Source: Ornithinimicrobium pekingense DSM 21552 (GTDB lineage Bacteria > Actinomycetota > Actinomycetes > Actinomycetales > Dermatophilaceae). Taken from it: DNA of 64,000 bases. The notes under the pieces are model-generated. The model was not told the DNA's origin. It searched no databases and was given only the letters and a program-made list of their open reading frames with translations. The position numbers and the translations under genes are program-made. The stretch spans positions 124,001-188,000 of the forward strand of contig NZ_ATWJ01000010.1 in NCBI RefSeq assembly GCF_000421185.1, written 5' to 3'. Positions 1 to 64,000 of the stretch are shown in pieces (positions within the stretch are counted from its first letter, which is position 1; each line of letters opens with the position of its first letter).

Positions 1-1055
1 CGGGTCAGCACCTCGGTCGTGTCGTCGTCGGGCCGCCACGCGTCGTGCCCCGACGCGACCGCGCGCTCGACCGCCTCGAGGTAGGTCTCGAGCACGTCCA
101 CCCCGGTGAGCCGTCGGCCGTCGACCGTCTCGACCGTCGCGCGCAGCGTCGGGTCGTGCGAGACCTGGCGGACCGCCTGCACCGGGTCGGCCAGGGCCAC
201 GTCGGGCACGCCGTCGGGGTGGGTCTCGACCAGCCGGAGCACCGCGCTGAGCGAGCCGACGGCCAGCAGCGTGGTGACGTCGGCCATCGTCGCGTCCCCG
301 ACGATGACGTGCAGCCGCCGGTGCACGTGCGGGGTGGCGTGCGGCTCGTCACGGGTGTTGACGATCGGGCGCCGCAGGGTGGTCTCCAGGCCGACCTCGG
401 CCTCCAGGTAGTCGGCGCGCTGGCTGAGCTGGAAGCCGGGTCGCTCGCTGACCTGGCCGAGCCCCACGCGTCCCGCACCGGCGATCACGGGACGCGCGAC
501 GAGGAAGGGGATGAGCTGGCGGGCCAGCCGCTCGAAGGGGATGCTGCGCGGCACGAGGTAGTTCTCGTGGGTCCCGTAGGAGGCGCCCTTGCCGTCCACG
601 TTGTTCTTGTAGAGGCGCACCTCGCGCCCCTCCTGGGCGAGGGTCCGCAGCGCGGCGAGGCCGACCAGCTCGCCGGCGCGGTCGTAGCGCACCGCCTCCC
701 GCGGCGAGGTCACCTCCGGCGAGGAGTACTCCGGGTGGGCGTGGTCGACGTAGAACCGGGCACCGTTGGACAGCACCGAGTTGGCGACCGTCGGGTCCTC
801 GACGTCCGTCAGCTGCGAGACGTCGGCCAGGGCACGGGCCATCTCGTAGCCCCGCGCGTCGCGCAGCGGCGTCTCGTCGGCATAGTCCCACCCCGAGCCC
901 GTGGGCATCGCCGCCCGCGGCCCCGCGCCGGCGGCGTAGGCCCGCACGACCTGACCGGAGAGCAGCATCGGCGTCAGCAGCTCGCCGCGCGCGTCCACCT
1001 GCGTGCTGGTGATGCCCAGCTCGGTCTCGATGCCCATCACGCGGCGGACGCTCAT
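1..1055 (-). CDS. dop: Dop, depupylase / Pup deamidase (3' end outside window)
   Basis: Dop belongs to the Pup-proteasome pathway: it deamidates the C-terminal Gln of Pup to Glu and removes Pup from tagged proteins. The visible 351 residues begin MSVRRVMGIETELGI, the carboxylate-amine ligase fold start. They contain KNNVDGKGASYGTHENYL, INTRDEPHA and RRLHVIVGDA, all typical of the family. The Dop-specific loop region (GWDYADETPLRDARG) separates it from the paralogue PafA, which lacks that segment. About 150 C-terminal residues lie beyond position 1. The ATG at 1055 has an AGGGTGAGG ribosome site that overlaps the tetR stop 4 bp upstream, so translation is probably coupled to tetR. The mpa gene lies 4.2 kb upstream, separated by inserted genes. 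Confidence 0.95.
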   Translation of the reverse strand, partial: MSVRRVMGIETELGITSTQVDARGELLTPMLLSGQVVRAYAAGAGPRAAMPTGSGWDYADETPLRDARGYEMARALADVSQLTDVEDPTVANSVLSNGARFYVDHAHPEYSSPEVTSPREAVRYDRAGELVGLAALRTLAQEGREVRLYKNNVDGKGASYGTHENYLVPRSIPFERLARQLIPFLVARPVIAGAGRVGLGQVSERPGFQLSQRADYLEAEVGLETTLRRPIVNTRDEPHATPHVHRRLHVIVGDATMADVTTLLAVGSLSAVLRLVETHPDGVPDVALADPVQAVRQVSHDPTLRATVETVDGRRLTGVDVLETYLEAVERAVASGHDAWRPDDDTTEVLT

Positions 1056-1059
1056 GGCC

Positions 1060-1605
1060 TCACCCTACGAGCCGGGCGAGGACGGACTGGACCAGGGCGC
1101 CGTACTCGCGCACGACCGCCTCCTCCTCGTCCGGGCCCCGGTCCAGCAGGCGGATGGTCCGCACGCCGGCGGCCAGGCCGATCATCAGGCAGGCCAGCTC
1201 CTCGGCGTGCCGGACGTTGTCGCCCTCCAGCGGGAAGCGGCCCAGGAAGCGGTCGCGGAAGTCGGCCAGCGCGGCGGCGCGGTCGGGTGCGTCGTGGAGC
1301 AGGTACATCGCCCGCAGCCAGGGCTCGGCCGCGTCCTCGTCGCGACGCTGCAGCATCCGGCGGACGAGCAGCTCACCCATCCCCTCGAGGGGGGTGTCGG
1401 GCAGCAGCGGGGAGGGTTCGGCGGGCGTGGCCAGGGCGTAGAGCTGCTCCTTGGACCCGGCGATCTTCATGACCAGCGCCGGGCTGACCCCGGCCTGGGC
1501 GGCGACCTCGCGGATGGTCACGGCGGCGTACCCGCGCTCGCCGAAGAGCCTCCGGGCGACCTGCAGCACCGCCTCGCGCGTGTCCGTGCCCCGGGTGGTG
1601 CTCAT
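1060..1605 (-). CDS. TetR-family transcriptional regulator
   Basis: A 181-residue regulator. The N-terminal TetR DNA-binding domain is clear at residues 8-55: REAVLQVARRLFGERGYAAV is followed by IREVAAQAGVSPALV, with an unusual MKIAGSKEQLY in place of the usual YYHFGSKEEL. The C-terminal ligand domain is not assignable to a class. Its ATG overlaps the stop of the MFS transporter gene by 4 bp (ATGA), so the two are co-transcribed and the regulator probably controls that exporter. A candidate operator lies in the divergent promoter at 3630-3660. The gene runs directly into dop with a 4-bp gap. Confidence 0.88.
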   Translation of the reverse strand: MSTTRGTDTREAVLQVARRLFGERGYAAVTIREVAAQAGVSPALVMKIAGSKEQLYALATPAEPSPLLPDTPLEGMGELLVRRMLQRRDEDAAEPWLRAMYLLHDAPDRAAALADFRDRFLGRFPLEGDNVRHAEELACLMIGLAAGVRTIRLLDRGPDEEEAVVREYGALVQSVLARLVG

Positions 1606-3632
1606 CCCCGCTCCCTGCCCAGCACGGCGGGCTCGCGCGGCACCCCGGTCTCGAGGTCCACGTCCAGGGTGGCCGAGGTGGAGTGGACGGTGAGCGCCCG
1701 CGACCGGGTCCTTCCGGTGGCGTGGTCGACGGCCGTGAGGACGTAGCGGCCCGGCGGTGGCAGGCCGATCTCGTAGGCGCCGTCGGGGCCGGCGGTGGTG
1801 GTCCCGACGTACTCCCCGGAGTGCCGGATGAGCGAGATCATCGCCCCGCCCAGCGGATGGCCCGCGTCCGTCACGTGCCCGGAGAGCAGCAGCCGACGGG
1901 TCATGGTCACCGGCGTCGCCTCGCCCGACTCCAGATGGACGAGGCTGGACTGCGGTGCCCAGCCGTCGGCGGAGACCACCAGGAGGTAGTCCCCCGCGTC
2001 GGGCAGCGCGAGGGCGAAGCGTCCCTCGTTGTCGGTGCGGCCCCAGTCCACGTGGCGGCCGTCGGGGTGCAGGACGGTGGCCACCGCCTGGCGCAGCGGG
2101 CGCCGCTCGGGCGAGAGCACCCGGCACCGCACGAGCAGCTCGGGCAGCTCGCCGTCCACCTTGACGTGCGTGCGCTCGCCCGTGGGCGCGGGCGCACCGG
2201 CCCGGTCGGCGACGACCTCGCGCACCCGCTGGGGACGGCGGATGAACGCGGCGATGAACCCACCCCCCAGCGCCGCGGCCGCACCCGCCCAGAAGACGGC
2301 CTGGTAGGCGCCCAGCGTCGGCGCGGTCACCCCGCCCGCCGTCGTGAGGGTCGAGGCTGCGAAGACGGCCGCCACGACCGCGGAGGCCGAGGAGGTGCCG
2401 ATCGAGCGGAGCAGGGTGTTCAGGCCGTTGGCCGACGCGGTCTCGGTGATCGGCACCGCCCGCATGATCAGGGTCGGCATCGCGGCGAAGGCCAGGGCCG
2501 TGCCCAGCGAGGCGACGCCGGAGGTGACCATGACCTCGGCCACCGAGCCGTGCAGCAGCGAGCGGGCGATGAAGCCCACCGCCATGACCAGCGAGCCGGA
2601 GATGAGCACCACCCGGGGGCCGTAGCGGCGGATGAGAGCGGCCGAAACCGGCGACATGGCCACCATGAGGATCCCGCTGGGCAGCATCCACAGGCCGGTG
2701 GCCACGACGGACAGCCCGAAGCCGTAGCCCGTCTCGACCGGCATCTGCACCTGCTGGACCGAGGTGAGGAAGTTGGCGAACATCGCGAAGCCGACGAGCA
2801 CGGAGGCGGAGTTGGTCAGCAGCACCGTGCGCCGCATGGAGGTCCGGATGTCCACCAGGGGCTGGCCGGTGCGCAGCTCCCACGGCACCCAGGCGGCGAG
2901 CACCAGCCCGGCGGCGGCGAGCAGCGACAGCGTCAGCGGGGACAGGAAGCCCCACGAGCCGGCCTTGCTGACCGCCAGCAGGAAGCAGGTCAGCGCGACC
3001 GAGAGGAGCGCGGCGCCGACGTAGTCGAAGCGGCCTCGCGTCCGCACCGTCGACTCCGGCACCACGAGCAGGACCGCGACGAGCATGACGACCGCGAAGC
3101 CGCCGGAGACGTAGAAGAGGGTGTGCCAGTCCCAGCGGTCGTAGATCACGCCGGCGAGCGGCATACCCACCGCTCCCCCGATGCCGAGCGTCGCCGACAT
3201 CAGTGCCACGCCCGAGCCCACCCGGTCGGCGGGCAGGTGGTCGCGCATGATGCTGATCCCCACGGGGACGAGGCAGGCGCCGAGGCCGGTGAGTCCGCGG
3301 CCGAGGATGACCACGGAAAGGCTCGTGCTCAGCGCGGCCACGACCGAGCCGATGATCACCGACCACATGCAGATGACGAGCATGAGCCGCTTGCCGAACA
3401 TGTCGGCCAGCCGCGAGACGATGGGCGTGCCGACGGCGGCGGTGAGCAGCGTGACCGTGACGAGCCAGGAGGCGTTGTCGCTGGTCGTGCCGAGGATCTC
3501 GGGGAAGTCCGGCAGCAGCGGCAGGACCAGCGTCTGCTGGAGCGAGACGAGCGTGCCGCACAGGGCGAGGACGGCGATCACGAGGCCGGTGGAGGGGGTC
3601 TGACGGGCCGCCGCCGACTGGGGTGAACGCAT
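1602..3632 (-). CDS. MFS drug-exporter-like transporter with C-terminal beta-sandwich domains
   Basis: A 676-residue protein. Residues 1 to about 475 form a 14-helix-type major facilitator of the DHA2/drug-proton antiporter kind; the conserved loop RLADMFGKRLMLV lies between helices 2 and 3, and GRGLTGLGACLVPVGISI matches motif C-like segments. The last 190 residues are soluble. They contain two repeats resembling carboxypeptidase-regulatory/CNA-B beta-sandwiches (VDWGRTDNEGRFALALPDAGDYLL and VGTTTAGPDGAYEIGLPPPGRY), an unusual tail for an exporter. The substrate cannot be told. The ATG at 3632 sits 7 nt after a TATCAT -10 box, so the mRNA is probably leaderless. It forms an operon with tetR and possibly dop. 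Confidence 0.85.
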   Translation of the reverse strand: MRSPQSAAARQTPSTGLVIAVLALCGTLVSLQQTLVLPLLPDFPEILGTTSDNASWLVTVTLLTAAVGTPIVSRLADMFGKRLMLVICMWSVIIGSVVAALSTSLSVVILGRGLTGLGACLVPVGISIMRDHLPADRVGSGVALMSATLGIGGAVGMPLAGVIYDRWDWHTLFYVSGGFAVVMLVAVLLVVPESTVRTRGRFDYVGAALLSVALTCFLLAVSKAGSWGFLSPLTLSLLAAAGLVLAAWVPWELRTGQPLVDIRTSMRRTVLLTNSASVLVGFAMFANFLTSVQQVQMPVETGYGFGLSVVATGLWMLPSGILMVAMSPVSAALIRRYGPRVVLISGSLVMAVGFIARSLLHGSVAEVMVTSGVASLGTALAFAAMPTLIMRAVPITETASANGLNTLLRSIGTSSASAVVAAVFAASTLTTAGGVTAPTLGAYQAVFWAGAAAALGGGFIAAFIRRPQRVREVVADRAGAPAPTGERTHVKVDGELPELLVRCRVLSPERRPLRQAVATVLHPDGRHVDWGRTDNEGRFALALPDAGDYLLVVSADGWAPQSSLVHLESGEATPVTMTRRLLLSGHVTDAGHPLGGAMISLIRHSGEYVGTTTAGPDGAYEIGLPPPGRYVLTAVDHATGRTRSRALTVHSTSATLDVDLETGVPREPAVLGRERG

Positions 3633-3660
3633 GTTCACGATGATACGTCGTGCGAGCATG
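3630..3660. promoter_or_regulatory. Divergent promoter with candidate TetR operator
   Basis: The 33-bp gap between the MFS gene (minus) and the DUF3054 gene (plus) contains an inverted repeat CACGA-N7-TCGTG at 3636-3652. It lies inside two CATG tetramers at 3630-3633 and 3657-3660. On the minus strand TATCAT at 3645-3640 is a good -10 hexamer 7 nt before the MFS ATG. The inverted repeat covers that -10, a typical place for TetR autorepression. The operator role is inferred. Confidence 0.45.
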
Positions 3661-3665
3661 TCGTC

Positions 3666-4043
3666 GTGACCAAGCCGGCCGTCTTCCTCGACCTCTTCGT
3701 CGTCCTCGTCTTCGCCGCGGCCGGACGGGCGAGCCACGACCTGTCCGGCGACGTGCTCGGCGTGCTGGCCACCGCCTGGCCGTTCCTCGTGGGTATGGCG
3801 CTGGGCTGGGCCGGCGCGGCCCTCCTGCCCGCCCCCGTCCGGCGCTGGTGGTTGGACGGGTTCGTGGTGTCGCTGTCGGCGCTGGTCGTGGGCATGCTCC
3901 TGCGCTGGGCGACCGGCGAGGGCACGGCGCTGCCCTTCGTGATCGTCGCCACGGGCATCCTGGTCGGCGGCCTCGTCGGCTGGCGGGCGGTCGCGGCGGT
4001 CGTGGCGCGACGCTCTCCCGACCGGGACCGCGCCACCGCCTGA
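3666..4043 (+). CDS. DUF3054-family membrane protein
   Basis: A 125-residue integral membrane protein with about four hydrophobic helices. The N-terminal signature FLDLFVVLVFAAAGRASHD and the GTALPFVIVATGIL segment match DUF3054, a small actinobacterial membrane family of unknown function. The start is the GTG at 3666, giving the expected short N-terminus. It is transcribed away from the MFS-tetR-dop operon and is followed immediately by the 52-bp repeat cluster. Confidence 0.8.
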   Translation: MTKPAVFLDLFVVLVFAAAGRASHDLSGDVLGVLATAWPFLVGMALGWAGAALLPAPVRRWWLDGFVVSLSALVVGMLLRWATGEGTALPFVIVATGILVGGLVGWRAVAAVVARRSPDRDRATA

Positions 4044-4050
4044 CCACGAC

Positions 4051-4175
4051 CCACTCACGTGAGTGGCGCGTGCACGCCATACCCGCTGTGACCGTGCATG
4101 ACCCACTCACCTGAGTGGCCCGTGCATGGCCTGCGGCCGGACGGCGTGCATGGCCCACTCACCTGAGTGGCCCGG
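4051..4175. repeat. Upstream cluster of 52-bp palindrome-bearing repeats
   Basis: Three copies of the 16-bp palindrome CCACTCAC(G/C)TGAGTGG occur at 4051-4066, 4103-4118 and 4155-4170, exactly 52 bp apart. Copy 1 is a perfect palindrome; copies 2 and 3 have C at the centre. The spacer sequence (GCSCGTGCAYG, then GTGCATG) is also partly conserved between units 1 and 2, so the period is a true tandem repeat. Two degenerate copies with the same 52-bp period lie on the other side of the next gene, at 5149-5216. Confidence 0.85.
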
Positions 4176-4240
4176 GCGTGGGGCCATCGCCTGTGGACAA
4201 GCTGGAGGGCGGGGTCGCTAGAACCGGCACCCTGGACCGG

Positions 4241-5212
4241 ATGACGCCCTTCCGACCGGACCGGCCCTTTCTCCACCACGAAGGGGTGCAGGCCGGGATC
4301 TCGCGCCGGCGCCTCGCCTCGGACGAGTTCCGGCGAGTCCTGCCCGGGATCTACGTCGCCGCGGTCGTGCCGCTCGACGCTGCGACGATCGGGAGGGCGA
4401 CGCTGCTGGCGGCGGGGCCGAGGGCCTTCCTCTCGCACTTCCAGGCCGCTCGGCTGCACGACGGGGTCGTGCCGGAGACGGACGTGCTGCACGCCAGCGT
4501 CCGCGGGCACGCCCACCGCTCGCGCCGCCCGGAGCTCCAGGTGCACCGGTCGTGGCGGACCCCGTCGGCCTTCCGGGGACTACCGGTCACCTCCGCCGAG
4601 GACACCTTCGTTGACCTCGCAGCACACCTGCCTCTGGTGGACCTTGTCGTCCTCGGCGACTCGCTCGTGCGGAAGAACCGCACGACCCCCGAGCTGCTCG
4701 TTCACGCCTCCGGCGCCGCCCCGGCCCAGCTGAGGCGTCGGGCGGTGCGAGCAGCCCGGCTGGTCCGCCAGGACGTGGACTCACCGATGGAGACACGCTC
4801 GCGGCTCCTCGTCGTGCTCGCCGGGCTTCCGGAGCCGGAGGTGGACGTCTGCTTCCTCAGCAGGCACGGCGACCTCCGTCGCAGGCTCGACATGGCCTAC
4901 CGCAGACACCGTCTGGCCCTGGAGTACGACGGCCGCCAGCACGCAGAGTCGCAGGCGCAGTGGGAGTCGGACGTCGCCCGACGGGAGGAGTTCGACGGTG
5001 CGGGCTGGCGCATCATCACCCTTCTCGCCAAGGACATCTACCGAACACCCGGACGGACCCTGGACCGGATCGTCGCGGCGATGCAGCGGGCCGGATGCAT
5101 CCGCCGACGCTCGACGCGCGCTGGCGGCGTCACTTCCCCGGTCACGACGCGCTCCGGTGAGTGGCCCGCGCACGCCATACAGGCCGAGGTCACGCACGGC
5201 GCCCTCACGTGA
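4241..5212 (+). CDS. AbiEi-type antitoxin-domain / DUF559 endonuclease-fold protein
   Basis: A 323-residue protein of a family common in actinobacteria. The N-terminal part (residues 10-75, QAGISRRRLASDEFRRVLPGIY) resembles the winged-helix AbiEi antitoxin domain. The C-terminal part carries a DUF559/Vsr-like nuclease fold: LDMAY, LALEYDGRQH, then DVARREEFDGAGWRII, giving the D...ExxG...H pattern of that fold. Activity is not established for the family. The ATG at 4241 starts the conserved N-terminus. The last 20 or so residues (from SGEW) are encoded by the downstream 52-bp repeats, so the natural C-terminus may have been extended. No cognate AbiEii-like toxin is adjacent. Confidence 0.75.
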   Translation: MTPFRPDRPFLHHEGVQAGISRRRLASDEFRRVLPGIYVAAVVPLDAATIGRATLLAAGPRAFLSHFQAARLHDGVVPETDVLHASVRGHAHRSRRPELQVHRSWRTPSAFRGLPVTSAEDTFVDLAAHLPLVDLVVLGDSLVRKNRTTPELLVHASGAAPAQLRRRAVRAARLVRQDVDSPMETRSRLLVVLAGLPEPEVDVCFLSRHGDLRRRLDMAYRRHRLALEYDGRQHAESQAQWESDVARREEFDGAGWRIITLLAKDIYRTPGRTLDRIVAAMQRAGCIRRRSTRAGGVTSPVTTRSGEWPAHAIQAEVTHGALT

Positions 5213-5230
5213 GTGGCGCGTGCACGGTAT
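5149..5230. repeat. Downstream cluster of the 52-bp repeat
   Basis: Two degenerate units end their palindromic core (GTGAGTGG) at 5164 and 5216, again 52 bp apart. They share the following SCGCRCACG and the GTCACGCACGGC spacer with the cluster upstream of the gene. The first unit and half of the second lie inside the coding frame of the DUF559-type gene. Confidence 0.75.
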
Positions 5231-5251
5231 GCCGTCGCGCCGACGGTCCGC

Positions 5252-6925
5252 CTACAGGTAGTGACCGGGCGTCCCCTGCTCCACCGACCGGCCCGGGTGC
5301 GTGCCGGAGGCGTCGCCGACGAGGGTGCGGATGTAGACGATCCGCTCCCCCTTCTTGCCGGAGATGCGCGCCCAGTCGTCGGGGTTGGTGGTGTTGGGCA
5401 GGTCCTCGTTCTCCTTGAACTCGTCGAGGTAGGCCCGCTCGAGGTGGGTCAGCCGCAGGCCCTCCTCGCCCCGGGTCAGCAGGTCCTTGATGGCCAGCTT
5501 CTTGGCCCGGTCGACGATGTTGTGGATCATCGCGCCGGAGGCGAAGTCCTTGAAGTAGAGCACCTCGTGGTCACCGCCCTGGTAGGTCACCTCGAGGAAG
5601 GCGTTCTCCGGGCGCGCCGCGTACATCCGCCCGACGACGGCCTCGATGAGCGCCGCGACCGTGGCCTGCCGGTCGCCGCCGTGGTCGGCGACCTCCTCGG
5701 TGTGGAGCGGCACGTCGGGCGTGAGGTACTTGGTGAAGATGTCCCGGGCCGCGTCCGCGTCCGGGCGCTCGATCTTGATCTTCACGTCCAGGCGGCCGGG
5801 CCGCAGGATGGCCGGGTCGATCATGTCCTCGCGGTTGGACGCACCGATGACGATGACGTTGTCCAGGCGTTCCACGCCGTCGATCTCCGCCAGCAGCTGC
5901 GGCACGATCGTGGTCTCGACGTCGGAGGAGACGCCTGACCCGCGCGTGCGGAAGAGCGACTCCATCTCGTCGAAGAAGACCACCACCGGCCGCCCGTCCG
6001 CCGACTTCTCCCGGGCCCGCTGGAAGATCGAGCGGATGTGCCGCTCGGTCTCCCCGACGTACTTGTTGAGCAGCTCAGGGCCCTTGATGTTGAGGAAGTA
6101 GCTCGACTCGTACTCCTGGCCCAGCCGCTCGGCGGTCTGCCGGGCCAGCGAGGCCGCGACGGCCTTGGCGATCAGCGTCTTGCCGCACCCGGGCGGGCCG
6201 TAGAGCAGCACGCCCTTGGGCGCCCGCAGCTGGTGGGCGGCGTAGAGGTCGGCGTGCAGGAACGGCAGCTCGACGGCGTCGCGGATCTGCTCGATCTGCC
6301 CGGTCAGCCCGCCGATGTCGTCGTAGGAGATGTCCGGCACCTCCTCCAGCACCAGCTCGGCCACCTCGGGCCGCGGGATCCGCTCGGTGACGAAGCCGGT
6401 CCGGGAGTCCATGAGCAGGCCGTCGCCGAGACGCACCTTCTCCTCGCGCAGGGAGCCGGCCAGACGGCATACCCGCTCGTCCTCGCCGCGCACGATGACC
6501 ACCACCCGGTCCTCGCCGAGCAGCTCCTTGGCGATGACGACCTCGCCGGCGCGCTCGTAGCCCCCGAGCGCGACGACCGCCTGCGCCTCGTTGAGGAGGA
6601 CCTCGCGGCCGGGCCGCAGGTCGGCGGTGTCCACCTCCGAGGAGACGTGCGTGCGCACCCGTCGGCCGGCGACCGAGAGGTCCACGGTGCCGTCGCCGAC
6701 CAGCCGGAGCACCTGGCCGAAGGTCAGCGGCGGGCTCGCCATGGCGTCGAGGTCCTCGCGCAGGCCCATGATCTGGCTGCGCGCGGTGCGGAGCGTGTCG
6801 GCGAGCTGGTCGTTGTGCGCCTTGAGCTCGCCGACGCGCGAGGTGAGCGTGCGCACCTGCTCCTCGAGGTGGCGCTCCCGGAAGGGGCGCTCGCCGGGGC
6901 TGCTGCTGTGGGTCGGTGATGTCAC
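5252..6925 (-). CDS. mpa: Mpa/ARC, proteasome-associated AAA+ ATPase
   Basis: Mpa (ARC) recognises Pup-tagged proteins, unfolds them and feeds the 20S proteasome. The 557-residue product shows the N-terminal coiled coil (residues 15-60, [20 protein letters not shown]), tandem OB domains, and an AAA+ module with Walker A GPPGCGKT, Walker [12 protein letters not shown] and the [17 protein letters not shown] sensor region. It ends GHYL, matching the penultimate-Tyr tail needed to dock on the 20S gate. I chose the GTG at 6925 because AGGAGG lies 4 nt before it and the product then has family length. Pup and the 20S subunits are not in the window and probably lie beyond dop to the left. Confidence 0.96.
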
Positions 6926-6949
6926 CGGGCCTCCTGACCGTGGTCGGGC

Positions 6950-6955
6950 TAGATT
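6950..6955 (+). promoter_or_regulatory. -10 box of the lipoprotein gene
   Basis: TAGATT lies 8 nt before the ATG at 6964, so the transcript should begin at or a few bases before the start codon. Confidence 0.45.
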
Positions 6956-6963
6956 CCCAGCGT

Positions 6964-7497
6964 ATGAGACGTCCACCGCTGCGCCGACCGCCGGTCGTCA
7001 CCTGCGCCCTGGCGGGCCTGGCGCTCGCGGTGTCCGGCTGCGACGCCGGCACGGGCACGACGTCCGCTCCGACGACCACCCGGTCACCCCCAGCCACCCC
7101 GACGGACGGACCCATGGACGACGACACCGACACCGGGAACGGACCCACGACCGGCACCGAGGACGCACCGGAGGGCACGAGCGAGGCCACCGCGGGGGGC
7201 ACCCAGCAGGTGCTGACGGCAGGCGCCCTGCTGACCAACGGCGACTCGGGCGCCGTCGTGCGCCTCGCCCCCGGCGAGGAGGTGGTCCTGCGGCTGACGC
7301 CCCCCCTGCAGGGCGGCACCCCGCAGGTCAGCGACGCCGAGGTGCTCGAGGTGGTGCCGGTCCAGCACTTCGCCGACCCGGGGTATGCCGAGTTCGAGCT
7401 GCTCGCGCAGGCCGCCGGTCGCGCGAGGGTCGAGGTGCGCGGCGCGGGGGCCGACGGCCCCGTGCTCCTGCTGCTGGTGGAGGTGCAGGGACGCTGA
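6964..7497 (+). CDS. Putative lipoprotein adjacent to mpa
   Basis: A 177-residue exported lipoprotein. The signal peptide has a twin-Arg-containing basic start ([10 protein letters not shown]), a hydrophobic core and the lipobox LAVSGC with Cys at residue 21. A Thr/Pro/Asp-rich linker follows to about residue 75, then an Ig-like beta domain ([11 protein letters not shown] to RARVEVRG). The start is the ATG at 6964, 8 nt after a TAGATT -10 box. M. tuberculosis also has a lipoprotein gene (lppK) next to mpa; the position is equivalent, but homology cannot be judged by eye. Function unknown. Confidence 0.78.
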
Positions 7498-7503
7498 CGT
7501 GCG

Positions 7504-7536
7504 AGGGCCCCCGCCACGCGCGGTGACGGGGGCCCT
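7504..7536. terminator. Bidirectional hairpin terminator
   Basis: A perfect 10-bp stem, AGGGCCCCCG (7504-7513) with CGGGGGCCCT (7527-7536), closes a 13-nt loop between two convergent genes, the lipoprotein and the M36 protease. No long U-tract follows, as is common in actinobacteria. Confidence 0.75.
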
Positions 7537-7553
7537 GCGGGACGTGCGGGGGA

Positions 7554-10343
7554 TCAGCCCTCGAACCGGAAGTCGGCCCGGTGCTGGGTGCCGTCCTCGA
7601 GGGTGATGATGAGCTGACGACAGGTGCCGGCCCAGGACTCGTCGGTCTTCCAGTTGTACTGGTAGCGGTCCTGGCCCTTGCTGTAGGTCAGCCCACGGTT
7701 GCCCGTGGCGCTCGTGGGGAAGGTCGGTGCGTACTGCACCGGCTCCAGGGTGTCGCAGCTGATCTGCTGGCTGGACGGGCTGTGGGCGTCCCGCAGCACG
7801 TCAAGGCCCAGGTCGCCGCCGAGGTTGAATTGGACCGGTGCCGCCGACCCGGCGTCGACCACGTTCAGCGAGTCGCCGGAGTACTTCGCCCCGACCAGGC
7901 CCGCACCGGGTGCGTCGCAGTGCGGGGGCACGTCGAACGCCTCGGTGTTGTCGTCGCGGTTGGTGGTGCCCTGGACCGCGCTGTAGCCCAGGCCGCGCCG
8001 GGCGAACGCCGACCAGATCGTGCAGCTGTCGCCGCCGCCGAGCGCGGCGTCGGCCGCGAGGATGCCGTCACGCCCGGCGAGGAAGCCCGGGTAGCAGCCC
8101 TGCAGCTTCAGGCCGTCCATGACGTACTGCATCGCCCGGGTGTTGCCCGCGGTGTCCCACGCGGCATAGATGTCCGCGGTGAACCCGTGCTTGTCGATCA
8201 GGTCCCAGTTGAGGTCCCACAGGGTCGCCGCCCACGCGTGACCGACCCCGTGCGGCGCCGCCAACGAGCCGCCGTCGACCCAGCCGCCGGACTTGATGCG
8301 GTCGTAGGTGAAGGGCTGGACCGCCATGTCGCGGGTGTAGGGCGCCGGGCGGATGCCGGCGCCGTGCCGGTCGTCCTGGAAGAGGGCGTAGGGGCCCATG
8401 CCGCGCGGCTGCTCCGGGTCGTCGAGCACAGGGTCGAGAAGCATCGTGATCGCCAGGTAGTCGCTCCAGCCCTCACCCATCTGCTCGTGGCCCGACAGGC
8501 AGTTGATGCCCGGACCGCCGGTCAGGCGGTTGGAGACGCCGTGGCCGTACTCGTGGATGATGATCCCGTTCTCCAGGTCGCCGTCCCGGATCCCCGGGTG
8601 GCTCGACATCTTGTGCACCGACGCCGCGGTGGTGCCCGCCGCGACCTGGGCGCGGATGGCCTCGCCGTCCTCCTGCGTCACCGAGATGGCCGGGATGGCG
8701 ACGGCCGGGTCCATGCTGCCCGACAGCGTCGGGGCCGGGGCCTGCGCCTCGTCGTGCGCGATGACGACCGCCACCGCCCCGCCGTCCTCGGCGTTGCGCA
8801 CCTGGTCGTACGGCGCGCAGGTGTCGGTCCGGAAGGTCACCACGACCGCGCCGGGCGCGGCGAACGGCACGCAGGTGTCGTCCACGACCACGGCCGTGCC
8901 GGGGTAGCCGGCGTTGGTCGGCGCCGGGGTGAACCGGGCGTAGTTCGCGCCGTAGGTCGTGGCGTCCGTCCCGGTGCCCAGGGTCAGCCCGTTCTGCGGG
9001 CCGAACTGGTTGCCGGGCCACAGGTACATCTGCATCCGTGGGCGACCGCCGTCCGCGGCGGGAGTGGAGAAGTTGGCGTTGTTGGCACCACGCCCGTCGG
9101 CCGCCTCGGCCCGCACGTCGTCGCCCCCGGCACCGTCCCCGGTGTAGTTGGTGACCTGGAAGTTGCCCGACGCCTCGTCGAAGCCGTAGCGGGCCAGGAC
9201 GTCGTGGATGACGTTGTTGGCGTAGAAGAGGTTGGTCACCGCGGCGTCGCGGTAGGTCTGGGCGTGCTCGGTCAGGTCCATCGCGAAGTCGAGGTCCAGG
9301 CCGGCCCCGCCGTCCGGGCTGCTGCCCGGGTCGGGCTGGTTGTCGGCGTCCTGGTCGGTGTAGGCGTGGACGTTGTTGCCCTGGGTCGTGGTGTGCTCCG
9401 CACCCGGCACGCCGTCGGTGTCGTGCCAGCCGAACGGGGAGGAGTGGGCATCGGCCGGCTCGGTGACCAGCACCCGGTCACCGTCGTTGGGGCTCTCCCG
9501 GGGGAACGCCAGGACCCGGTAGCTCGAGCCGTCGGCGACCGGGTCCGGCGACCCGAGCGCGACGCCGGCGACCGCGGCGCGGGAGGCCGGGGCGGAGAAC
9601 TGGTGCGGCGCCCTGGCCAGGTGGGTGAGGTCGCTGGTGGTGTGGTGGTCGGTCCAGTCCTCGACCTGCAGCGTCTCGCCGGTCTGCGCGTCGACCGTGA
9701 CCTGCCAGAGCGAGGCCGAGGCGTCCTCGTCGATGACGAGCTCCCACGCGAGCCGGAGGCCGTCCGGGGTCGGCTGCCAGACCAGGCGCGCCGGGACGTC
9801 GTCCTCGGCGGCGGCCGACGACAGCACGGTCGCCTGCTCGGGGCCGCCCTCGCGCTTCTCGACCTTGGGGCGCGGGGCCTCGATGTCGAGCTCGTCGGTG
9901 GCCGCGCTCATCGCGCCGGCCGCGTCGAGGGAGGTGGCACCGCCGGCCTCGCGAAGGTCGGCGACGAGCGACTGCGCGACGTGCAGCACCTCGCCCGCGG
10001 CGGTCACGCTGACGGTGGCGACGCCGCCGAGCACCTCACGGCCCTGGTGGTGCTGGACGAGGTTGACGTAGGTCACGCCGTTGTGCTCGGAGGTGTGCTG
10101 GGACATGACCTGCAGGTCGGCGACGTCGGCGGCGGCGACGCCGTACTCCGAGGCCTTCAGGCGCAGGAAGTCCTTGGCGACCTCCTCCGCGGGCGCCGAC
10201 GTGGGCTCGGTGAGGAAGAACGCGCTACCGGTGCCGGGTGGCGCCTGCTCGGCCTCCGGGACGGCCAGGGCACCTCCCGGGACCATGAGGGCGAGCGACA
10301 GGGGGACGCCGAGGCCGGCGGCCAGCAACGGGGTACGTCGCAT
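7554..10343 (-). CDS. Secreted M36 (fungalysin-type) zinc metalloprotease
   Basis: A 929-residue extracellular protease. A Sec signal peptide (residues 1-27, ending GGALA) precedes an FTP/PepSY-like propeptide (to about 220). The M36 catalytic domain follows. A PA-like insert occurs at about residues 480-560, just ahead of the active-site motif HEYGHGVSNRLTGG, whose two His bind zinc; the third ligand Glu lies in EQMGEGWSDY. Family members digest elastin-like and other proteins outside the cell. The ATG at 10343 has AAGGAG 5 nt upstream. It interrupts the mpa-trmI neighbourhood and has its own regulatory region at 10469-10546, so it is probably a later insertion under separate control. Confidence 0.92.
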   Translation of the reverse strand: MRRTPLLAAGLGVPLSLALMVPGGALAVPEAEQAPPGTGSAFFLTEPTSAPAEEVAKDFLRLKASEYGVAAADVADLQVMSQHTSEHNGVTYVNLVQHHQGREVLGGVATVSVTAAGEVLHVAQSLVADLREAGGATSLDAAGAMSAATDELDIEAPRPKVEKREGGPEQATVLSSAAAEDDVPARLVWQPTPDGLRLAWELVIDEDASASLWQVTVDAQTGETLQVEDWTDHHTTSDLTHLARAPHQFSAPASRAAVAGVALGSPDPVADGSSYRVLAFPRESPNDGDRVLVTEPADAHSSPFGWHDTDGVPGAEHTTTQGNNVHAYTDQDADNQPDPGSSPDGGAGLDLDFAMDLTEHAQTYRDAAVTNLFYANNVIHDVLARYGFDEASGNFQVTNYTGDGAGGDDVRAEAADGRGANNANFSTPAADGGRPRMQMYLWPGNQFGPQNGLTLGTGTDATTYGANYARFTPAPTNAGYPGTAVVVDDTCVPFAAPGAVVVTFRTDTCAPYDQVRNAEDGGAVAVVIAHDEAQAPAPTLSGSMDPAVAIPAISVTQEDGEAIRAQVAAGTTAASVHKMSSHPGIRDGDLENGIIIHEYGHGVSNRLTGGPGINCLSGHEQMGEGWSDYLAITMLLDPVLDDPEQPRGMGPYALFQDDRHGAGIRPAPYTRDMAVQPFTYDRIKSGGWVDGGSLAAPHGVGHAWAATLWDLNWDLIDKHGFTADIYAAWDTAGNTRAMQYVMDGLKLQGCYPGFLAGRDGILAADAALGGGDSCTIWSAFARRGLGYSAVQGTTNRDDNTEAFDVPPHCDAPGAGLVGAKYSGDSLNVVDAGSAAPVQFNLGGDLGLDVLRDAHSPSSQQISCDTLEPVQYAPTFPTSATGNRGLTYSKGQDRYQYNWKTDESWAGTCRQLIITLEDGTQHRADFRFEG

Positions 10344-10468
10344 GGAGGCTCCTTGGGGCAAGGGGGACGGCGGCGGCCACCCGTGCCAGGGGGCATGACG
10401 GAGCCCGCCTCCTCTCGACCTTGAGGGAGGTGGGCCCGGTGGGAGGACGCCGTCGCGTGGACTCCTCG

Positions 10469-10546
10469 AACCTACGCACCAGGGCCTCTGCAGGGGGTCA
10501 AGCCTCGGTCAGCGTTCGGTCAAGATTGGCCCTCTGGCCGGTCAAG
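10469..10546 (-). promoter_or_regulatory. Phased GGTCAAG repeats and promoter of the M36 protease
   Basis: GGTCAAG (CTTGACC on the coding strand) begins at 10496, 10518 and 10540, with a variant GGTCAG at 10507. Spacings are 11, 11 and 22 bp, one or two helical turns. A TAGGTT -10 candidate lies at 10474-10469, 21 bp from the nearest repeat. Direct repeats phased by 11 bp are the usual binding pattern of PhoB/OmpR-type activators and SARP regulators. The regulator is unknown. Confidence 0.5.
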
Positions 10547-10567
10547 ACCGGTCCGGCCCAGGCGGGG

Positions 10568-11590
<1,023 letters not shown>

Positions 11591-12703
11591 CTACGAGCGC
11601 GCGGAGGCGCGTCCTGCCCGGTTCAGGTCCGTGGACGCGACGGCGCCCCAGGGCCGGCCGTCGTCGTCGAGCAGGCAGACGACCCCTGCACCGGTCGCGC
11701 GCATGACCTCGAGCACCTGCTCGAAGAGCGTGTCCGGGCCCGCCCGCACCGCCCAGCCCTCCGGCATCCGCAGCGCGACGGCGGACGCGGGGACGCGTGC
11801 GCGGTCGGCGTCGGGCACCGAGGCCATGGTGGCCGGATGGACGAGTGCCTCCGGCTCGCCACCGTCCGGTTGAACCACCCACAGCTGTGCCTGCTCCCAG
11901 GGCACCTCGGCCAGCGGGGTCTGCGGCGCCACGACGGCGACGGGACGGGCGACGTCCCCGAGCCGGAGCCGGGCGGCGGTGCGTCCGTGCCGGCCGGCAC
12001 GGACGGCCTGCCCGGCCCCCTGCCACAGGAACAGGGCGATGATGAAGACCCACGCGAAGCGGGTGATGCTCACACGCTGCCCGTCGAGGACGAGCGGCGA
12101 CAGGCCCCACAGCACGACGAGGACCGCCACGGCTCGCCCCGCCCAGCCGGCCACCCACGTCGCGGTGCTGCGGTCGCCCGTGATGCGCCATGCCAGCGCC
12201 TCCAGCAGGAACCCGCCGTCGAGCGGCAGCCCCGGCACGAGGTTGAAGATCGCGACGAAGGCGTTGGCCCAGGTGAAGGCGAAGGCGAGCAGCAGCGGCA
12301 CCCCGCCGTCCAGCACGCCCATGAGCCACCAGCCCAGGAGCGCCAGGACGCCGTTGGCCAGCGGCCCGACGACCGCCACGGCCGCGCTGCGGGCGGGAGT
12401 GGCCCCCGCGGCGTCGTGGGCGGTGTGACCGCCCCAGAAGTCGGCGACGACCCGGGAGACGCGGAAGCCGACGCGCTGGGCGACCAGGGCGTGCGCGGCC
12501 TCGTGGGCGAGCACCGACAGCAGGAGCAGCAGGGCGAAGAGCAGCGCGACGACGTAGGAGAGCAGCCCCAGCCCCACGATGGCCTCGACGGTCGGACCGA
12601 AGACGAGCACGATGACGGCGGCGACGAGGAACCAGCTGCGCCCGATGTAGACGGGCACACCGGACAAGCTTGCGATACGCCACCCGCGGCTGCTGCCCGT
12701 CAT
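11591..12703 (-). CDS. M50 (site-2 protease type) intramembrane metalloprotease with CBS-like tail
   Basis: A 370-residue membrane protease. It has about six transmembrane helices; the first zinc motif AHEAAHALV lies in helix 2 (near residue 67) and the distal Asp motif NLVPGLPLDGG near residue 150. After residue 240 a soluble part contains LEVMRATGAGVVCLLDDDGRP, resembling a CBS domain as in the SpoIVFB-like M50B group. Substrate unknown. It lies upstream of trmI in the same operon and is divergent from the RecB-like gene, with a 93-bp gap holding both promoters. Confidence 0.88.
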   Translation of the reverse strand: MTGSSRGWRIASLSGVPVYIGRSWFLVAAVIVLVFGPTVEAIVGLGLLSYVVALLFALLLLLSVLAHEAAHALVAQRVGFRVSRVVADFWGGHTAHDAAGATPARSAAVAVVGPLANGVLALLGWWLMGVLDGGVPLLLAFAFTWANAFVAIFNLVPGLPLDGGFLLEALAWRITGDRSTATWVAGWAGRAVAVLVVLWGLSPLVLDGQRVSITRFAWVFIIALFLWQGAGQAVRAGRHGRTAARLRLGDVARPVAVVAPQTPLAEVPWEQAQLWVVQPDGGEPEALVHPATMASVPDADRARVPASAVALRMPEGWAVRAGPDTLFEQVLEVMRATGAGVVCLLDDDGRPWGAVASTDLNRAGRASARS

Positions 12704-12782
12704 GCTGCGCAAGCCTATGCCCCAGCCTGCACCGACGACGCCACCCGCACGGTCGGTCGCCGGACCTGTCGGAGCCGGGACG

Positions 12783-12788
12783 TACAGT
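12783..12788 (+). promoter_or_regulatory. -10 box of the RecB-like nuclease gene
   Basis: TACAGT lies 8 nt before the ATG at 12797, consistent with a leaderless or nearly leaderless transcript. Confidence 0.45.
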
Positions 12789-12796
12789 GACCGACC

Positions 12797-13657
12797 ATGG
12801 AACCCGCCCTCTCCCCGTCGCGGGCGGCCGACTTCATGCAGTGCCCGATGCTCTACCGCTTCCGGGTGGTCGACCGGCTGCCCGAGCCGCCGAGCGCCGC
12901 GGCGGCCCGCGGGACGCTCGTCCACGCGGTCCTCGAGGAGCTCTTCGACCTGCCCCCGCACGAGCGGACCAGCGAGAACGCCACCGGCCTGCTGCCGGCC
13001 GCGTGGGCGCGCATGGTGGAGGCCGAGCCCGGCCTCGCCGGACTCCTCCACGTCGAGGAGGGCGCGAGCGTGACGGTCGAGGACTGGTTCGAGCAGGCGG
13101 CGGCCTTCGTGGAGCGGTGGTTCACCCTCGAGGACCCGACCGTCCTGGAGCCCGCCGAGCGAGAGCTCTACGTCGAGGCCAAGGTCGACGACGTCACGAT
13201 CCGCGGCTACGTGGACCGGCTGGACCGCGCCGCCGACGGCCGGCTGCGGGTGGTCGACTACAAGACCGGCCGCGCGCCGTCGGAGACCTTCGAGGCCAGG
13301 GCGTTGTTCCAGCTCAAGTTCTACGCCCTGGCGTTGTGGCGCAGCCGTGGCGTCCTGCCCGCCCGCCTGCAGCTGGTCTACCTGCGCGACGGGCAGGTGC
13401 TGTGGATCGACCCGACCGAGGAGGACCTGCTCGCCACCGAGCGCAAGATCCGGGCGCTGTGGAAGGCGATCGAGCTGGCCGCGACCACCGGGGACTGGCG
13501 TCCGCGGACGGGTCGCGCCTGCTCGTGGTGCGCCCACCAGGCGGTCTGCCCCGCGTGGGGAGGCACCCCTCCCCCGCTGCCGGAGGACGCGACGCTGCGC
13601 GCGCTCGACCCCCGTTCCACCGGCCGCACCGACAAGCGCGCCGAGGACGCGGACTGA
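12797..13657 (+). CDS. RecB-family PD-(D/E)XK exonuclease-like protein
   Basis: A 286-residue single-domain nuclease of the RecB/Cas4-like superfamily. The catalytic core includes GTLVHAVLEELF (motif I His), GYVDRLD (Asp) and LRVVDYKTGR (the D...ExK-type motif). Cysteines at residue 16 (FMQCPM) and in the C-terminal CSWCAHQAVC can hold a [4Fe-4S] cluster as in AddB/Cas4. The orthologous M. tuberculosis gene (Rv2119) is also next to trmI. The cellular role is unknown, presumably DNA end processing. Confidence 0.88.
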   Translation: MEPALSPSRAADFMQCPMLYRFRVVDRLPEPPSAAAARGTLVHAVLEELFDLPPHERTSENATGLLPAAWARMVEAEPGLAGLLHVEEGASVTVEDWFEQAAAFVERWFTLEDPTVLEPAERELYVEAKVDDVTIRGYVDRLDRAADGRLRVVDYKTGRAPSETFEARALFQLKFYALALWRSRGVLPARLQLVYLRDGQVLWIDPTEEDLLATERKIRALWKAIELAATTGDWRPRTGRACSWCAHQAVCPAWGGTPPPLPEDATLRALDPRSTGRTDKRAEDAD

Positions 13658-13670
13658 CCCGGCTCCCGCC

Positions 13671-14528
13671 TCAGCCCGTGGGGCCGCCGTCGTCGCGACG
13701 GCGCAGGTAGCGCTCGAACTCCCGGGCGATCGCGTCGCCCGAGGCCTCCGGCAGCTCGACCGTGTCCTGGGCGTCCTCGAGCTGGCGGACGTACTCCGCG
13801 ACCTCGTCGTCCGTGGACGCGAGCTCGTCGACCCCGTGCTCCCACGCCCGGGCCTCCTCGGCCAGCGCCGTGTCGTCGATGACGCAGTCGAGCAGCTCCT
13901 CGACCCGCCCGAGCAGGGCCAGGGAGGCCTTCGGCGAGGGCGGCCCACCCGCGTAGTGGGGCACGGCGGCCCAGCACGACATCACGGGCAGGTCCAGCTG
14001 CTGCGCCTCGTCGGCCAGCACGCCCACGATGCCCGTGGGCCCCTCGTAGGTGCTCGGCTCGACGTCGTCGAGGCTCTCGAGCAGGTCCGGGTCCTCGGAG
14101 GTCACGCTCACCGGGATGGGCCGGGTGTGCGGCACGTCGGCCAGGAGCGCACCGAGCACGACCATCATCTGGGCACCCTGGTGCACGGCGTAGGCCAGGA
14201 TGTCGACGGCGAAGGAGCGCCAGCGCACGGACGGCTCGATCCCCATCACGAGCAGGACGTCGCGGCCCATGGGGGTGTCGCGCGCGAGCAGGATGCGGGT
14301 GGTGGGCCAGCGCACCGTGCGACGCCCGTCGACCCGGACCGTCTGCGGGCGGTTGACCTGGAAGTCGTAGTAGTCCTCCGGGTCGACCGCCGCGACGACC
14401 TCCGCGTCCCAGACCGACGCCAGGTGCTCCACCACGGCGGAGGCGCTCTCCCCCGCGTCGTTCCACCCCTCGAACGCCGCGATCACGACGGGGTCGCGCA
14501 GCTCGCCGGTGTCGCGCAGCTCGATCAT
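13671..14528 (-). CDS. PAC2-family (proteasome assembly chaperone 2-like) protein
   Basis: A 285-residue PAC2-superfamily protein, named after eukaryotic proteasome assembly chaperone 2; the bacterial function is unknown. The N-terminus VVIAAFEGWNDAGESAS and the central GALLADVPHTRPIPV / YEGPTGIVGVL segments are diagnostic of the actinobacterial group. I took the ATG at 14528, preceded by AAAGGTG; a GTG two codons earlier (14534) is possible. It converges on the RecB-like gene with only 13 bp between stops. Confidence 0.85.
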   Translation of the reverse strand: MIELRDTGELRDPVVIAAFEGWNDAGESASAVVEHLASVWDAEVVAAVDPEDYYDFQVNRPQTVRVDGRRTVRWPTTRILLARDTPMGRDVLLVMGIEPSVRWRSFAVDILAYAVHQGAQMMVVLGALLADVPHTRPIPVSVTSEDPDLLESLDDVEPSTYEGPTGIVGVLADEAQQLDLPVMSCWAAVPHYAGGPPSPKASLALLGRVEELLDCVIDDTALAEEARAWEHGVDELASTDDEVAEYVRQLEDAQDTVELPEASGDAIAREFERYLRRRDDGGPTG

Positions 14529-14609
14529 GCTCACCTTTCCCGCAGGGGCGGCCCGCTCCTGCGGGACCGCACGTGCTCACCCTACGTCTCCGGCGGCTAC
14601 CGTGGGGCC

Positions 14610-15332
14610 GTGCCGACGTTCTCCGAGCCCAGCCCCGCCCTGCCCGCCGCCGTGCTCTGGGACATGGACGGCACCATCGTCGACTCCGAGCCCTACTGGA
14701 TGGCCGAGGAGGAGGCGCTGGTCGCCGCCGCCGGCGGCACCTGGCGGCACGAGGACGCGCTGGAGCTGGTCGGCAACGACCTGCTGGTCTCCGCGCGCAT
14801 CATCCTCGAGCGCTCACCGGTCACGGGCTCGCCGGAGGAGGTGGTCGCGGCCCTGCTGGGCGGTGTCTCCGCCCGGATGCGCGAGACGCTGCCCTGGCGT
14901 CCCGGCGCCGCGGAGCTGCTGGCTGAGCTGGGGCGCCTGGGTGTCCCCTCCGCCCTGGTGACGATGTCGTGGACCCAGCTGGCCGACGTGCTGGTCGAGC
15001 GGCTGCCCGAGGGCACCTTCGCGACGGTGGTCACCGGCGACCAGGTGCGGCTGGGCAAGCCCCACCCCGAGCCCTACCTCGAGGCCGCCCGCCGGCTGGG
15101 CGTCGACCCGGCGGACTGCGTGGCGGTGGAGGACTCCCCCACCGGCGCCGCGTCCGCCACCGGTGCGGGCGTGCCGACGGTCGTCGTGCCGCACATCGTC
15201 GAGGTGCCGCCGATGCCGGGAGCGGTGCAGGTGCAGAGCCTGGCCGGTCTCGACCCGGCCGGCCTCACCGCGCTGGCCCGTTCGGCCCGGGCCCGGCACG
15301 ACCGGGCCGCCAGCGAGGACCTCAAAGCCTGA
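14610..15332 (+). CDS. HAD-superfamily phosphatase
   Basis: A 240-residue HAD hydrolase of the beta-phosphoglucomutase/sugar-phosphatase subclass. Motif I is DMDGTIVDS (nucleophile Asp near residue 17), motif II VTMSW, motif III the Lys in [10 protein letters not shown], and motif [13 protein letters not shown]. Substrate unknown. The start is the GTG at 14610; no ATG fits the conserved N-terminus. It is divergent from PAC2, and its 3' end overlaps that of mshC by 11 bp on the opposite strand. Confidence 0.87.
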
Positions 15333-16599
15333 CGCCGAGCAGCGCGTCCACGGCCTCGGGGACGAGCGGGGACGCCGTCTGGCCGTCCAGGACGGCCCGC
15401 GCCCAGGCGTCGACCTCCGCCAGCGCGCGAGGGCTGCCCAGGTCGTCCGCGAGGGCGGCGCGCATCCGCGCCACGGTCTGCGCCCCCAGCTCCGCCGGGT
15501 AGCCGGCGGTCGCCCGCCCGGCGGCCTCCCGCCAGACCCGGAGCCGCTCCTGGGCCCGCTCGAGCAGCTGGGGGGTCCACTCCCACTCCGACCGGTAGTG
15601 CTGCGCGAGCAGAGCCAGCCGGATGGCCATCGGGTCCACGCCCTGGACGCGCAGGGCGGAGACCAGGACGAGGTTGCCCTTGGACTTGCTCATCTTCTCG
15701 CCCTCGTAGGCCACCATCGCCTGGTGCACGTACGCCTGGGCGAAGGCCGCGCCGCCCTGGAGCGCGGCCGCCTGCACGGCGCTCATCTCGTGGTGGGGGA
15801 AGATCAGGTCGGTGCCGCCGCCCTGCACGTCGAAGCTGCTGCCCAGGTAGCGCTGGGCGATGGTCGAGCACTCGATGTGCCAGCCGGGGCGCCCGCGTCC
15901 GAGGGAGCCGCCCTCCCAGTGCGGCTCGCCCTCGCGACCGGCGCGCCACAGGAGGGGGTCGAGCTCGTCGCGCTTGCCCTGGCGGTCGGGGTCGCCACCC
16001 CGCTCGGCGAAGACGTCCATCATCTGGGCGTGGCTCCAGCCGGACACCTCGCCGAACGTCGGCTGCGTCGAGAGGTCGAGGTAGAGGTCGACCCGGCTCG
16101 CGCCCTCGACCGTCACCTCGTCCTCGGGCACGGCCACCGGGTAGGCCGTGCCGTCGGCGACGAGCTGCTCGATGGCGGTGACGTCGTCGGGGATGCCCTC
16201 GACCGCCCCGACGTAGTGGTCCGGCGGGATGACCCGCAGGGCCTCCATGTCCTCGAAGAACAGGTCGATCTGGCTCCAGGCCAGCTCCTGCCAGTCGACC
16301 CCGTCGCGCTGCGCCCGCTCCAGCAGGGGCTCGTCGACGTCGGTGACGTTCTGGACGTAGAGCACGTCCAGGCCGCTGTCGCGCCATACCCGCTGCAGAA
16401 GGTCGAAGGTGACGTAGGTCGCGGCGTGCCCCAGGTGCGTGGCGTCGTAGGGCGTGATCCCGCAGACGTAGAGGCGGGCGGTGCCGTCGGCCGGGCGCGT
16501 GCGGACCCGCGAGCCGGTCGCGGTGTCGTGCACCGTCAGGGGGCCGCCCCGCTGCTCGAGGGCGAGGGCGGGGACGTCGACGGGTGACCAGGTCTTCAC
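15322..16599 (-). CDS. mshC: MshC, cysteine:glucosaminyl-inositol ligase (mycothiol synthesis)
   Basis: MshC joins L-cysteine to GlcN-Ins using ATP, the third committed step of mycothiol synthesis. The 425-residue protein resembles a cysteinyl-tRNA synthetase core: [16 protein letters not shown] holds the HIGH-like motif and [11 protein letters not shown] the KMSKS loop. The zinc-binding set is visible in [15 protein letters not shown] and HHEMSAV. Full family length from the ATG at 16599. Mycothiol use supports an actinobacterial origin. It ends 11 bp inside the convergent HAD gene. Confidence 0.95.
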
Positions 16600-16705
16600 G
16601 ACGCCACAGCCTAGACGTCGCCCCGGCGGCTCCCTGCATCCGCATCCGCGTCAGCCAGCACGCCCGCCCGCGCGGGTGCTGCGCGGGTCGCTCGTCCTCG
16701 GGGTC

Positions 16706-17536
16706 TCACCACAGCGGCCAGGGCAGCGGGTAGCGGTCGCCCGGCGGCAGCGGCATCGCCCCCTCCGCGAGCAGCGCGGCCGCGCGGGAGCGCAGCGCCT
16801 CCAGCTCGCCGGGCTCCAGGAGCGTCGTCAGGGAACGCGGGCTCGCGTCCTCCAGGGCGGCCTGCAGCCTCGTCAGCGCCAGCAGGTCCTCCTGGCGCAA
16901 CGGGGCGCCCGCCCAGCCCCACAGCACGGTCCGCAGCTTGTCGTCCTCGTGCAGGCAGAGGCCGTGGTCGAAGCCGCGCAGCCTGCCGGCGACGTCCAGC
17001 GTCAGGTGGGCGGCCTTGCGGTCGGCGTTGTTGAGCACGACGTCCAGGACCGCCATCGAGCGCAGGGACGCGTCGTCCGCGTGGGCGACCACCACGTCCT
17101 CCCCCTCGGGGCCGCTGCCGGACACCACCGCCAGCCACGCGTCGGTCACGTCGGCCGGTGCCAGCACCTCCACCAGGCCCGCTGAGGGGTCGGCGAGCCG
17201 GTCGGGCTCCTGGGTGACCCACCACTGCAGGGACCCCGGTCCGAGCGGGGCGTCCTCCCGCAGCACGGTGGGCGGGACCACGTCCCAGCCCCCGGCGCGC
17301 GAGACCAGGTATGCGGCCACCTCCCGGGCGGCAAGGGTGCCGGGCGGGAAGTCGCGCAGCGGGCGCTCGCCGCGCACCGGCTTGTAGACGGCGCGGTGCC
17401 CCGTGGGACGGCCGGCCGGGTCGGTGAGGTCGACGAGCAGGGTGAGGTTGGAGGCCTCGGTGAGCACCCCGAGCGGCTCGACGGTGCTGCCGTGCAGGAC
17501 CTCGAGCGCCTCGTCGTCGTCGAGCAGGTCGGCCAC
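16706..17536 (-). CDS. SCO1664-family PI3/4-kinase-like protein
   Basis: A 276-residue protein of the SCO1664 family, a conserved actinobacterial group with a kinase-like fold. Visible marks are HRAVYKPVRGERPLRDFPPGTLAAREVAAYLVSR, split here as AVYKPVRGERPL (putative ATP-binding Lys) and LAAREVAAYLVS, with the catalytic-loop-like VLDVVLNNADRKAAH and FDHGLCLHED. Substrate unknown. GTG start at 17536. It follows DUF3090 by 21 bp; the DUF3090-SCO1664-mshC order is conserved in actinobacteria. Confidence 0.87.
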   Translation of the reverse strand: MADLLDDDEALEVLHGSTVEPLGVLTEASNLTLLVDLTDPAGRPTGHRAVYKPVRGERPLRDFPPGTLAAREVAAYLVSRAGGWDVVPPTVLREDAPLGPGSLQWWVTQEPDRLADPSAGLVEVLAPADVTDAWLAVVSGSGPEGEDVVVAHADDASLRSMAVLDVVLNNADRKAAHLTLDVAGRLRGFDHGLCLHEDDKLRTVLWGWAGAPLRQEDLLALTRLQAALEDASPRSLTTLLEPGELEALRSRAAALLAEGAMPLPPGDRYPLPWPLW

Positions 17537-17557
17537 GTGCGTCGAGGGTCCGGCGCC

Positions 17558-18109
17558 TCAGCGCCGGTAGCCGTTGGCCCGCGGGCAGATGTGGCCGGAG
17601 GGGTCCAGCGGCTGGCCGCAGAACGGGCAGGACGGCCGCCCGCCCTCGATGGCAGCCCCGCACCGGATGGCGAAGGCGCGGGCCCGGGCCGGCTCCAGCA
17701 CGACGACGAGCGACTGCGGCGGCAGACCGGTCCACGGCCAGTCCTGCTCCGGGTCGAGCTCGACCAGCTCGTCGGGCTCGGGCCGGTCGTGCGCCTCGAG
17801 CACCACACGGTGCCGCCCGGCGTCCCACGCCACCGAGAGCCGCTGGATGCGGAAGTCGTCGTCGAAGGGGGTGTCCATGGGGGCGGTGTCGACGAACGCC
17901 GCGGCGGCCTCCTCCGAGCCCTCCACGGGCGCGACCTGGTCGAGCAGCTCGGCCAGCGAGGTGCCCAGCAGACGCACCTGCTCCTTCTCCAGCGACACGG
18001 TCGTGCGGCGCTCGCCCTCGCTGGCCTGCAGGAAGAAGGTGCGCTGGCCGGGCGGGCCGACGCTGCCGGCGACACATCGCTGCGGGGGGTCGTAGACGGA
18101 CTGCGGCAT
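17558..18109 (-). CDS. DUF3090-family protein with C-terminal zinc ribbon
   Basis: A 183-residue protein matching DUF3090, which sits beside the SCO1664-type and phosphomutase-type genes in many actinobacteria. A central YXLQ-type beta region (RTFFLQASEGERRTTVSLEKEQV) is followed by a C-terminal zinc-ribbon-like segment CPFCGQPLDPSGHICPRANG with the four metal ligands. Function unknown; the stable linkage suggests a shared process with its neighbours. The ATG at 18109 is 10 bp after the phosphomutase stop. Confidence 0.87.
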   Translation of the reverse strand: MPQSVYDPPQRCVAGSVGPPGQRTFFLQASEGERRTTVSLEKEQVRLLGTSLAELLDQVAPVEGSEEAAAAFVDTAPMDTPFDDDFRIQRLSVAWDAGRHRVVLEAHDRPEPDELVELDPEQDWPWTGLPPQSLVVVLEPARARAFAIRCGAAIEGGRPSCPFCGQPLDPSGHICPRANGYRR

Positions 18110-18119
18110 GGGCCCCACC

Positions 18120-18869
18120 CTACGGCTGCCCGGGCCGTCCGCCGGTGGCACCTGCTCCCCCGCCGACCTCGGCGTCACCCCCGGGTCCGTCCGCGGCCAG
18201 CCGGGCGGTGAGCGCCGAGAGGTCGACCGGGTCGCCGCCGGTGTCGTTGGTGCGCAGCACGAACGGCCGCCGCGGGGTGCGGTGCACGATGCTCACCGAG
18301 GCCGGGTCGATGACGATGCGCTGGAACTCGTCCAGCGGGGTGGCCAGGGCGTCGGCCAGCACCGCCTTGATGACGTCACCGTGGCTGACGGCCACCCAGA
18401 CCGCGCCCGGTCCGTGGTCGGCCTCCAGCCGCTCGTCCCAGGCCCGGACCGCCGCGACCGCCCGCGCCTGCATCTGCGCCATACCCTCGTGGTCGAAGTC
18501 GGGCGAGGCGGGGAAGGTGACGCTCGAGGGCGTGTCCTGCACCTGACGCCAGAGCGGCTCCTCGGCCAGCTCCCTCAGGGGCCGGCCGGTCCAGGCGCCG
18601 TAGCGGGCCTCCCCCAGGTCCTCCTCGGTGTGCAACGGCGCGGGCCGGTCCGCCGGCACACCGGCGACCACGGCGGCGGCGGTCTCGCGGCAGCGCTGCA
18701 GCGGGCTGGTGACCACCGCGACCACCCCTGCCGGCCCGAGCCGGGCGGCGACGCGGGCTGCCTGCTCGGCGCCCGTGGGGTCGAGGCCGAGCCCCGGGGT
18801 CCACCCCGCGAGGACGCCGTCGGCGTTGGCCTTCGTGCGCCCGTGGCGCACCAGGATGCAGACGGCCAT
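18120..18869 (-). CDS. Histidine-phosphatase-family putative phosphomutase
   Basis: A 249-residue member of the histidine phosphatase superfamily, like the MSMEG_4193-type protein that accompanies DUF3090. The catalytic LVRHGRTKAN motif (phospho-His near residue 9), the second Arg in SPLQRCRETA and VSHGDVIKAV are all present. The C-terminal 30 residues are Gly/Asp-rich and probably disordered. Its ATG overlaps the stop of the upstream LLM oxidoreductase gene by 1 bp. True activity (phosphatase or mutase) is unresolved. Confidence 0.87.
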   Translation of the reverse strand: MAVCILVRHGRTKANADGVLAGWTPGLGLDPTGAEQAARVAARLGPAGVVAVVTSPLQRCRETAAAVVAGVPADRPAPLHTEEDLGEARYGAWTGRPLRELAEEPLWRQVQDTPSSVTFPASPDFDHEGMAQMQARAVAAVRAWDERLEADHGPGAVWVAVSHGDVIKAVLADALATPLDEFQRIVIDPASVSIVHRTPRRPFVLRTNDTGGDPVDLSALTARLAADGPGGDAEVGGGAGATGGRPGQP

Positions 18870-19945
18870 CAGGACGACGCGCCGGCCGGGGCGGGGATGC
18901 TGCCGTCGGCCACCAGCCTCCCGTGCGCCTCGACCGCGACCTCCAGGGCCTGCATCCGCGCGGCGGCGTCCTTGCCCCAGGGTGCGACGGTCAGCGTGCT
19001 GATGCCCGCCTCGGCGTAGCGCCGCATGCGCTCGGTGACGCGGTCCACATCGCCGAGCAGGGAGGTGTCGTCGACGAACTGCGGGGGCAGCGCCGCCGCG
19101 GCCTCGGCCCACCTCTTGTCGAGATAGAGCTCCTGGACGCGCGCGGCCTCCTTCTCATAACCCATGCGACCGGCGAGCTGGTTGTAGAAGTTCTGCTTGC
19201 GGCTGCCCATGCCGCCGACGTAGAGGGCCGGGTAGGGGCTGACCACGCGGGCACACTCCTCCAGGTCCTCCCCCGTGGCCATCGCCACGGTGGCGCTCGT
19301 GTCGAAGGCCGCCGGCGGTTCCTGCCGCCTGGCCAGGCCGGCCTCGAGGTGGCGGCGCTGCTCGACAAAGTAGTCGGGCGCGACGAAGACGCCCAGCCAG
19401 CCGTCGGCGATCTCGCCGGCCAGCTCGAGGTTCCTCGGGCCCACCGCGGCCAGGTAGAGCGGGATGCGGCGTCGGTGGGTGGAGGTCAGCCGCAGCGGCT
19501 TCCCGGGGCCGTCCGGCAGCGGGAGCGTGAAGTGCTCCCCCTCGTAGGCGACGGGCTGGTGGGAGAGCGCGAGCCGGACGATGTCGGCATACTCCCTGGT
19601 CCGCGCCAGCGGCTTGTCGAAGCGCACGCCGTGCCAGCCCTCCGAGACCTGGGGCCCGCTGACCCCCAGGCCGAGGCGGAAACGACCGCCGGAGAGGCTG
19701 TCGAGCCCGGCGGCCGCCATCGCCGTCGCCGCCGGTGTGCGCGCCGGGATCTGCATGACCCCGGCACCCAGGCCGATCTGCTCGGTCCGCGCCCCGATCC
19801 ACGCCAGCACGCTGACCACGTCGGGACCGTAGGCCTCGGCGGCCCACACCACGTCGACCCCGAGCTCGTCCGCCCTCAGCGCGAGGGCGAGGTTCTCCTC
19901 GTCACGGCCCTGCCCCCAGAAGCCGCACGACAGCCCCAGACGCAC
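18869..19945 (-). CDS. LLM-class F420-dependent oxidoreductase
   Basis: A 358-residue luciferase-like TIM-barrel oxidoreductase, probably using coenzyme F420. Family marks are the MRLGLSCGFWGQ start, DVVWAAEAYGPDVVSVLAWIG split as VVWAAEAYGPD and VLAWIGARTEQIGLG, then SGGRFRLGLGVSGPQV. These Gly-rich strands line the cofactor site. Substrate unknown. GTG start at 19945. It heads the LLM-phosphomutase-DUF3090-SCO1664 run; the acidic-protein gene just upstream ends 3 bp before it. Confidence 0.87.
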   Translation of the reverse strand: MRLGLSCGFWGQGRDEENLALALRADELGVDVVWAAEAYGPDVVSVLAWIGARTEQIGLGAGVMQIPARTPAATAMAAAGLDSLSGGRFRLGLGVSGPQVSEGWHGVRFDKPLARTREYADIVRLALSHQPVAYEGEHFTLPLPDGPGKPLRLTSTHRRRIPLYLAAVGPRNLELAGEIADGWLGVFVAPDYFVEQRRHLEAGLARRQEPPAAFDTSATVAMATGEDLEECARVVSPYPALYVGGMGSRKQNFYNQLAGRMGYEKEAARVQELYLDKRWAEAAAALPPQFVDDTSLLGDVDRVTERMRRYAEAGISTLTVAPWGKDAAARMQALEVAVEAHGRLVADGSIPAPAGASS

Positions 19946-19948
19946 CTC

Positions 19949-20308
19949 TCAGCCCCTCGGGCTCTCGTCGACGTCGAACTCCTCGTCGTCCAGCCCGAGA
20001 TACTGGTCGTCAGACTCGTCGTCGTCCTCGTCCTCCTCGAAGCCGTCGTCGTCCTCGTCGTCGAAATCATCGTCATCGTCATCATCATCGTCGTCGTCGA
20101 CGAGCTCCTCGTCGTAGACCTCGAGCGGCGTGACCTCGCCGTAGGCGTCCATGAGCGCGTCGTCGTAGGCGCTGAAGGCCTCGGCCACGCGCTCGTAGGC
20201 CGCGATGACCGCGGGGTCGTCCTCACCCCGGCGGACCGCGGCGGTCTCCAGATGGGTCTCGAGCGCGGCGACGAAGGCGGAGAGGGCGGCGCGGGGGTCA
20301 GCGGTCAT
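19949..20308 (-). CDS. Small protein with extreme Asp/Glu-rich tail
   Basis: A 119-residue protein. Residues 1-65 look folded and helical (AALSAFVAALETHLETAA, AAYERVAEAFSAYDDAL). Residues 69-115 are almost entirely Asp and Glu, including an unbroken run of 11 Asp. Such tails occur in actinobacterial proteins sometimes labelled primosomal proteins, but nothing here supports that function. The coding DNA from 20030 to 20105 is a run of GAT/GAC/GAA-type codons. It appears to head the LLM-phosphomutase-DUF3090 operon. Confidence 0.7.
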   Translation of the reverse strand: MTADPRAALSAFVAALETHLETAAVRRGEDDPAVIAAYERVAEAFSAYDDALMDAYGEVTPLEVYDEELVDDDDDDDDDDDFDDEDDDGFEEDEDDDESDDQYLGLDDEEFDVDESPRG

Positions 20309-20375
20309 GAGCAGACCGTAGCGCGAATCGCCGACACCCGTCGGCAGGGGCGTGCCGAACGCCCGTGGGACTGCC

Positions 20376-20381
20376 TATGCT
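20376..20381 (+). promoter_or_regulatory. -10 box of the DUF5703 gene
   Basis: TATGCT lies 10 nt before the ATG at 20392, arguing for that start over the in-frame ATGs at 20365 and 20377, the latter lying inside the hexamer. Confidence 0.4.
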
Positions 20382-20391
20382 GTCGCTCACC

Positions 20392-20577
20392 ATGGTGGAG
20401 TACGAGTTCAGGGAGCTCCGTTTCCAGCGCGACAGCAGCTCGGCAGAGGTCCGGCAGGCGCTGACGGAGGCGGCCGAGTACGGCCACTGGGAGCTGGTCC
20501 GGGTCACCCTTTTCTGGGGTGGCGCCCGCCGGGCCACGCTGCGTCGCAAGATCATCCGGGTGCGCCGCACCGCCTGA
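20392..20577 (+). CDS. DUF5703-family small protein
   Basis: A 61-residue basic protein. The pattern YEFRELRFQRDSSSAEVRQ followed by AAEYGHWELVRVTLFW and RRKIIRVRR matches DUF5703, a short actinobacterial family of unknown function. The ATG at 20392 gives the family length. Confidence 0.78.
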   Translation: MVEYEFRELRFQRDSSSAEVRQALTEAAEYGHWELVRVTLFWGGARRATLRRKIIRVRRTA

Positions 20578-20609
20578 GTCGGCGGGCGCCCCCTGCCCGT
20601 GCTGGGCGC

Positions 20610-21953
20610 TCAGCAGTCCGCGACGAGTTGGCCCAGCACCCGCGTGCCGAAACGGATCGAGTCGACCGGCACCCGCTCGTCCACGCCGTGGAACATGCCG
20701 ACGAAGTCCAGGTCGTCGGGCAGGCGCAGCGGCGCGAAGCCGTAGCCGGTGATGCCCAGCCGGGACAGGTGCTTGTTGTCGGTGCCGCCGGACAGGCAGT
20801 ACGGCAGCACGTGCGCGCCCGGGTCCTCCTTGAGCAGGGTCCGCTTCATCGACTCGACGAGCTCGCCGGAGGAGGGGGCCTCCAGCGCGACGTCCTTGTG
20901 CACGATCTCGACCTCGACGTGCTCGCCGGCGAGCTCGCGGATCGTCGCGAGCAGCTCCTCCTCGTGACCCGGCAGGAAGCGGCAGTCCAGCGAGGCGCTC
21001 GCCTTCTGCGGGATGACGTTGTGCTTGTAGCCCGAGGTCAGCATCGAGAAGTTGGCGGTGTCGCGCAGGGTGCCCTCGACGAAGCGCCGGGCTCCGCCCA
21101 GCCGACCCAGCAGCTCCTCGAGGTTGTCCTCCGACCAGGTGCTGCCGACGATCTGGGCGACCCCGTCGAAGAGCTCGCGGACCGAGGCGATGTAGGTCCG
21201 CGGCCACGGGTGGGCGTCGATGCGGGCGATGGCCTCGGCGAGCCGGACGATGGAGTTCTCCTCGTTGGGCACCGACCCGTGGCCGGCCCGGCCGCGGGCG
21301 TGCAGGCGCAGCCAGGCGATGCCCTTCTCTGCGGTCTGCAGCAGGTAGGCGCGGGTGGGGGCGCCCGTGGCGGCGTCGGGCAGGGTCACCGAGAACCCGC
21401 CGACCTCCGAGATCGCCTCCGTGCAGCCCTCGAACCACTCCGGGTGCTGTGCCACGACGTGCCCGGCACCCTTGTCGCCCCCGGCCTCCTCGTCGGCGAA
21501 GAAGGCCCAGACGATGTCCCGCGGGGGCTTCTCCCCCGACCGGGCCAGCTGGCGCAGGGTCGCGATCAGCATCGCGTCCATGTCCTTCATGTCGACCGCG
21601 CCCCGGCCCCAGATCATACCGTCGCGCTCCTCGGCGGCGAAGGGGTCGACCGACCAGTCCGCCGCCTCCGCGGGCACGACGTCGAGGTGGCCGTGGAGCA
21701 CGAGGCCCCCGCGTCCCGGGTCGCGTCCCTCGGTGCGCACGACGACGCTCGCCCGTCCCGGGTCGGACTCCGTCAGCTGCGGGTCGAGCCCGACCTCCTG
21801 CAGCAGGCCCATGACGTACTCGGCCGCCGCGCGCTCCCCCGGCCCCGTGCCGTCGCCGTAGTTGCTGGTGTCGATCCGGATGAGCTCCTTGCAGATCCGG
21901 ACGGCCTCGTCCTCGGCGGTGGTGGTCATGGGCGTGCTGGGGGTCTGCGTCAT
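20610..21953 (-). CDS. M20-family metallopeptidase (dipeptidase/acylase type)
   Basis: A 447-residue cytoplasmic zinc peptidase of the M20/M25/M40 family. Zinc and catalytic motifs are LVLHGHLDVVP, GRGAVDMKD and FFADEEAGG, with a later His ligand near GGTDNKHLS. The dimerisation domain follows GRAGHGSVPNEEN. Substrate not predictable; relatives cleave dipeptides or N-acyl amino acids. The ATG at 21953 follows the strong terminator that ends the cox operon, so it has its own promoter. It converges on DUF5703. Confidence 0.9.
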   Translation of the reverse strand: MTQTPSTPMTTTAEDEAVRICKELIRIDTSNYGDGTGPGERAAAEYVMGLLQEVGLDPQLTESDPGRASVVVRTEGRDPGRGGLVLHGHLDVVPAEAADWSVDPFAAEERDGMIWGRGAVDMKDMDAMLIATLRQLARSGEKPPRDIVWAFFADEEAGGDKGAGHVVAQHPEWFEGCTEAISEVGGFSVTLPDAATGAPTRAYLLQTAEKGIAWLRLHARGRAGHGSVPNEENSIVRLAEAIARIDAHPWPRTYIASVRELFDGVAQIVGSTWSEDNLEELLGRLGGARRFVEGTLRDTANFSMLTSGYKHNVIPQKASASLDCRFLPGHEEELLATIRELAGEHVEVEIVHKDVALEAPSSGELVESMKRTLLKEDPGAHVLPYCLSGGTDNKHLSRLGITGYGFAPLRLPDDLDFVGMFHGVDERVPVDSIRFGTRVLGQLVADC

Positions 21954-21976
21954 ACCCGCCACCCTAGATCCCGGCG

Positions 21977-22022
21977 CGCGACCGCGGACGGGGGTATGCC
22001 GTGCTCCCCGCCCGCGGTCGCG
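21977..22022 (-). terminator. Terminator of the coxSLMG operon
   Basis: A long hairpin: CGCGACCGCGG-A-CGGGG (21977-21993) pairs with CCCCG-C-CCGCGGTCGCG (22006-22022), 16 bp with one mismatch and a 12-nt loop. It lies 5 bp after the last gene of the minus-strand run. Confidence 0.8.
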
Positions 22023-22027
22023 TCGCC

Positions 22028-22348
22028 TCAGGTGCTGGCCTCGGCGAACAGCTCGAGGTGGTTGCACTCCCGGCAGCGGAACGCCCGGACCACCAGCTTG
22101 GGGGCGCCCATGCTCGAGAACCCGCCGAACAGGCCGGTGTCGCGGGCGCCCTGGACCCACCGCACGTAGCCCTTGGAGCTCTCGCCGGTGTCGGCGAGGT
22201 AGCCCTCGTCGAGCAGGCCCTCGGCCCCGCACGCGGTGCAGCGGGAGCGGGCTCGCTCCCAGCCGGACCGCCCCTCCCCGCCGAGGCGCAGGTGCCCCTC
22301 GGGGGTGCGTGGGTCCGGACGCGGGTCGGGGCTCGCCGGCCCGCTCAT
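22028..22348 (-). CDS. Small zinc-ribbon protein at the end of the cox operon
   Basis: A 106-residue protein with two CxxC pairs, CTACG (near residue 37) and CRECN (near residue 92), framing a region VVRAFRCRECNHLELFAE typical of zinc ribbons related to nucleic-acid-binding proteins. Its ATG overlaps the coxG stop by 4 bp, so it is co-expressed with the molybdenum hydroxylase genes. No known role in cofactor maturation; function unknown. Confidence 0.7.
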   Translation of the reverse strand: MSGPASPDPRPDPRTPEGHLRLGGEGRSGWERARSRCTACGAEGLLDEGYLADTGESSKGYVRWVQGARDTGLFGGFSSMGAPKLVVRAFRCRECNHLELFAEAST

Positions 22349-22800
22349 CCGGCCTCCCCGGCGGCGAGCTTGGACTCGACGCAGCTGACGAACTGGCCCA
22401 GCAGCTTGTCCGACACCGACTGCATCACCCCGCGCCCGAACTGCGCCGGCTTGCCGGTGATGTTGAGCTCGGTCAGGACGTCCGCCCGGGTGCCGCTGCC
22501 GTCGGGGGCCAGCTGCACGGTGACCTTGGCGCCGGCGTTGCCGAGCCCGCGCAGGCCCTTGCCAGTGCCCTCGATGACCGCCCGGTGAGCGCCGTCGTCG
22601 CGCTCGACGAACCGCCCCTTGCCGTCGTAGGTCACGGCGATCGGGCCGAGCTTGACCTTGACGTTGCCGGCGAAGGACTCGTCGTCGGCCTCGGTCACCG
22701 TCGCGCCCGGGAAGCACCCGCCGACCGTCTTGAGGTCGGTGAGCAGCGCCCAGGTCTGCTCCGGCGGCGCCTCGACGGTGAAGCTGTGCTCCAGCTGCAT
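22345..22800 (-). CDS. coxG: CoxG-like SRPBCC protein
   Basis: A 151-residue CoxG-type protein (SRPBCC/START-like fold). MQLEHSFTVEAPPEQTWALLTDL and VGGCFPGATVTE are characteristic. In CO-dehydrogenase clusters CoxG is thought to help anchor the enzyme at the membrane. The ATG at 22800 follows the coxM stop by 10 bp and overlaps the zinc-ribbon gene downstream. Confidence 0.87.
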   Translation of the reverse strand: MQLEHSFTVEAPPEQTWALLTDLKTVGGCFPGATVTEADDESFAGNVKVKLGPIAVTYDGKGRFVERDDGAHRAVIEGTGKGLRGLGNAGAKVTVQLAPDGSGTRADVLTELNITGKPAQFGRGVMQSVSDKLLGQFVSCVESKLAAGEAG

Positions 22801-22810
22801 GGCCACCGGC

Positions 22811-23665
22811 TCAGCCTCCCGCCGCCGCGAGGACGGCACGCCGGGCGAGCACGCCCGCGACGTGGCGCCGGTAGTCGGCCTGGCCGTTGAGGTCCGAGGG
22901 CGGGTCGGTGCCCTCGCCGACGCGGGCGCAGATGGCCCCGAGCGCCTCCTCGGTCGCCGGCTGCCCCGCGAGCGCCTGCTCGACGGCGGCGGCGCGCAGC
23001 GGCCGGGAGCCCATGTTGGTCAGACCGACCTTCGCCTCGGCGATCGTCCCGCCCTCGGCCCGGACGGCGGCTGCGACGCCGACGATGGCCCACTGGTGGG
23101 AGACCCGCACGAACTTGGCGTAGTGGCTGCCCCACCCGGTGTGCTTGGGGATCACCACCGCGGTGAGCAGCTCGCCGTCGCCGATCGCGGTCTCGAAGAT
23201 GTCGACGAAGAACTCCTCGGCCCCGACGGTCCGCTCCCCGGCCGTGCCCCGGATGACCATCCGGCCGTCGAGGGCCAGCACCGGCGCACCTACGTCCCCG
23301 GCGGGGTCGGCGTGGGCGAGCGCGCCGCACAGGGTGCCGCGGTGCCGGATCTGCGGGTCGGCCACCTCGGAGACGGCCTGGTGCAGCAGACGCAGGTGCT
23401 CACTGACCAGGGGCGAGTCCAGGACGTCCTGGTATGTCGCCCCCGCGCCGATGCGGATCGCGTCACCCTCGTCGGTGATGCCCTTGAGCTCCTCGATGCC
23501 GGAGATGTCGACGACGACGCCCGGGGCGTTGAGCCGCATCCGCAGGACGGGCAGCAACGACTGCCCGCCGGCCAGGACCTTGGCGTCGTCACCGTGCTCG
23601 GCGAGCAGGGCCACCGCCTCCTGCACCGTCGCCGGTGCGGCGTAGTCGAACTCCACGGGGATCAC
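22811..23665 (-). CDS. coxM: FAD-binding medium subunit of a CO-dehydrogenase/xanthine-dehydrogenase-type enzyme
   Basis: A 284-residue flavoprotein subunit. The FAD sites are LAGGQSLLPVLRMRL (residues 32-46, the AGGxSL motif) and HRGTLCGALAHADPAGD (the TxGG-like segment). It passes electrons from the [2Fe-2S] centres to an external acceptor. GTG start at 23665 overlapping the coxL stop (GTGA). The S-L-M order here is not the M-S-L order of form I CO dehydrogenases. Confidence 0.9.
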   Translation of the reverse strand: MIPVEFDYAAPATVQEAVALLAEHGDDAKVLAGGQSLLPVLRMRLNAPGVVVDISGIEELKGITDEGDAIRIGAGATYQDVLDSPLVSEHLRLLHQAVSEVADPQIRHRGTLCGALAHADPAGDVGAPVLALDGRMVIRGTAGERTVGAEEFFVDIFETAIGDGELLTAVVIPKHTGWGSHYAKFVRVSHQWAIVGVAAAVRAEGGTIAEAKVGLTNMGSRPLRAAAVEQALAGQPATEEALGAICARVGEGTDPPSDLNGQADYRRHVAGVLARRAVLAAAGG

Positions 23666-26136
23666 AGCTGGCCACCTTCCGTGCCGGGGTTGTCCTGGTT
23701 GGGCGCGTCCTCCTCGAAGTGCGGCATCGCCGACTCCTCGGTGGCACCACCTCGACCACCGCCGTGGATGGCCCGCCACACACGCTCAGGGGTGCACGGC
23801 ATCGTGATGTCCTGCACGCCCATCGGCCGCACCGCGTCGACGATGGCGTTGACGACCGCCGGTGTGGAGGCGATGCAGCCGGCTTCGCCGACGCCCTTGG
23901 CGCCCAGGTCGTTGGACGTGGCCGGCGAGACGGTGCGGTCGGTCACGAAGCTGATCGTGTCGGCCGACGTCGGCAGCGTGTAGTCGACGAACGACCCCGA
24001 GACCAGCGTCCCCTGGTCGTCGTAGACCGCCTCCTCCCACAGCGCCTGCGCGATGCCCTGCACCAGACCGCCGTGCACCTGTCCGTCGACGATGAGCGGG
24101 TTGACGACGTTGCCGATGTCGTCGACGCAGACGTAGGAGCGCATGGTCGTCTCGCCCGTCTCGGTGTCGACCTCCATCGCGCACAGGTGGGTGCCGTGCG
24201 GGAAGGAGAAGTTGACCGGGTCGAAGGTGGCGTCGGCGTCCAGGCTCGGCTCCATGCCGTCCGGCAGGTCGTGCGCGGCGAAGACCCGCAGCGCCAGGCC
24301 CGCCAGGCCCAGGCCCTCCTGGTCGGCACCGGCGCCCCGGACGGTGAACCTCCCGTCCGAGAACTCCAGGTCGTCGACGTTGGCCTCCAGCACGTGCGCG
24401 GCCAGCGGCTTCGCCTTCTCGATCACCTTCTTGGCGGCCATCACGACGGCCTGCCCGCCGACGACCAGGGAGCGCGAGCCGTAGGTGTCGAGCCCGCGCG
24501 GGCTGATCTGGGTGTCGCCGTGGAGGACCTCGACGTCGTCGAAGGGTACGCCCAGCTGGTCGGCGACGATCTGGCTCCACGCCGTCTCGTGGCCCTGGCC
24601 GTGCGCCGAGGACCCGGTGATGACCTCGACCTTGCCGCTGGGCAGCATCCGCACCGAGGCGTGCTCCCAGCCGCCGGCACCGTAGGACAGGGCGCCCAGG
24701 ACCCGGCTGGGTGCCAGGCCGCACATCTCCGTGAAGGTGGAGATGCCCAGGCCCAGCTGCACCCGGTCGCCGCTCTCGCGGCGCCGTGCCTGCTCGGCCC
24801 GCAGCTCGTCATACCCGAAGAGCTCCTTGGCCCGCTCGGTGGCCGCCTCGTAGTTGCCGGAGTCGTACTCCATACCGGCGACCGTGCTGAACGGGAACTC
24901 GTCGTGGCGGATCCAGTTCTGCTCGCGCAGCTCGAGGGGGTCGCGGCCCAGCTCCGCGGCGAGCTCGTCCATGAGCCGCTCGATCGCGAAGGTGGCCTCG
25001 GGACGTCCGGCCCCGCGGTAGGCGTCGGTCCACGTCTTGTTGGTGAAGATGTTGCGGCACTCGAAGCGGTAGGACTCGAACTTGTAGATCGAGTTGAACA
25101 TGAAGGCGCCGAGGATCGGCACGCCCGGTGTGACCAGGCCCAGGTAGGCGCCCATGTCGGCGAGCAGCTCGACCTTGAGGCCGGTGACCGTGCCGTCCCG
25201 CCGCGCCGCGAGCGTCAGCTTCTGCCACTGGTCGCGCCCGTGGTGGGCCGAGAGCAGCGACTCGCTGCGCGTCTCCGTCCACTTGCACGGCTTGCCGGTC
25301 TGGCGGGCCATGAGGAAGGTGATGATCTCCTCGGGGGTCACCTGCAGCTTGCCGCCGAAGCCCCCGCCCACGTCCGGGGCGATGACCCGCACCTTGGACT
25401 CCGGAACACCCAGGGTCAGGGCCAGCATGAGGCGCAGGATGTGCGGCACCTGCGTGGAGGTCCACATGACGAACTGCTCCCCGGTGGGGTCCACGACCGT
25501 GGAGCGCGGCTCCATGAAGGAGGGGATGAGGCGCTGCTGGCGGTACTCCCGCTCGATGAGCACCTCCGCGTCGCGGATGGAGTCCTCGACGTCGCCACCG
25601 GAGCCGGCCTCGGCCGAGTCGAAGACCCAGGTGGCGCTGACGTTGGTGCCCAGCTCGGGGTGGGCCAGCACCTCGTCGGCCGCGGCCTTCTTCAGGTCCA
25701 CGACGGCGGGCAGCTCCTCGTAGTCGACGTCGACCAGCTCGGCGGCGTCACGTGCCTGAGCCGCGGTGCGCGCCGCCACGACCGCCACGACCTCGCCGGC
25801 GAAGGCGACCCGGTCGACCGCGACCGCCGGGTGCGCCATGCACTTCTGGTCGTCGGTGATCGGCCACGCGCACGGCAGCTCGCCCTGGTGGTCCTTGAGG
25901 TCGCGTCCGCAGAGCACGGAGATGACGCCCGGCGCCTGCTGCGCCGCGGACATGTCGACGTTGGTGATCCGGGCGTGCGCGTAGGGGCTGCGCACCATGG
26001 CCAGGTGCAGCATCCCGGTCAGCTGCATGTTGTCGGTCCACCGGGTGCGGCCGGTGATGAGGCGCTGGTCCTCCTTGCGCCGGCGGTCCTTGCCGACCTC
26101 GCGGACGGCGGCCGTGGGCTCCTCGGTCACGGTCAT
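23662..26136 (-). CDS. coxL: Molybdopterin large subunit, form II CO-dehydrogenase-like
   Basis: An 824-residue catalytic subunit of the xanthine oxidase family with Mo-cytosine-dinucleotide. Cofactor segments include [26 protein letters not shown] and the C-terminal [11 protein letters not shown] with the catalytic Glu. The active-site loop reads AYRGAGR, the form II signature; aerobic CO oxidisers of form I have AYRCSFR. The substrate may therefore be another aldehyde or N-heterocycle rather than CO. It overlaps coxS and coxM by 4 bp each. Confidence 0.92.
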
Positions 26137-26615
26137 GCCTGCTCACCCCCGGTGGCGGTGGCGCCGGCCGCCTGCAGCACGGCCTTGACGATGTTGTGGT
26201 AGCCGGTGCACCGGCACAGGTTGCCCTCCATGTGCTGGCGGACGTAGGCCTCGTCCGGCGAGGGGTTCTCCCGCAGCAGGTCCGTGGCCTGCATGATCAT
26301 GCCGGGGGTGCAGTAGCCGCACTGCAGGGCGTGGCAGTCGCGGAAGGCCTCCTGCAGGGGGGTGAGGGTCTCGCCGTCGGCCAGGCCCTCGATCGTGGTC
26401 ACCTCGTGGCCGTCGGCCTGGACCGCCAGCACGTTGCACGACTTCACGCTGCGCCCGTCGAGGTGCACGGTGCAGGCCCCGCAGTTGCTGGTGTCGCAGC
26501 CGACCACGGTGCCGGTCTTGCCCAGCGACTCCCTCAGGTAGTGGACGAGGAGCGTGCGGGGCTCCACCTCGTCGGAGTAGGTCACGCCATCGACTCTCAC
26601 GGAGATGCGGGTCAT
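26133..26615 (-). CDS. coxS: [2Fe-2S] small subunit of the molybdenum hydroxylase
   Basis: A 160-residue protein with two [2Fe-2S] sites. The plant-ferredoxin-type cluster uses [16 protein letters not shown] plus a later Cys (VKSCN), and the helical cluster uses CGYCTPGM and CRCTGY. It relays electrons from the Mo centre to FAD. The ATG at 26615 has GGAGG 6 nt upstream. First gene of the S-L-M-G-zinc-ribbon operon. Confidence 0.94.
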
Positions 26616-26705
26616 CGGTTTCCTCCACGGGGAACAGGGGACGTCGTCGTCCCTTGGCATCCTTGCCTGCCGCAGGCCACTCCCGCAAGGGGTGCTCGAG
26701 CCCGG

Positions 26706-26873
26706 TCAGAAGAGCACGAAGCAGCTCACGCCGAAGAGGATGAGGAAGCCGAAGAGCGCGAAGCTCATGAAGTTGTTCTCCGCTGCGCTCGGTGCCCGGT
26801 CCTCAGGCACCCACTCGTCGGCTGCAGCCCACGTCGGCCGGTGCTCTGGGTCCGCGTCGTGCATGCTGCTCAT
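26706..26873 (-). CDS. Small membrane-anchored protein of the NOR operon
   Basis: A 55-residue protein with a polar N-terminus rich in Asp, Glu and Trp and a single C-terminal transmembrane helix (FMSFALFGFLILFGVSCFVLF). It overlaps the upstream membrane-protein gene by 4 bp (ATGA) and is the last of the nitric oxide reductase run. Not recognised. Its size and topology recall small accessory subunits of haem-copper oxidases, but that is only a resemblance. Confidence 0.65.
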   Translation of the reverse strand: MSSMHDADPEHRPTWAAADEWVPEDRAPSAAENNFMSFALFGFLILFGVSCFVLF

Positions 26874-27313
26874 GACATGGCTCCGATCCGGTTCAGCTCG
26901 GTGACGGTCGCGACCGTGAGGATCGCGAAGACGATCGTGATGAAGACGGTGTAGGTCCAGCGCTGCGGGTGGTCGGCCCGCCAGAAACGACGCAGGCTGA
27001 TCACCCCGTTCGCCGCCGCGACCAGGCACAGTGCCAGCCCGACAGGGGCAGCGACCCACCCGGACAGGCTCAGCAGCGGGACCAGGACCGGGACGGCGAC
27101 GTAGGTGATGAGGCAGCGCAGTGCCGAGATGACGACCGAGATCCGGAAGGTGCGGTGCGCGCCCTCGCCCGACCTGAGGTCGACCGCGCGGACCCCCAGC
27201 ACCCGGCGCATCACCCGGTCCGCAGCAGCGTCCGAGCGGAAGCCGCTGCGGGCGGCCGGCCCGAGGACGTCGGGTGCCACGTCGGCGCGGGCTGACGAAG
27301 TGGTGGCGCTCAC
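26870..27313 (-). CDS. Membrane protein of the NOR operon
   Basis: A 147-residue protein. About 50 polar residues are followed by three or four hydrophobic helices (VISALRCLITYVAVPVLVPLL, VGLALCLVAAANGVISL, TVFITIVFAILTVATV). The sequence RRFWRADHPQRWTYT lies in a loop. No family recognised. It overlaps both neighbours by 4 bp, so it is translated with the 115-residue protein upstream and the 55-residue protein downstream. Confidence 0.7.
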   Translation of the reverse strand: MSATTSSARADVAPDVLGPAARSGFRSDAAADRVMRRVLGVRAVDLRSGEGAHRTFRISVVISALRCLITYVAVPVLVPLLSLSGWVAAPVGLALCLVAAANGVISLRRFWRADHPQRWTYTVFITIVFAILTVATVTELNRIGAMS

Positions 27314-27657
27314 CCGTCCTCCTCCCGGGTCTCCTCGCGGCCGCCCGACCGCGCGTCACGCACCAGCTGGCGAGCACCGAGCAACGCCGACGCCAGTCCG
27401 AGCCCCCCGACGACGGCACCGACGAAGAAGCCCCAGTAGAGGGGACCCATCCGCACGGACGGGTCCTCCGCCCCGATCGTGCTGCCGATGAGGATCCCGA
27501 AGAACGGAGCCAGCATCGCCACGATGATCCCGCCGGCCACCGGCCAGAACCCGCGTGGCGTGGGGACCAGACGCACGGGCCTGCCCGGGGGCGCCGGGGT
27601 GTCGTCGTAGACGAGCTCCTGGCCGTCCCTCTCGGTCGTGGGGTCGGTACTGGTCAT
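27310..27657 (-). CDS. Two-helix membrane protein of the NOR operon
   Basis: A 115-residue protein. A polar N-terminal 40 residues precede two transmembrane segments (GFWPVAGGIIVAMLAPFFGIL and LYWGFFVGAVVGGLGLASALL), then a charged tail. Not recognised. ATGA overlaps with SPFH upstream and with the next membrane protein downstream indicate tight co-translation. Confidence 0.68.
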   Translation of the reverse strand: MTSTDPTTERDGQELVYDDTPAPPGRPVRLVPTPRGFWPVAGGIIVAMLAPFFGILIGSTIGAEDPSVRMGPLYWGFFVGAVVGGLGLASALLGARQLVRDARSGGREETREEDG

Positions 27658-28517
27658 CGCGGGTGCCCTTCTGCGCGGTCGTCGACGACGGACATGCCGT
27701 TCCTGGCGGACGGGACGGTGGAGGTCGGGTGCTCCGCGGTGCTGCCGGCACCGGCGGAGAACCGGTCCAGGGCACCCATCAGCGGGCCGATGATGTCCAT
27801 CGGCAGCGGGAAGACCACCGTGGAGTTCTGGTCGGCGCCCAGCTCGAGCAGGGTCTGCAGATAGCGCAGCTGCAACGCCGCGGGTGCCTCGCTGAGCGTC
27901 CTCGCCGCGTCGCGCAGCTCCTCGGAGGCCTCGAGCTCGCCATGGGCGCTGATCACCTTGGCCCGGCGCTCGCGCTCGGCCTCTGCCTGACGGGCCATCG
28001 CCCGCTGCATCATCTCCGGGATCTCCACGTCCTTGATCTCCACCACGTCGACGTCGACGCCCCACGGCACCGCCTGCTGGGCGATCGACCGGTAGAGGTC
28101 CTCGTTGAGGTCGGCGCGGTGAGCCAGGAGGGTGTCCAGGTCCGCGCGCCCGACCACCGAGCGAAGGGTGGTCTGGGCGAACTGTGAGGTGGCCACGGCG
28201 TGGTTCTCGACCGCCATGACCGATCGCACGGGATCGCACACCTTGAACATCACGACCGCGTTGACGCGGGCCGTCACGTTGTCACGGGTGATGACCTCCT
28301 GCGGCGGGATGGTCAGGGTGACCACGCGCTGGTCGACCCGTACCGACCGGTCGAAGAACGGCAGCATCACGACCAGGCCGGGACCCAGGGCCCCCCGCAG
28401 GCGGCCCAGGCGGAAGACCACGAGACGTTCGTACTCGCGGACCACCTTCAGGGACGCGATGAGGAGGGTGACCAGCAGCGCGACGACGACGATGACGACG
28501 ACGACGGAGCTAGGCAT
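27654..28517 (-). CDS. Slipin/SPFH (stomatin-like) protein
   Basis: A 287-residue stomatin/prohibitin-family protein. One N-terminal transmembrane helix is followed by the SPFH core (VVREYERLVVFRLGRLRG, GPGLVVMLPFFDRSVRVDQR, QTTLRSVVGRADLD) and a coiled coil rich in Ala/Glu/Arg (MARQAEAERERRAKVI). Such proteins form membrane rafts or scaffolds around other membrane proteins. Its place in a nitric oxide reductase operon suggests it organises or protects that enzyme; this is inference. Confidence 0.87.
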   Translation of the reverse strand: MPSSVVVVIVVVALLVTLLIASLKVVREYERLVVFRLGRLRGALGPGLVVMLPFFDRSVRVDQRVVTLTIPPQEVITRDNVTARVNAVVMFKVCDPVRSVMAVENHAVATSQFAQTTLRSVVGRADLDTLLAHRADLNEDLYRSIAQQAVPWGVDVDVVEIKDVEIPEMMQRAMARQAEAERERRAKVISAHGELEASEELRDAARTLSEAPAALQLRYLQTLLELGADQNSTVVFPLPMDIIGPLMGALDRFSAGAGSTAEHPTSTVPSARNGMSVVDDRAEGHPR

Positions 28518-29226
28518 CCTCGCGCACCTCCCTCCGGTCGGAGGCGTAGCGGGTCCGACCCAGCTCGAGAGGGACGGGCGCGAGCGTCGGGCCCGGCCCG
28601 TCGTCGGCCCGGCGGTCGGAGCCGTAGGTCGTCCGCCGGCGCTGCAGGGTCTCCAGCGCGGCGGTGCGCTCCTCCAGGTTCTCGTCAAGCGACCTGAAGA
28701 GGACGCCCTCCGGGTCGACGGGGCTGCGACGCAGGTGGGACCACAACGGCAGACCTCCGAGGGCCACCAGCAGCCCGACACCCAGCAGGAGGAGCTGGCT
28801 GGTCCACTGCTCGACGGCGAGGATCGTCGCCACCGGGAAGAGCACGGCCAGGACCGCGACGGCGCAGGCGATGCCGCGGTGGAACCGCGCGGACTCCGAG
28901 GAGGGCCAGGAGTCGACGGCCCGCCCCAGCTCTCGGCCGTCGTCCGTGGTCGTGCAGCTGTCCTTGACGGGGCAGGCGTTGCAGACGCTGGGGCGGCCGC
29001 GGTAGCGCATGACCCGGTTCTCCGGGTCGAACGACTGCGGCCAGAGCCACTGGTCCTCGGGACACAGCCAGGCGTCATGGTCCTCGTGGTAGGTGAAGCC
29101 CGAGGTCTGGTGCTCCTCGTTGAAGGCGTGGGCGCGCCTGGCGAGCAGGTCGATCCCGTAGGCGACCAGCAGGAGGACGAGGGAGTACCCGCCCGCGAGC
29201 CAGCCGGAGAGCTCGATCGCGCTCAC
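28510..29226 (-). CDS. Cys-rich membrane protein next to nitric oxide reductase
   Basis: A 238-residue protein with one N-terminal helix, two more near residues 120-165, and a cytosolic Cys-containing segment between them: AWLCPEDQW, then VCNACPVKDSCTTTDDG near residues 80-98. The C-x2-C-x5-C cluster plus the earlier Cys could bind zinc or an Fe-S centre. This segment resembles the zinc-knuckle C-terminus of IS1182-type transposases but sits in a membrane protein. GTG start at 29226 overlaps the NOR stop by 4 bp. Function unknown; a redox partner or maturation factor for NOR is possible. Confidence 0.72.
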   Translation of the reverse strand: MSAIELSGWLAGGYSLVLLLVAYGIDLLARRAHAFNEEHQTSGFTYHEDHDAWLCPEDQWLWPQSFDPENRVMRYRGRPSVCNACPVKDSCTTTDDGRELGRAVDSWPSSESARFHRGIACAVAVLAVLFPVATILAVEQWTSQLLLLGVGLLVALGGLPLWSHLRRSPVDPEGVLFRSLDENLEERTAALETLQRRRTTYGSDRRADDGPGPTLAPVPLELGRTRYASDRREVREDA

Positions 29227-31661
29227 GACGGTGTCCCCTCCTCGTCCTCGCGGCGACGGTCGGAGGCATACCGGCTCGGTGGCAGCTGCGCCGTCTCCTC
29301 GCCGCCGGCCGGGGTGCCGACCGGCACCGCGGCCCGCCCCGTGCGGTCCTCGAGCGCCGAGGCGCTCTCGACGACGAAGAGGGTCTCCGGCTCCATGCTG
29401 GTGACCGTGGCCCGGACGCCGTACCGCACACCGAGCCAGGTGATCCAGATGAACGGCACGATGCCGCCGATGAGGAAGAGCACGTCGCCGGGCATCCGCA
29501 TCCACTCGATGACGAGGTTGCCGGGCTGGGTGAGGTAGGCGAGGGTCCGAGCCTCGTAGTAGCCCTGGTTCACCGAGGCCCACAGCTGCATCGTCCCCAG
29601 CGGGAGGAGGGTGGCGAACATCATCCAGGCCAGACCGATGTTCAGCGACCAGAACGAGAGCCGCGCCAGCCGGTCGGGCCACCTGTCCGGCGGGATGATG
29701 TACCGCAGCGCGAACATCGCCAGACCGACGGCCATCATGCCGTACACGCCCATCATGGCGCCGTGGGCATGGTTGGCGGTGAGGGCAGTGCCGATCTGGT
29801 AGTAGGAGACGATCGGCAGGTTGACCAGGAAGCCGAAGACACCCGCGCCGAGGAAGTTCCAGAAGCCGACGGCGACCAGGAACATGACGGCCCAGCGGTG
29901 CGGGAAGGGCGCGCTGGAGCGAGACTCCTGCCGGGCCCCCAGCTGGAGGAACGTCCAGGCCTCGATGGTCAGGAACGTCAGCGGGATGACCTCCAGGGCG
30001 GAGAAGACCGCGCCGAGGGCCATGTGCTCGACCGGGGTGCCCGAGAAGTAGAGGTGGTGCATGGTGCCGATGACTCCGCCGGCGGAGTAGAGGATGACGT
30101 CGAGGAAGATGATCTGGATGGCGATCTTGCGGCGCACCACGCCGAGCATGACGAACAGGTAGGCGACCATCACCGTGGTGAACAGCTCCAGGAAGTCCTC
30201 CACCCACAGGTGCACGACCCAGAAGCGCCAGAACTCGGCCACGGTCAGGTGAACGGTGTTCATCGCCAGCAGGCCCACGGCGTAGAAGGCCGGGATCGCC
30301 AGCGCGGCATAGGTGAACAGCCAGGGCATGTTGAACTTGGACTCGGTCCGCAGACGCGACCGGATCGCGCGCACGATGATGAGGAACCACAGGAACAACC
30401 CGATCACGAGAAGGATCTGGAAGAACCTGGGGAGGTCGAGGTACTCCCACTGCTGGGAGAAGAAGATCGACCCCTCGGCCCAGTCGGGACCGTAGATGCT
30501 GATGGCGGTGCCGCCGAACATCCCGGCCACGACGAGCGCCAGGGCGCCCAGCAGGCCGTAGGACAGATAGTGCTGTCCCTTGGGCTCCCGGCCCGAGATG
30601 ATCGGGGCGAGGAAGATCGCCGAGGCCAGGAAGGCGGCGGCCGTCCACAGCAGCGAGAGCTGCACGTGCCAGGTGCGCGCGAGGTTGAACGGGAAGATCT
30701 GGGCCAGGTCGAAGCCGAAGAAGCCCTCGAGCTCGACCCGGTAGTGCTCGACCGCTGCGCCCACCGTGGCCTGGATGAGGAACAGGACGGAGACCACCAG
30801 GAAGAACCAGGCCGTGGACTTCTGCGCAGGGGTGATCCCGACCTCCCCCGGTTGGAGGAACCTCAGGCTGGAGGTGTCGTTGCCCTTCCATCCCAGGTTC
30901 GAGCTCCACCGGCCGTAGATCCCGAACAGGATGCCCAGACCCGCCAGCAGCGCGACCAGGGAGATGCCTGACCAGACGAGGATGTCGGCGGTGGGGTGGT
31001 TGTCGACGCGGGGCTCGGGTGGCCAGTTGTTGGTGTAGGAGTAGTCCAGTCCTGGCCGTTCGGCCGCGCTCGCCCACGCGGTCCAGCTGAAGAAGGCGGT
31101 GAGGTCGTGGATGTCCTCGGGATCGGTGATCTTGTCGGCCACCAGCCCGTGCTTGGTCGTCGGCTCCCCGAAGAACTGCGCATAGTGGTCGGTGATGCTC
31201 TCGAAGGCGCTGACCTGCTCGGGGGTGAGCACGAGAGTGTCGCTGCTCTCGTCGTACCGGTTGGTGCGCTGCATCTCCACCGTGGCGGCCTGAGGGTCCT
31301 GCACACCGGCCTGCACGAGCTGCTCGTGGATGTGCACGCTGCTCAGCCGGAGGTACTCGGCCGTGTAGTCAGGGCCGAGGTAGGCACCGTGGCCGACGAT
31401 CGAGCCGTACTGCTGCAGCCCCCGGGTCAAGAAGATGTTCTGGCCATTGGTGATCTCCTCACCCGTGTAGACCACCTCGCCGGCCTCGCCGACCACCTGC
31501 TGGGGTTGCGGCATGGACGCGGTGTAGGTCCGGTAAGCCAGGACACCCATCACGAAGAAGCCGAAGATGAAGACGAGCGCGACGCCCTGGACCCAGCCTT
31601 TGGAGATGGCCAGCTCGTTGCGCCCGGGCTGCCGGGCTTCCCGATTGTCGATCATCACCAT
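29223..31661 (-). CDS. norZ: Quinol-dependent nitric oxide reductase, single subunit (qNOR)
   Basis: qNOR reduces 2 NO to N2O with quinol electrons and protects against, or respires, NO. The product (812 residues from the ATG at 31661) has one N-terminal helix (ALVFIFGFFVMGVLAYRTY), an extracytoplasmic domain (about residues 40-205) that in quinol-fed enzymes replaces NorC without a haem c motif, and about 13 further helices. Haem and FeB ligands lie in RTWHVQLSLLW, VVHLWVEDFLEL, GTMHHLYFSG and ANHAHGAMMGVYG. No CxxCH is present, supporting the quinol type. A GTG at 31694 with a weak GGTGGG site is an alternative start. Confidence 0.94.
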   Translation of the reverse strand: MVMIDNREARQPGRNELAISKGWVQGVALVFIFGFFVMGVLAYRTYTASMPQPQQVVGEAGEVVYTGEEITNGQNIFLTRGLQQYGSIVGHGAYLGPDYTAEYLRLSSVHIHEQLVQAGVQDPQAATVEMQRTNRYDESSDTLVLTPEQVSAFESITDHYAQFFGEPTTKHGLVADKITDPEDIHDLTAFFSWTAWASAAERPGLDYSYTNNWPPEPRVDNHPTADILVWSGISLVALLAGLGILFGIYGRWSSNLGWKGNDTSSLRFLQPGEVGITPAQKSTAWFFLVVSVLFLIQATVGAAVEHYRVELEGFFGFDLAQIFPFNLARTWHVQLSLLWTAAAFLASAIFLAPIISGREPKGQHYLSYGLLGALALVVAGMFGGTAISIYGPDWAEGSIFFSQQWEYLDLPRFFQILLVIGLFLWFLIIVRAIRSRLRTESKFNMPWLFTYAALAIPAFYAVGLLAMNTVHLTVAEFWRFWVVHLWVEDFLELFTTVMVAYLFVMLGVVRRKIAIQIIFLDVILYSAGGVIGTMHHLYFSGTPVEHMALGAVFSALEVIPLTFLTIEAWTFLQLGARQESRSSAPFPHRWAVMFLVAVGFWNFLGAGVFGFLVNLPIVSYYQIGTALTANHAHGAMMGVYGMMAVGLAMFALRYIIPPDRWPDRLARLSFWSLNIGLAWMMFATLLPLGTMQLWASVNQGYYEARTLAYLTQPGNLVIEWMRMPGDVLFLIGGIVPFIWITWLGVRYGVRATVTSMEPETLFVVESASALEDRTGRAAVPVGTPAGGEETAQLPPSRYASDRRREDEEGTPS

Positions 31662-31809
31662 GGTCTGAACCGCCCGTCCGAACGGCGGGACCACACCGTT
31701 CCCACCGGCCTCATGAGTTTGCTCTGACCTCAGGAACAGTAGCCCAGAATCCCGTGGCGGGGGGGTTCTTGTGAACTCTTTTACGCGTGGATCTGGAATT
31801 CTTTACCTT
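31662..31809 (-). promoter_or_regulatory. Upstream region of the NOR operon
   Basis: 148 bp between xdhC and qNOR, clearly AT-richer than its surroundings. It contains GTTC-N4-GAAC at 31765-31776, the 8-bp palindrome CTCATGAG at 31710-31717, and GC-rich dyads close to the start (31664-31690). On the coding strand TTCACA at about 31775 and GATTCT at about 31751 could be -35 and -10 elements. NO-responsive control is expected from the gene, but no known NsrR or NorR site is identifiable by eye. Confidence 0.4.
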
Positions 31810-32961
31810 TTACTGACCTTCGCCGCTCCCGTGCGCGCCGTGGATCGGGCCCTCGGTCTCCGACAGCGGCTCCCCGCCGCCACCCCAGCGCTCTGCGACG
31901 ATCTCGGCGGCGATGCTCACGGCCGTCTCCTCCGGGGTCCGCGCCCCCAGGTCGAGGCCGATCGGGCTGCGCAGCCGCGCCAGGTGGTCCTCGTCGAGCC
32001 CGGCCTCGCGCAGCCGGGCCAGGCGGTCCTCGTGGGTGCGGCGCGAGCCCATGGCCCCCACGTAGGCCAGGTCCGGCGCGCCCTCGCCGAGCAGGACCTC
32101 CAGGAGGGGGACGTCGAACTTGGGGTCGTGCGTCAGCACGCACGCCACGGTCCGTGCGTCGAGCCGGCCGGCGGCGATCTCCTGCTGGACGTAGCGGTGC
32201 GGCCAGCTCACCACCACCTCGTCGGCCTCCGGGAACCGGGAACGTGTCGCGAAGATCGGCCGGGCGTCGCAGACGGTGACGTGGTAGCCGAGGAAGGAGC
32301 CCACGCGGGCCACCGCGGCCGCGAAGTCGATGGCGCCGAAGACCAGCATCCGCGGCCGTGGGGCGTAGGAGGCGACGAACACCCGCAGCCCCTCCCCCCG
32401 CCGCTCGCCCTCCGGGCCGTACTCCAGGGTCGACGTGCGCCCCTGCGCGAGCATGCCGCGGGCGTCGTCGGAGACCGCGGCGTCGAGCCGGTCGGTGCCC
32501 AGGGTGCCGGAGGACGGCTCGCCCTCGGGGCGCAGCACCAGGTGGCGCCCCAGCAGGTCCGGGTCGGGATGGGCGACGACGGTCGCCACCGCGACGGGAC
32601 GGCCGGCCAGGATGTCGCCGGCCACCTCGCCGAGCTCGGGGAAGTCGTCCCGGGAGACCCGCTCGACGAAGACGTCGAGGATGCCACCGCAGGTCAGGCC
32701 CACCCCCATCGCGTCGTCGTCGGAGACGCCGTAGCGCTGCAGCACCGGCGCGCCGGAGCCGATGACCTGCTGCCCGAGCTCGTAGACCGCTCCTTCCACG
32801 CACCCGCCGGAGACCGACCCCACCGCCTCGCCGTCGACCCCGACGAGCATGGCGGCGCCGGGCTGCCGGGGCGCCGAGCGCCAGGTGCCGACGACGGTGC
32901 CCAGGGCGACCGTGTCTCCCGCCTCCCACCAGGCCAGCAGCCTGTCCAGCACGTCACGCAT
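31810..32961 (-). CDS. XdhC/CoxI-family molybdenum-hydroxylase maturation factor
   Basis: A 383-residue XdhC-family protein. The N-terminal XdhC domain contains GTWRSAPRQPGAAMLV and the SVSGGCVEGAVY motif. The C-terminal Rossmann domain contains RMLVFGAIDFAAAVARVGSFLGY and AYVGAMGSRRTHEDRLARL. Family members deliver or sulfurate the Mo cofactor for xanthine or CO dehydrogenase. It begins 8 bp inside coxE and belongs to the cox accessory genes, now separated from coxSLMG by the NOR operon. Confidence 0.9.
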   Translation of the reverse strand: MRDVLDRLLAWWEAGDTVALGTVVGTWRSAPRQPGAAMLVGVDGEAVGSVSGGCVEGAVYELGQQVIGSGAPVLQRYGVSDDDAMGVGLTCGGILDVFVERVSRDDFPELGEVAGDILAGRPVAVATVVAHPDPDLLGRHLVLRPEGEPSSGTLGTDRLDAAVSDDARGMLAQGRTSTLEYGPEGERRGEGLRVFVASYAPRPRMLVFGAIDFAAAVARVGSFLGYHVTVCDARPIFATRSRFPEADEVVVSWPHRYVQQEIAAGRLDARTVACVLTHDPKFDVPLLEVLLGEGAPDLAYVGAMGSRRTHEDRLARLREAGLDEDHLARLRSPIGLDLGARTPEETAVSIAAEIVAERWGGGGEPLSETEGPIHGAHGSGEGQ

Positions 32962-34135
32962 GTCTCAATATCCCATGCCGTTCGCGCGCCTCGGCGACGG
33001 TGTCGAGCACCTCCTGGAAGGTGGCTAGGGAGTGCCCCGCGACGAAGTCGTCGACGTAGGGCAGGCAGGCGACGATGCCCGCCTGCACCGGGGCGTAGCC
33101 CTCCTTGCCCCGGTGCGGGTTGACCCAGACGACCCGGTGCGCCAGGGCGCCGAGCCGGCGCATCTGCTCCCCGAGCAGCTCGGGCCGCTCCCGCTCCCAG
33201 CCGTCGCTGAAGACCACGATCACGGCGCCACGGGCCATGCCGCGGCGGCCCCACCGCCCGACGAAGGCCCCGACCGACTGCCCGAGCCGGGTGCCGCCGG
33301 ACCAGTCCGGCACCGCGTCCCCCGCGGCCAGCAGCGCCCGGTCGGCGTCGCGCTCGCGCAGCGCCCGGGTGACGTGCGTCAGCCGGGTGCCCACGGTGAA
33401 GACCTCGGTGGTGCGGGGCGCCGCCTGCACCATGCGGTGGGCCAGGCGCAGCAGCGAGTCGGCGTAGGCGCTCATCGAGCCGCTCACGTCCACCAGCAGC
33501 ACCACCCGCCTGGCCCGGGTCGCGCGGCGACGGAAGCGGATGCGCGACGGCTCGCCGAGGTTGCGCAGGTGCGTGCGCACGGTGGCCCGCCCGTCGACGG
33601 CGCCGCGGTGGCTGGGGGTGTGCCGCCGGGCCCGCCGCACCGGTGGGCGCGGGCGCAGGGTGGCGAACTGCCGGCGCACGGCGGCCCGCTCGGCCGGCGA
33701 CAGGGTCGCGACGTCCCGATGGCGCAGCACCTCCTCGGTCGAGGCCACCGCGGCGACCATCTGGTCGGACGGCTCACCCCGGCCTCCCGACGGGTCCGGC
33801 TCGTCCAGGGCGGCCTGCAGGGTGGAGGTGCGGGGCGGCTCCTGGCCGCTCACCGCGTGCATCGGGCGGCCGCCGAACCAGCCGGTGAACACCCGGTCGA
33901 ACGGCTCGACGTCCGCCGGGGAGGCGGTCAGGGTGCCCCGGCCCGCCCAGTAGACGTGCTCGCGGCTGTCCAGGCCGACCGCCGCGCACGCCGCCAGGAA
34001 GGTCCGCTCGCGGTCGGCCGTGACCGGCAGCCCCGCCGCGCGGCAGGCACGGGCGAACCCCCCGAGCGTCTGGCCGATCTCCCAGCCCTCGACCTCGGTG
34101 CCCTCCGCCCCGGCGCCCGTGCTCACGGCATACAT
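32954..34135 (-). CDS. coxE: CoxE-like VWA-domain protein
   Basis: A 393-residue protein with a C-terminal von Willebrand A domain. The MIDAS motif is LLVDVSGSMSAYAD (DxSxS near residue 219), with the later Asp in VIVVFSDGWERERPELL. CoxE works with the MoxR-type ATPase CoxD to insert Cu/S or mature the Mo-Cu site in CO dehydrogenases. The gene lies 1 bp after the ATPase gene, matching the usual coxD-coxE pairing. Confidence 0.9.
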   Translation of the reverse strand: MYAVSTGAGAEGTEVEGWEIGQTLGGFARACRAAGLPVTADRERTFLAACAAVGLDSREHVYWAGRGTLTASPADVEPFDRVFTGWFGGRPMHAVSGQEPPRTSTLQAALDEPDPSGGRGEPSDQMVAAVASTEEVLRHRDVATLSPAERAAVRRQFATLRPRPPVRRARRHTPSHRGAVDGRATVRTHLRNLGEPSRIRFRRRATRARRVVLLVDVSGSMSAYADSLLRLAHRMVQAAPRTTEVFTVGTRLTHVTRALRERDADRALLAAGDAVPDWSGGTRLGQSVGAFVGRWGRRGMARGAVIVVFSDGWERERPELLGEQMRRLGALAHRVVWVNPHRGKEGYAPVQAGIVACLPYVDDFVAGHSLATFQEVLDTVAEARERHGILRHA

Positions 34136-34136
34136 C

Positions 34137-35045
34137 TCAGCGTGTCAGCGTCCGCTCCAGGGCCATGCGCACCCGCTCGGCGTCCTCGCGGTACTTCACC
34201 GCGGCGCCGAGCGTGCGGGCCGCCGTCTCGGGGTCGAGCCGGCTGGCCCCGAGGGCGTGCAGGGCGCGCGCCCAGTCGAGCGTCTCGGCGACGCCGGGCG
34301 GCTTGACGAGGTCCTCGTCGGTGCGCAGCTGCTGCACCAGGGCGACGAGCTGCCCGGCCAGCGCCTCGTCCACCTGCGGCAGCCGGGTCCGCACGATCGC
34401 CAGCTCGCGCTCGAGACCCGGATGCTGGATCCAGTGGTAGAGGCAGCGCCGCTTGAGCGCGTCGTGCAGCTCGCGGGTGCGGTTGGAGGTGAGGACGACG
34501 TAGGGCGGGGTCTGGGCGCGCACCGTGCCCAGCTCGGGAATGGTCACCGTCCACGTGGAGAGCACCTCGAGCAGGAACGCCTCGAACTCGTCGTCGGCGC
34601 GGTCGACCTCGTCGACGAGCAGCACGCAGGGCGCCTCGCGCAGAGCCCGCAGGACGGGACGCGCCAGCAGGAAGCGCTCGTCGAACAGGTCCGCCTCCAG
34701 GTCCTGGCCGGTGACCGCGGGGAACGCCCCGGGGACGGCGGCCGCGGCCGTCTCGACGGCCCGCAGATGCAGGATCTGCCGCGGGAAGTCCCAGTCGTAG
34801 AGCGCCTGGCTGGCCTCGATCCCCTCGTAGCACTGCAGCCGCACGAGCGGAACCTCGAGAAGCTCGGCGAGCGCCTCGGCCAGCGCGGTCTTGCCGGTGC
34901 CCGGCTCACCCTCGAGCAGGAGCGGTCGCTGCAGCGAGTGCGCCAGCCACGCGACGGTCGACAGGCCGTCGTCGGCGAGGTAGCCGGTGCCGGCCAGCCC
35001 GGCGCGCAGGGACCCGGGATCGGCGAGGACGTCGGCGGCAGGCAT
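34137..35045 (-). CDS. coxD: MoxR/CoxD-type AAA+ ATPase
   Basis: A 302-residue AAA+ ATPase of the MoxR class. Walker A is LLLEGEPGTGKTALAEAL, Walker B APCVLLVDEVDRADDEF, sensor 1 VVLTSNRTRELHDALKRRC. MoxR proteins act as chaperones that, with VWA partners, assemble metal enzymes. Position directly upstream of coxE supports a CoxD-like role in maturing the cox-type enzyme encoded at 22811-26615. Confidence 0.9.
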   Translation of the reverse strand: MPAADVLADPGSLRAGLAGTGYLADDGLSTVAWLAHSLQRPLLLEGEPGTGKTALAEALAELLEVPLVRLQCYEGIEASQALYDWDFPRQILHLRAVETAAAAVPGAFPAVTGQDLEADLFDERFLLARPVLRALREAPCVLLVDEVDRADDEFEAFLLEVLSTWTVTIPELGTVRAQTPPYVVLTSNRTRELHDALKRRCLYHWIQHPGLERELAIVRTRLPQVDEALAGQLVALVQQLRTDEDLVKPPGVAETLDWARALHALGASRLDPETAARTLGAAVKYREDAERVRMALERTLTR

Positions 35046-35054
35046 GCCGCGAGT

Positions 35055-35654
35055 CTAGGGAACGTCCACGTCGGCGCCCGTGGCCAGGTCCCCGCACTCC
35101 ACCAGGTATGGCGCGGCGCGCCGCAGGTAGGCCCGCGCGCCCGCGTCGCCGCGTGCCTCGTCGAGGACGGCCTGCCAGTGGTCCCGGCCGAGCAGGACCG
35201 GGTGCCCGGGGCGGCCGTCGTAGGCCGCCCGGGCGAGGACGTCGGACCCGCCTGCGGCCGACGCCAGGACCCGGCCCACCACGCCCGGGCCGACGTCGGG
35301 CAGGTCCACGAGGTGCACCAGCACCCGGCCCGGGACGGTGCGGCCCCGCGTCACCAGCGCGGTGAGCCCGGCACGCAGGGACTCGCCCATGCCCTGCTCC
35401 CAGGTGCCGCACCGCGTCGCCGACACCCTCGGGTCGCCGAGGCCGTGCAGCAGCGCCTCCACGTCCTCGGCCACGGCGCCGGTCACGACCAGGACCTCGG
35501 GGCAGCCTCCGTCGAGCAGGTCGCGGACCGCGCGCAGCACCCACGGGCCGGATCCGGTGTCGACGAGGGCCTTGGGCCTGCCGTAGCGGCGTCCCGCGCC
35601 CGCGGCCAGCAGCAGGCCGGTCGTCGCGTGCGCTCCGTGGGCGGGAGGGGTCAT
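35055..35654 (-). CDS. mocA: MocA-like molybdenum cofactor cytidylyltransferase
   Basis: A 199-residue NTP-transferase. The nucleotide-binding start LLLAAGAGRRYGRPKAL is the MobA/MocA signature, followed by VLVHLVDLPDVGPGVV (metal Asp) and GRPGHPVLLGRDHW. MocA makes the cytosine-dinucleotide form of the Mo cofactor, which the CoxL-type subunit needs. The ATG at 35654 starts the conserved N-terminus. It is 9 bp upstream of coxD and heads the accessory run mocA-coxD-coxE-xdhC. Confidence 0.88.
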   Translation of the reverse strand: MTPPAHGAHATTGLLLAAGAGRRYGRPKALVDTGSGPWVLRAVRDLLDGGCPEVLVVTGAVAEDVEALLHGLGDPRVSATRCGTWEQGMGESLRAGLTALVTRGRTVPGRVLVHLVDLPDVGPGVVGRVLASAAGGSDVLARAAYDGRPGHPVLLGRDHWQAVLDEARGDAGARAYLRRAAPYLVECGDLATGADVDVP

Positions 35655-35672
35655 GCCGCCCAGTGTGCCGGG

Positions 35673-35678
35673 CACAAT
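35673..35678 (+). promoter_or_regulatory. -10 box of the PPOX-fold gene
   Basis: CACAAT lies 6 nt before the ATG at 35685, again suggesting a leaderless transcript. Confidence 0.35.
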
Positions 35679-35684
35679 GGCCTC

Positions 35685-36065
35685 ATGAGCATCCCGGTGG
35701 ACCTGGCGGCCCTCGGCGAGGCGCTCGCGCGCCACGACGTCGCCTACCTGCTGACCTCAGGCGACGGCCGGCCGCACGTCACCCAGGTGGTCCCCCGCCT
35801 GGTCGACGGCGCGCTGGTGCTGGCGGAGCCGGGGCGCACCGCCCGGCGGGTGGTGGGCCAGCACCCCGCGGTGTCGCTGCTGCTCCCGCCCCGGGACACC
35901 GGCGGCCACACGCTCATCGTGGACGGCGAGGGTGCGCTCGCTGACGACGGCGCGCTCCGGGTGACCCCGTCACACGCGGTGCTGCACCGGGCCTCCTTCG
36001 TGACGGGCACGGTCCCCGGCGGGCACGACAGCGGCTGCGGCAACGACTGTCGTCCCGTCGGCTGA
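35685..36065 (+). CDS. PPOX-class flavin-binding (pyridoxamine oxidase fold) protein
   Basis: A 126-residue split-barrel protein. The start resembles FMN/F420-dependent PPOX proteins: AYLLTSGDGRPHVTQVVPRLVDGALVLAEPG, in which the TQVVP strand and the following ARRVVGQHPAVSLLL helix shape the flavin pocket. The C-terminus HDSGCGNDC with three polar/Cys residues is unusual and could bind a metal. Substrate unknown. It is divergent from mocA. Confidence 0.75.
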   Translation: MSIPVDLAALGEALARHDVAYLLTSGDGRPHVTQVVPRLVDGALVLAEPGRTARRVVGQHPAVSLLLPPRDTGGHTLIVDGEGALADDGALRVTPSHAVLHRASFVTGTVPGGHDSGCGNDCRPVG

Positions 36066-36090
36066 CCGGGCCGCCCGCCCGGCCGTCTGC

Positions 36091-36333
36091 CTAGAGGACG
36101 TCGTCCGCGGGGCCCCCGGGGACCGGCCGCTGCTCGTCCGGCAGCAGCCGCTCGGCCTCCTGCTCGACCGTGTCGTCGACGTCCCGCTCGTCGTCGGGCA
36201 GCACCTCGTGCGGGACGGCCAGCTCCTCGGCGCGGTCGTCCTCAGGCACCAGGTCACGGGGGTCGACCAGCTCCCCGTCGGTCGTGTCGCGCGCCTCATC
36301 CCGACCGTGCGGGCGTCCGGGCTGACCACTCAT
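36091..36333 (-). CDS. Small acidic hypothetical protein
   Basis: An 80-residue protein rich in Asp, Glu, Arg and Pro and free of hydrophobic helices (DDTVEQEAERLLPDEQRP). It is probably disordered. No family recognised. The ATG at 36333 and codon use like the neighbours suggest a real gene, though the short length makes this uncertain. Confidence 0.5.
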   Translation of the reverse strand: MSGQPGRPHGRDEARDTTDGELVDPRDLVPEDDRAEELAVPHEVLPDDERDVDDTVEQEAERLLPDEQRPVPGGPADDVL

Positions 36334-36414
36334 CGTCGTTCCTCTCCGGTGGCTGCTCGATGGGTCATCCCCAGTCTGGCCGCGACCGGCCCACGAGGCA
36401 CCTCGAGACCGCCG

Positions 36415-36468
36415 GACGGTGCGGCGCCGGTGGGGCGGTGCCGGTGGGGCGGTGCCGGTCGGCGGCAC
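36415..36468. repeat. Short tandem repeat upstream of the Crp/Fnr gene
   Basis: The 14-bp unit GGTGGGGCGGTGCC occurs twice in a row (36429-36442 and 36443-36456). A partial copy lies before it (from 36418) and a GGTCGGCGGCACC variant after it, so the cluster can also fold back on itself. It lies 30-80 bp upstream of the regulator gene. Confidence 0.6.
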
Positions 36469-36497
36469 CACGTCATACTGGCCACGAGGAGGCAGGG

Positions 36498-37202
36498 ATG
36501 GGCACACGGCACGCAGCGTCGGCACAGGAGGACCTGTGCGTGGCGCGGGTCCCGCTCTTCTCCGGCCTGACCCACGACCAGCAGCTGGAGGTCGCCGCGG
36601 TCGCCAGGCCGACACGGGTCGACAGGGGTGAGCAGCTCTACGCCGCCGGCTCGGGGATCTCGCAGCTGGTCGTCGTGCACACCGGGCGCGTGAAGATCTC
36701 GCGGCTCAGCGCCGACGGCCACGAGCAGATCGTGCGGGTGCTGGGCGCGGGCGACTTCGTGGGTGAGTCGGCCTTCCTCACGGGCGCCCGTCCCGACCAC
36801 GTCGCGACGGCGCTCGAGCCAGGCAGCATGTGCGTCTTCCGCCACGCCGACCTCGACCGGCTGGTCCGCGAGCACCCCAGCATCGGGCTGCGGATGCTGC
36901 AGGGCGTCAGCCGTCGGCTCGACGAGACCGAGACCCGGCTGGCCTCGGTCATCTCCGGCGACGTCTCCTCGCGCCTGGCGGGTTACCTGCTGTCCCTGCC
37001 GGCCACCTACGGCCCGCACGGCCCGACGGTGACCCTCCCTCTGCCGAAGAAGGACGTCGCCTCGCTGCTGGACACCACGCCCGAGTCGCTGAGCAGGCAG
37101 CTGCGCAGGCTCGGCGACTCCGGGGTCATCGCGCAGCACGCCGGGCGCCGGGTCACCCTCACCGACGTCGACGCCCTCACCCAGCTGTCGGCTCCCGTCT
37201 GA
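36498..37202 (+). CDS. Crp/Fnr-family transcriptional regulator
   Basis: A 234-residue regulator. The N-terminal cyclic-nucleotide-binding-like beta barrel spans residues 18-130 (VPLFSGLTHDQQLEVAAVA, ADGHEQIVRVLGAGDFVGESAFLTG). A C-terminal winged helix carries VASLLDTTPESLSRQLRRLGDSGVI. It lacks the four-Cys Fe-S set of true FNR (one Cys near residue 14). The ATG at 36498 has GAGGAGGCAGGG before it. The nearby NO reductase, molybdenum hydroxylase and CueP genes are possible targets; this is inferred from location only. Confidence 0.88.
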   Translation: MGTRHAASAQEDLCVARVPLFSGLTHDQQLEVAAVARPTRVDRGEQLYAAGSGISQLVVVHTGRVKISRLSADGHEQIVRVLGAGDFVGESAFLTGARPDHVATALEPGSMCVFRHADLDRLVREHPSIGLRMLQGVSRRLDETETRLASVISGDVSSRLAGYLLSLPATYGPHGPTVTLPLPKKDVASLLDTTPESLSRQLRRLGDSGVIAQHAGRRVTLTDVDALTQLSAPV

Positions 37203-37296
37203 GGACGGACGTCGGCTTCGTCACAATCCTCCCAATCGGCTGCGACATGCCGTAGTATTTCCTGCGTAGCTGCCTCACCCGAAGGGTCCTCACCTC

Positions 37297-37920
37297 ATGC
37301 GTGCACGTGTCTCCACCTCCGCCGTCGGCCTGGCGCTCGCCCTCACCGTCTCGCTGTCCGCGTGCTCCACCGGTGCGCAGGAGCAGGCCTCCCCCGCCGG
37401 GGGGTCTCCCTCGCCTGCGGCGACGGTCGACACCGACCAGCTCCTGGCCGAGGTCGGCCTGGACGGCAGGTCCGGGCAGGAGATCGTCGAGGAGCTCGAG
37501 CGCAGTCCCGAGCCCCGTCCCCTCGCCGTCGGCGCCTCCGTGCGCGAGGACCACGTTCTCGTCAGCGACGGCACGCAGGAGGTGGCCGTCCCCCTGCCCG
37601 AGGACGCGTTCTACGTCTCGGTCGCACCCTTCGTCGAGGAGACGCACGAGTGCTTCTACCACTCGCTGGCCACCTGCCGCGGCGAGCTCGCCGGCGAGGA
37701 GGTGTCGGTGCTCATCAGCGACGGCGACGGGCAGGTCCTCGTCGACGAGACCGTGACGACGGGAGCCAACGGGTTCACCGGTTTCTGGCTCCCCCGCGGG
37801 ATCGAGGGCGGCACGATCGAGGTCACCGCCGACGGCCTCGAGGGCAGCGTCCCCCTCGCCACGACGCCGGGCAGCCCCACCTGCGTGACCACCCTGCAGC
37901 TCGCACCCGTCGAGGCCTGA
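37297..37920 (+). CDS. cueP: CueP-family copper-binding lipoprotein
   Basis: A 207-residue exported lipoprotein with lipobox LSAC (Cys near residue 23). The mature domain matches CueP, which sequesters copper outside the cytoplasm in Salmonella: YVSVAPFVEETHECFYHSLATCRGEL holds the metal-binding C...HSL...C set, shown here in shortened form as HECFYHSLATCRGE. GFTGFWLPRGIEGGTI and the C-terminal SPTCVTTLQL supply the third Cys. Role in copper or redox stress is inferred from the family. It follows the Crp/Fnr gene by 94 bp; TAGTAT at about 37253 is a possible -10. Confidence 0.87.
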   Translation: MRARVSTSAVGLALALTVSLSACSTGAQEQASPAGGSPSPAATVDTDQLLAEVGLDGRSGQEIVEELERSPEPRPLAVGASVREDHVLVSDGTQEVAVPLPEDAFYVSVAPFVEETHECFYHSLATCRGELAGEEVSVLISDGDGQVLVDETVTTGANGFTGFWLPRGIEGGTIEVTADGLEGSVPLATTPGSPTCVTTLQLAPVEA

Positions 37921-37927
37921 CGCGGGT

Positions 37928-38131
37928 ATGGAGCGTGCCGCGCGCACCCGGCCCAGCGCCCGGTGCCCCATCCGTCCCGGCGACGCCTGCAGCCTGTGCA
38001 TGCCGGGCGTGACCGGACCGCAGGACTGCGGGCTCGTCTACCTCGTCCAGGACGACCCGGAGATGGCTGCCGAGCTGGCCGCTCGGCGCAGCAGCGTCGC
38101 ACAGCAGGAGCGTCTCGCGTCCGGCCGGTAG
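37928..38131 (+). CDS. DUF6767-like small Cys-rich protein
   Basis: A 67-residue protein with CPIRPGDACSLCMPGVTGPQDC, four Cys in a compact loop, followed by LVYLVQDDPEMAAEL. It resembles a small actinobacterial family (DUF6767, by memory) of unknown function; the Cys spacing suggests a metal site. It starts 7 bp after the cueP stop and is probably co-transcribed. Confidence 0.68.
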   Translation: MERAARTRPSARCPIRPGDACSLCMPGVTGPQDCGLVYLVQDDPEMAAELAARRSSVAQQERLASGR

Positions 38132-38231
38132 CGCAGCCGCCATCCCGCGGACCCGGTCGGTCCCTGAGCGCCGGCCGGGCCGGGCAGGCCACGCCGCTCG
38201 AGGCGCCGACGCAGCATCCTGGCCGCCCGCC

Positions 38232-38254
38232 CGGTGACGACCTCCTCGTCACCG
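38232..38254. terminator. Hairpin terminator between convergent genes
   Basis: Perfect 9-bp stem CGGTGACGA (38232-38240) with TCGTCACCG (38246-38254), 5-nt loop. It lies between the DUF6767-like gene (plus) and the polyprenyl synthase gene (minus). The rest of 38132-38280 shows nothing else recognisable. Confidence 0.65.
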
Positions 38255-38280
38255 CCTGAGCAGTCCCTGCGACCAGCCTC

Positions 38281-39312
38281 TCACCGGTCCCGCTCGACCA
38301 TGTAGGTCACCAGGTCGCGCACGAACCACCGGGCCGGTGTGCCGGGCAGTCCCGCGAACGCCTCCTCGAAGCTCTGCGCCGCCGCCCGCGCGATGCCGCG
38401 GCCGAACTCGTCGGCGAACGCGACGCTGCCGTGGTCGTGCATCAGTGCCACGATCTGCTCCACCTGGTCCGACGAACGCTGCGCGGGCGGCAGAGCGAGG
38501 AAGCGCCGCACCCGTTCGCGGTCGGCCGGTGCCGCGGCCGCGAGCAGGTGGATGAGCACAAGGGTGCGCTTGCCCTCCCGCAGGTCCCCCAGGGCCTCCT
38601 TGCCGTAGACGGCCTGGGAGCCGACGAGGTTGAGGACGTCGTCGCGGATCTGGAAGGCGGCCCCGAGGAAGAAGCCGAACCGGGTCATCGCCGCCAGGTC
38701 GACCGCTCCCCGCGATCCGATGAGTGCTCCGACCCGCAACGGCAGCAGGGTCGTGTACCAGCAGGTCTTCTGCAGGATGAGGTCGAGGTAGTCGTCCGGG
38801 CAGAGGTCGGTGCGGCCGTCCCGCATCCACCCCAGCTCCCGGGCCTGCCCGCTGACCGTCTGCCGTGCCATCACGTCGAACTCGGACCAGACCCGGGAGG
38901 CCAGGCGCGTCCCGAGGAGCCGCTCGTTGTCGCGCAGCGCGCCCAGCGCGACGACGGCGAGCCCGTCGCCGGCGTTGATCGCACCGGCCCGGCCGTAGCG
39001 CCGGTGCAGGGTAGGTCGCCCGCGGCGCAGCTCGCTGTCGTCCTCGACGTCGTCATGGACCAGCATCGCGGTGTGCACGAGCTCGATCGCGGCCGCCGAG
39101 GGCATCGCCTCCTCCTCGCGGCCACCGTAGGCAGCGCAGGTCGCCAGGCACAGGGCGGGTCGCAGACCCTTGCCTCCCCGACCGAGGTAGTCACCCGCGG
39201 GCGTGAGCAGGTAGGGGGAGAGCGCGTCGTCGTCCAGGTAGGCGGCCGCGGCGCTGCGGGCCGCGCCGCCGAAGGAGGCCAGCCGCTCGCGGAACTCCGC
39301 GGACGTGCTCAT
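38281..39312 (-). CDS. Polyprenyl (geranylgeranyl-type) diphosphate synthase
   Basis: A 343-residue trans-isoprenyl diphosphate synthase. The first Asp-rich motif is VHDDVEDDSELRRGRPT and the second FQIRDDVLNLVG, with GGKGLRPALCL near the N-terminus. It condenses isopentenyl diphosphate with allylic diphosphates; bulky aromatic residues before the first motif are absent (IELVHTAMLVHDD), so product length is uncertain, C20 or longer being plausible. Last gene of the five-gene operon, overlapping the Ig-like gene by 4 bp. Confidence 0.9.
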   Translation of the reverse strand: MSTSAEFRERLASFGGAARSAAAAYLDDDALSPYLLTPAGDYLGRGGKGLRPALCLATCAAYGGREEEAMPSAAAIELVHTAMLVHDDVEDDSELRRGRPTLHRRYGRAGAINAGDGLAVVALGALRDNERLLGTRLASRVWSEFDVMARQTVSGQARELGWMRDGRTDLCPDDYLDLILQKTCWYTTLLPLRVGALIGSRGAVDLAAMTRFGFFLGAAFQIRDDVLNLVGSQAVYGKEALGDLREGKRTLVLIHLLAAAAPADRERVRRFLALPPAQRSSDQVEQIVALMHDHGSVAFADEFGRGIARAAAQSFEEAFAGLPGTPARWFVRDLVTYMVERDR

Positions 39313-39863
39313 GGGCCGTCCTCGGCCGGCGACGTCCGCACGTGCAGCAGCAGGGGTAGGCACTGGCGTGGCGTGGCTGTGCTCGTCACCACCCCGTGGA
39401 AGTGGCCCGGCGGTGTGCCGGCGGGCACACGCACCTGCACCCGGACCTCCACGGAGCCCCCGGCGGCGACCTCGATCCCGGCGCTCGACGGCACCCCGAC
39501 CGTCGGGGCCGGGAGGAGGTGCCCCTCCGCCGAGGTCAGGCTGCTCACCCGCACGCGAGCCCGGACCGGGGCCGTCGTGGGGTTGTGGATCCAGAGCGAC
39601 CCCCCGGTGCTGCTCCCGGCGGGCACGGCCGGCAGCTCGAGCGCCTCCGCGGGCTGCGGCCCCGGTGCGGGCCCGCCGACGGCGGGCAGGTCGAGGGTGC
39701 GCGGACCGTCCCGGTCGGCCAGGTAGCGGTCCACCGTCGCGATGCAGCGCTCCGCCACGGCGCTGGCCGAGGCGAGCCCCAGGACCTGCACCCTGTCGAC
39801 GATCTCGCCCGCGACGGCGGCCGTCCCCGCGAGGCCGCCGCCGACACCGCGCTGCCTGCTCAC
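39309..39863 (-). CDS. Small Ig-like-domain protein of the isoprenoid operon
   Basis: A 184-residue protein, GTG start at 39863 overlapping the flavoprotein stop. Residues 15-50 are helical (EIVDRVQVLGLASASAVAERC). A Pro/Ala linker leads to an Ig-like beta domain (SLWIHNPTTAPVRARVRVSSL, VPSSAGIEVAAGGSVEVRVQV, TPPGHFHGVVT). No signal peptide, so it is probably cytoplasmic. The same kind of C-terminal domain ends the 523-residue protein that heads this operon (APGLYVGEV-like strand in both), suggesting a common binding partner. Function unknown. Confidence 0.72.
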   Translation of the reverse strand: MSRQRGVGGGLAGTAAVAGEIVDRVQVLGLASASAVAERCIATVDRYLADRDGPRTLDLPAVGGPAPGPQPAEALELPAVPAGSSTGGSLWIHNPTTAPVRARVRVSSLTSAEGHLLPAPTVGVPSSAGIEVAAGGSVEVRVQVRVPAGTPPGHFHGVVTSTATPRQCLPLLLHVRTSPAEDGP

Positions 39864-41941
39864 GGGACGTCCCCGCCCGCCGGGCCGCCGAGCGTCGCGG
39901 CCCGCACGGCCCGGGCCGCCAGCACCCCCGACCGCACCGCCGCCTCGAGGCAGCCGGCGTCGAGCCCGCAGGCCGTCCAGTCCCCCGCCACCACCAGGTT
40001 GGCCACCCCGGTGGCGCCGGGGGCCATGCGGTGCCGGCCGCTGCCCGGCAGGGACTGCACGTAGCGGTCCGAGGGGTCGGTGTTCGCCCGCAGGTACTGC
40101 GCGTCCAACCGGTCCGGTCCGACCCGGCCCTGGCCGTCGTGCAGCAGCTCCCAGCGGAAGCCCGCGCCGTCCGCCGCCGCCGGCCACAGCACCCGGACCT
40201 GGTCGTCGAGGAAGCGGGTCAGCGTCTGGCGGACGTGCCGCTCCCCGGTCGCGTGGTCTGGGACGTCGGGCATGGTCCCGCAGAAGTAGGCCAGGCCCTG
40301 CGGTGCGGGGGCCGGCCAGTCCTCGCGAACCAGCAGGTGCGGCATCGACGCCCAGGTGTCGAAGGTGTCCCCGAACCCGCTCAGGGTCACCCCCGCGGGC
40401 CCCTGCCAGCCCAGCGCGCTCTCGGGCTGCTCCAGCCACAGCTGGGCGGACATGGTGGCCACGGTCGCGACCTCGCGGCACATCGCCCCCCACGCCGGTA
40501 TGCGGTCGAGGAGCTCGGCGGCGACGTGCGGCACCATCCCGAGCGAGACCGCCAGGACGGCGACGTCGAAGTCACGGCCGGCCTCCAGCAGCTCCCGGCC
40601 TACGCCGGGCGCCGCGGCGCCGCCGGCGGGGTGGGTCTCCAGGTCCGGTCCCGGGTCGCCGTCCAGCTGAGAGACCACCGGGCCCGCCGGCCAGCACGGC
40701 AGACCGTGGTGGCGCACGAGGGGCTCGTAGTCGACCCGGCCGGGCGCCAGGTCCGCCTGCCGGGCCAGGTCGACCGACGCCACCCGCCGCCCGTCCGGCC
40801 CGAGGTGCACCTGGTCGAGCCTGCGGAAGAAGCGGAAGCGCACCCCTCTGCGCACGAGCGCCTGGTAGAGGGGGGCGAAGACGACGTCACCCATCCCGGC
40901 CTGCATCCGCCAGAAGACCGCGCCCTTGGCGTCGAAGAGCATGCGGCCGGCCAGCTGCAGCCCCAGACCCGCGGCGAAGCGTGGACGGGATCGGTCCCCT
41001 CCCTCGTAGGCCAGGGCGAGGTCGTACATGCCGCGCACCACGGGCGAGTCGAGCGTGGTGGGCGCGGCGCCGTGGAGCGCGAGCCACTCCCGGTAGTCGA
41101 GGTGGTCGATCCGCTCGTACCCCTGCCCGGACAGCAGCCCGTCGGCGAGCATCCCCAGCAGGGTTGTCGACACCAGGTCCACCAGCTCCCAGGTGCGCCA
41201 CGCTGCCGGGCTGGCGCGCACCGTGGCCCGGAGCTCGTCCCGCACCGTCACAAGGGTCGTGGTCAGGGGCGCGGACCAGGCCTCGTCGAGGTCGTCGCTG
41301 CCCAGCAGGGCTGCCGCCCTCTCGGCCAGGACGGTCAGCGCGGCCAGGGAGGTCAGGGCACCGGCCCGGACGGCCAGGCCGGGGTCGACCGCCGCCGCAC
41401 CGCGGGGCCGGGGCGAGGTGCTCAGGTAGGGCTCGGTCGGGCGCGCCCGCGCACCGGTCACCCCGTGGAAGTCCGCGAGGAGCCGCAGCCCGCGCACGGC
41501 GACGTCGAGCGGACGCAGCGGGCGGTCCTCCGCGCCGGGCTCGCCCGGCAGCCGCCCGTCCCCCGTGAACCGGGTGACGAAGGCCTCGGGTCCGGCCGGT
41601 CCCCCGACGTCCACCAGGCCCACGTCGCCGGACGGGACGAACGCGTCGCGCCAGGTGCTGATCGGGCAGCCGGGGTCGGTGGTGGCCCGGTCCAGCTCGC
41701 CGTAGACCTCGCGCAGGACGCGGAAGGTCGCGTCGTAGTAGCCCAGGAGCACGTGCAGCCCGTGCTCCTCGACCCGGCCGTGCTCGCCCCTGCTGCTGGC
41801 GCCCTTGCCGCCCAGGCGCCAGCCCCGCTGATAGACGGTGACGGACTCGAACCGGTCGCGCCACGCTCCCGAGGTCAGCTCCCAGGCGGTCGTCAGCCCC
41901 GCCATCCCTCCCCCGAGGATCACGACGCGGTCCCGGCCCAT
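39860..41941 (-). CDS. FAD-dependent carotenoid-desaturase/amine-oxidase-like protein
   Basis: A 693-residue flavoprotein. The FAD-binding start is RVVILGGGMAGLTTAWELTSG, followed by GWRLGGKGASSRG and EEHGLHVLLGYYD. The C-terminal FAD segment is LVVAGDWTACGLDAGCLEAAVRSG, as in plant-type phytoene/zeta-carotene desaturases and hydroxysqualene dehydroxylase (HpnE). The 200-residue central insert makes it longer than those enzymes. An isoprenoid substrate is inferred from the co-operonic polyprenyl synthase. ATG at 41941, 2 bp after the cyclase stop. Confidence 0.82.
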   Translation of the reverse strand: MGRDRVVILGGGMAGLTTAWELTSGAWRDRFESVTVYQRGWRLGGKGASSRGEHGRVEEHGLHVLLGYYDATFRVLREVYGELDRATTDPGCPISTWRDAFVPSGDVGLVDVGGPAGPEAFVTRFTGDGRLPGEPGAEDRPLRPLDVAVRGLRLLADFHGVTGARARPTEPYLSTSPRPRGAAAVDPGLAVRAGALTSLAALTVLAERAAALLGSDDLDEAWSAPLTTTLVTVRDELRATVRASPAAWRTWELVDLVSTTLLGMLADGLLSGQGYERIDHLDYREWLALHGAAPTTLDSPVVRGMYDLALAYEGGDRSRPRFAAGLGLQLAGRMLFDAKGAVFWRMQAGMGDVVFAPLYQALVRRGVRFRFFRRLDQVHLGPDGRRVASVDLARQADLAPGRVDYEPLVRHHGLPCWPAGPVVSQLDGDPGPDLETHPAGGAAAPGVGRELLEAGRDFDVAVLAVSLGMVPHVAAELLDRIPAWGAMCREVATVATMSAQLWLEQPESALGWQGPAGVTLSGFGDTFDTWASMPHLLVREDWPAPAPQGLAYFCGTMPDVPDHATGERHVRQTLTRFLDDQVRVLWPAAADGAGFRWELLHDGQGRVGPDRLDAQYLRANTDPSDRYVQSLPGSGRHRMAPGATGVANLVVAGDWTACGLDAGCLEAAVRSGVLAARAVRAATLGGPAGGDVP

Positions 41942-41943
41942 GG

Positions 41944-45213
<3,270 letters not shown>

Positions 45214-45216
45214 GCC

Positions 45217-46788
45217 TCATACCTCTGTCGACCGCGACACGTAGAGCTGGACAGGCACGGGCGCCCCGCCCGGAAGGGTCACCTCTCCGACGTAGAGCCC
45301 GGGCGACCACGCGGCCGCCTGGACCTGCAGCCGGACCGCGTGCCCCTGACCGAGCGGCTCGACCGTGGTGGTGACGGCTCCGGCCGGGATCCGGGCCGCC
45401 CCCGCCTCGATCGCGACCAGGTCCGAGACCACGGGTGCCGGCACCTCCTGGCCAGCGGGGACGCCGAGCGGGATGACGGTGCCCTCGACGCCCGCGGGCC
45501 TGGCGCCGCCACCGCCGGTGAACGCGTGCGCACGTGCTGCGGCGCCCCCACCGGTGCGCCCGGGCGGGGCGATCCCCCGCTCCAGACCCTCGTCGGCGAC
45601 CTGGGCCAGCGCGGTGATCCCGTGCATCCAGGCCTGCGACCAGTCCTTGGCCAGCTGGGAGAAGATCCGTCGCTGGTGACGGGCCAGGTCGGCGGCCCGG
45701 ACGTCCGGGCGCATGGCCTCCCCCGCCATCTCGTCCAGCAGGCTGACGTAGGTCCGGCTGGAGTCTCCCAGGAAGTCGATCCACTCCTCGGCCGGCTCGA
45801 GCCACGAGCAGTTCATGGTGGTCCCGGGCGTATGTGGCTCCTCCTCGCCGCCCGCCGGCCTGCTGCTCTGCCCGCCCTCGACGGCGGCCCGCACCCAGTC
45901 GGTCCAGAAGGGGCACACCAGGCGCGCCAGGTCGTCCCAGAGGTCCTCGCGGAAGCCGACGATCTTCAGCGCCCGGACCTGGCGCACGCCGCCCACGTCG
46001 ACGACCGACAGGAAGCCGCGGTCGACGTCGATCTGGTCGTCCAGGCTGAGCGCGAGGTCGTAGGTCATCCCGGCCGAGCGCCCGCTCTCGCACCAGTAGT
46101 CGCAGTGCAGCAGCGTGTCGACCCGCCGGACGAGCTGGACCTCCTCGTGGAAGATGCCGTGCCAGTGCTCGTCCCCGCGCGGCGGAGCAGGCAGGTCGAC
46201 GGGGGCCTGCGAGCCCACGACCTCCATCCCCTTGAACAGCATGGGGCCGCGCCTGGGCCAGCTGCGGGGGTCGACCCAGTCGGCCACGTCCGCGAAGGCG
46301 GCGTCGGTCTCGAACTCCGAGTAGACCCACGTCGCCCGCAGTCCGCCGACGTCCACCGTCCGCACGGTGCACACGTCCTCCCCCACGAACGCGGTCTCGT
46401 GGTGCGGCAGCGCCTGCCCGGACGGTGTCGTGGAGAACGGGACGGCCTCGCTCGTGGACAGCTTGAGGTCGTCCAGGAGACGGTCGGCCTGCACGCCGGA
46501 GCGGGCACCGGCCACGGAGGCGGCGAGCTCGCGGTACTGCGGCTCGGCCGACTCCCAGTCCGGGAACCCGCCTCGGGCCAGATCGCCCAGGACGCCGACC
46601 CGGGCGGAGACCGGCACCTGCTCCAGCGACGCCCGCGCGAGGGTGTGCAGGGCCTGACCGGTAGGTGCACGCCGGAAGCCGGGCGGCAGGTCGGGGTCGC
46701 GGACCCGCGCGTGCAGGTTCAGCAGCGCGGTGTGGTGCTCCTCCACCGTCGTCCAGCCGGAGTCGTCCTCGAGGCGCTCGGCCATCAT
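45217..46788 (-). CDS. START-like plus Ig-like protein heading the isoprenoid operon
   Basis: A 523-residue protein that I could not assign to a named family. Residues 150-310 look like a START/SRPBCC lipid-binding fold (ADWVDPRSWPRRGPMLFKGM, HWHGIFHEEVQLVRRVDTLL, GFREDLWDDLARLVCPFWTDW). A helical stretch follows (WSQAWMHGITALAQVADEG), then a flexible Gly/Ala linker and a C-terminal Ig-like domain (EPLGQGHAVRLQVQ, SPGLYVGEVTLPGG). The ATG at 46788 has AAGGTGG upstream. A hydrophobic-ligand-binding role would suit the polyprenyl synthase in the same operon. Confidence 0.68.
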   Translation of the reverse strand: MMAERLEDDSGWTTVEEHHTALLNLHARVRDPDLPPGFRRAPTGQALHTLARASLEQVPVSARVGVLGDLARGGFPDWESAEPQYRELAASVAGARSGVQADRLLDDLKLSTSEAVPFSTTPSGQALPHHETAFVGEDVCTVRTVDVGGLRATWVYSEFETDAAFADVADWVDPRSWPRRGPMLFKGMEVVGSQAPVDLPAPPRGDEHWHGIFHEEVQLVRRVDTLLHCDYWCESGRSAGMTYDLALSLDDQIDVDRGFLSVVDVGGVRQVRALKIVGFREDLWDDLARLVCPFWTDWVRAAVEGGQSSRPAGGEEEPHTPGTTMNCSWLEPAEEWIDFLGDSSRTYVSLLDEMAGEAMRPDVRAADLARHQRRIFSQLAKDWSQAWMHGITALAQVADEGLERGIAPPGRTGGGAAARAHAFTGGGGARPAGVEGTVIPLGVPAGQEVPAPVVSDLVAIEAGAARIPAGAVTTTVEPLGQGHAVRLQVQAAAWSPGLYVGEVTLPGGAPVPVQLYVSRSTEV

Positions 46789-46930
46789 TCACCCACCTTG
46801 TCGTGAACCACCGAGTGGGCCTGGTCCCCTGCACAGGATCATGCCGATCCCTGCAGTCTAGGGACGTGAGGGGTGCCGCGTCGATAGTCCTGCGGGTCCG
46901 CGCTCGACCGGGGCCCCGGCAGGCACGCGA
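46789..46930 (-). promoter_or_regulatory. Probable promoter region of the five-gene operon
   Basis: Non-coding leader. On the coding strand TAGACT at about 46861-46856 is a plausible -10 about 68 nt before the ATG at 46788; no convincing -35 is visible. Confidence 0.3.
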
Positions 46931-46959
46931 AGACCCCCGGCCGGAAGGCTCGGGGGTCT
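46931..46959 (-). terminator. Terminator-like hairpin, probably the displaced tRNA-Leu terminator
   Basis: Perfect 9-bp stem AGACCCCCG (46931-46939) with CGGGGGTCT (46951-46959), 11-nt loop. It lies 12 bp from the 19-bp copy of the tRNA-Leu 3' end at 46972, the distance and order expected downstream of a tRNA gene read on the minus strand. The intact tRNA at 58902 now lacks such a hairpin. Confidence 0.7.
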
Positions 46960-46971
46960 CGTCCTGCGTCG

Positions 46972-46990
46972 GTGTCCGGAGGGGGACTTG
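46972..46990. other. Left attachment-site remnant (copy of tRNA-Leu 3' end)
   Basis: GTGTCCGGAGGGGGACTTG is identical over 19 bp to 58901-58919, which is the last 18 nt of tRNA-Leu(GAG) plus one base. The rest of the tRNA is absent here. This is the classic footprint of integration into a tRNA 3' end. Confidence 0.75.
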
Positions 46991-47374
46991 CCCACATGGG
47001 ACACACACCCTGGACATCCAGATCGGAGCGTAACGCAGGTCAGAGGAGCATGCGAGGCACACCCATCTCGACGGCACTCGGGTGAACCCGCGCCGCGGAC
47101 CGACGTCATGCCATGACGGGCGGGAGTCCCTCACTCCCCCCGTCCGCTCCCCAGTGACCCGTCGCTCCATGGCATGACGTCACGACCCGTGACGTACCTG
47201 GCTTGGGAACGCACAGGTCCGTGACATCGCTGTACCGCCGATGTCCGGATGCTTGGCTGCGGCCCCCCTGAGTCCTCAAGCGGCTCCACGATGCCAGACC
47301 GGCCAGACAAGGTATGACCCTGACACCCGAGTCATCACTTGGTTAGATTCAATACAAGAGCGGCGTCATCACCG
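46991..47374. other. Non-coding region with dense palindromes beside the left att site
   Basis: No convincing gene. GACGTCATGCCATG (47102-47115) is repeated inverted at 47168-47181 with 52 bp between. Inside it GTCATG-C-CATGAC (47105-47117) is itself palindromic, and TGACGTCA (47175-47182) and GTCACG-ACC-CGTGAC (47179-47193) follow. The cluster resembles a recombination or regulator-binding region. The remaining sequence shows nothing else I recognise. Confidence 0.5.
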
Positions 47375-47380
47375 TACGGT
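47375..47380 (+). promoter_or_regulatory. -10 box of the HTH/HEPN-like gene
   Basis: TACGGT lies 6 nt before the ATG at 47387 in an AT-rich stretch. Confidence 0.4.
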
Positions 47381-47386
47381 ATATGC

Positions 47387-48328
47387 ATGACAGACCGTGG
47401 TGCGGAGTCGACTGGCACTACTTCCGGCTCTCCGGCAGACGGTAACCGGCCGGCATTGAATGATGTCGCGTCCTCGCAGCCCCTGGTCGAGACGCTGAAG
47501 AACGCTCACACCCGTGTCCGCGAGGCCGAGAACGCGTTATCGGAAGCAGTCCGCGAGAGGGACCAACTGGTTCGTAAGGCGGTAGAAGAGGGCCTGTCAA
47601 AAGGTGCCGTTGGTCGCGCTCTAGGAATCACCAGACAGGCCGTATACGGCCTATTGCGCCGCACACCACAGGCGCATGGGACGGCTACGGACGAGCGGAG
47701 TCCCGATCTCCTTGCTCTGCGGAGGCAAGCCAAGGCGGCTACGTCGTGGCTCAGCGTCGCCATTCAGCAGACTGAGCGAGCCGAGTCAGAGGAAGTGGAT
47801 GGGATGGTAGACGGGATGCTTGCCGTCCTTGCCCTGTATGTTGCAGCGAGTTGCGCAATCCGCGCATTGGGTGACGACCACCCTGCAGTTCAGCAGTTCC
47901 TTGGGGATAAGGAAGTCGGGCACGAGCCACTAAAGAACAGTCGCGACCTGCTGGCGCATTTTGATGCCTATGTGGCCGGTGACGGGAATCTTCAGCGCGC
48001 CGAGATCGACGGCCAGCGCCGACCTAACCCCCCGGACGCGAGACCCCCGCTTATGCCGATGTGGGGCGGTGGTCCCGAACAGCAGCTCACATTTATAACG
48101 AAGACTTGGGTGCGATCCGATGACGGGAAAACACTCCTCCTAGATGGGGAACCGCTCCGCCAGGCGGGGGTGCCATGCATGGAAACACTTGACATCACCA
48201 TTGACCTTCGAGATTCGCTCCGTGCGACAGGGGAAATCGTTGGTGAATGCTGCAAGGGGGCCGGTTTGGCCGACCGTCGGGACGTCCGAGACCTACTGGC
48301 TAGGGCTGCTTCCTCGGCGGACGGCTAG
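47387..48328 (+). CDS. HTH protein with HEPN-like motif
   Basis: A 313-residue protein. Residues 30-70 form a coiled coil (HTRVREAENALSEAVRERDQ), followed by a clear helix-turn-helix, LSKGAVGRALGITRQAVYGLLRR. A helical middle domain contains KNSRDLLAHFDAYVAG near residues 190-205; R-x4-H followed by a small-residue helix is the HEPN RNase pattern. The last 100 residues are unassigned (LTFITKTWVRSDDGKTLLLDG). Codon third positions are less GC-rich than in the core genome, indicating transfer. Role unknown; a regulator or defence/toxin-type RNase is possible. Confidence 0.65.
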   Translation: MTDRGAESTGTTSGSPADGNRPALNDVASSQPLVETLKNAHTRVREAENALSEAVRERDQLVRKAVEEGLSKGAVGRALGITRQAVYGLLRRTPQAHGTATDERSPDLLALRRQAKAATSWLSVAIQQTERAESEEVDGMVDGMLAVLALYVAASCAIRALGDDHPAVQQFLGDKEVGHEPLKNSRDLLAHFDAYVAGDGNLQRAEIDGQRRPNPPDARPPLMPMWGGGPEQQLTFITKTWVRSDDGKTLLLDGEPLRQAGVPCMETLDITIDLRDSLRATGEIVGECCKGAGLADRRDVRDLLARAASSADG

Positions 48329-48746
48329 CGGCCACCACTCTCAGCGGACACTGCGGTTGCCGGCTGAAATGTTGTCTCACCCTCCGTTGCTGCCCCTCAA
48401 GTGAACGAAGAGTTGCGCTAAAACGAGTGAGGTTGGCCTGATCGGGCTTGAACGTGAAGTCTTTATTGGCCATATCCCGGGCACAATCATCACACAAAGA
48501 ACCGCGCTTGCCTCGACCTGTTGACAAGCATGATGTGACCGGCGCCGACAGATTATCGGTGACTCGGCTGAGTCTCAACTTCGAGGAGGCGTTACCTGTC
48601 GACTTCACGGCGGCGATCTTGCGGCCAGCGCCCTGTGGTACCAGTCCGACGATATGTGGCGGAATGACCCGCAGTTGGGCACCTACACGGGCAGGGCATC
48701 GCCAGCCAGTCCGCGGAGCGTCGTAAGGTGGTCCCGCCCAGCCCAT
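48300..48746 (-). CDS. Possible Cys-containing ORF, doubtful
   Basis: An open frame of 148 codons in the gap between the HTH gene and the HipA-like gene, on the opposite strand. Residues 86-103 include SLCDDCARDM and an earlier Cys, suggesting a zinc site, and the central part (KDFTFKPDQANLTRFSATL) looks protein-like. There is no good ribosome site and no family match I can name. It may be a decayed gene. If it is not real, the stretch 48329-48775 is non-coding. Confidence 0.3.
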   Translation of the reverse strand: MGWAGPPYDAPRTGWRCPARVGAQLRVIPPHIVGLVPQGAGRKIAAVKSTGNASSKLRLSRVTDNLSAPVTSCLSTGRGKRGSLCDDCARDMANKDFTFKPDQANLTRFSATLRSLEGQQRRVRQHFSRQPQCPLRVVAASRPPRKQP

Positions 48747-48775
48747 CAGACTACAACCGAGACGCGGGAGACTGG

Positions 48776-49594
48776 ATGCCTAGAGCTAGAGCTCGTGGGG
48801 GGTACGTCGGAGTTCGGGTCACCGCCGACGGGCTGGCCGTGGAGTCTCCGGGTGGTGGCCTCGAGTTGGTGGGCTTCGAGAGCTACGTGCGTCGAAACAC
48901 TCACGAGCGTCCCTTCGCCGTGGTGAACGACTTCATCGGTACCTCCGTGGCGCTCGCCCTCGGGGTACCCGTTCCGCCAAACGCGATCCTTGAGTACCGG
49001 TCCGAGAGGGGGCATCTTTCTCTCGCCTACGGCAAGGGTGGGATGACTACTCCGCCACTCACCTCCAGCGCACTCAAGGAGGCGGTCAAGGGGGACCCGT
49101 GGGCTGCCACCGGGATCGTCGTACTGGATCAATGGATCTTGAACGAGGACCGGTACGAGAACGTCCTCCAACTCCCGGGACGCGAGCTGGTGGCGATTGA
49201 CCACGACAACGCGCTCCTGGGGCACGAGAACCCGCTTGATCCCACCGCGGCGCTGCTCGCATCCCGGGACCGAGTCCTCACCCGTCACGAGCTCGTCGAG
49301 CATCTGCCCTCCTGGGACAACGTGCTGGGATGGGTTGCACGCGCCAAGGCCATCACAGACGCGGAGCTGAGACGTATGTGCCTGCGCTGCTACGACTCCG
49401 ACCTGGTCTCGGCTAGCCTGCGAGACGCGCTGGCAGACTTCCTGATCTACCGGCGGCAGTCTGTCGGTGCGATGATGGAGACTCTGCGGAAGAGCTACTC
49501 GGTCTTCACCGACGACCTGCTGACCAGCGAGGAGGCTGACCCCGATGACGACGGCGACGTCGCCCCAATGGTACCTGGTCAAGTTAATCCCTGA
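48776..49594 (+). CDS. HipA-like kinase-domain protein
   Basis: A 272-residue protein resembling the stand-alone HipA-like kinase group. The core reads TGIVVLDQWILNEDRYENVL (catalytic-loop-like, D...N), then LVAIDHDNALLG (metal-binding Asp). It lacks the N-terminal HipA subdomain. The ATG at 48776 has GGGAG 6 nt before it; a GTG at 48728 is an alternative. The DUF3037-type gene overlaps its end by 50 bp, a pairing seen in many bacteria. A toxin-antitoxin or phage-defence role is possible but unproven. Confidence 0.7.
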   Translation: MPRARARGGYVGVRVTADGLAVESPGGGLELVGFESYVRRNTHERPFAVVNDFIGTSVALALGVPVPPNAILEYRSERGHLSLAYGKGGMTTPPLTSSALKEAVKGDPWAATGIVVLDQWILNEDRYENVLQLPGRELVAIDHDNALLGHENPLDPTAALLASRDRVLTRHELVEHLPSWDNVLGWVARAKAITDAELRRMCLRCYDSDLVSASLRDALADFLIYRRQSVGAMMETLRKSYSVFTDDLLTSEEADPDDDGDVAPMVPGQVNP

Positions 49595-50360
49595 CCTCTA
49601 CCGAAACGAGCCCAAGAACGTCGGGCTTATTGTCACACGCGGCCGCGAATACCATGCCCGCTTTGTGGGCGAGCGCGACGACCTGAGCATTGACCGGCGT
49701 CGGATACCGGGAGCGGCGCCTGACCGTGAAGTTTACGAGGCTTGGATTCAGTACCTTCGCGATCGGGCGGCTGCAGGACAACTCGAGCGCAGTATCGAGC
49801 GCATGCATGAACGTATTGAATCGTTTACAGTCGAGCGCCGCGGACGCATCCTGGGACACGATTCGACTCCATTGCCCGTTCTGGTGGAGCAGATCTTCCC
49901 GCGGCTTGTCACAACGCCGGACGAGCCGGCCACATCGACATCGCTTGCCAGAGCAGCCAAGGCAGCCATTGACCAAGTGGCCGTGCAGATCACCGAGGAT
50001 GTGGACCTCGACCTGACGGATCGTCTGGGTGTAGAGCACGAGGTGCACTTCGACTTCAAGGCCGTCAACGGTCACATCACCTTGATGGATCGCCTCACCC
50101 TTGACTCGCGCCCGCGCATGCGAGCCCGGAACACGCACGACCTCATGTTCAGGATCGATCTCGCGCGAGACGGCGGCTTTGACCGGTTCATAGCGATGCA
50201 TAAGGAACCGGCAAGCAACGCGGACATGGAAGAGCTAGAGCGCGTCAACGCCTATGCATACCTGTTGAACGTTGATGAGCCAAACGCAGCTCAGAACTTG
50301 GCGGACCAGCTCGGTGTTGGGCTCATAGGAGACGTCCGCGGGTCCGGCAGCGTTCTCTGA
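49545..50360 (+). CDS. DUF3037-family protein
   Basis: A 271-residue protein. The N-terminus WYLVKLIPDLYRNEPKNVGLIV is the DUF3037 signature (a beta strand ending in NVGxI). The rest is a mixed fold with LVEQIFPRLVTTPDE and VHFDFKAVNGHITLMDRLTL. No known activity. It overlaps the HipA-like gene by 50 bp in another frame with AGGAGG before its ATG, so the two are co-translated and probably work together. Confidence 0.75.
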   Translation: MTTATSPQWYLVKLIPDLYRNEPKNVGLIVTRGREYHARFVGERDDLSIDRRRIPGAAPDREVYEAWIQYLRDRAAAGQLERSIERMHERIESFTVERRGRILGHDSTPLPVLVEQIFPRLVTTPDEPATSTSLARAAKAAIDQVAVQITEDVDLDLTDRLGVEHEVHFDFKAVNGHITLMDRLTLDSRPRMRARNTHDLMFRIDLARDGGFDRFIAMHKEPASNADMEELERVNAYAYLLNVDEPNAAQNLADQLGVGLIGDVRGSGSVL

Positions 50361-50577
50361 CCCGTGACCCCTGGGTTCAGTCGACTTGCCCCGACAAGGT
50401 GATGGGCCGAGAGCCTTGGGCGCACGCGAGATCCACTATCTCCCCCGGGGGGAAGACACGGTGTGGAATCCGACACGGTAGGCGAAGGGTTGCAGCACCC
50501 CCCGTGGGGTGCCGCCAGACGCGCGCACCTGCCGCGGGTCGTACGGACCCTGGTACACGGGAAGGGAGACTTCTCCT
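50361..50577. other. Intergenic region
   Basis: No gene visible. CACCCCCCGTGGGGTG (50498-50513) contains a short GC-rich dyad that could terminate the HipA-like/DUF3037 transcript. The region also holds the promoter of the nucleotidyltransferase gene. Confidence 0.35.
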
Positions 50578-51060
50578 ATGAAGAACTCCTCCCGGATGAC
50601 CGCCGCCGAGGTGGTGCAGATCGTCGCCTGGCTTCACGCCAACGGGGTGGTCTATCAGGTCAACGGCGGATGGGGTGTCGATGCGTTGGTCGGACGGCAG
50701 ACTCGCTCCCACCAAGATCTCGACGTGTTCATCGACGAAGATCACGAGGCCGAGTTCATGGCCTGGCTCACCTCCCGCGGCTATCGGGTCACCGAGGATT
50801 GGCGACCAGTCCGCGTGCAGCTATCGAGTCACTCAGGGCAAGTAGACGTCCATGCAATGCGCTTGGACCCGGCCGGCAACGGAGTCCAGCAAGGTCTGGA
50901 CGGCGAGGTGTACCTCCACCCTTCTGAGCAGAGAGTTACCGGCCTAATCGACGGCCAAGCGGTCGTCGTGGCCAGTGCCGGGCGAGCCCGCGAGCTTCGA
51001 AGGGGCTATCCCATGCGTGCCGTAGACCTCCACGACCTTGCCGTACTCGACGAGCTGTAG
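50578..51060 (+). CDS. Nucleotidyltransferase, aminoglycoside/lincosamide-modifying type
   Basis: A 160-residue protein with the antibiotic nucleotidyltransferase core. VNGGWGVDALVGRQTRSHQDLDVFID holds the GG-W-x...DxD metal-binding motif (shown here as GGWGVDAL and HQDLDVFID), and VDVHAMRLD supplies the third Asp. Relatives include LinB/LnuA-like lincosamide and ANT(2'')-like aminoglycoside adenylyltransferases; many chromosomal homologues have no proven substrate. Its place in a genomic island fits a resistance or MNT-type antitoxin role. The ATG at 50578 follows AAGGGAG. Confidence 0.72.
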   Translation: MKNSSRMTAAEVVQIVAWLHANGVVYQVNGGWGVDALVGRQTRSHQDLDVFIDEDHEAEFMAWLTSRGYRVTEDWRPVRVQLSSHSGQVDVHAMRLDPAGNGVQQGLDGEVYLHPSEQRVTGLIDGQAVVVASAGRARELRRGYPMRAVDLHDLAVLDEL

Positions 51061-51142
51061 GCATCCTGTTCTGCCGCCGGTCGGATGCGTCGGGAACTGG
51101 CTTGAGATGTGGCGCGGAACACTCCTTGCCCGATGGAGATCG

Positions 51143-51400
51143 TCATCGGTAGACGTCCGCGCGGTGCTCGATCGCAATGATGGTCACGTGCGCATCGATC
51201 CGGTAGATGATCCGGTACGAGCCCCGTCGTGCGCTGTGCAGCCCCTCGAGGTCGAAGCGCAAGGCCTTGCCGACGCGCTGGGGAGTGCTCGCGAGGGGAC
51301 CGTAGATGAACTCGATGGCCGCCGTGGCCACCTTCTCGGGCAGTCGCTGCAGGGCGCGCTTGGCCGTCGGCGTCCACGCGACCTCGTACTGCTCCACCAT
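51143..51400 (-). CDS. RelE/ParE-family toxin
   Basis: An 85-residue toxin of a type II module. YEVAWTPTAKRALQRLPEKV opens the RelE/ParE fold, and LRFDLEGLHSARRGSYRIIYRIDAH contains the basic residues that bind ribosomal mRNA in RelE-like toxins. Its ATG overlaps the antitoxin stop by 1 bp. Confidence 0.87.
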   Translation of the reverse strand: MVEQYEVAWTPTAKRALQRLPEKVATAAIEFIYGPLASTPQRVGKALRFDLEGLHSARRGSYRIIYRIDAHVTIIAIEHRADVYR

Positions 51401-51681
51401 CAGACGCGCAGCGTCGCAAGGACGTCTTCCTTGCTGAGGACCTCGGCCTCGCCGGCCGCGAGCTCGGCAAGACTGTCTCGGACCTGGGTGATGAGCTTGG
51501 GCCGGCTCACGACCTTCAGCGTCTCCTCCAACGACTCGAGGTCATCGGCGCTGATGACCACCGCCGCCGGCTTGCCGTGACGAGTGATCACGACCCGGTC
51601 ATGCTCCCGCTCGACCTGGTCCACCACCTCGGACAGTCGATTCTTCACATCCCGCAGGGCCATCGAAGCATCTACAGTCAT
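51400..51681 (-). CDS. Phd/YefM-family antitoxin
   Basis: A 93-residue antitoxin. The N-terminal Phd/YefM dimer domain is typical: ALRDVKNRLSEVVDQVEREHDRVVITRHGKPAAVVIS, seen in parts as VKNRLSEVVDQVE and VVITRHGKPAAVVIS. The C-terminal tail neutralises the toxin encoded next. Transcription is probably autoregulated through the direct repeats at 51681-51700. Confidence 0.88.
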   Translation of the reverse strand: MTVDASMALRDVKNRLSEVVDQVEREHDRVVITRHGKPAAVVISADDLESLEETLKVVSRPKLITQVRDSLAELAAGEAEVLSKEDVLATLRV

Positions 51682-51700
51682 AGCCACAAGTGTAGCCACA
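51681..51700 (-). promoter_or_regulatory. Operator-like direct repeat of the Phd-RelE module
   Basis: TAGCCACA occurs at 51681-51688 and 51693-51700, 12 bp apart. The first copy overlaps the antitoxin start codon. A TACACT hexamer on the coding strand (51697-51692) would be the -10, so binding here would block transcription. Confidence 0.45.
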
Positions 51701-51733
51701 TCACGCCTCAGGTCAATACCCTGACGCGAAGAT

Positions 51734-52985
51734 TCAGGTGCGCGGTCCCGGGCAAGGCGTCTGGAGAGTGACCTCATAGCCAAGGGCTTTGAGCTGGGCG
51801 ACGGCACGGTTCTTAGCGCGCTCCGGGCGACGCCGGGTGTAGTAGTCGCTGCCGAGGTCCTCGTAGACCTCACCGGTGCTGAGCATGTGCCAGATCACTG
51901 TGAGCATTGCATGTTGAATGGCGACGTTCGCCTTCATCGGCCCTCTTCGGCTGGAGATCCGTCGGTACTTCGCACCGAGATAGGTCGGGGTCCTGGCTGC
52001 CGCGAACGCTGCCGCGCCCAGGGCGCCCTGAAGGTAGGGATTGCCTGGGTCTGGTCCGGGACGACTTCACCTTTCCTGCGGACTCGTTGTTGCCGGGCGT
52101 GGTGCCGGCCCAGGAGGCGAGGTGGTTCGCCGTCGGGAACTGGGCCATGTCGGCTCCGGTCTCGGCGATCACGACGTCGGCGGTCAGGACGCTGATTCCG
52201 GGGATCGTGGTGATCAGGTCCCTTGCGGCGCGAAAGGGTTTGATCAGTTCCTCGATCCGCTCGGTGAGCTGGTCGATCGCGGTCGTGTGCTGGTCGATCA
52301 GGTCCAGGTGAATGCGGGCCATGAAGGCGTGGTGCTCTACGAAGCGTCCTTGGAGTGCCTCGGTCAGCGCGGGGATCTTGATCCGCAGCCGTCGCCGGGC
52401 TAGGTCGGCCATGAGGACCGGATCGCGTTCGCCCTCGATGAGGGCTTCGAGCATCGCCCGGCCCGAGACACCGAGGATGTCCGAGGCCACGGAGGAGAGC
52501 TTGATCCCGGCATCCTCCAACAGTTTCTCCAACCGTTGGACCTCCCGTGAACGCTCGCGGATGATCGCCGTCCGGGTCCGCGTCAGGTCGCGCAGCTGTC
52601 GCACCGGCTCGGGTGGCACGAACGAGCCACGCACGAGGCCATGGGCTCCCAGCTGCGCCAGCCAGGTCGCGTCGCTGACGTCGGTCTTGCGCCCGGGCAG
52701 GTTCTTCACCTGGCGTGCGTTGACGAGCAGCACCTCGACACCGTCCAGGTCCTCAAGCAGGTAGTAGAACGGCTTCCAGTAGTCGCTGGTGGCCTCCATC
52801 ACCACGCAGGTGACCTGCTCGGCGGCCAGGTGCTCTCGCAGGGCGAGGATCTGGCGCGTCATCGACGACCAGGTGCTGACCGTCTCGATCGCCTTCCGCC
52901 GTCCCGTCCCGGCCACCCGGACGCAGACCTTGGCGTCGGTCTTCGAGATGTCCATGCCCGCGCAGCGGGTGTGCATGACTTCCAT
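51734..52985 (-). pseudogene. IS110-family transposase, frameshifted
   Basis: A DEDD transposase. The first frame (52985 to about 52047) has the RuvC-like core GMDISKTDAKVCV, VVMEATSDYWKPFYYLL and GRKTDVSDATWLAQL, then the Tnp20 domain with ITTIPGISVLTADVVIAETG. At about 52047 one extra base shifts the frame. Reading on in the next frame restores NPYLQGALGAAAF, YLGAKYRRISSRRG and MKANVAIQHAMLTVIWHMLSTG to the stop at 51734. One base therefore separates it from an intact gene of about 417 codons. Start chosen at the ATG 52985 behind AAGGAG. Confidence 0.85.
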
Positions 52986-53272
52986 CCTGGAGCTCCTTCT
53001 CCTCACGACGCCTGGCGAGAACCATCGTTCGTCGTGTGGAGGGCAGGGATGTTCGGAAGTCTGACGCGCGGGCTCGCTGGCACCAATCCACGGGAGTCAA
53101 GCGACATGCGACGGCTTAGGGTGGGTGTGGGCAGGCCGGGGTGTTGGAGCGCTCAGCGACTCCTGTGACCCCCGGTCTGCCTTGTGGTTGGTGGCCCGGT
53201 AGTAGCGCTTCTTCGGCGCCTTGCTGGGGACCTGGTACTTCTCGGTGACGATGCGTTTGCCCTCGGCCTGGG
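52986..53272. other. Non-coding flank between the two IS110 transposases
   Basis: No gene. In IS110 elements the non-coding end upstream of the transposase encodes a bridge RNA that pairs with donor and target DNA; 52986-53100 is where that RNA would lie for the first element. Part of the region (53097-53272) is the out-of-frame 3' end of the second transposase. No terminal inverted repeats are visible, as usual for this family. Confidence 0.4.
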
Positions 53273-54475
53273 TCAGGGCGTGCCGTCGACGTCGCAGATC
53301 TGGTACGGCTGCCCGGTGCGCCAGCAGGTCGCGATCCGGGTCAGCAGGATGGTCGCCAGGTGGCACACTGCCGAGTCGTGGTGGCGGTGGTCGGCAGCCA
53401 TGAGCCGGGCGTACTTCGCGGCCAGCTGGGGGTCGAGCTTGCGGGCCTGATCGGCGGCCATCCACACCGCCTCGCGCAGCAGCGGGTCCCCGGCCTTGGT
53501 CAGCCCACCGGTACGTTCGGAGGTGCCGGACTGGCTGACCTTGGGCACGAGGCCGGAGTAGGAGCGGACCGCGGCCAGGGAGGTGAACCGGTGCGGGTCG
53601 CCCAGGCGGCCGGCGATGATGCCGGCCAGCACCGGCCCGACGCCGGGAGCGGAGCGGACGATGCCGGCCGGGTCGGCCTCGGCGTAGAGGTTGGCGATCC
53701 GCTCGTCCAGGTCGCTGATCTGCGCGGTCAGGGCGATGGCCTGCTCGGCCTCGACGGCGATGTCGGCGGCCAGCTCGGCGAAGTCGATGCCGTCGCCGTC
53801 CCACAGCCGCAGCGATTCCTGGGCGGCGGCGATCAGCTCGGCGGCCTTGCCCTCGCGCCAGTGGCCGCGGGAGTAGCGGCGCAGGAACCGGGCCAGTCGG
53901 GCCTGCCCGAGGCGGATGACGACGGTGGGGTCGGCGTAGCGGGCCAGGAACGCCAGCGTGGCCTTACCGTAGTCGGTGCCCTGCGCGTCGTACCAGCCCG
54001 GGCCGAGCAGCTCGAGCTGGGCGTCGAGGCGGTTGAACACCGCGGTGCGTCGCTTGGCGATCGAGGAGCGCTGCTTGACCACCCGGCGCAGCGGGTCGGC
54101 CGGTCCGTCGCCGACGTGCTCGCGTAACCCCTCGGGGTGCAGCAGCGGCAGCCGGGCCAGGACCACCGAGTCCAGCCGGTCGTTCTTGGTGTGCTTGGAG
54201 AAGTACTCGCGCAGGTCCGCCGACTGGGTCGTGGGCACCATCACCACCTTCACTCCGCGGCGGCGGAACCACGCTGCGACCGGGATCCAGGCGTTGCGGG
54301 TGGGTTCCATCACGACCGTCAGCTCGCCCGGGTCGCGGCCGATGTCGGCCCACAGCCGTTCCAGCTCCACGGTGCGGGAGAAGAACTTGCGCCCGCGCCA
54401 CACCAGCCTGCCGTCGGGGCCGGCCAGCGACGCCACGTGCGCCGCCCGGCAGGCAAGGTCGATTCCCAAGGTCAT
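53273..54475 (-). CDS. IS110-family transposase, second copy, C-terminus altered by frameshift
   Basis: A 400-residue DEDD transposase of a different IS110 subgroup. The catalytic residues lie in LGIDLACRAAHVA, VVMEPTRNAWIPV and KNDRLDSVVLARL; the Tnp20 part has RSAPGVGPVLAGIIAGRLGD and GGLTKAGDPLLREAVWMAAD. The frame ends at DVDGTP. The next frame continues ALTQAEGKRIVTEKYQVPSK to a stop at 53097, so one G seems to have been lost near 53283 and about 60 residues are missing. The catalytic domains are intact, so activity is possible. Start at ATG 54475; an in-frame ATG at 54511 also exists. Confidence 0.82.
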   Translation of the reverse strand: MTLGIDLACRAAHVASLAGPDGRLVWRGRKFFSRTVELERLWADIGRDPGELTVVMEPTRNAWIPVAAWFRRRGVKVVMVPTTQSADLREYFSKHTKNDRLDSVVLARLPLLHPEGLREHVGDGPADPLRRVVKQRSSIAKRRTAVFNRLDAQLELLGPGWYDAQGTDYGKATLAFLARYADPTVVIRLGQARLARFLRRYSRGHWREGKAAELIAAAQESLRLWDGDGIDFAELAADIAVEAEQAIALTAQISDLDERIANLYAEADPAGIVRSAPGVGPVLAGIIAGRLGDPHRFTSLAAVRSYSGLVPKVSQSGTSERTGGLTKAGDPLLREAVWMAADQARKLDPQLAAKYARLMAADHRHHDSAVCHLATILLTRIATCWRTGQPYQICDVDGTP

Positions 54476-54739
54476 GCCCACGTCCAGCTCCTCTGCTCGT
54501 GATCGGGTCATCCACCTCGATGAGGAGTCGGCTGGGCCCAGACATTCTGCAAGTAGGAGTCCCCAACTGTGTGGGGCTTCAAGTTCCCGAACAGGGACAC
54601 CGCTCACCATCGAGAGCCCCTGCGAGGGCCTCTCAGTACAAAGGGATCACCGGGTGTCCCAGCCGCTAGATCAGACCCCCGCAGGGATGCCAATCAACCT
54701 AAATGCCGCACCCCGTGGGCCCGCCGCTACGCTCGTCCC
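54476..54739. other. Non-coding region: IS110 end and upstream region of the BTAD regulator
   Basis: No gene. The first 100 bp or so would be the transposase-proximal end of the second IS110 element, a candidate bridge-RNA locus. CCCCA (54562-54566) and TGGGG (54573-54577) form a small hairpin. GTGGGGCTTCAAGTTCCC (54572-54589) matches 16 of 18 bases of the tRNA-Leu T-arm. Confidence 0.4.
54728..54733 (+). promoter_or_regulatory. -10 box of the BTAD regulator gene
   Basis: TACGCT lies 6 nt before the ATG at 54740, supporting this start over upstream in-frame codons. Confidence 0.4.
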
Positions 54740-57619
54740 ATGGCTCGTGGGGAGGCCGGCGGGGTCCTCGACGTCAGACTGCTCGGCAGGGTGGCCGTTC
54801 GCACCGCAGCAGGGTGGCGCGACGACTGGCCACGTCCGGCCGCCCGACGCCTGGTGGCCCTCCTGGCCATCTCCCCCGCCCGGTCGGCCCCGCGGGAGGT
54901 GATCGCCGACCGCCTGTTTGGCCATCTGCCGACGGACCGGGCCCTGCGCAACGTGTCCAAGGCGCTGAGCCAGGCACGGACCGTGGTCGGCCCCGGGGTG
55001 CTCCTGGGCGATTCCGTGACTGTCTGGATCGCAGGGTCGGTGGAGGTGCGCACCGACCTCGCTCGCGACACCGAACTGGCGCAACGTGCCCTGGATTCTC
55101 CGCCGCCGAGTGCGGTCTGGCCAGAGCTGCGCGCCGTGCTGGCCCGGGCCGACCAGCTGCTGTCCGAGGACCTCTACGAGGACTGGGCTCAGGAGGAGCG
55201 GCGCGCCCACGGGGTACTGGCCGGGGAAACGGCGCTCGCGCTCGCCCGCAGCAGCGGGCGCGAGGCGGACTGGAGCCGGGTGCTGGCCGACGACCCGTGC
55301 GACGCCGAGGCCTGGGAGGCGGTGCTGACCGCCGCGGCCGCACGCGGCCCGGTCGAGCTCGACACCGCTTGGGCCGAGTGCCGGCTCGTCCATGCGCAGG
55401 AGCTGCGGCGGCCGCCCCCGCCCCCCTTGCGCCGCCTCGCGGAGGGCCGGGAGGAGCGCGGGGAACGCGCGGACGGACCCGACCTCACTGTGGGCCACGA
55501 GGCCGAGCTGCGGTGGCTCGCGGAACGGGTGCCGGCCGCGGCCCGGGGCGGGGAGAGCTGGTTGCTCCACGGGCCGGCGGGGATCGGCAAGACGCACCTG
55601 CTGCGAGGGGCGGCCCGTGACCTGCGCCACCAGGGGTGCCTCGTCCGGTGGGCCACCTGCGTGGCGGACGACAAGGGAGGACCTTTCGCGCCACTGGTCT
55701 CGGCGCTGCGGCTCGGGCACACCGGATCCCGTCCCGTGATCCAGGCCCTGGAGCGGGGTCGCCCCGGCAGCCCGCAGGGCTGGTCCGCGGTCCGCCTGGC
55801 CGACGACGTCGCCGCCGTGCTCGACGCGTATGCCGAGCCGCTGGCCCTGGTCGTCGACGACGTGCACTGGGCAGACGCCGCGCTGCGGTCGCTGCTGTCC
55901 CGGCTCTGTACGTTCACGAACGGTCGGAGGTGGAGCCTGCTGCTGGCCGGCCGCAGCGACGAGAGCGACCACCCGCTGCCCACCGTGCCGTCGACCACCG
56001 CGACGTTGCGCATCACGCCGTTGACCTCCCAGGAGACCGCTCGCCTGGCACGCCGGCTGATCGACCAGGACCGTGCCACCGACCCGGTGGCCTCGGAGTC
56101 GGTCGTGCAGAGCCTGGTGGCCCGCAGCGGCGGCAACCCGTTCTTCCTGACCGAGCTGGCACGGGGCGCGGGCGGAGCCCCCGTGGCGGGAGGGGACATT
56201 CCGGAACGGATCCATGTCCTGCTGCGCCGGCGGCTGTCCCCGCTCAGCACCACCTCACGCCAGGTGCTGGAGGTGCTCACGCTGGCAGCTGAGCGAGCCA
56301 CCGTCCCGCTGCTGGTACACGTAGTGGGTGAGCAGGAGGTGGACCGCGCTCTTGGCGAGCTGCGGTTGCACTCGCTGCTCGACCCCGTGTCTCCCGCCCC
56401 GCGGCCGGTCCATCCGCTGCTGCGCGAGGTGGTGGTCGCAGACCTGACGGCGGTGCGTGCCTGTGAGCTGCACGACCAGCTGGCGCACGCCCTGGGACAC
56501 CTCGCCGGGGAGACTGGGCGGCGTGACCTGGAGGAGGCCGCCGCCGGCCACACGCTCGCCGCCTGGACCGCATACCCGACCGGGGAGAGGGCGCCCGGCG
56601 CCGCCGCCGCCGGGTTGACCAGCGGTGGCCGCGTGCTGCGCGCCTTCGCCCCCGAGGCGGCCGCGAGGATCCTGGAGGAGGCCCTCGCGGCCTTCGCCGA
56701 CAGCACTGCCGAGGCCAGGCGAGACCTGAGGGCCGCTGCCGTGGACGGCTGGCTGGACCTGGGACGGTGCCGCCTGCTGCTCGGCGACCCGGAGGGTGCG
56801 GAACGGGCTCTGCGGGCAGGGCTAAAGCTGGCCGAGCAACCGCTGGAGCGCGCGCGATGCTACCGCCGGCTGGCCGGCCTGCACTACCGCACCGGACGCA
56901 TGGCGGAGACGGCCGGAGTGCTCGAGGTCGGCCTCCTGGCGGTGACCGACGAGCTGGCCCGCGCGGTGCTCGAGACCGAGCTGGGGTGGACACTGCACCG
57001 GCGCGGTCGCGCCTTAGAAGCGCTTCCGATCCTCGAGCGTGCCACCAGGGTGTTCGAGGACGGGGGCAGCTGGGACCTGGCGGCCTGGTCCCTCGACTAC
57101 CTCGCCATGACCCACGTGGCTCTCGGGGCCCCGGAGCACGGCTTGGCGCTCCTGGACCGGGCGCTCGCCCGGGACGGGGTGGGTGCCGACCACCACCGGC
57201 GCGGGGTCATCCTGATCCACCGAGGCCGGGTGCTCCTGCAACTGGGCAGCCTCGACGCGGCCTTGGGTGCCGTCGAGGAGGGCATCCGGATCCTCCGCCG
57301 CAGCCGGGACAGGTATGTGCTCAGCGTCGGCCTGCGCATCGCCGCCGACGTCCACGAGGCCCGCGGCGACCCGGCCGGTGCCGTCCGGGCCCGGACGGAG
57401 GAGCTGAACCTCCTCCGCGGCACGGCGAATCACCGGCACGCAGCCGTGGCGCAGGCGCACCTGGCCAGCCTCTACCGCAGGCTCGGACGCCCGGAGGAGG
57501 CCGACCGGGCCGCGCGTGCCGCCCAGGACGCGGTGGAGCGATCGGCCGACCCCGACGTGGCCGAGGAGGTGGCGCGACGCCTCGCCGACGGGAACACGGC
57601 GGGAACACCCGACTCCTAG
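54740..57619 (+). CDS. BTAD/SARP-like regulator with STAND ATPase and TPR repeats
   Basis: A 959-residue regulator of the AfsR-like architecture. Residues 8-80 are an OmpR-type winged helix in divergent form (LDVRLLGRVAVRTAAGW, APREVIADRLFG, NVSKALSQARTVVG); residues 85-220 are a BTAD-like helical domain. The ATPase has Walker A LLHGPAGIGKTHLLRG and Walker B LALVVDDVHWADAALRS. From about residue 600 the chain is TPR-like (GWTLHRRGRALEALPILERA, HRRGVILIHRGRVLLQLGSLD). The two genes downstream (SnoaL-like and exported) are 45 and 31 bp apart and are likely its operon partners. Confidence 0.85.
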   Translation: MARGEAGGVLDVRLLGRVAVRTAAGWRDDWPRPAARRLVALLAISPARSAPREVIADRLFGHLPTDRALRNVSKALSQARTVVGPGVLLGDSVTVWIAGSVEVRTDLARDTELAQRALDSPPPSAVWPELRAVLARADQLLSEDLYEDWAQEERRAHGVLAGETALALARSSGREADWSRVLADDPCDAEAWEAVLTAAAARGPVELDTAWAECRLVHAQELRRPPPPPLRRLAEGREERGERADGPDLTVGHEAELRWLAERVPAAARGGESWLLHGPAGIGKTHLLRGAARDLRHQGCLVRWATCVADDKGGPFAPLVSALRLGHTGSRPVIQALERGRPGSPQGWSAVRLADDVAAVLDAYAEPLALVVDDVHWADAALRSLLSRLCTFTNGRRWSLLLAGRSDESDHPLPTVPSTTATLRITPLTSQETARLARRLIDQDRATDPVASESVVQSLVARSGGNPFFLTELARGAGGAPVAGGDIPERIHVLLRRRLSPLSTTSRQVLEVLTLAAERATVPLLVHVVGEQEVDRALGELRLHSLLDPVSPAPRPVHPLLREVVVADLTAVRACELHDQLAHALGHLAGETGRRDLEEAAAGHTLAAWTAYPTGERAPGAAAAGLTSGGRVLRAFAPEAAARILEEALAAFADSTAEARRDLRAAAVDGWLDLGRCRLLLGDPEGAERALRAGLKLAEQPLERARCYRRLAGLHYRTGRMAETAGVLEVGLLAVTDELARAVLETELGWTLHRRGRALEALPILERATRVFEDGGSWDLAAWSLDYLAMTHVALGAPEHGLALLDRALARDGVGADHHRRGVILIHRGRVLLQLGSLDAALGAVEEGIRILRRSRDRYVLSVGLRIAADVHEARGDPAGAVRARTEELNLLRGTANHRHAAVAQAHLASLYRRLGRPEEADRAARAAQDAVERSADPDVAEEVARRLADGNTAGTPDS

Positions 57620-57664
57620 CGTCCGGTCATCCGGCACCCGCCGGGAGAGCGAAGGAGGAGTCTG

Positions 57665-58069
57665 ATGAGCATCATCCAGGGGCCACAGTCCGTCGAGGAG
57701 ACCAGGCAGGTGCTGGAGGCCTACGCGGCCGAGCACGACACGTCGCTGATCGCGCCGGACGCGGTCTTCCACGACGTCGCCTCGGGGAAGGACTACGTCG
57801 GCCGTGAGGCCATCGCCACGATGCTGCACCACGTCTACCACGTCGCCCTCCAGGCGCGGGCGGAGGTGGTGCGCACCACCGTGGGAGAGGGAACCGCGGT
57901 CCTCGAGGGGTTCGTCGTGGGCACGCACACCGGGGAGTTCGCCGGTGTGGCCGCGACGGGGCGGCAGGTGCGCGTCCCGCTGGTCGTCAGCTACCGCATC
58001 GCTGACGGCTACGTGCAGGAGGCCGACGTCTACCTCCTGGTGTCGAACTTCCTGCAGCAGGTCGCCTGA
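57665..58069 (+). CDS. SnoaL-like (NTF2-fold) protein
   Basis: A 134-residue protein with the SnoaL/NTF2-like alpha+beta cone: a helical start (SVEETRQVLEAYAAE), the loop DAVFHDVASGKDYVGREAIATML, and VPLVVSYRIADGYVQEADVYLL. Family members include polyketide cyclases and many proteins of unknown substrate. AAGGAGGAG before the ATG at 57665 is the strongest ribosome site in this area, so it is probably made at a high level. Confidence 0.82.
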   Translation: MSIIQGPQSVEETRQVLEAYAAEHDTSLIAPDAVFHDVASGKDYVGREAIATMLHHVYHVALQARAEVVRTTVGEGTAVLEGFVVGTHTGEFAGVAATGRQVRVPLVVSYRIADGYVQEADVYLLVSNFLQQVA

Positions 58070-58100
58070 CGCCGGGCGCACGGGACACGGAGAAAAGATC

Positions 58101-58454
58101 ATGGTCATCCGGCTCGTCGCACCCGTCGTTCTCCTGAGCGGCCTCGGTCTGGTGTTCCCGACCGCGGTCCCCGGGACCCCACCCCCCTCCTGGACCCACG
58201 AGCGGGTCCTTGAGTGCGAGGAGGGAACGGTGCACACCTACCTGACCCCTGCCGGTATCGGCACTCCCTTCCACGTCGTCGGCACGGACGAGGTCATCAT
58301 CCCCATGCATGTCGAGATCGTCCTACCATCGGGCGAGGGTCCATTTGTGACCATCGACATCCCAGGGTTCGACGCCGAGGACCCGGACGCCGTCCACTGC
58401 TGGTATGTGGATCCGGCCGGTCTCGAGGTGGACCTCTGGGGAGTCCGCCGCTAG
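58101..58454 (+). CDS. Small exported protein
   Basis: A 117-residue protein. A short signal peptide (MVIRLVAPVVLLSGLGLVFPTAV) precedes a beta-rich domain with two Cys (LECEEGT and VHCWYVD) that could form a disulfide. No family recognised. The ATG at 58101 has GGAGA 7-8 nt upstream. It is the last gene of the BTAD-regulator run. Confidence 0.6.
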   Translation: MVIRLVAPVVLLSGLGLVFPTAVPGTPPPSWTHERVLECEEGTVHTYLTPAGIGTPFHVVGTDEVIIPMHVEIVLPSGEGPFVTIDIPGFDAEDPDAVHCWYVDPAGLEVDLWGVRR

Positions 58455-58901
58455 AGGCAGCCAACCCTGACGCGGACCCGTAGACGGGGCCAGGGCCTGG
58501 GCGGCAGGGTGCATCGGTTTGCGGGCCGATATGGACTCTCACCCGCTCGAGGTACGGAGCTGACGAAGATGCGCTTGGACCCGCGTCCACAACGCGTGCG
58601 CCTAGGGCTCGCAGGGTCGACGGTGACCTCTCCCACGACCTTGACACCTCGCCCAAGGACATTTCGATCGCCGCCGATCCCGGGCAAGGCCCGGTTCGCA
58701 GGCGGATGACGATCCTCATGGTGCTGGGGTCGATCTCGAGCGGGGGATCATCTTCTTGCAACAGGCTGAAGAGCACCCCGAGGACTAGTCCTCCCCGTCA
58801 CCGCTGCCGCGATCGTTAACGCAGATCTGACCATCGCGTGGGGGTTCAAGTCGCCGATCGTCGAAAATTGCCGCGTTTCCGCTGGCCAGGGCCATGACTT
58901 G
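58455..58901. other. Right-end island region without a convincing gene
   Basis: Only short open frames, none with a ribosome site or family match. On the minus strand TMRIVIRLRTGPCPGSAAIEM (58695-58720 area) reads like a protein fragment and may be a relic. GCGTGGGGGTTCAAGTC at 58836-58852 is an exact inverted copy of 17 nt of the nearby tRNA-Leu. No terminator hairpin follows the tRNA here. Confidence 0.4.
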
Positions 58902-58985
58902 TGTCCGGAGGGGGACTTGAACCCCCACGCCCGTTAAGGGCACTAGCACCTCAAGCTAGCGCGTCTGCCATTCCGCCACCCGGAC
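58902..58985 (-). tRNA. tRNA-Leu (anticodon GAG)
   Basis: An 84-nt class II tRNA. The acceptor stem pairs GTCCGGG (5', from 58985) with CTCCGGAC, with discriminator A at 58902. The anticodon stem-loop is CTAGC-TTGAGGT-GCTAG, giving anticodon GAG for CUC codons. A long variable arm (TGCCCTTAACGGGCG) and the T-loop GGTTCAAGTCC are present. No CCA is encoded. Its 3' end is the attachment site of the island to the left. A TAATCT -10 candidate lies about 45 nt upstream near 59030. Confidence 0.95.
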
Positions 58986-59041
58986 AGGTGGTGCCACCTC
59001 GCTCGTGGGGAGCGGGGCAACGACGGACAAGATTAGCACGC

Positions 59042-60454
59042 TCAGGAGGGTGTTCCGGACACCTCCACCCACGCCGGCGGCGGGGCCGCGGACAGCCCGG
59101 GGTCGTCCGCGGAGAAGGTCCGGACCGGTCCCGGCGGGGTCGTCGGGCCCTCGAAACGGACGGTCACCCGGCCCAGCCCGCTGCCCCAGACCCAGCCGCG
59201 CCCGTGCTCCTCGTGGACGACGTCCTGCCCCGTCGACCAGCCCTCGCGGCGCCGGCCGGACAGCGGTGACGCGGCGGCTCGCGCGGCGGCGGCGGCCAGG
59301 TCGTCCCCCGGCTCCGCCCCGCCACCCACGTCCGGCAGGTCCAGGGTCGCTTCGGGGTAGGCCAGACCGCCCTCGAGCGAGAGCTCCTCCTGGGCGTGCC
59401 CGGTCAGCCCCGAGACGCCGAGCCCGAGCAGGCGCAGCCCCTGGCTCACGTCGAGCCCACCCAGCAGACGCACCCCCTCGCGCAGGATGACGGTCGCGTC
59501 ACCGGTGGCGAAGGGCAGCGACGCCGAGCGTGTGACGGTGGTGAAGTCGTGCGAGCGTGCCTTGACCGTGATCGTGCGGGCGAAGAGGGACGAGGCACCC
59601 AACCGCCGGCCCAGGCCCTCCGCCAGCCGCGCCAGCTCGGCCTCGAGCAGTGTCCGGTCGGTGACGTCGGTGTCGAAGGTCTCCTCCGAGGAGATGCTCT
59701 TGGCCTCCCGCTGCACCACCACCGCGCGGTCGTCGTCGGCGCGCGCGAGCCGGTGCAGCGAGGCCCCCTGCGCGACGCCGAAGATCGCCACCAGGTCGCT
59801 CTCGCTCACCCGGGCGAGGTCCCCGACCGTCTCCACCCCGAAGGTCCGCAGCCGGGCCGCGGTCGCCGGCCCGACGCCGGCCACGGCGCGGACGGGGAGG
59901 GGGTGGAGCACGTCCAGCTCCTGCCCGGGACGCACGACGGTCGTGCCTGCCGGCTTGTCCATCTCGCTGGCCAGCTTCGCCAGCATCTTCGAGGTGGCCA
60001 CCCCTACCGAGGCGGTCAGCCCGCCGGTCGCCTGCGTGATCTCGGCCAGCAGCCGCCCGCACCACTCCTCGAGCCGCCCCTGCTCCCACCCGGGTGGGTC
60101 CACCGCGGCGGCGAGGTCGACATACGCCTCGTCCACCGAGACCTGCTCGACCAGGGGGGAGCGCGAGCGCAGGATCTCCATCACCACCCGCGAGGTGGCG
60201 CGGTAGGCCTCGAAGCGGCCGGAGAGGAAGGCGGTGCCGGCCGGGCAGCGGCGCCGGGCCTCGACCATCGGCATCGCCGAGCGCGCACCGTAGACGCGGG
60301 CCTCGTAGGACGCGGTCGACACCACGCCCCGCCCGCCCAGCCCCCCGACCACGACGGGCCGGCCGCGCAGCGAGGGCTTGTCGCGCTGCTCCACGGCGGC
60401 GAAGAAGGCGTCGAGGTCGAGGTGCATGATGCACCGCCGGGGGTCGGACGCCAT
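59042..60454 (-). CDS. dinB: DNA polymerase IV (DinB) with C-terminal Tudor-like extension
   Basis: A 470-residue Y-family translesion polymerase. Catalytic acidic residues lie in IMHLDLDAFFAAVEQ and VEQVSVDEAYVDL. The thumb and little-finger regions follow (VAGVGPATAARLRTFGVETVGDLA, VTRSASLPFATGD). Residues 370-470 are an extension containing GQDVVHEEHGRGWVWGSGLGRVTVRFE, which resembles the small Tudor/KOW-like domain at the end of UvrD helicases and may bind RNA polymerase or DNA. A beta-clamp motif cannot be placed with confidence. Confidence 0.93.
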   Translation of the reverse strand: MASDPRRCIMHLDLDAFFAAVEQRDKPSLRGRPVVVGGLGGRGVVSTASYEARVYGARSAMPMVEARRRCPAGTAFLSGRFEAYRATSRVVMEILRSRSPLVEQVSVDEAYVDLAAAVDPPGWEQGRLEEWCGRLLAEITQATGGLTASVGVATSKMLAKLASEMDKPAGTTVVRPGQELDVLHPLPVRAVAGVGPATAARLRTFGVETVGDLARVSESDLVAIFGVAQGASLHRLARADDDRAVVVQREAKSISSEETFDTDVTDRTLLEAELARLAEGLGRRLGASSLFARTITVKARSHDFTTVTRSASLPFATGDATVILREGVRLLGGLDVSQGLRLLGLGVSGLTGHAQEELSLEGGLAYPEATLDLPDVGGGAEPGDDLAAAAARAAASPLSGRRREGWSTGQDVVHEEHGRGWVWGSGLGRVTVRFEGPTTPPGPVRTFSADDPGLSAAPPPAWVEVSGTPS

Positions 60455-60548
60455 GCGGATACTGTGGCACGCCGCCCCGCCCGCCCCTGCCCGTCCCGGT
60501 GCCGGAGGACACCGACCGCCCGCGCGTGCGTCCCCGGGAGGCCCTCAC

Positions 60549-60554
60549 TATGGT
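60549..60554 (+). promoter_or_regulatory. -10 box of the PEBP-like gene
   Basis: TATGGT lies 7 nt before the ATG at 60562 and overlaps the earlier in-frame ATG at 60550, which argues for 60562 as the start. Confidence 0.4.
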
Positions 60555-60561
60555 CGGGAGC

Positions 60562-61092
60562 ATGACTCTCGAGCGCCCGTCCGCACCCCACCCGCACGAG
60601 CACCTGCCCTCGGCCCCGGCCGAGCTGGAGGTCACCAGCGAGGACTTCGCCGACGGCCAGCCACTGCCCGAGTGGGCCGGCTTCGGCTACGGCAACACCT
60701 CCCCCCAACTGTCGTGGAGCGGCGCCCCGGAGGGGACGAGGTCCTTCCTGGTGGTCTGCCACGACCCGGACGCGCCGGTCATCGGCGGCTTCCACCACTG
60801 GGCCGTCGTGGGGATCCCCGCCGAGGTGACCTCCCTGGAGCGCGGCGCGGGTGCGTTCGGCCAGCAGCTCGGCGGCGGCGCCGTCACCCTGGCCAACGAC
60901 TACGGTACGCGGGACTTCGGCGGCTGCGCACCCCCGGAGGGGGACGGGGCCCACCGTTACGTCTTCACGGTGTGGGCGCTGGACACGGACAACACCGGTC
61001 TGGACGCGTCGACCTCGGTGGCCAAGGCACAGTTCTCCACGCTGGGCAACGTCCTGGCCCGCGGCTCGATCACCGGCACCTACCAGCTGTGA
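60562..61092 (+). CDS. YbhB/YbcL-type PEBP-like protein
   Basis: A 176-residue phosphatidylethanolamine-binding-protein homologue. SPQLSWSGAPEGTRSFLVVCHDPDAP contains the conserved DPDAP ligand-site motif and FHHWAVVGIPA the GxHHW-type segment; DFGGCAPPEGDGAHRYVFTVWAL holds the GxxPP...H...R pattern. Bacterial members are cytoplasmic and their function is unresolved. The next gene overlaps its stop by 4 bp. Confidence 0.88.
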   Translation: MTLERPSAPHPHEHLPSAPAELEVTSEDFADGQPLPEWAGFGYGNTSPQLSWSGAPEGTRSFLVVCHDPDAPVIGGFHHWAVVGIPAEVTSLERGAGAFGQQLGGGAVTLANDYGTRDFGGCAPPEGDGAHRYVFTVWALDTDNTGLDASTSVAKAQFSTLGNVLARGSITGTYQL

Positions 61093-61634
61093 GGCTGGAC
61101 TGGGTCCCCGCCCTGGAGCGCCCCGACCTCCTCGCCGCCCCGGTCCGGCGTGCTCTGGAGGGTATGGCGCAGCAGGGCCCGGTGGACGTCGCCGGCGTCA
61201 AGGTCGCCGAGATCGACCCCGACCTGGCCGACACCGCGGCGCTCGTGGAGGCCAGCGGCATGCCGATGGACGACATGGCCAACTGCATCGTCATCTCCGG
61301 CCAGCGGGCGGGCGAGGAACGCGTGTGCGCCGCGCTGGTCCTGGGCACCACCCGGGCCGACGTCAACCGCACGGTGCGCAAGGCCCTGGACGTGCGCAAG
61401 TGCTCCTTCCTGGCGACGGACGAGGCCGTCGAGCGCACGGGTATGGAGTACGGCGGCATCACCCCGCTCGGCCTGCCCGACGGCTGGCGCGTGCTCGTCG
61501 ACGCCGCGGTGCTCGACCGCGACGCCGTCGTCATCGGCTCGGGCGTGCGCCGCTCCAAGCTGAGGATGGGCGGGCGGACCGTCGCGCACCTGCCCGCAGT
61601 CGAGATCGTCGACGGCCTGGGCCTGCCGGCCTGA
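61089..61634 (+). CDS. YbaK/EbsC-family aminoacyl-tRNA deacylase
   Basis: A 181-residue YbaK-domain protein. The fold shows ANCIVISGQRAGEERVCAALVLG, the catalytic-type Lys in RKALDVRKCSFLATDEAVERTGMEYGGITPLGLP, and GSGVRRSKLRMGG. Such enzymes hydrolyse mischarged tRNAs such as Cys-tRNA(Pro). Start at the GTG 61089, overlapping the PEBP stop (GTGA), which fits the VRLDW N-terminus better than the internal ATGs. Confidence 0.87.
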   Translation: MRLDWVPALERPDLLAAPVRRALEGMAQQGPVDVAGVKVAEIDPDLADTAALVEASGMPMDDMANCIVISGQRAGEERVCAALVLGTTRADVNRTVRKALDVRKCSFLATDEAVERTGMEYGGITPLGLPDGWRVLVDAAVLDRDAVVIGSGVRRSKLRMGGRTVAHLPAVEIVDGLGLPA

Positions 61635-61660
61635 GACGTGCGGACGGTGGGTCGACGCCG

Positions 61661-62524
61661 TCAGGAGGCGGGACCGCCGCGCGGGCGAACGGCCCAGAAC
61701 GCGACGGCGGAGGCGGCGGCCACGTTGAGGGAGTCCACTCCCCCGCCCATCGGGATCGTCACGACAAGGTCGGCGGCCCGGACGGTCCGGGACGACAGAC
61801 CGTCACCCTCGGTCCCCAGGACGAGCGCGAGCCGCTCCGGGGGCGCGGCCTCGAGCTGCTCGAGGGGCACGGCGTCCTCGGACAGGGCCAGCGCGGCGAC
61901 GGTCAGGCCGAGGTCGCGCAGGGCGTCGACCCCGTCCGGCCACGGGTCGATCCGTGTCCAGGGGACCTGGAAGACGGTGCCCATCGAGACCCGGACGCTA
62001 CGGCGGTAGAGCGGGTCGGCGCACCGGGGCGTGACCAGGACCGCGTCGACGCCGAGCGCGGCGGCGGACCGGAAGACGGCCCCGACGTTGGTGTGGTCGA
62101 CGATGTCCTCGAGCACGGCCACCCGCCGCGCGCCCGCCAGGACGCTGTCGAGCGACGGCAGCTGCGGGCGGTGCATCGCGGCGAGCACGCCGCGGTGCAG
62201 GTGGAAGCCGGTCATCTCCTGGGCCACCGCCGGCGCGGCGACGTAGACCGGCGCCCCCTGCTCCTGCGCCGTGCGCAGCAGGTCGGGCCACTCCTGCACC
62301 CACCGGGGCGTCATCAGCAGGGAGCGCAGCCGGTGCCCCGCAGCCAGGGCACGCCGGATGACCTTCTCCGACTCGGCCATGTAGAGCCCCCGCTCGGGCT
62401 CGACGACACGGCGCAGGGCGACGTCGGTCAGGGAGAAGTAGTCACGGAGCCGCTCGTCCCCCGCGTCGGGCACCCAGGTGCACGACCCGGGCAGGTCCGG
62501 AGGGACCGCATACCCCGCGCTCAC
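61661..62524 (-). CDS. TrmH/SpoU-family RNA 2'-O-methyltransferase
   Basis: A 287-residue knotted methyltransferase. An N-terminal substrate domain (LRDYFSLTDVALRR, GLYMAESEKVIRRAL) is followed by the SPOUT core with motif 1 LEDIVDHTNVGAVFRSAAALGVDAV, motif 2 LALVLGTEGDGLSSRTV and motif 3 IPMGGGVDSLNVAAASAVAF. It methylates a ribose in rRNA or tRNA; the exact target is unclear. GTG start at 62524 overlapping the upstream stop by 3 bp (GTGA). Confidence 0.9.
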   Translation of the reverse strand: MSAGYAVPPDLPGSCTWVPDAGDERLRDYFSLTDVALRRVVEPERGLYMAESEKVIRRALAAGHRLRSLLMTPRWVQEWPDLLRTAQEQGAPVYVAAPAVAQEMTGFHLHRGVLAAMHRPQLPSLDSVLAGARRVAVLEDIVDHTNVGAVFRSAAALGVDAVLVTPRCADPLYRRSVRVSMGTVFQVPWTRIDPWPDGVDALRDLGLTVAALALSEDAVPLEQLEAAPPERLALVLGTEGDGLSSRTVRAADLVVTIPMGGGVDSLNVAAASAVAFWAVRPRGGPAS

Positions 62525-63288
62525 GTGACCAGCAGGTAGCCGATGGCCACGACGCCGATGGTGACGATGACGGTGCGCAGCAGCCACGGGGCCAGCGCCC
62601 GCCCGACGCGCGCACCCACGACCCCACCGAGCAGGGAGCCCACGGCGATGGCCAGCACGACCCACCAGTCGATCACCGAGGGCTCGACGAGGAGGAAGAC
62701 CACGGCCGCCACGAGGTTGACGATCAGGCCCAGCACGTTCTTGATGCCGTTGATGGTCTGCACGCCGTGCGGCAGCAGCACGCTCATGACGCCGACGAGG
62801 ATGACGCCCTGCGCCGCCCCGAAGTAGCCGCCGTAGACCCCGGCGACGAGGATGCCGGCGACCAGGGCGACCCAGCGGCCGGGAGTGAGGGCGTGGCTGG
62901 TGTGGTGCCGCCGCGCCCAGCTGTTGATGCGCGGCCCGAGGATCACCAGGAGCACGCCGAGGAGGATGAGGGCCGGCACGATCGCCTCGAAGGCGGCGGG
63001 CGGCAGCACGAGCAGCAGCAGGGCCCCGATGACCGACCCCAGCAGCGAGACGGGTGCCAGGCGCGCCAGCATCGAGCCCAGGCCGCGGATCTCGTGCCGG
63101 TAGCCCCAGGCGCCGGACATCCCCCCGGCGACCAGGCCCAGGGAGTTGGAGACGTTGGCGGTGACGGGCGGGTAGCCGAAGAACAGCAGCGTGGGGAAGG
63201 TGACGAGCGTGCCCGAGCCGACGATCGTGTTGATCATCCCGGCCCAGAACCCGGCCAGAGCGATCGCGGCGAACTCCCAGCCGGTCAC
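62521..63288 (-). CDS. TauE/SafE-family membrane permease
   Basis: A 255-residue membrane protein with about eight helices in two repeats: AAIALAGFWAGMINTIVGSGTLVTFP and LVAGILVAGVYGGYFGAAQGVILVGVMS, each ending in the family GxGG-type segment. The family exports sulfite, sulfoacetate or related organosulfur anions; the substrate here is unknown. GTG start at 63288 overlapping the ABC ATPase stop. Confidence 0.87.
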   Translation of the reverse strand: MTGWEFAAIALAGFWAGMINTIVGSGTLVTFPTLLFFGYPPVTANVSNSLGLVAGGMSGAWGYRHEIRGLGSMLARLAPVSLLGSVIGALLLLVLPPAAFEAIVPALILLGVLLVILGPRINSWARRHHTSHALTPGRWVALVAGILVAGVYGGYFGAAQGVILVGVMSVLLPHGVQTINGIKNVLGLIVNLVAAVVFLLVEPSVIDWWVVLAIAVGSLLGGVVGARVGRALAPWLLRTVIVTIGVVAIGYLLVT

Positions 63289-64000
63289 CCGCGCACGTCG
63301 CCAGCGAGGGCAGGCTGCTGGTCGAGGGCCTCCGTGGGCGGCAGGGCCCGGGCGGCGAAACGCTCCCCGTGCCGGTCCACGACCAGCGGTATGCCGAAGG
63401 TGCGAGAGAGGTTGTCCGCGGTGAGCGTCACCTCGATCGGGCCGGCCGCGACGACCTCGCCCCCGCGCAGCATGAGGATGTCGGTGAAGCCCGGCGGGAT
63501 CTCCTCGACGTGGTGCGTGACCAGGACCATCGCCGGTGCCTCGAGGTCGTGCGCCAGCAGGCTCAGGCGCCCGACCAGGTCCTCCCGTCCGCGCAGGTCG
63601 AGGCCGGCGGCGGGCTCGTCGAGCAGCATGAGCTCGGGGTCGGTCATCAGCGCGCGGGCGATCTGGACCCGCTTGCGCTCACCTTCCGACAGCGTCCCGA
63701 AGCGTCGCTGCGACAGGTGGGCGACGCCGAGCGCGCGCAGCAGCTCCTCGGCCCGGCGCTCGTCGGACTCGTCGTACTGCTCTCGCCAGCGTCCCAGGAC
63801 GCCGTAGGCGGCGGTCACCACGACGTCGCTGACCCGTTCCTCGTCGGGGATCCGGTCGGCGACCGCGGCGCTGGAGACCCCGATCCGCGGGCGCAGGTCG
63901 AAGACGTCGACCGTGCCGAGCACCTCGCCCAGGACACCGGCAACCCCGGTCGTGGGATGCATGCGGGCGGCGGCGAGCTGCAGCAGCGTGGTCTTGCCGG
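63285..64000 (-). CDS. ABC transporter ATP-binding protein (5' end outside window)
   Basis: The visible 238 residues begin inside Walker A (GKTTLLQLAAARMHPTTG). They include the signature LSEGERKRVQIARALMTDPELMLLDEPAAGLD (C-loop LSEGE, Walker B LMLLDEP) and the switch His in VLVTHHVEEIP. The type resembles YlmA/ModF-like iron or molybdate-related single-domain ATPases; no permease partner is visible. It overlaps the TauE/SafE gene by 4 bp, and the three minus-strand genes at 61661-64000 form one operon. Confidence 0.88.
   Translation of the reverse strand, partial: GKTTLLQLAAARMHPTTGVAGVLGEVLGTVDVFDLRPRIGVSSAAVADRIPDEERVSDVVVTAAYGVLGRWREQYDESDERRAEELLRALGVAHLSQRRFGTLSEGERKRVQIARALMTDPELMLLDEPAAGLDLRGREDLVGRLSLLAHDLEAPAMVLVTHHVEEIPPGFTDILMLRGGEVVAAGPIEVTLTADNLSRTFGIPLVVDRHGERFAARALPPTEALDQQPALAGDVRG

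Follow-up and report, generated by a model that had tools for sequence, protein, structure and literature searches.

The tRNA-Leu(GAG) locus and the island beside it

The locus lies in a 64,000-nt stretch of DNA, hereafter the window, to whose positions all coordinates refer. ARAGORN and Rfam placed tRNA-Leu(GAG) on the minus strand at 58901/2-58985, and the 19-bp sequence at its 3' end, GTGTCCGGAGGGGGACTTG (58901-58919), therefore spans the T-loop to the tRNA 3' end. An earlier note had reported that the same 19 bases recur at 46972-46990 (minus strand); we found that both copies are exact and that they are the only two exact copies in the 3.85-Mb genome. Allowing up to three mismatches, the window held 2 matches against 0.02 expected from shuffles. 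The tRNA is intact and a direct repeat of its 3' end marks a far junction, which is the arrangement of a tRNA-integrated island with a near att core in the tRNA and a displaced far core. Synteny of dinB and tRNA-Leu(GAG) was found in 24/24 genomes of the genus in our first set.

At 46931-46959 (minus strand), 12 bases from the displaced repeat and just where the earlier note had located it, lies a hairpin whose 9-bp stem consists of AGACCCCCG (46931-46939) and CGGGGGTCT (46951-46959); it is the displaced intrinsic terminator of tRNA-Leu(GAG). The intact tRNA was said to be left without one, and indeed no stem of at least 8 bp starts within the first 46 bases 3' of the tRNA. Inside the cores, the P arm (46991-47047, minus strand) adjoins the displaced core and the P' arm (58835-58898, minus strand) adjoins the tRNA. 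At the P' end we also identified an inverted copy of the tRNA-Leu variable/T-arm region (58836-58855, plus strand; 19/20 bases). We considered this copy as an antisense to the tRNA, but in G002, G003 and G005 strict complementarity is lacking.

The 11.9 kb between the two cores begin, at the far end, with a gene for a helix-turn-helix protein (47339-48328, plus strand; PHROG HTH match, E 9.4e-8). It is followed by a gene for a possibly HipA-like protein (48728-49594, plus strand; PF20613 at E 0.0012 and 18.6 bits, below the 27-bit cut-off), for which a PDB sequence search gave nothing useful, and by an overlapping ORF (49545-50360, plus strand) whose product matched no family at E 0.001-0.01 in Pfam, NCBIfam, PADLOC or PHROGs and gave one chance-like Pfam match (E 0.045). 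A nucleotidyltransferase of the aminoglycoside/lincosamide type (50509-51060, plus strand; PF10706, 1.1e-34) matches the NCBIfam Lnu and ANT models far below their cut-offs, and its gene has a 90% identical copy in the G003 island. Next come a toxin-antitoxin (TA) pair, composed of a ParE/RelE-type toxin (51143-51400, minus strand; PF05016) and a Phd/YefM antitoxin (51400-51873, minus strand; PF02604), and two IS110-family transposases (51870-53006 and 53273-54610, both minus strand; PF01548 and PF02371, with NF033542 above cut-off for the second). The high-GC part of the island contains a large ORF (54569-57619, plus strand), which we take by eye to encode an ATPase/regulator-like protein; on scanning with NCBIfam it gave only partial, below-cut-off matches. 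The set is completed by a SnoaL-like protein (57665-58069, plus strand; PF07366) and, at 58690-58817 (minus strand), by DNA similar to part of a small G003-island gene (blastn, two places in L033 at 91% and 82%). The DNA common to the window island and the G003 island consists of short pieces only. PADLOC gave only weak matches or matches in the flanks, and no phage structural or transfer family of Pfam, NCBIfam or PHROGs matched the island ORFs scanned.

GC content is 63.4% at 47000-53000, compared with 75.0% and 74.2% in the flanks, in keeping with the lower-GC left half described earlier; 53001-58080 stands at 72.9%, which confines the low GC to the left half. Given the GC shift near 53 kb and the presence of two IS110 copies, parts of the 11.9 kb may be later arrivals. 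One name in the earlier note was not supported: the protein encoded at 45217-46788, there called START/Ig-like, matched no Pfam or NCBIfam family at E 1e-3.

An island-free relative and the fate of the terminator

The earlier note had predicted that an empty site would show tRNA-Leu, its terminator and the left-flank operon in succession. G013 is the only other genome among 24 of the genus that contains the left-flank protein, and there the order is dinB, tRNA-Leu(GAG), directly a 17-bp terminator stem, ~1.5 kb of other DNA and then the same two-gene left-flank operon; 5.48 kb of the window's left flank align there at 75.6%. The island genes are absent from the 20 kb read in G013. Because of the ~1.5 kb between terminator and operon, presumably one other gene as read by eye, the site does not follow the prediction base for base. 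With flanks and terminator in place and no island genes, G013 represents an empty site in a relative, apart from this extra stretch, and locates the island at the tRNA 3' end.

Two observations had been named as contrary to an acquired island: the same genes in the ancestral place in close relatives, or a missing 19-bp copy at the junction in relatives that carry the island. Neither was found. None of the 12 relatives' stretches searched has the island gene set in an ancestral place, although G003 and G014 contain relatives of individual island genes. (The names formate-dehydrogenase and selenocysteine genes in the relatives, and PIN for all such proteins but one that was scanned, are tentative.) The core copy was present in each of the four further genomes of the genus whose far end has a P arm, namely G001, G002 (with 2 mismatches), G023 and G422. 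In the P'-bearing genomes G003, G005, G014 and G018, a second core with up to 2 mismatches was not found, and a distance of 1.38 Mb separates the second core of G001 from the tRNA, so that an arm alone is no proof of an intact element. The comparison with G013 and the genome-unique repeat together support the claim of an 11.9-kb acquired island at the 3' end of tRNA-Leu(GAG).

We compared terminators in the 30 genus genomes with readable sequence after tRNA-Leu(GAG). The stem measures 15-19 bp in 18/30 genomes and at most 11 bp in 12/30, the window's included. The displaced stem of the window is similar to the terminators that follow the native tRNA-Leu gene in G010, G021 and G280, and unlike that of G013. 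Matches to the P' arm of at least 51 bits occur in 7/12 short-stem and 0/18 long-stem genomes (Fisher 3.9e-4), or in 8/12 and 0/18 if a 24.5-bit match in G419 is counted (Fisher 8.5e-5), and a second core with a P arm occurs in 4/12 and 0/18 (Fisher 0.018); in all three comparisons the species are not independent. Occupied tRNA-Leu sites can be distinguished from empty ones by the missing terminator.

Conserved ends and the search for an integrase

Both island ends recur in other species and define a family of insertions. The P arm of the window aligns with G001, G002 and G023 and scores 80.5 bits against a P-arm model (R2) that was built from the window site and these three others. The P' arm scores 62.8 bits against its model (R1), which reaches at least 51 bits at 8 sites in 7/31 genus genomes, all 8 having been used in its building. 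P' arms are kept in species whose DinB is only 63-75% identical to that of the window. When the two ends of the window island were joined in silico, they matched a real junction in G023, scoring 33 on the P arm and 27 on the P' arm, against best values of 16.5 and 14.5, respectively, among 389 other island windows. The window island has accordingly kept attL and attR with both arms, and composite junctions are also found in G023 and G002. The exact P-plus-core pattern had no match in the viral contigs searched, nor the G023 junction in the plasmids and phages searched, and we found no description of an element family with these shared ends in a limited search of the open-licence literature. 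The motif TGACCTGCGGAAACGCGG was rejected as a specific integrase arm site: it occurs also within tRNA terminators (by eye) and at other loci across the order, and for this reason gives weak support.

In a related genus, g147, P-core-P' junctions are repeated head to tail, with core-to-core distances of 1307, 874, 15203 and 114 bp, and a TA pair is present in 3/4 segments seen whole; these genomes are fragmented (280-550 contigs). TA genes also occur in the literature on pdif/dif modules. In G543, a terminator-like hairpin follows tRNA-Leu itself.

An integrase gene next to the att site is usual in active islands and is not required of decayed ones. In the window island no integrase gene was detected beside an att site, and PF00589 has no match. 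None of 19 integrase queries, of which 17 matched the positive control, found a match in 15 island stretches (the window island and 14 others); G018 and the tRNA contig of G023 do not extend far enough for a verdict. The search for serine recombinases and for transfer genes consisted of the scans of the main ORFs, and integration and transfer genes are absent from the window island as scanned. No intact ICE or IME with these att sites was found among 186 family genomes.

Integrase genes or pieces were found at 0.05-1.9 kb from four further sites, most of them weak matches, in G001, G445, G493 and G545; the lack of an integrase may therefore not extend to the entire family. A weak core-like site lies 319 bp from an integrase piece in G493, and another 1.9 kb from one in G445. 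In G544 and G545 an integrase adjoins the same core; the one in G545 stands next to the tRNA, and its contig has genes that look phage-like by eye. The end of this G545 prophage is unlike the P' arm and is followed, further out, by a separate P'-P unit whose cores are 114 bp apart. We rejected two integrases as cognate. One, in G001 (L184), lies 47 bp from a decayed P-core, but its 5' end seems to be where its own att is located, and the tRNA 3' end there is a different one. The other is the tRNA-Thr integrase encoded in the window genome, rejected because its core differs. Among 57 loci scanned with R2, most of them chosen for holding integrases, strong matches were limited to L113 and L114, both part of the R2 build, and L184; the remainder were tRNA cores or fell below 14 bits.

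A probable integrative element without a detectable integrase

We consider it very likely that the island arose by attP-type integration at tRNA-Leu(GAG) and is now an immobile remnant or, less surely, a cis-mobilizable element (CIME) moved in trans. An element attP consisting of P arm, core and P' arm would have recombined with the tRNA 3' end, the crossover falling within or beside that portion of the 19-bp core which belongs to the T-loop (CAAGTCCCCCTCCGGACAC, tRNA sense). The tRNA would have stayed intact because the element supplied a tRNA 3' end of its own, and the chromosomal 3' end with its terminator would have been shifted 11.9 kb away. As no integrase or transfer gene was detectable, the island may be an immobile remnant or, less surely, may have been moved by a recombinase in trans or by a neighbouring element. 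At the level of sequence, this account draws on the duplication, the displaced terminator, the island-free relative, the conserved ends and the lack of a detectable integrase. The recombinase would be of the tyrosine class and act through a circular intermediate, mobilisation in trans may have occurred and the TA pair could stabilise the island. Our best reading is a decayed or trans-moved integrative element (CIME) with ParE/Phd, a nucleotidyltransferase gene and two IS110 copies.

Other histories can be set against these data. The DNA might have accumulated piecemeal, the terminator being lost and unrelated DNA inserted through IS110 elements and homologous recombination, with the 19-bp copy as an older relic; the two transposase genes, the GC shifts and the shortness of the pieces common with G003 are consistent with this. 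However, the two outer ends correspond to conserved arms and to an actual junction, the displaced terminator stands directly behind the far core, and the association of arms with terminator loss would be otherwise hard to explain, which makes such a history highly improbable. It is conceivable, with considerable doubt, that the island is the remnant of a prophage or conjugative element whose own integrase, specific for this tRNA, has since been lost from the window. The integrases beside the same core in G544 and G545 and the pieces near core-like sites in G493 and G445 point that way, but the G545 prophage end is unlike the P' arm and has a separate P'-P unit beyond it, and the window island ORFs scanned yielded no phage structural or transfer family.

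Alternatively, the units may never have needed an integrase of their own and, mobilised by a recombinase encoded elsewhere, piled up as cassettes at the tRNA-Leu end. The retention of P' arms across species in stretches without a detected integrase, the head-to-tail g147 junctions with their TA pairs and the composite junctions in G023 and G002 would fit. We nevertheless think this unlikely: no cognate recombinase emerged among the integrases examined, the integrases and pieces near the mostly weak sites in G001, G445, G493 and G545 favour decay, the g147 genomes are fragmented, tRNA-Leu of G543 is followed by a terminator-like hairpin, and tandem islands can be explained by CIME decay and accretion without a dedicated system. 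Its fullest form, which we regard as speculative and rather improbable, is a tRNA-anchored, integron-like system of integrase-less cassettes with a common P-core-P' site (based on the tRNA-Leu(GAG) 3' half), several of them TA-stabilised, a recombinase in trans and directional build-up at the tRNA; the inverted T-arm would then be a conserved part that serves in recognition or regulation, and the window island a single, partly decayed unit.

CIMEs lack integration and transfer genes, keep att sites and occur in tandem with other elements, and accretion of ICEs, IMEs and CIMEs uses tRNA 3' ends among other sites (PMC5704250). The window island resembles a CIME in lacking these genes and retaining att sites; it differs from the published case (PMC5704250) in that our searches found no intact ICE or IME that shares its arms, and some g147 units measure only 0.1-1.3 kb, with little beyond the TA pair. 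The Dehalococcoides ssrA islands are arranged in tandem and bounded by a 20-bp direct repeat of the RNA gene, 15 of them without an integration module and others with it, serine recombinases having been proposed; here the target is a tRNA-Leu gene and no helper is known (PMC3146451). In Acinetobacter, pdif/dif modules place genes between recombination sites on which Xer recombinase acts in trans; they are mostly plasmid-borne with short dif sites, whereas the sites described here are attP-like with a tRNA core (PMC6449649). AICEs integrate at tRNA 3' ends in actinobacteria, occasionally in tandem, and are defined by integrase, replication and FtsK-type proteins (PMC3218068); in contrast, no integrase, Rep/Prim-Pol or FtsK-like translocase matched in the island ORFs scanned. 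Shewanella CGI48/HipAB is a tRNA-integrated island maintained by a TA system, and its excision was demonstrated experimentally on expressing integrase and excisionase (PMC8978831).

A tRNA island is in itself ordinary. The absence of a detectable integrase and the family-defining ends, which go beyond the first reading of this DNA, are less so: one set of ends is kept across species of the genus, with kin in a second genus and mostly without a detectable integrase, and small TA units stand head to tail between such ends. Mobilisation in trans would resemble an integron, in which cassettes pile up at the attI site, and if a recombinase does act in trans, the family would represent a further way, beyond integrons and dif modules, to collect gene cassettes. 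The core with its arms provides a concrete recombination site on which the integrases of this genus can be tried.

A genomic island at the 3' end of tRNA-Leu(GAG)

The 19-bp sequence GTGTCCGGAGGGGGACTTG occurs at 46972-46990 and at 58901-58919, the second copy forming the 3' end of a minus-strand tRNA-Leu(GAG). These are the only two exact copies in the 3.85-Mb genome, the window contains no further copy with up to three mismatches (0.02 expected), and the sequences around the two copies are unrelated beyond the 19 bp. In the orientation of the tRNA, the repeat begins inside the T-loop, as an att core would be expected to. A 9-bp hairpin lies 12 bases past the displaced copy, and no stem of at least 8 bp was found behind the intact tRNA. 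The exact repeat and the misplaced hairpin, both reported in the earlier note, were thus confirmed. The window's tRNA-Arg(TCG) lies at 15213-15300 on the plus strand.

Relatives are designated here by G numbers, with G000 for the window genome. The dinB gene adjoins tRNA-Leu(GAG) in all 24 genus genomes of the first set, its match in G008 being split into several pieces. Seven added genomes brought the genus to 31, of which 30 were scored for a terminator because G422 is cut at the tRNA. A terminator stem of 15–19 bp stands behind the tRNA in 18 of these, and a stem of at most 11 bp in the other 12, the window genome included. The left-flank protein (45217-46788) was found in two of the 24 genomes, the window's and G013, and the left flank aligns with G013 over 5.48 kb at 75.6%. 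The G013 order is dinB, tRNA-Leu, terminator, ~1.5 kb (apparently one gene) and then the left-flank operon; those window island proteins that served as queries found no counterpart in 20 kb of G013. This matches the empty site sought in the earlier note, apart from the additional ~1.5 kb. The far-end hairpin is similar to the tRNA's own terminators in G010, G021 and G280; that of G013 is unlike it in sequence. Together, the repeat and the G013 site support the first interpretation, a real genomic island at the tRNA 3' end, which on its own is of an ordinary kind. The partner of the 45217-46788 protein, encoded at 41944-45213, is a large protein with a cyclase-like part matching Pycsar cyclase models (best E 3.9e-12).

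The island encodes a ParE/Phd pair and two IS110 transposases, along with proteins of helix-turn-helix, SnoaL-like and (weakly) HipA-like type, a large one that is ATPase/regulator-like and one that is unknown. It also has a nucleotidyltransferase gene of the aminoglycoside/lincosamide type, for which the resistance models score far under their cut-offs. The G003 island holds a 90% identical copy of the nucleotidyltransferase gene and also has in common with the window the stretch adjoining the element end beside the tRNA, indicating that islands at tRNA-Leu share cargo. GC is low in the left half and not in the right, as had been noted earlier, a difference that suits a composite origin.

Conserved element ends

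The end beside the tRNA, the P' arm (58835-58898), is a ~65-bp element common to seven genus genomes, consisting of a TGACCTGCGGAAACGCGG-like motif and a spacer, followed by the tRNA variable/T-arm in inverted form. In the window this inverted T-arm copy (58836-58855, 19 of 20 bases) lies at the end of the arm; it is kept in several species, and its complementarity is not strict. Scores were 51–64 bits at eight sites, two of them in G023, from which the model was itself built. G419 gave a weaker match (24.5 bits), and a 24.0-bit match in G009, overlapping the tRNA on the opposite strand, was left out of the count. P' arms scoring 51 bits or more are present in 7/12 genomes without a long stem versus 0/18 with one (Fisher 3.9e-4), or 8/12 versus 0/18 counting G419 (8.5e-5), and a second core with the opposite end, the P arm, in 4/12 versus 0/18 (0.018); these tests exclude G422, and the species are not independent. 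No second core within two mismatches was found in G003, G005, G014 or G018. The second core of G001 lies 1.38 Mb from the tRNA, and G423 has a two-mismatch core at another location, with no P-arm match.

The P arm beside the displaced core (46991-47047) is common to G000, G001, G002 and G023, and ends in GTGTGTCCCATGTGGG in three of these four. A P-plus-core model built from the same four sites matches 10 of 186 family genomes, reaching beyond its sources to G422 in the genus and, in a second genus of this family, to G543, G544 and G545; the matches in G493 and G445 are weak. When the two ends from the window were joined in silico, they resembled an actual junction found on one G023 contig (117 of 160 aligned bases). 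Of 389 other island windows, the best reached roughly half the score of either arm. As judged from sequence, the element ends can be taken to define a family.

Head-to-tail junctions and toxin-antitoxin units

In G543 the P-core-P' site is repeated, in a single orientation per contig: at 2 (cut), 15224 and 16550 on C199, and at 2380 (where the P arm has diverged) and 3273 on C133. Four segments are bounded by two sites. Three are in G543, of 1307 bp with a HepT/MNT pair, 15203 bp with a YefM/YoeB pair, further genes and a tRNA-Sec, and 874 bp with a ParE/Phd pair; the fourth, 114 bp in G545, has nothing inside. The G543 and G545 genomes with these junctions are fragmented MAGs, and the tRNA-Leu of G543 has a terminator-like hairpin behind it, so that the junctions of this genome may or may not adjoin that gene. 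A PIN/HTH pair adjoins a further G543 P arm; G544 has a pair like it, and G545 a PIN protein like that of G543 (the family scan covers the G543 protein only). No toxin-antitoxin pair was seen beside other P arms, for example in G001, where the next ORF is regulator-like. The 15.2-kb segment between two P-core junctions (C199, locus L186, 248-14782; tRNA-Sec at 5837-5932) includes genes that we take, naming them by eye, to be formate-dehydrogenase- and selenocysteine-like, and is possibly a portable selenocysteine trait.

Integrases and the probable route of insertion

A tyrosine-integrase profile found no match in six frames of the window island, and the main island ORFs scanned contain no recombinase besides the IS110 transposases. 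Likewise, 19 integrase queries from genus and family, 17 of which matched the positive control, found none in 15 island stretches (the window, two each of G001, G002 and G543, and one each of G003 (40 kb), G005, G014, G023, G419, G422, G544 and G545 C333). Because several stretches end at contig ends or the 20-kb limit, an integrase can be called absent with confidence in just two cases, the 11.9-kb window island and G005, whose next conserved gene lies ~9.2 kb away from the tRNA. Integrase genes or pieces lie near four other sites, in G001, G493, G445 and G545. A decayed P-core in G001 is 47 bp from an integrase whose own att seems to be at the opposite end of the integrase gene. Integrase pieces are 319 bp from the weak G493 site (L192, 10314-11130) and 1.9 kb from the weak G445 site (L194, 5-2385), and these core-like sites come nearest to hinting at a relative with an integrase. 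In G545, integrase pieces lie past the terminator of the last core, a separate P'-P unit whose cores are 114 bp apart lies past a prophage-like stretch, and on C370 (L189, L218), a contig with phage-like genes (by eye), an integrase stands beside tRNA-Leu(GAG) itself. An integrase also adjoins the same tRNA-Leu core in G544. No helper was found: searches of plasmids, phages and viral contigs gave no similar site.

A genus integrase clade carries TGACC(A/T)GC repeats by the integrase start: over 11 loci, 20 of the 44 occurrences fall within just 3.9% of the sequence. Five of these loci are copies of one element and not independent. This motif is also common inside tRNA terminators of the order (by eye), and the clade members read use cores other than this tRNA-Leu. 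Across the order, CTCTGACCTGCGGAAACGCGG-like motifs (L120 among others; L124, L125, L129, L132, L140) occur in tRNA terminators (by eye) and upstream of promoter-like sequences, with 12 matches in G177. Separately, five genus genomes (L240, L249, L253, L257, L267) carry a ~3.5-kb stretch with an integrase gene, 83–94% identical over most of its length, inserted where remnants of a different tRNA 3' end lie.

Most likely, a circular element recombined via the T-loop core with the tRNA-Leu 3' end, and the tRNA would have been restored by the element's own copy of that end. As for the absent integrase and transfer genes, they would either have been lost or be provided by a different element. Elements without integration and transfer genes are called cis-mobilizable elements (CIMEs) in the literature (PMC5704250). 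The Dehalococcoides ssrA islands, 15 of which have no integration module (PMC3146451), are a close parallel. Conserved ends, mostly without an integrase, together with toxin-antitoxin units between tandem junctions, possibly take this family beyond an ordinary tRNA island.
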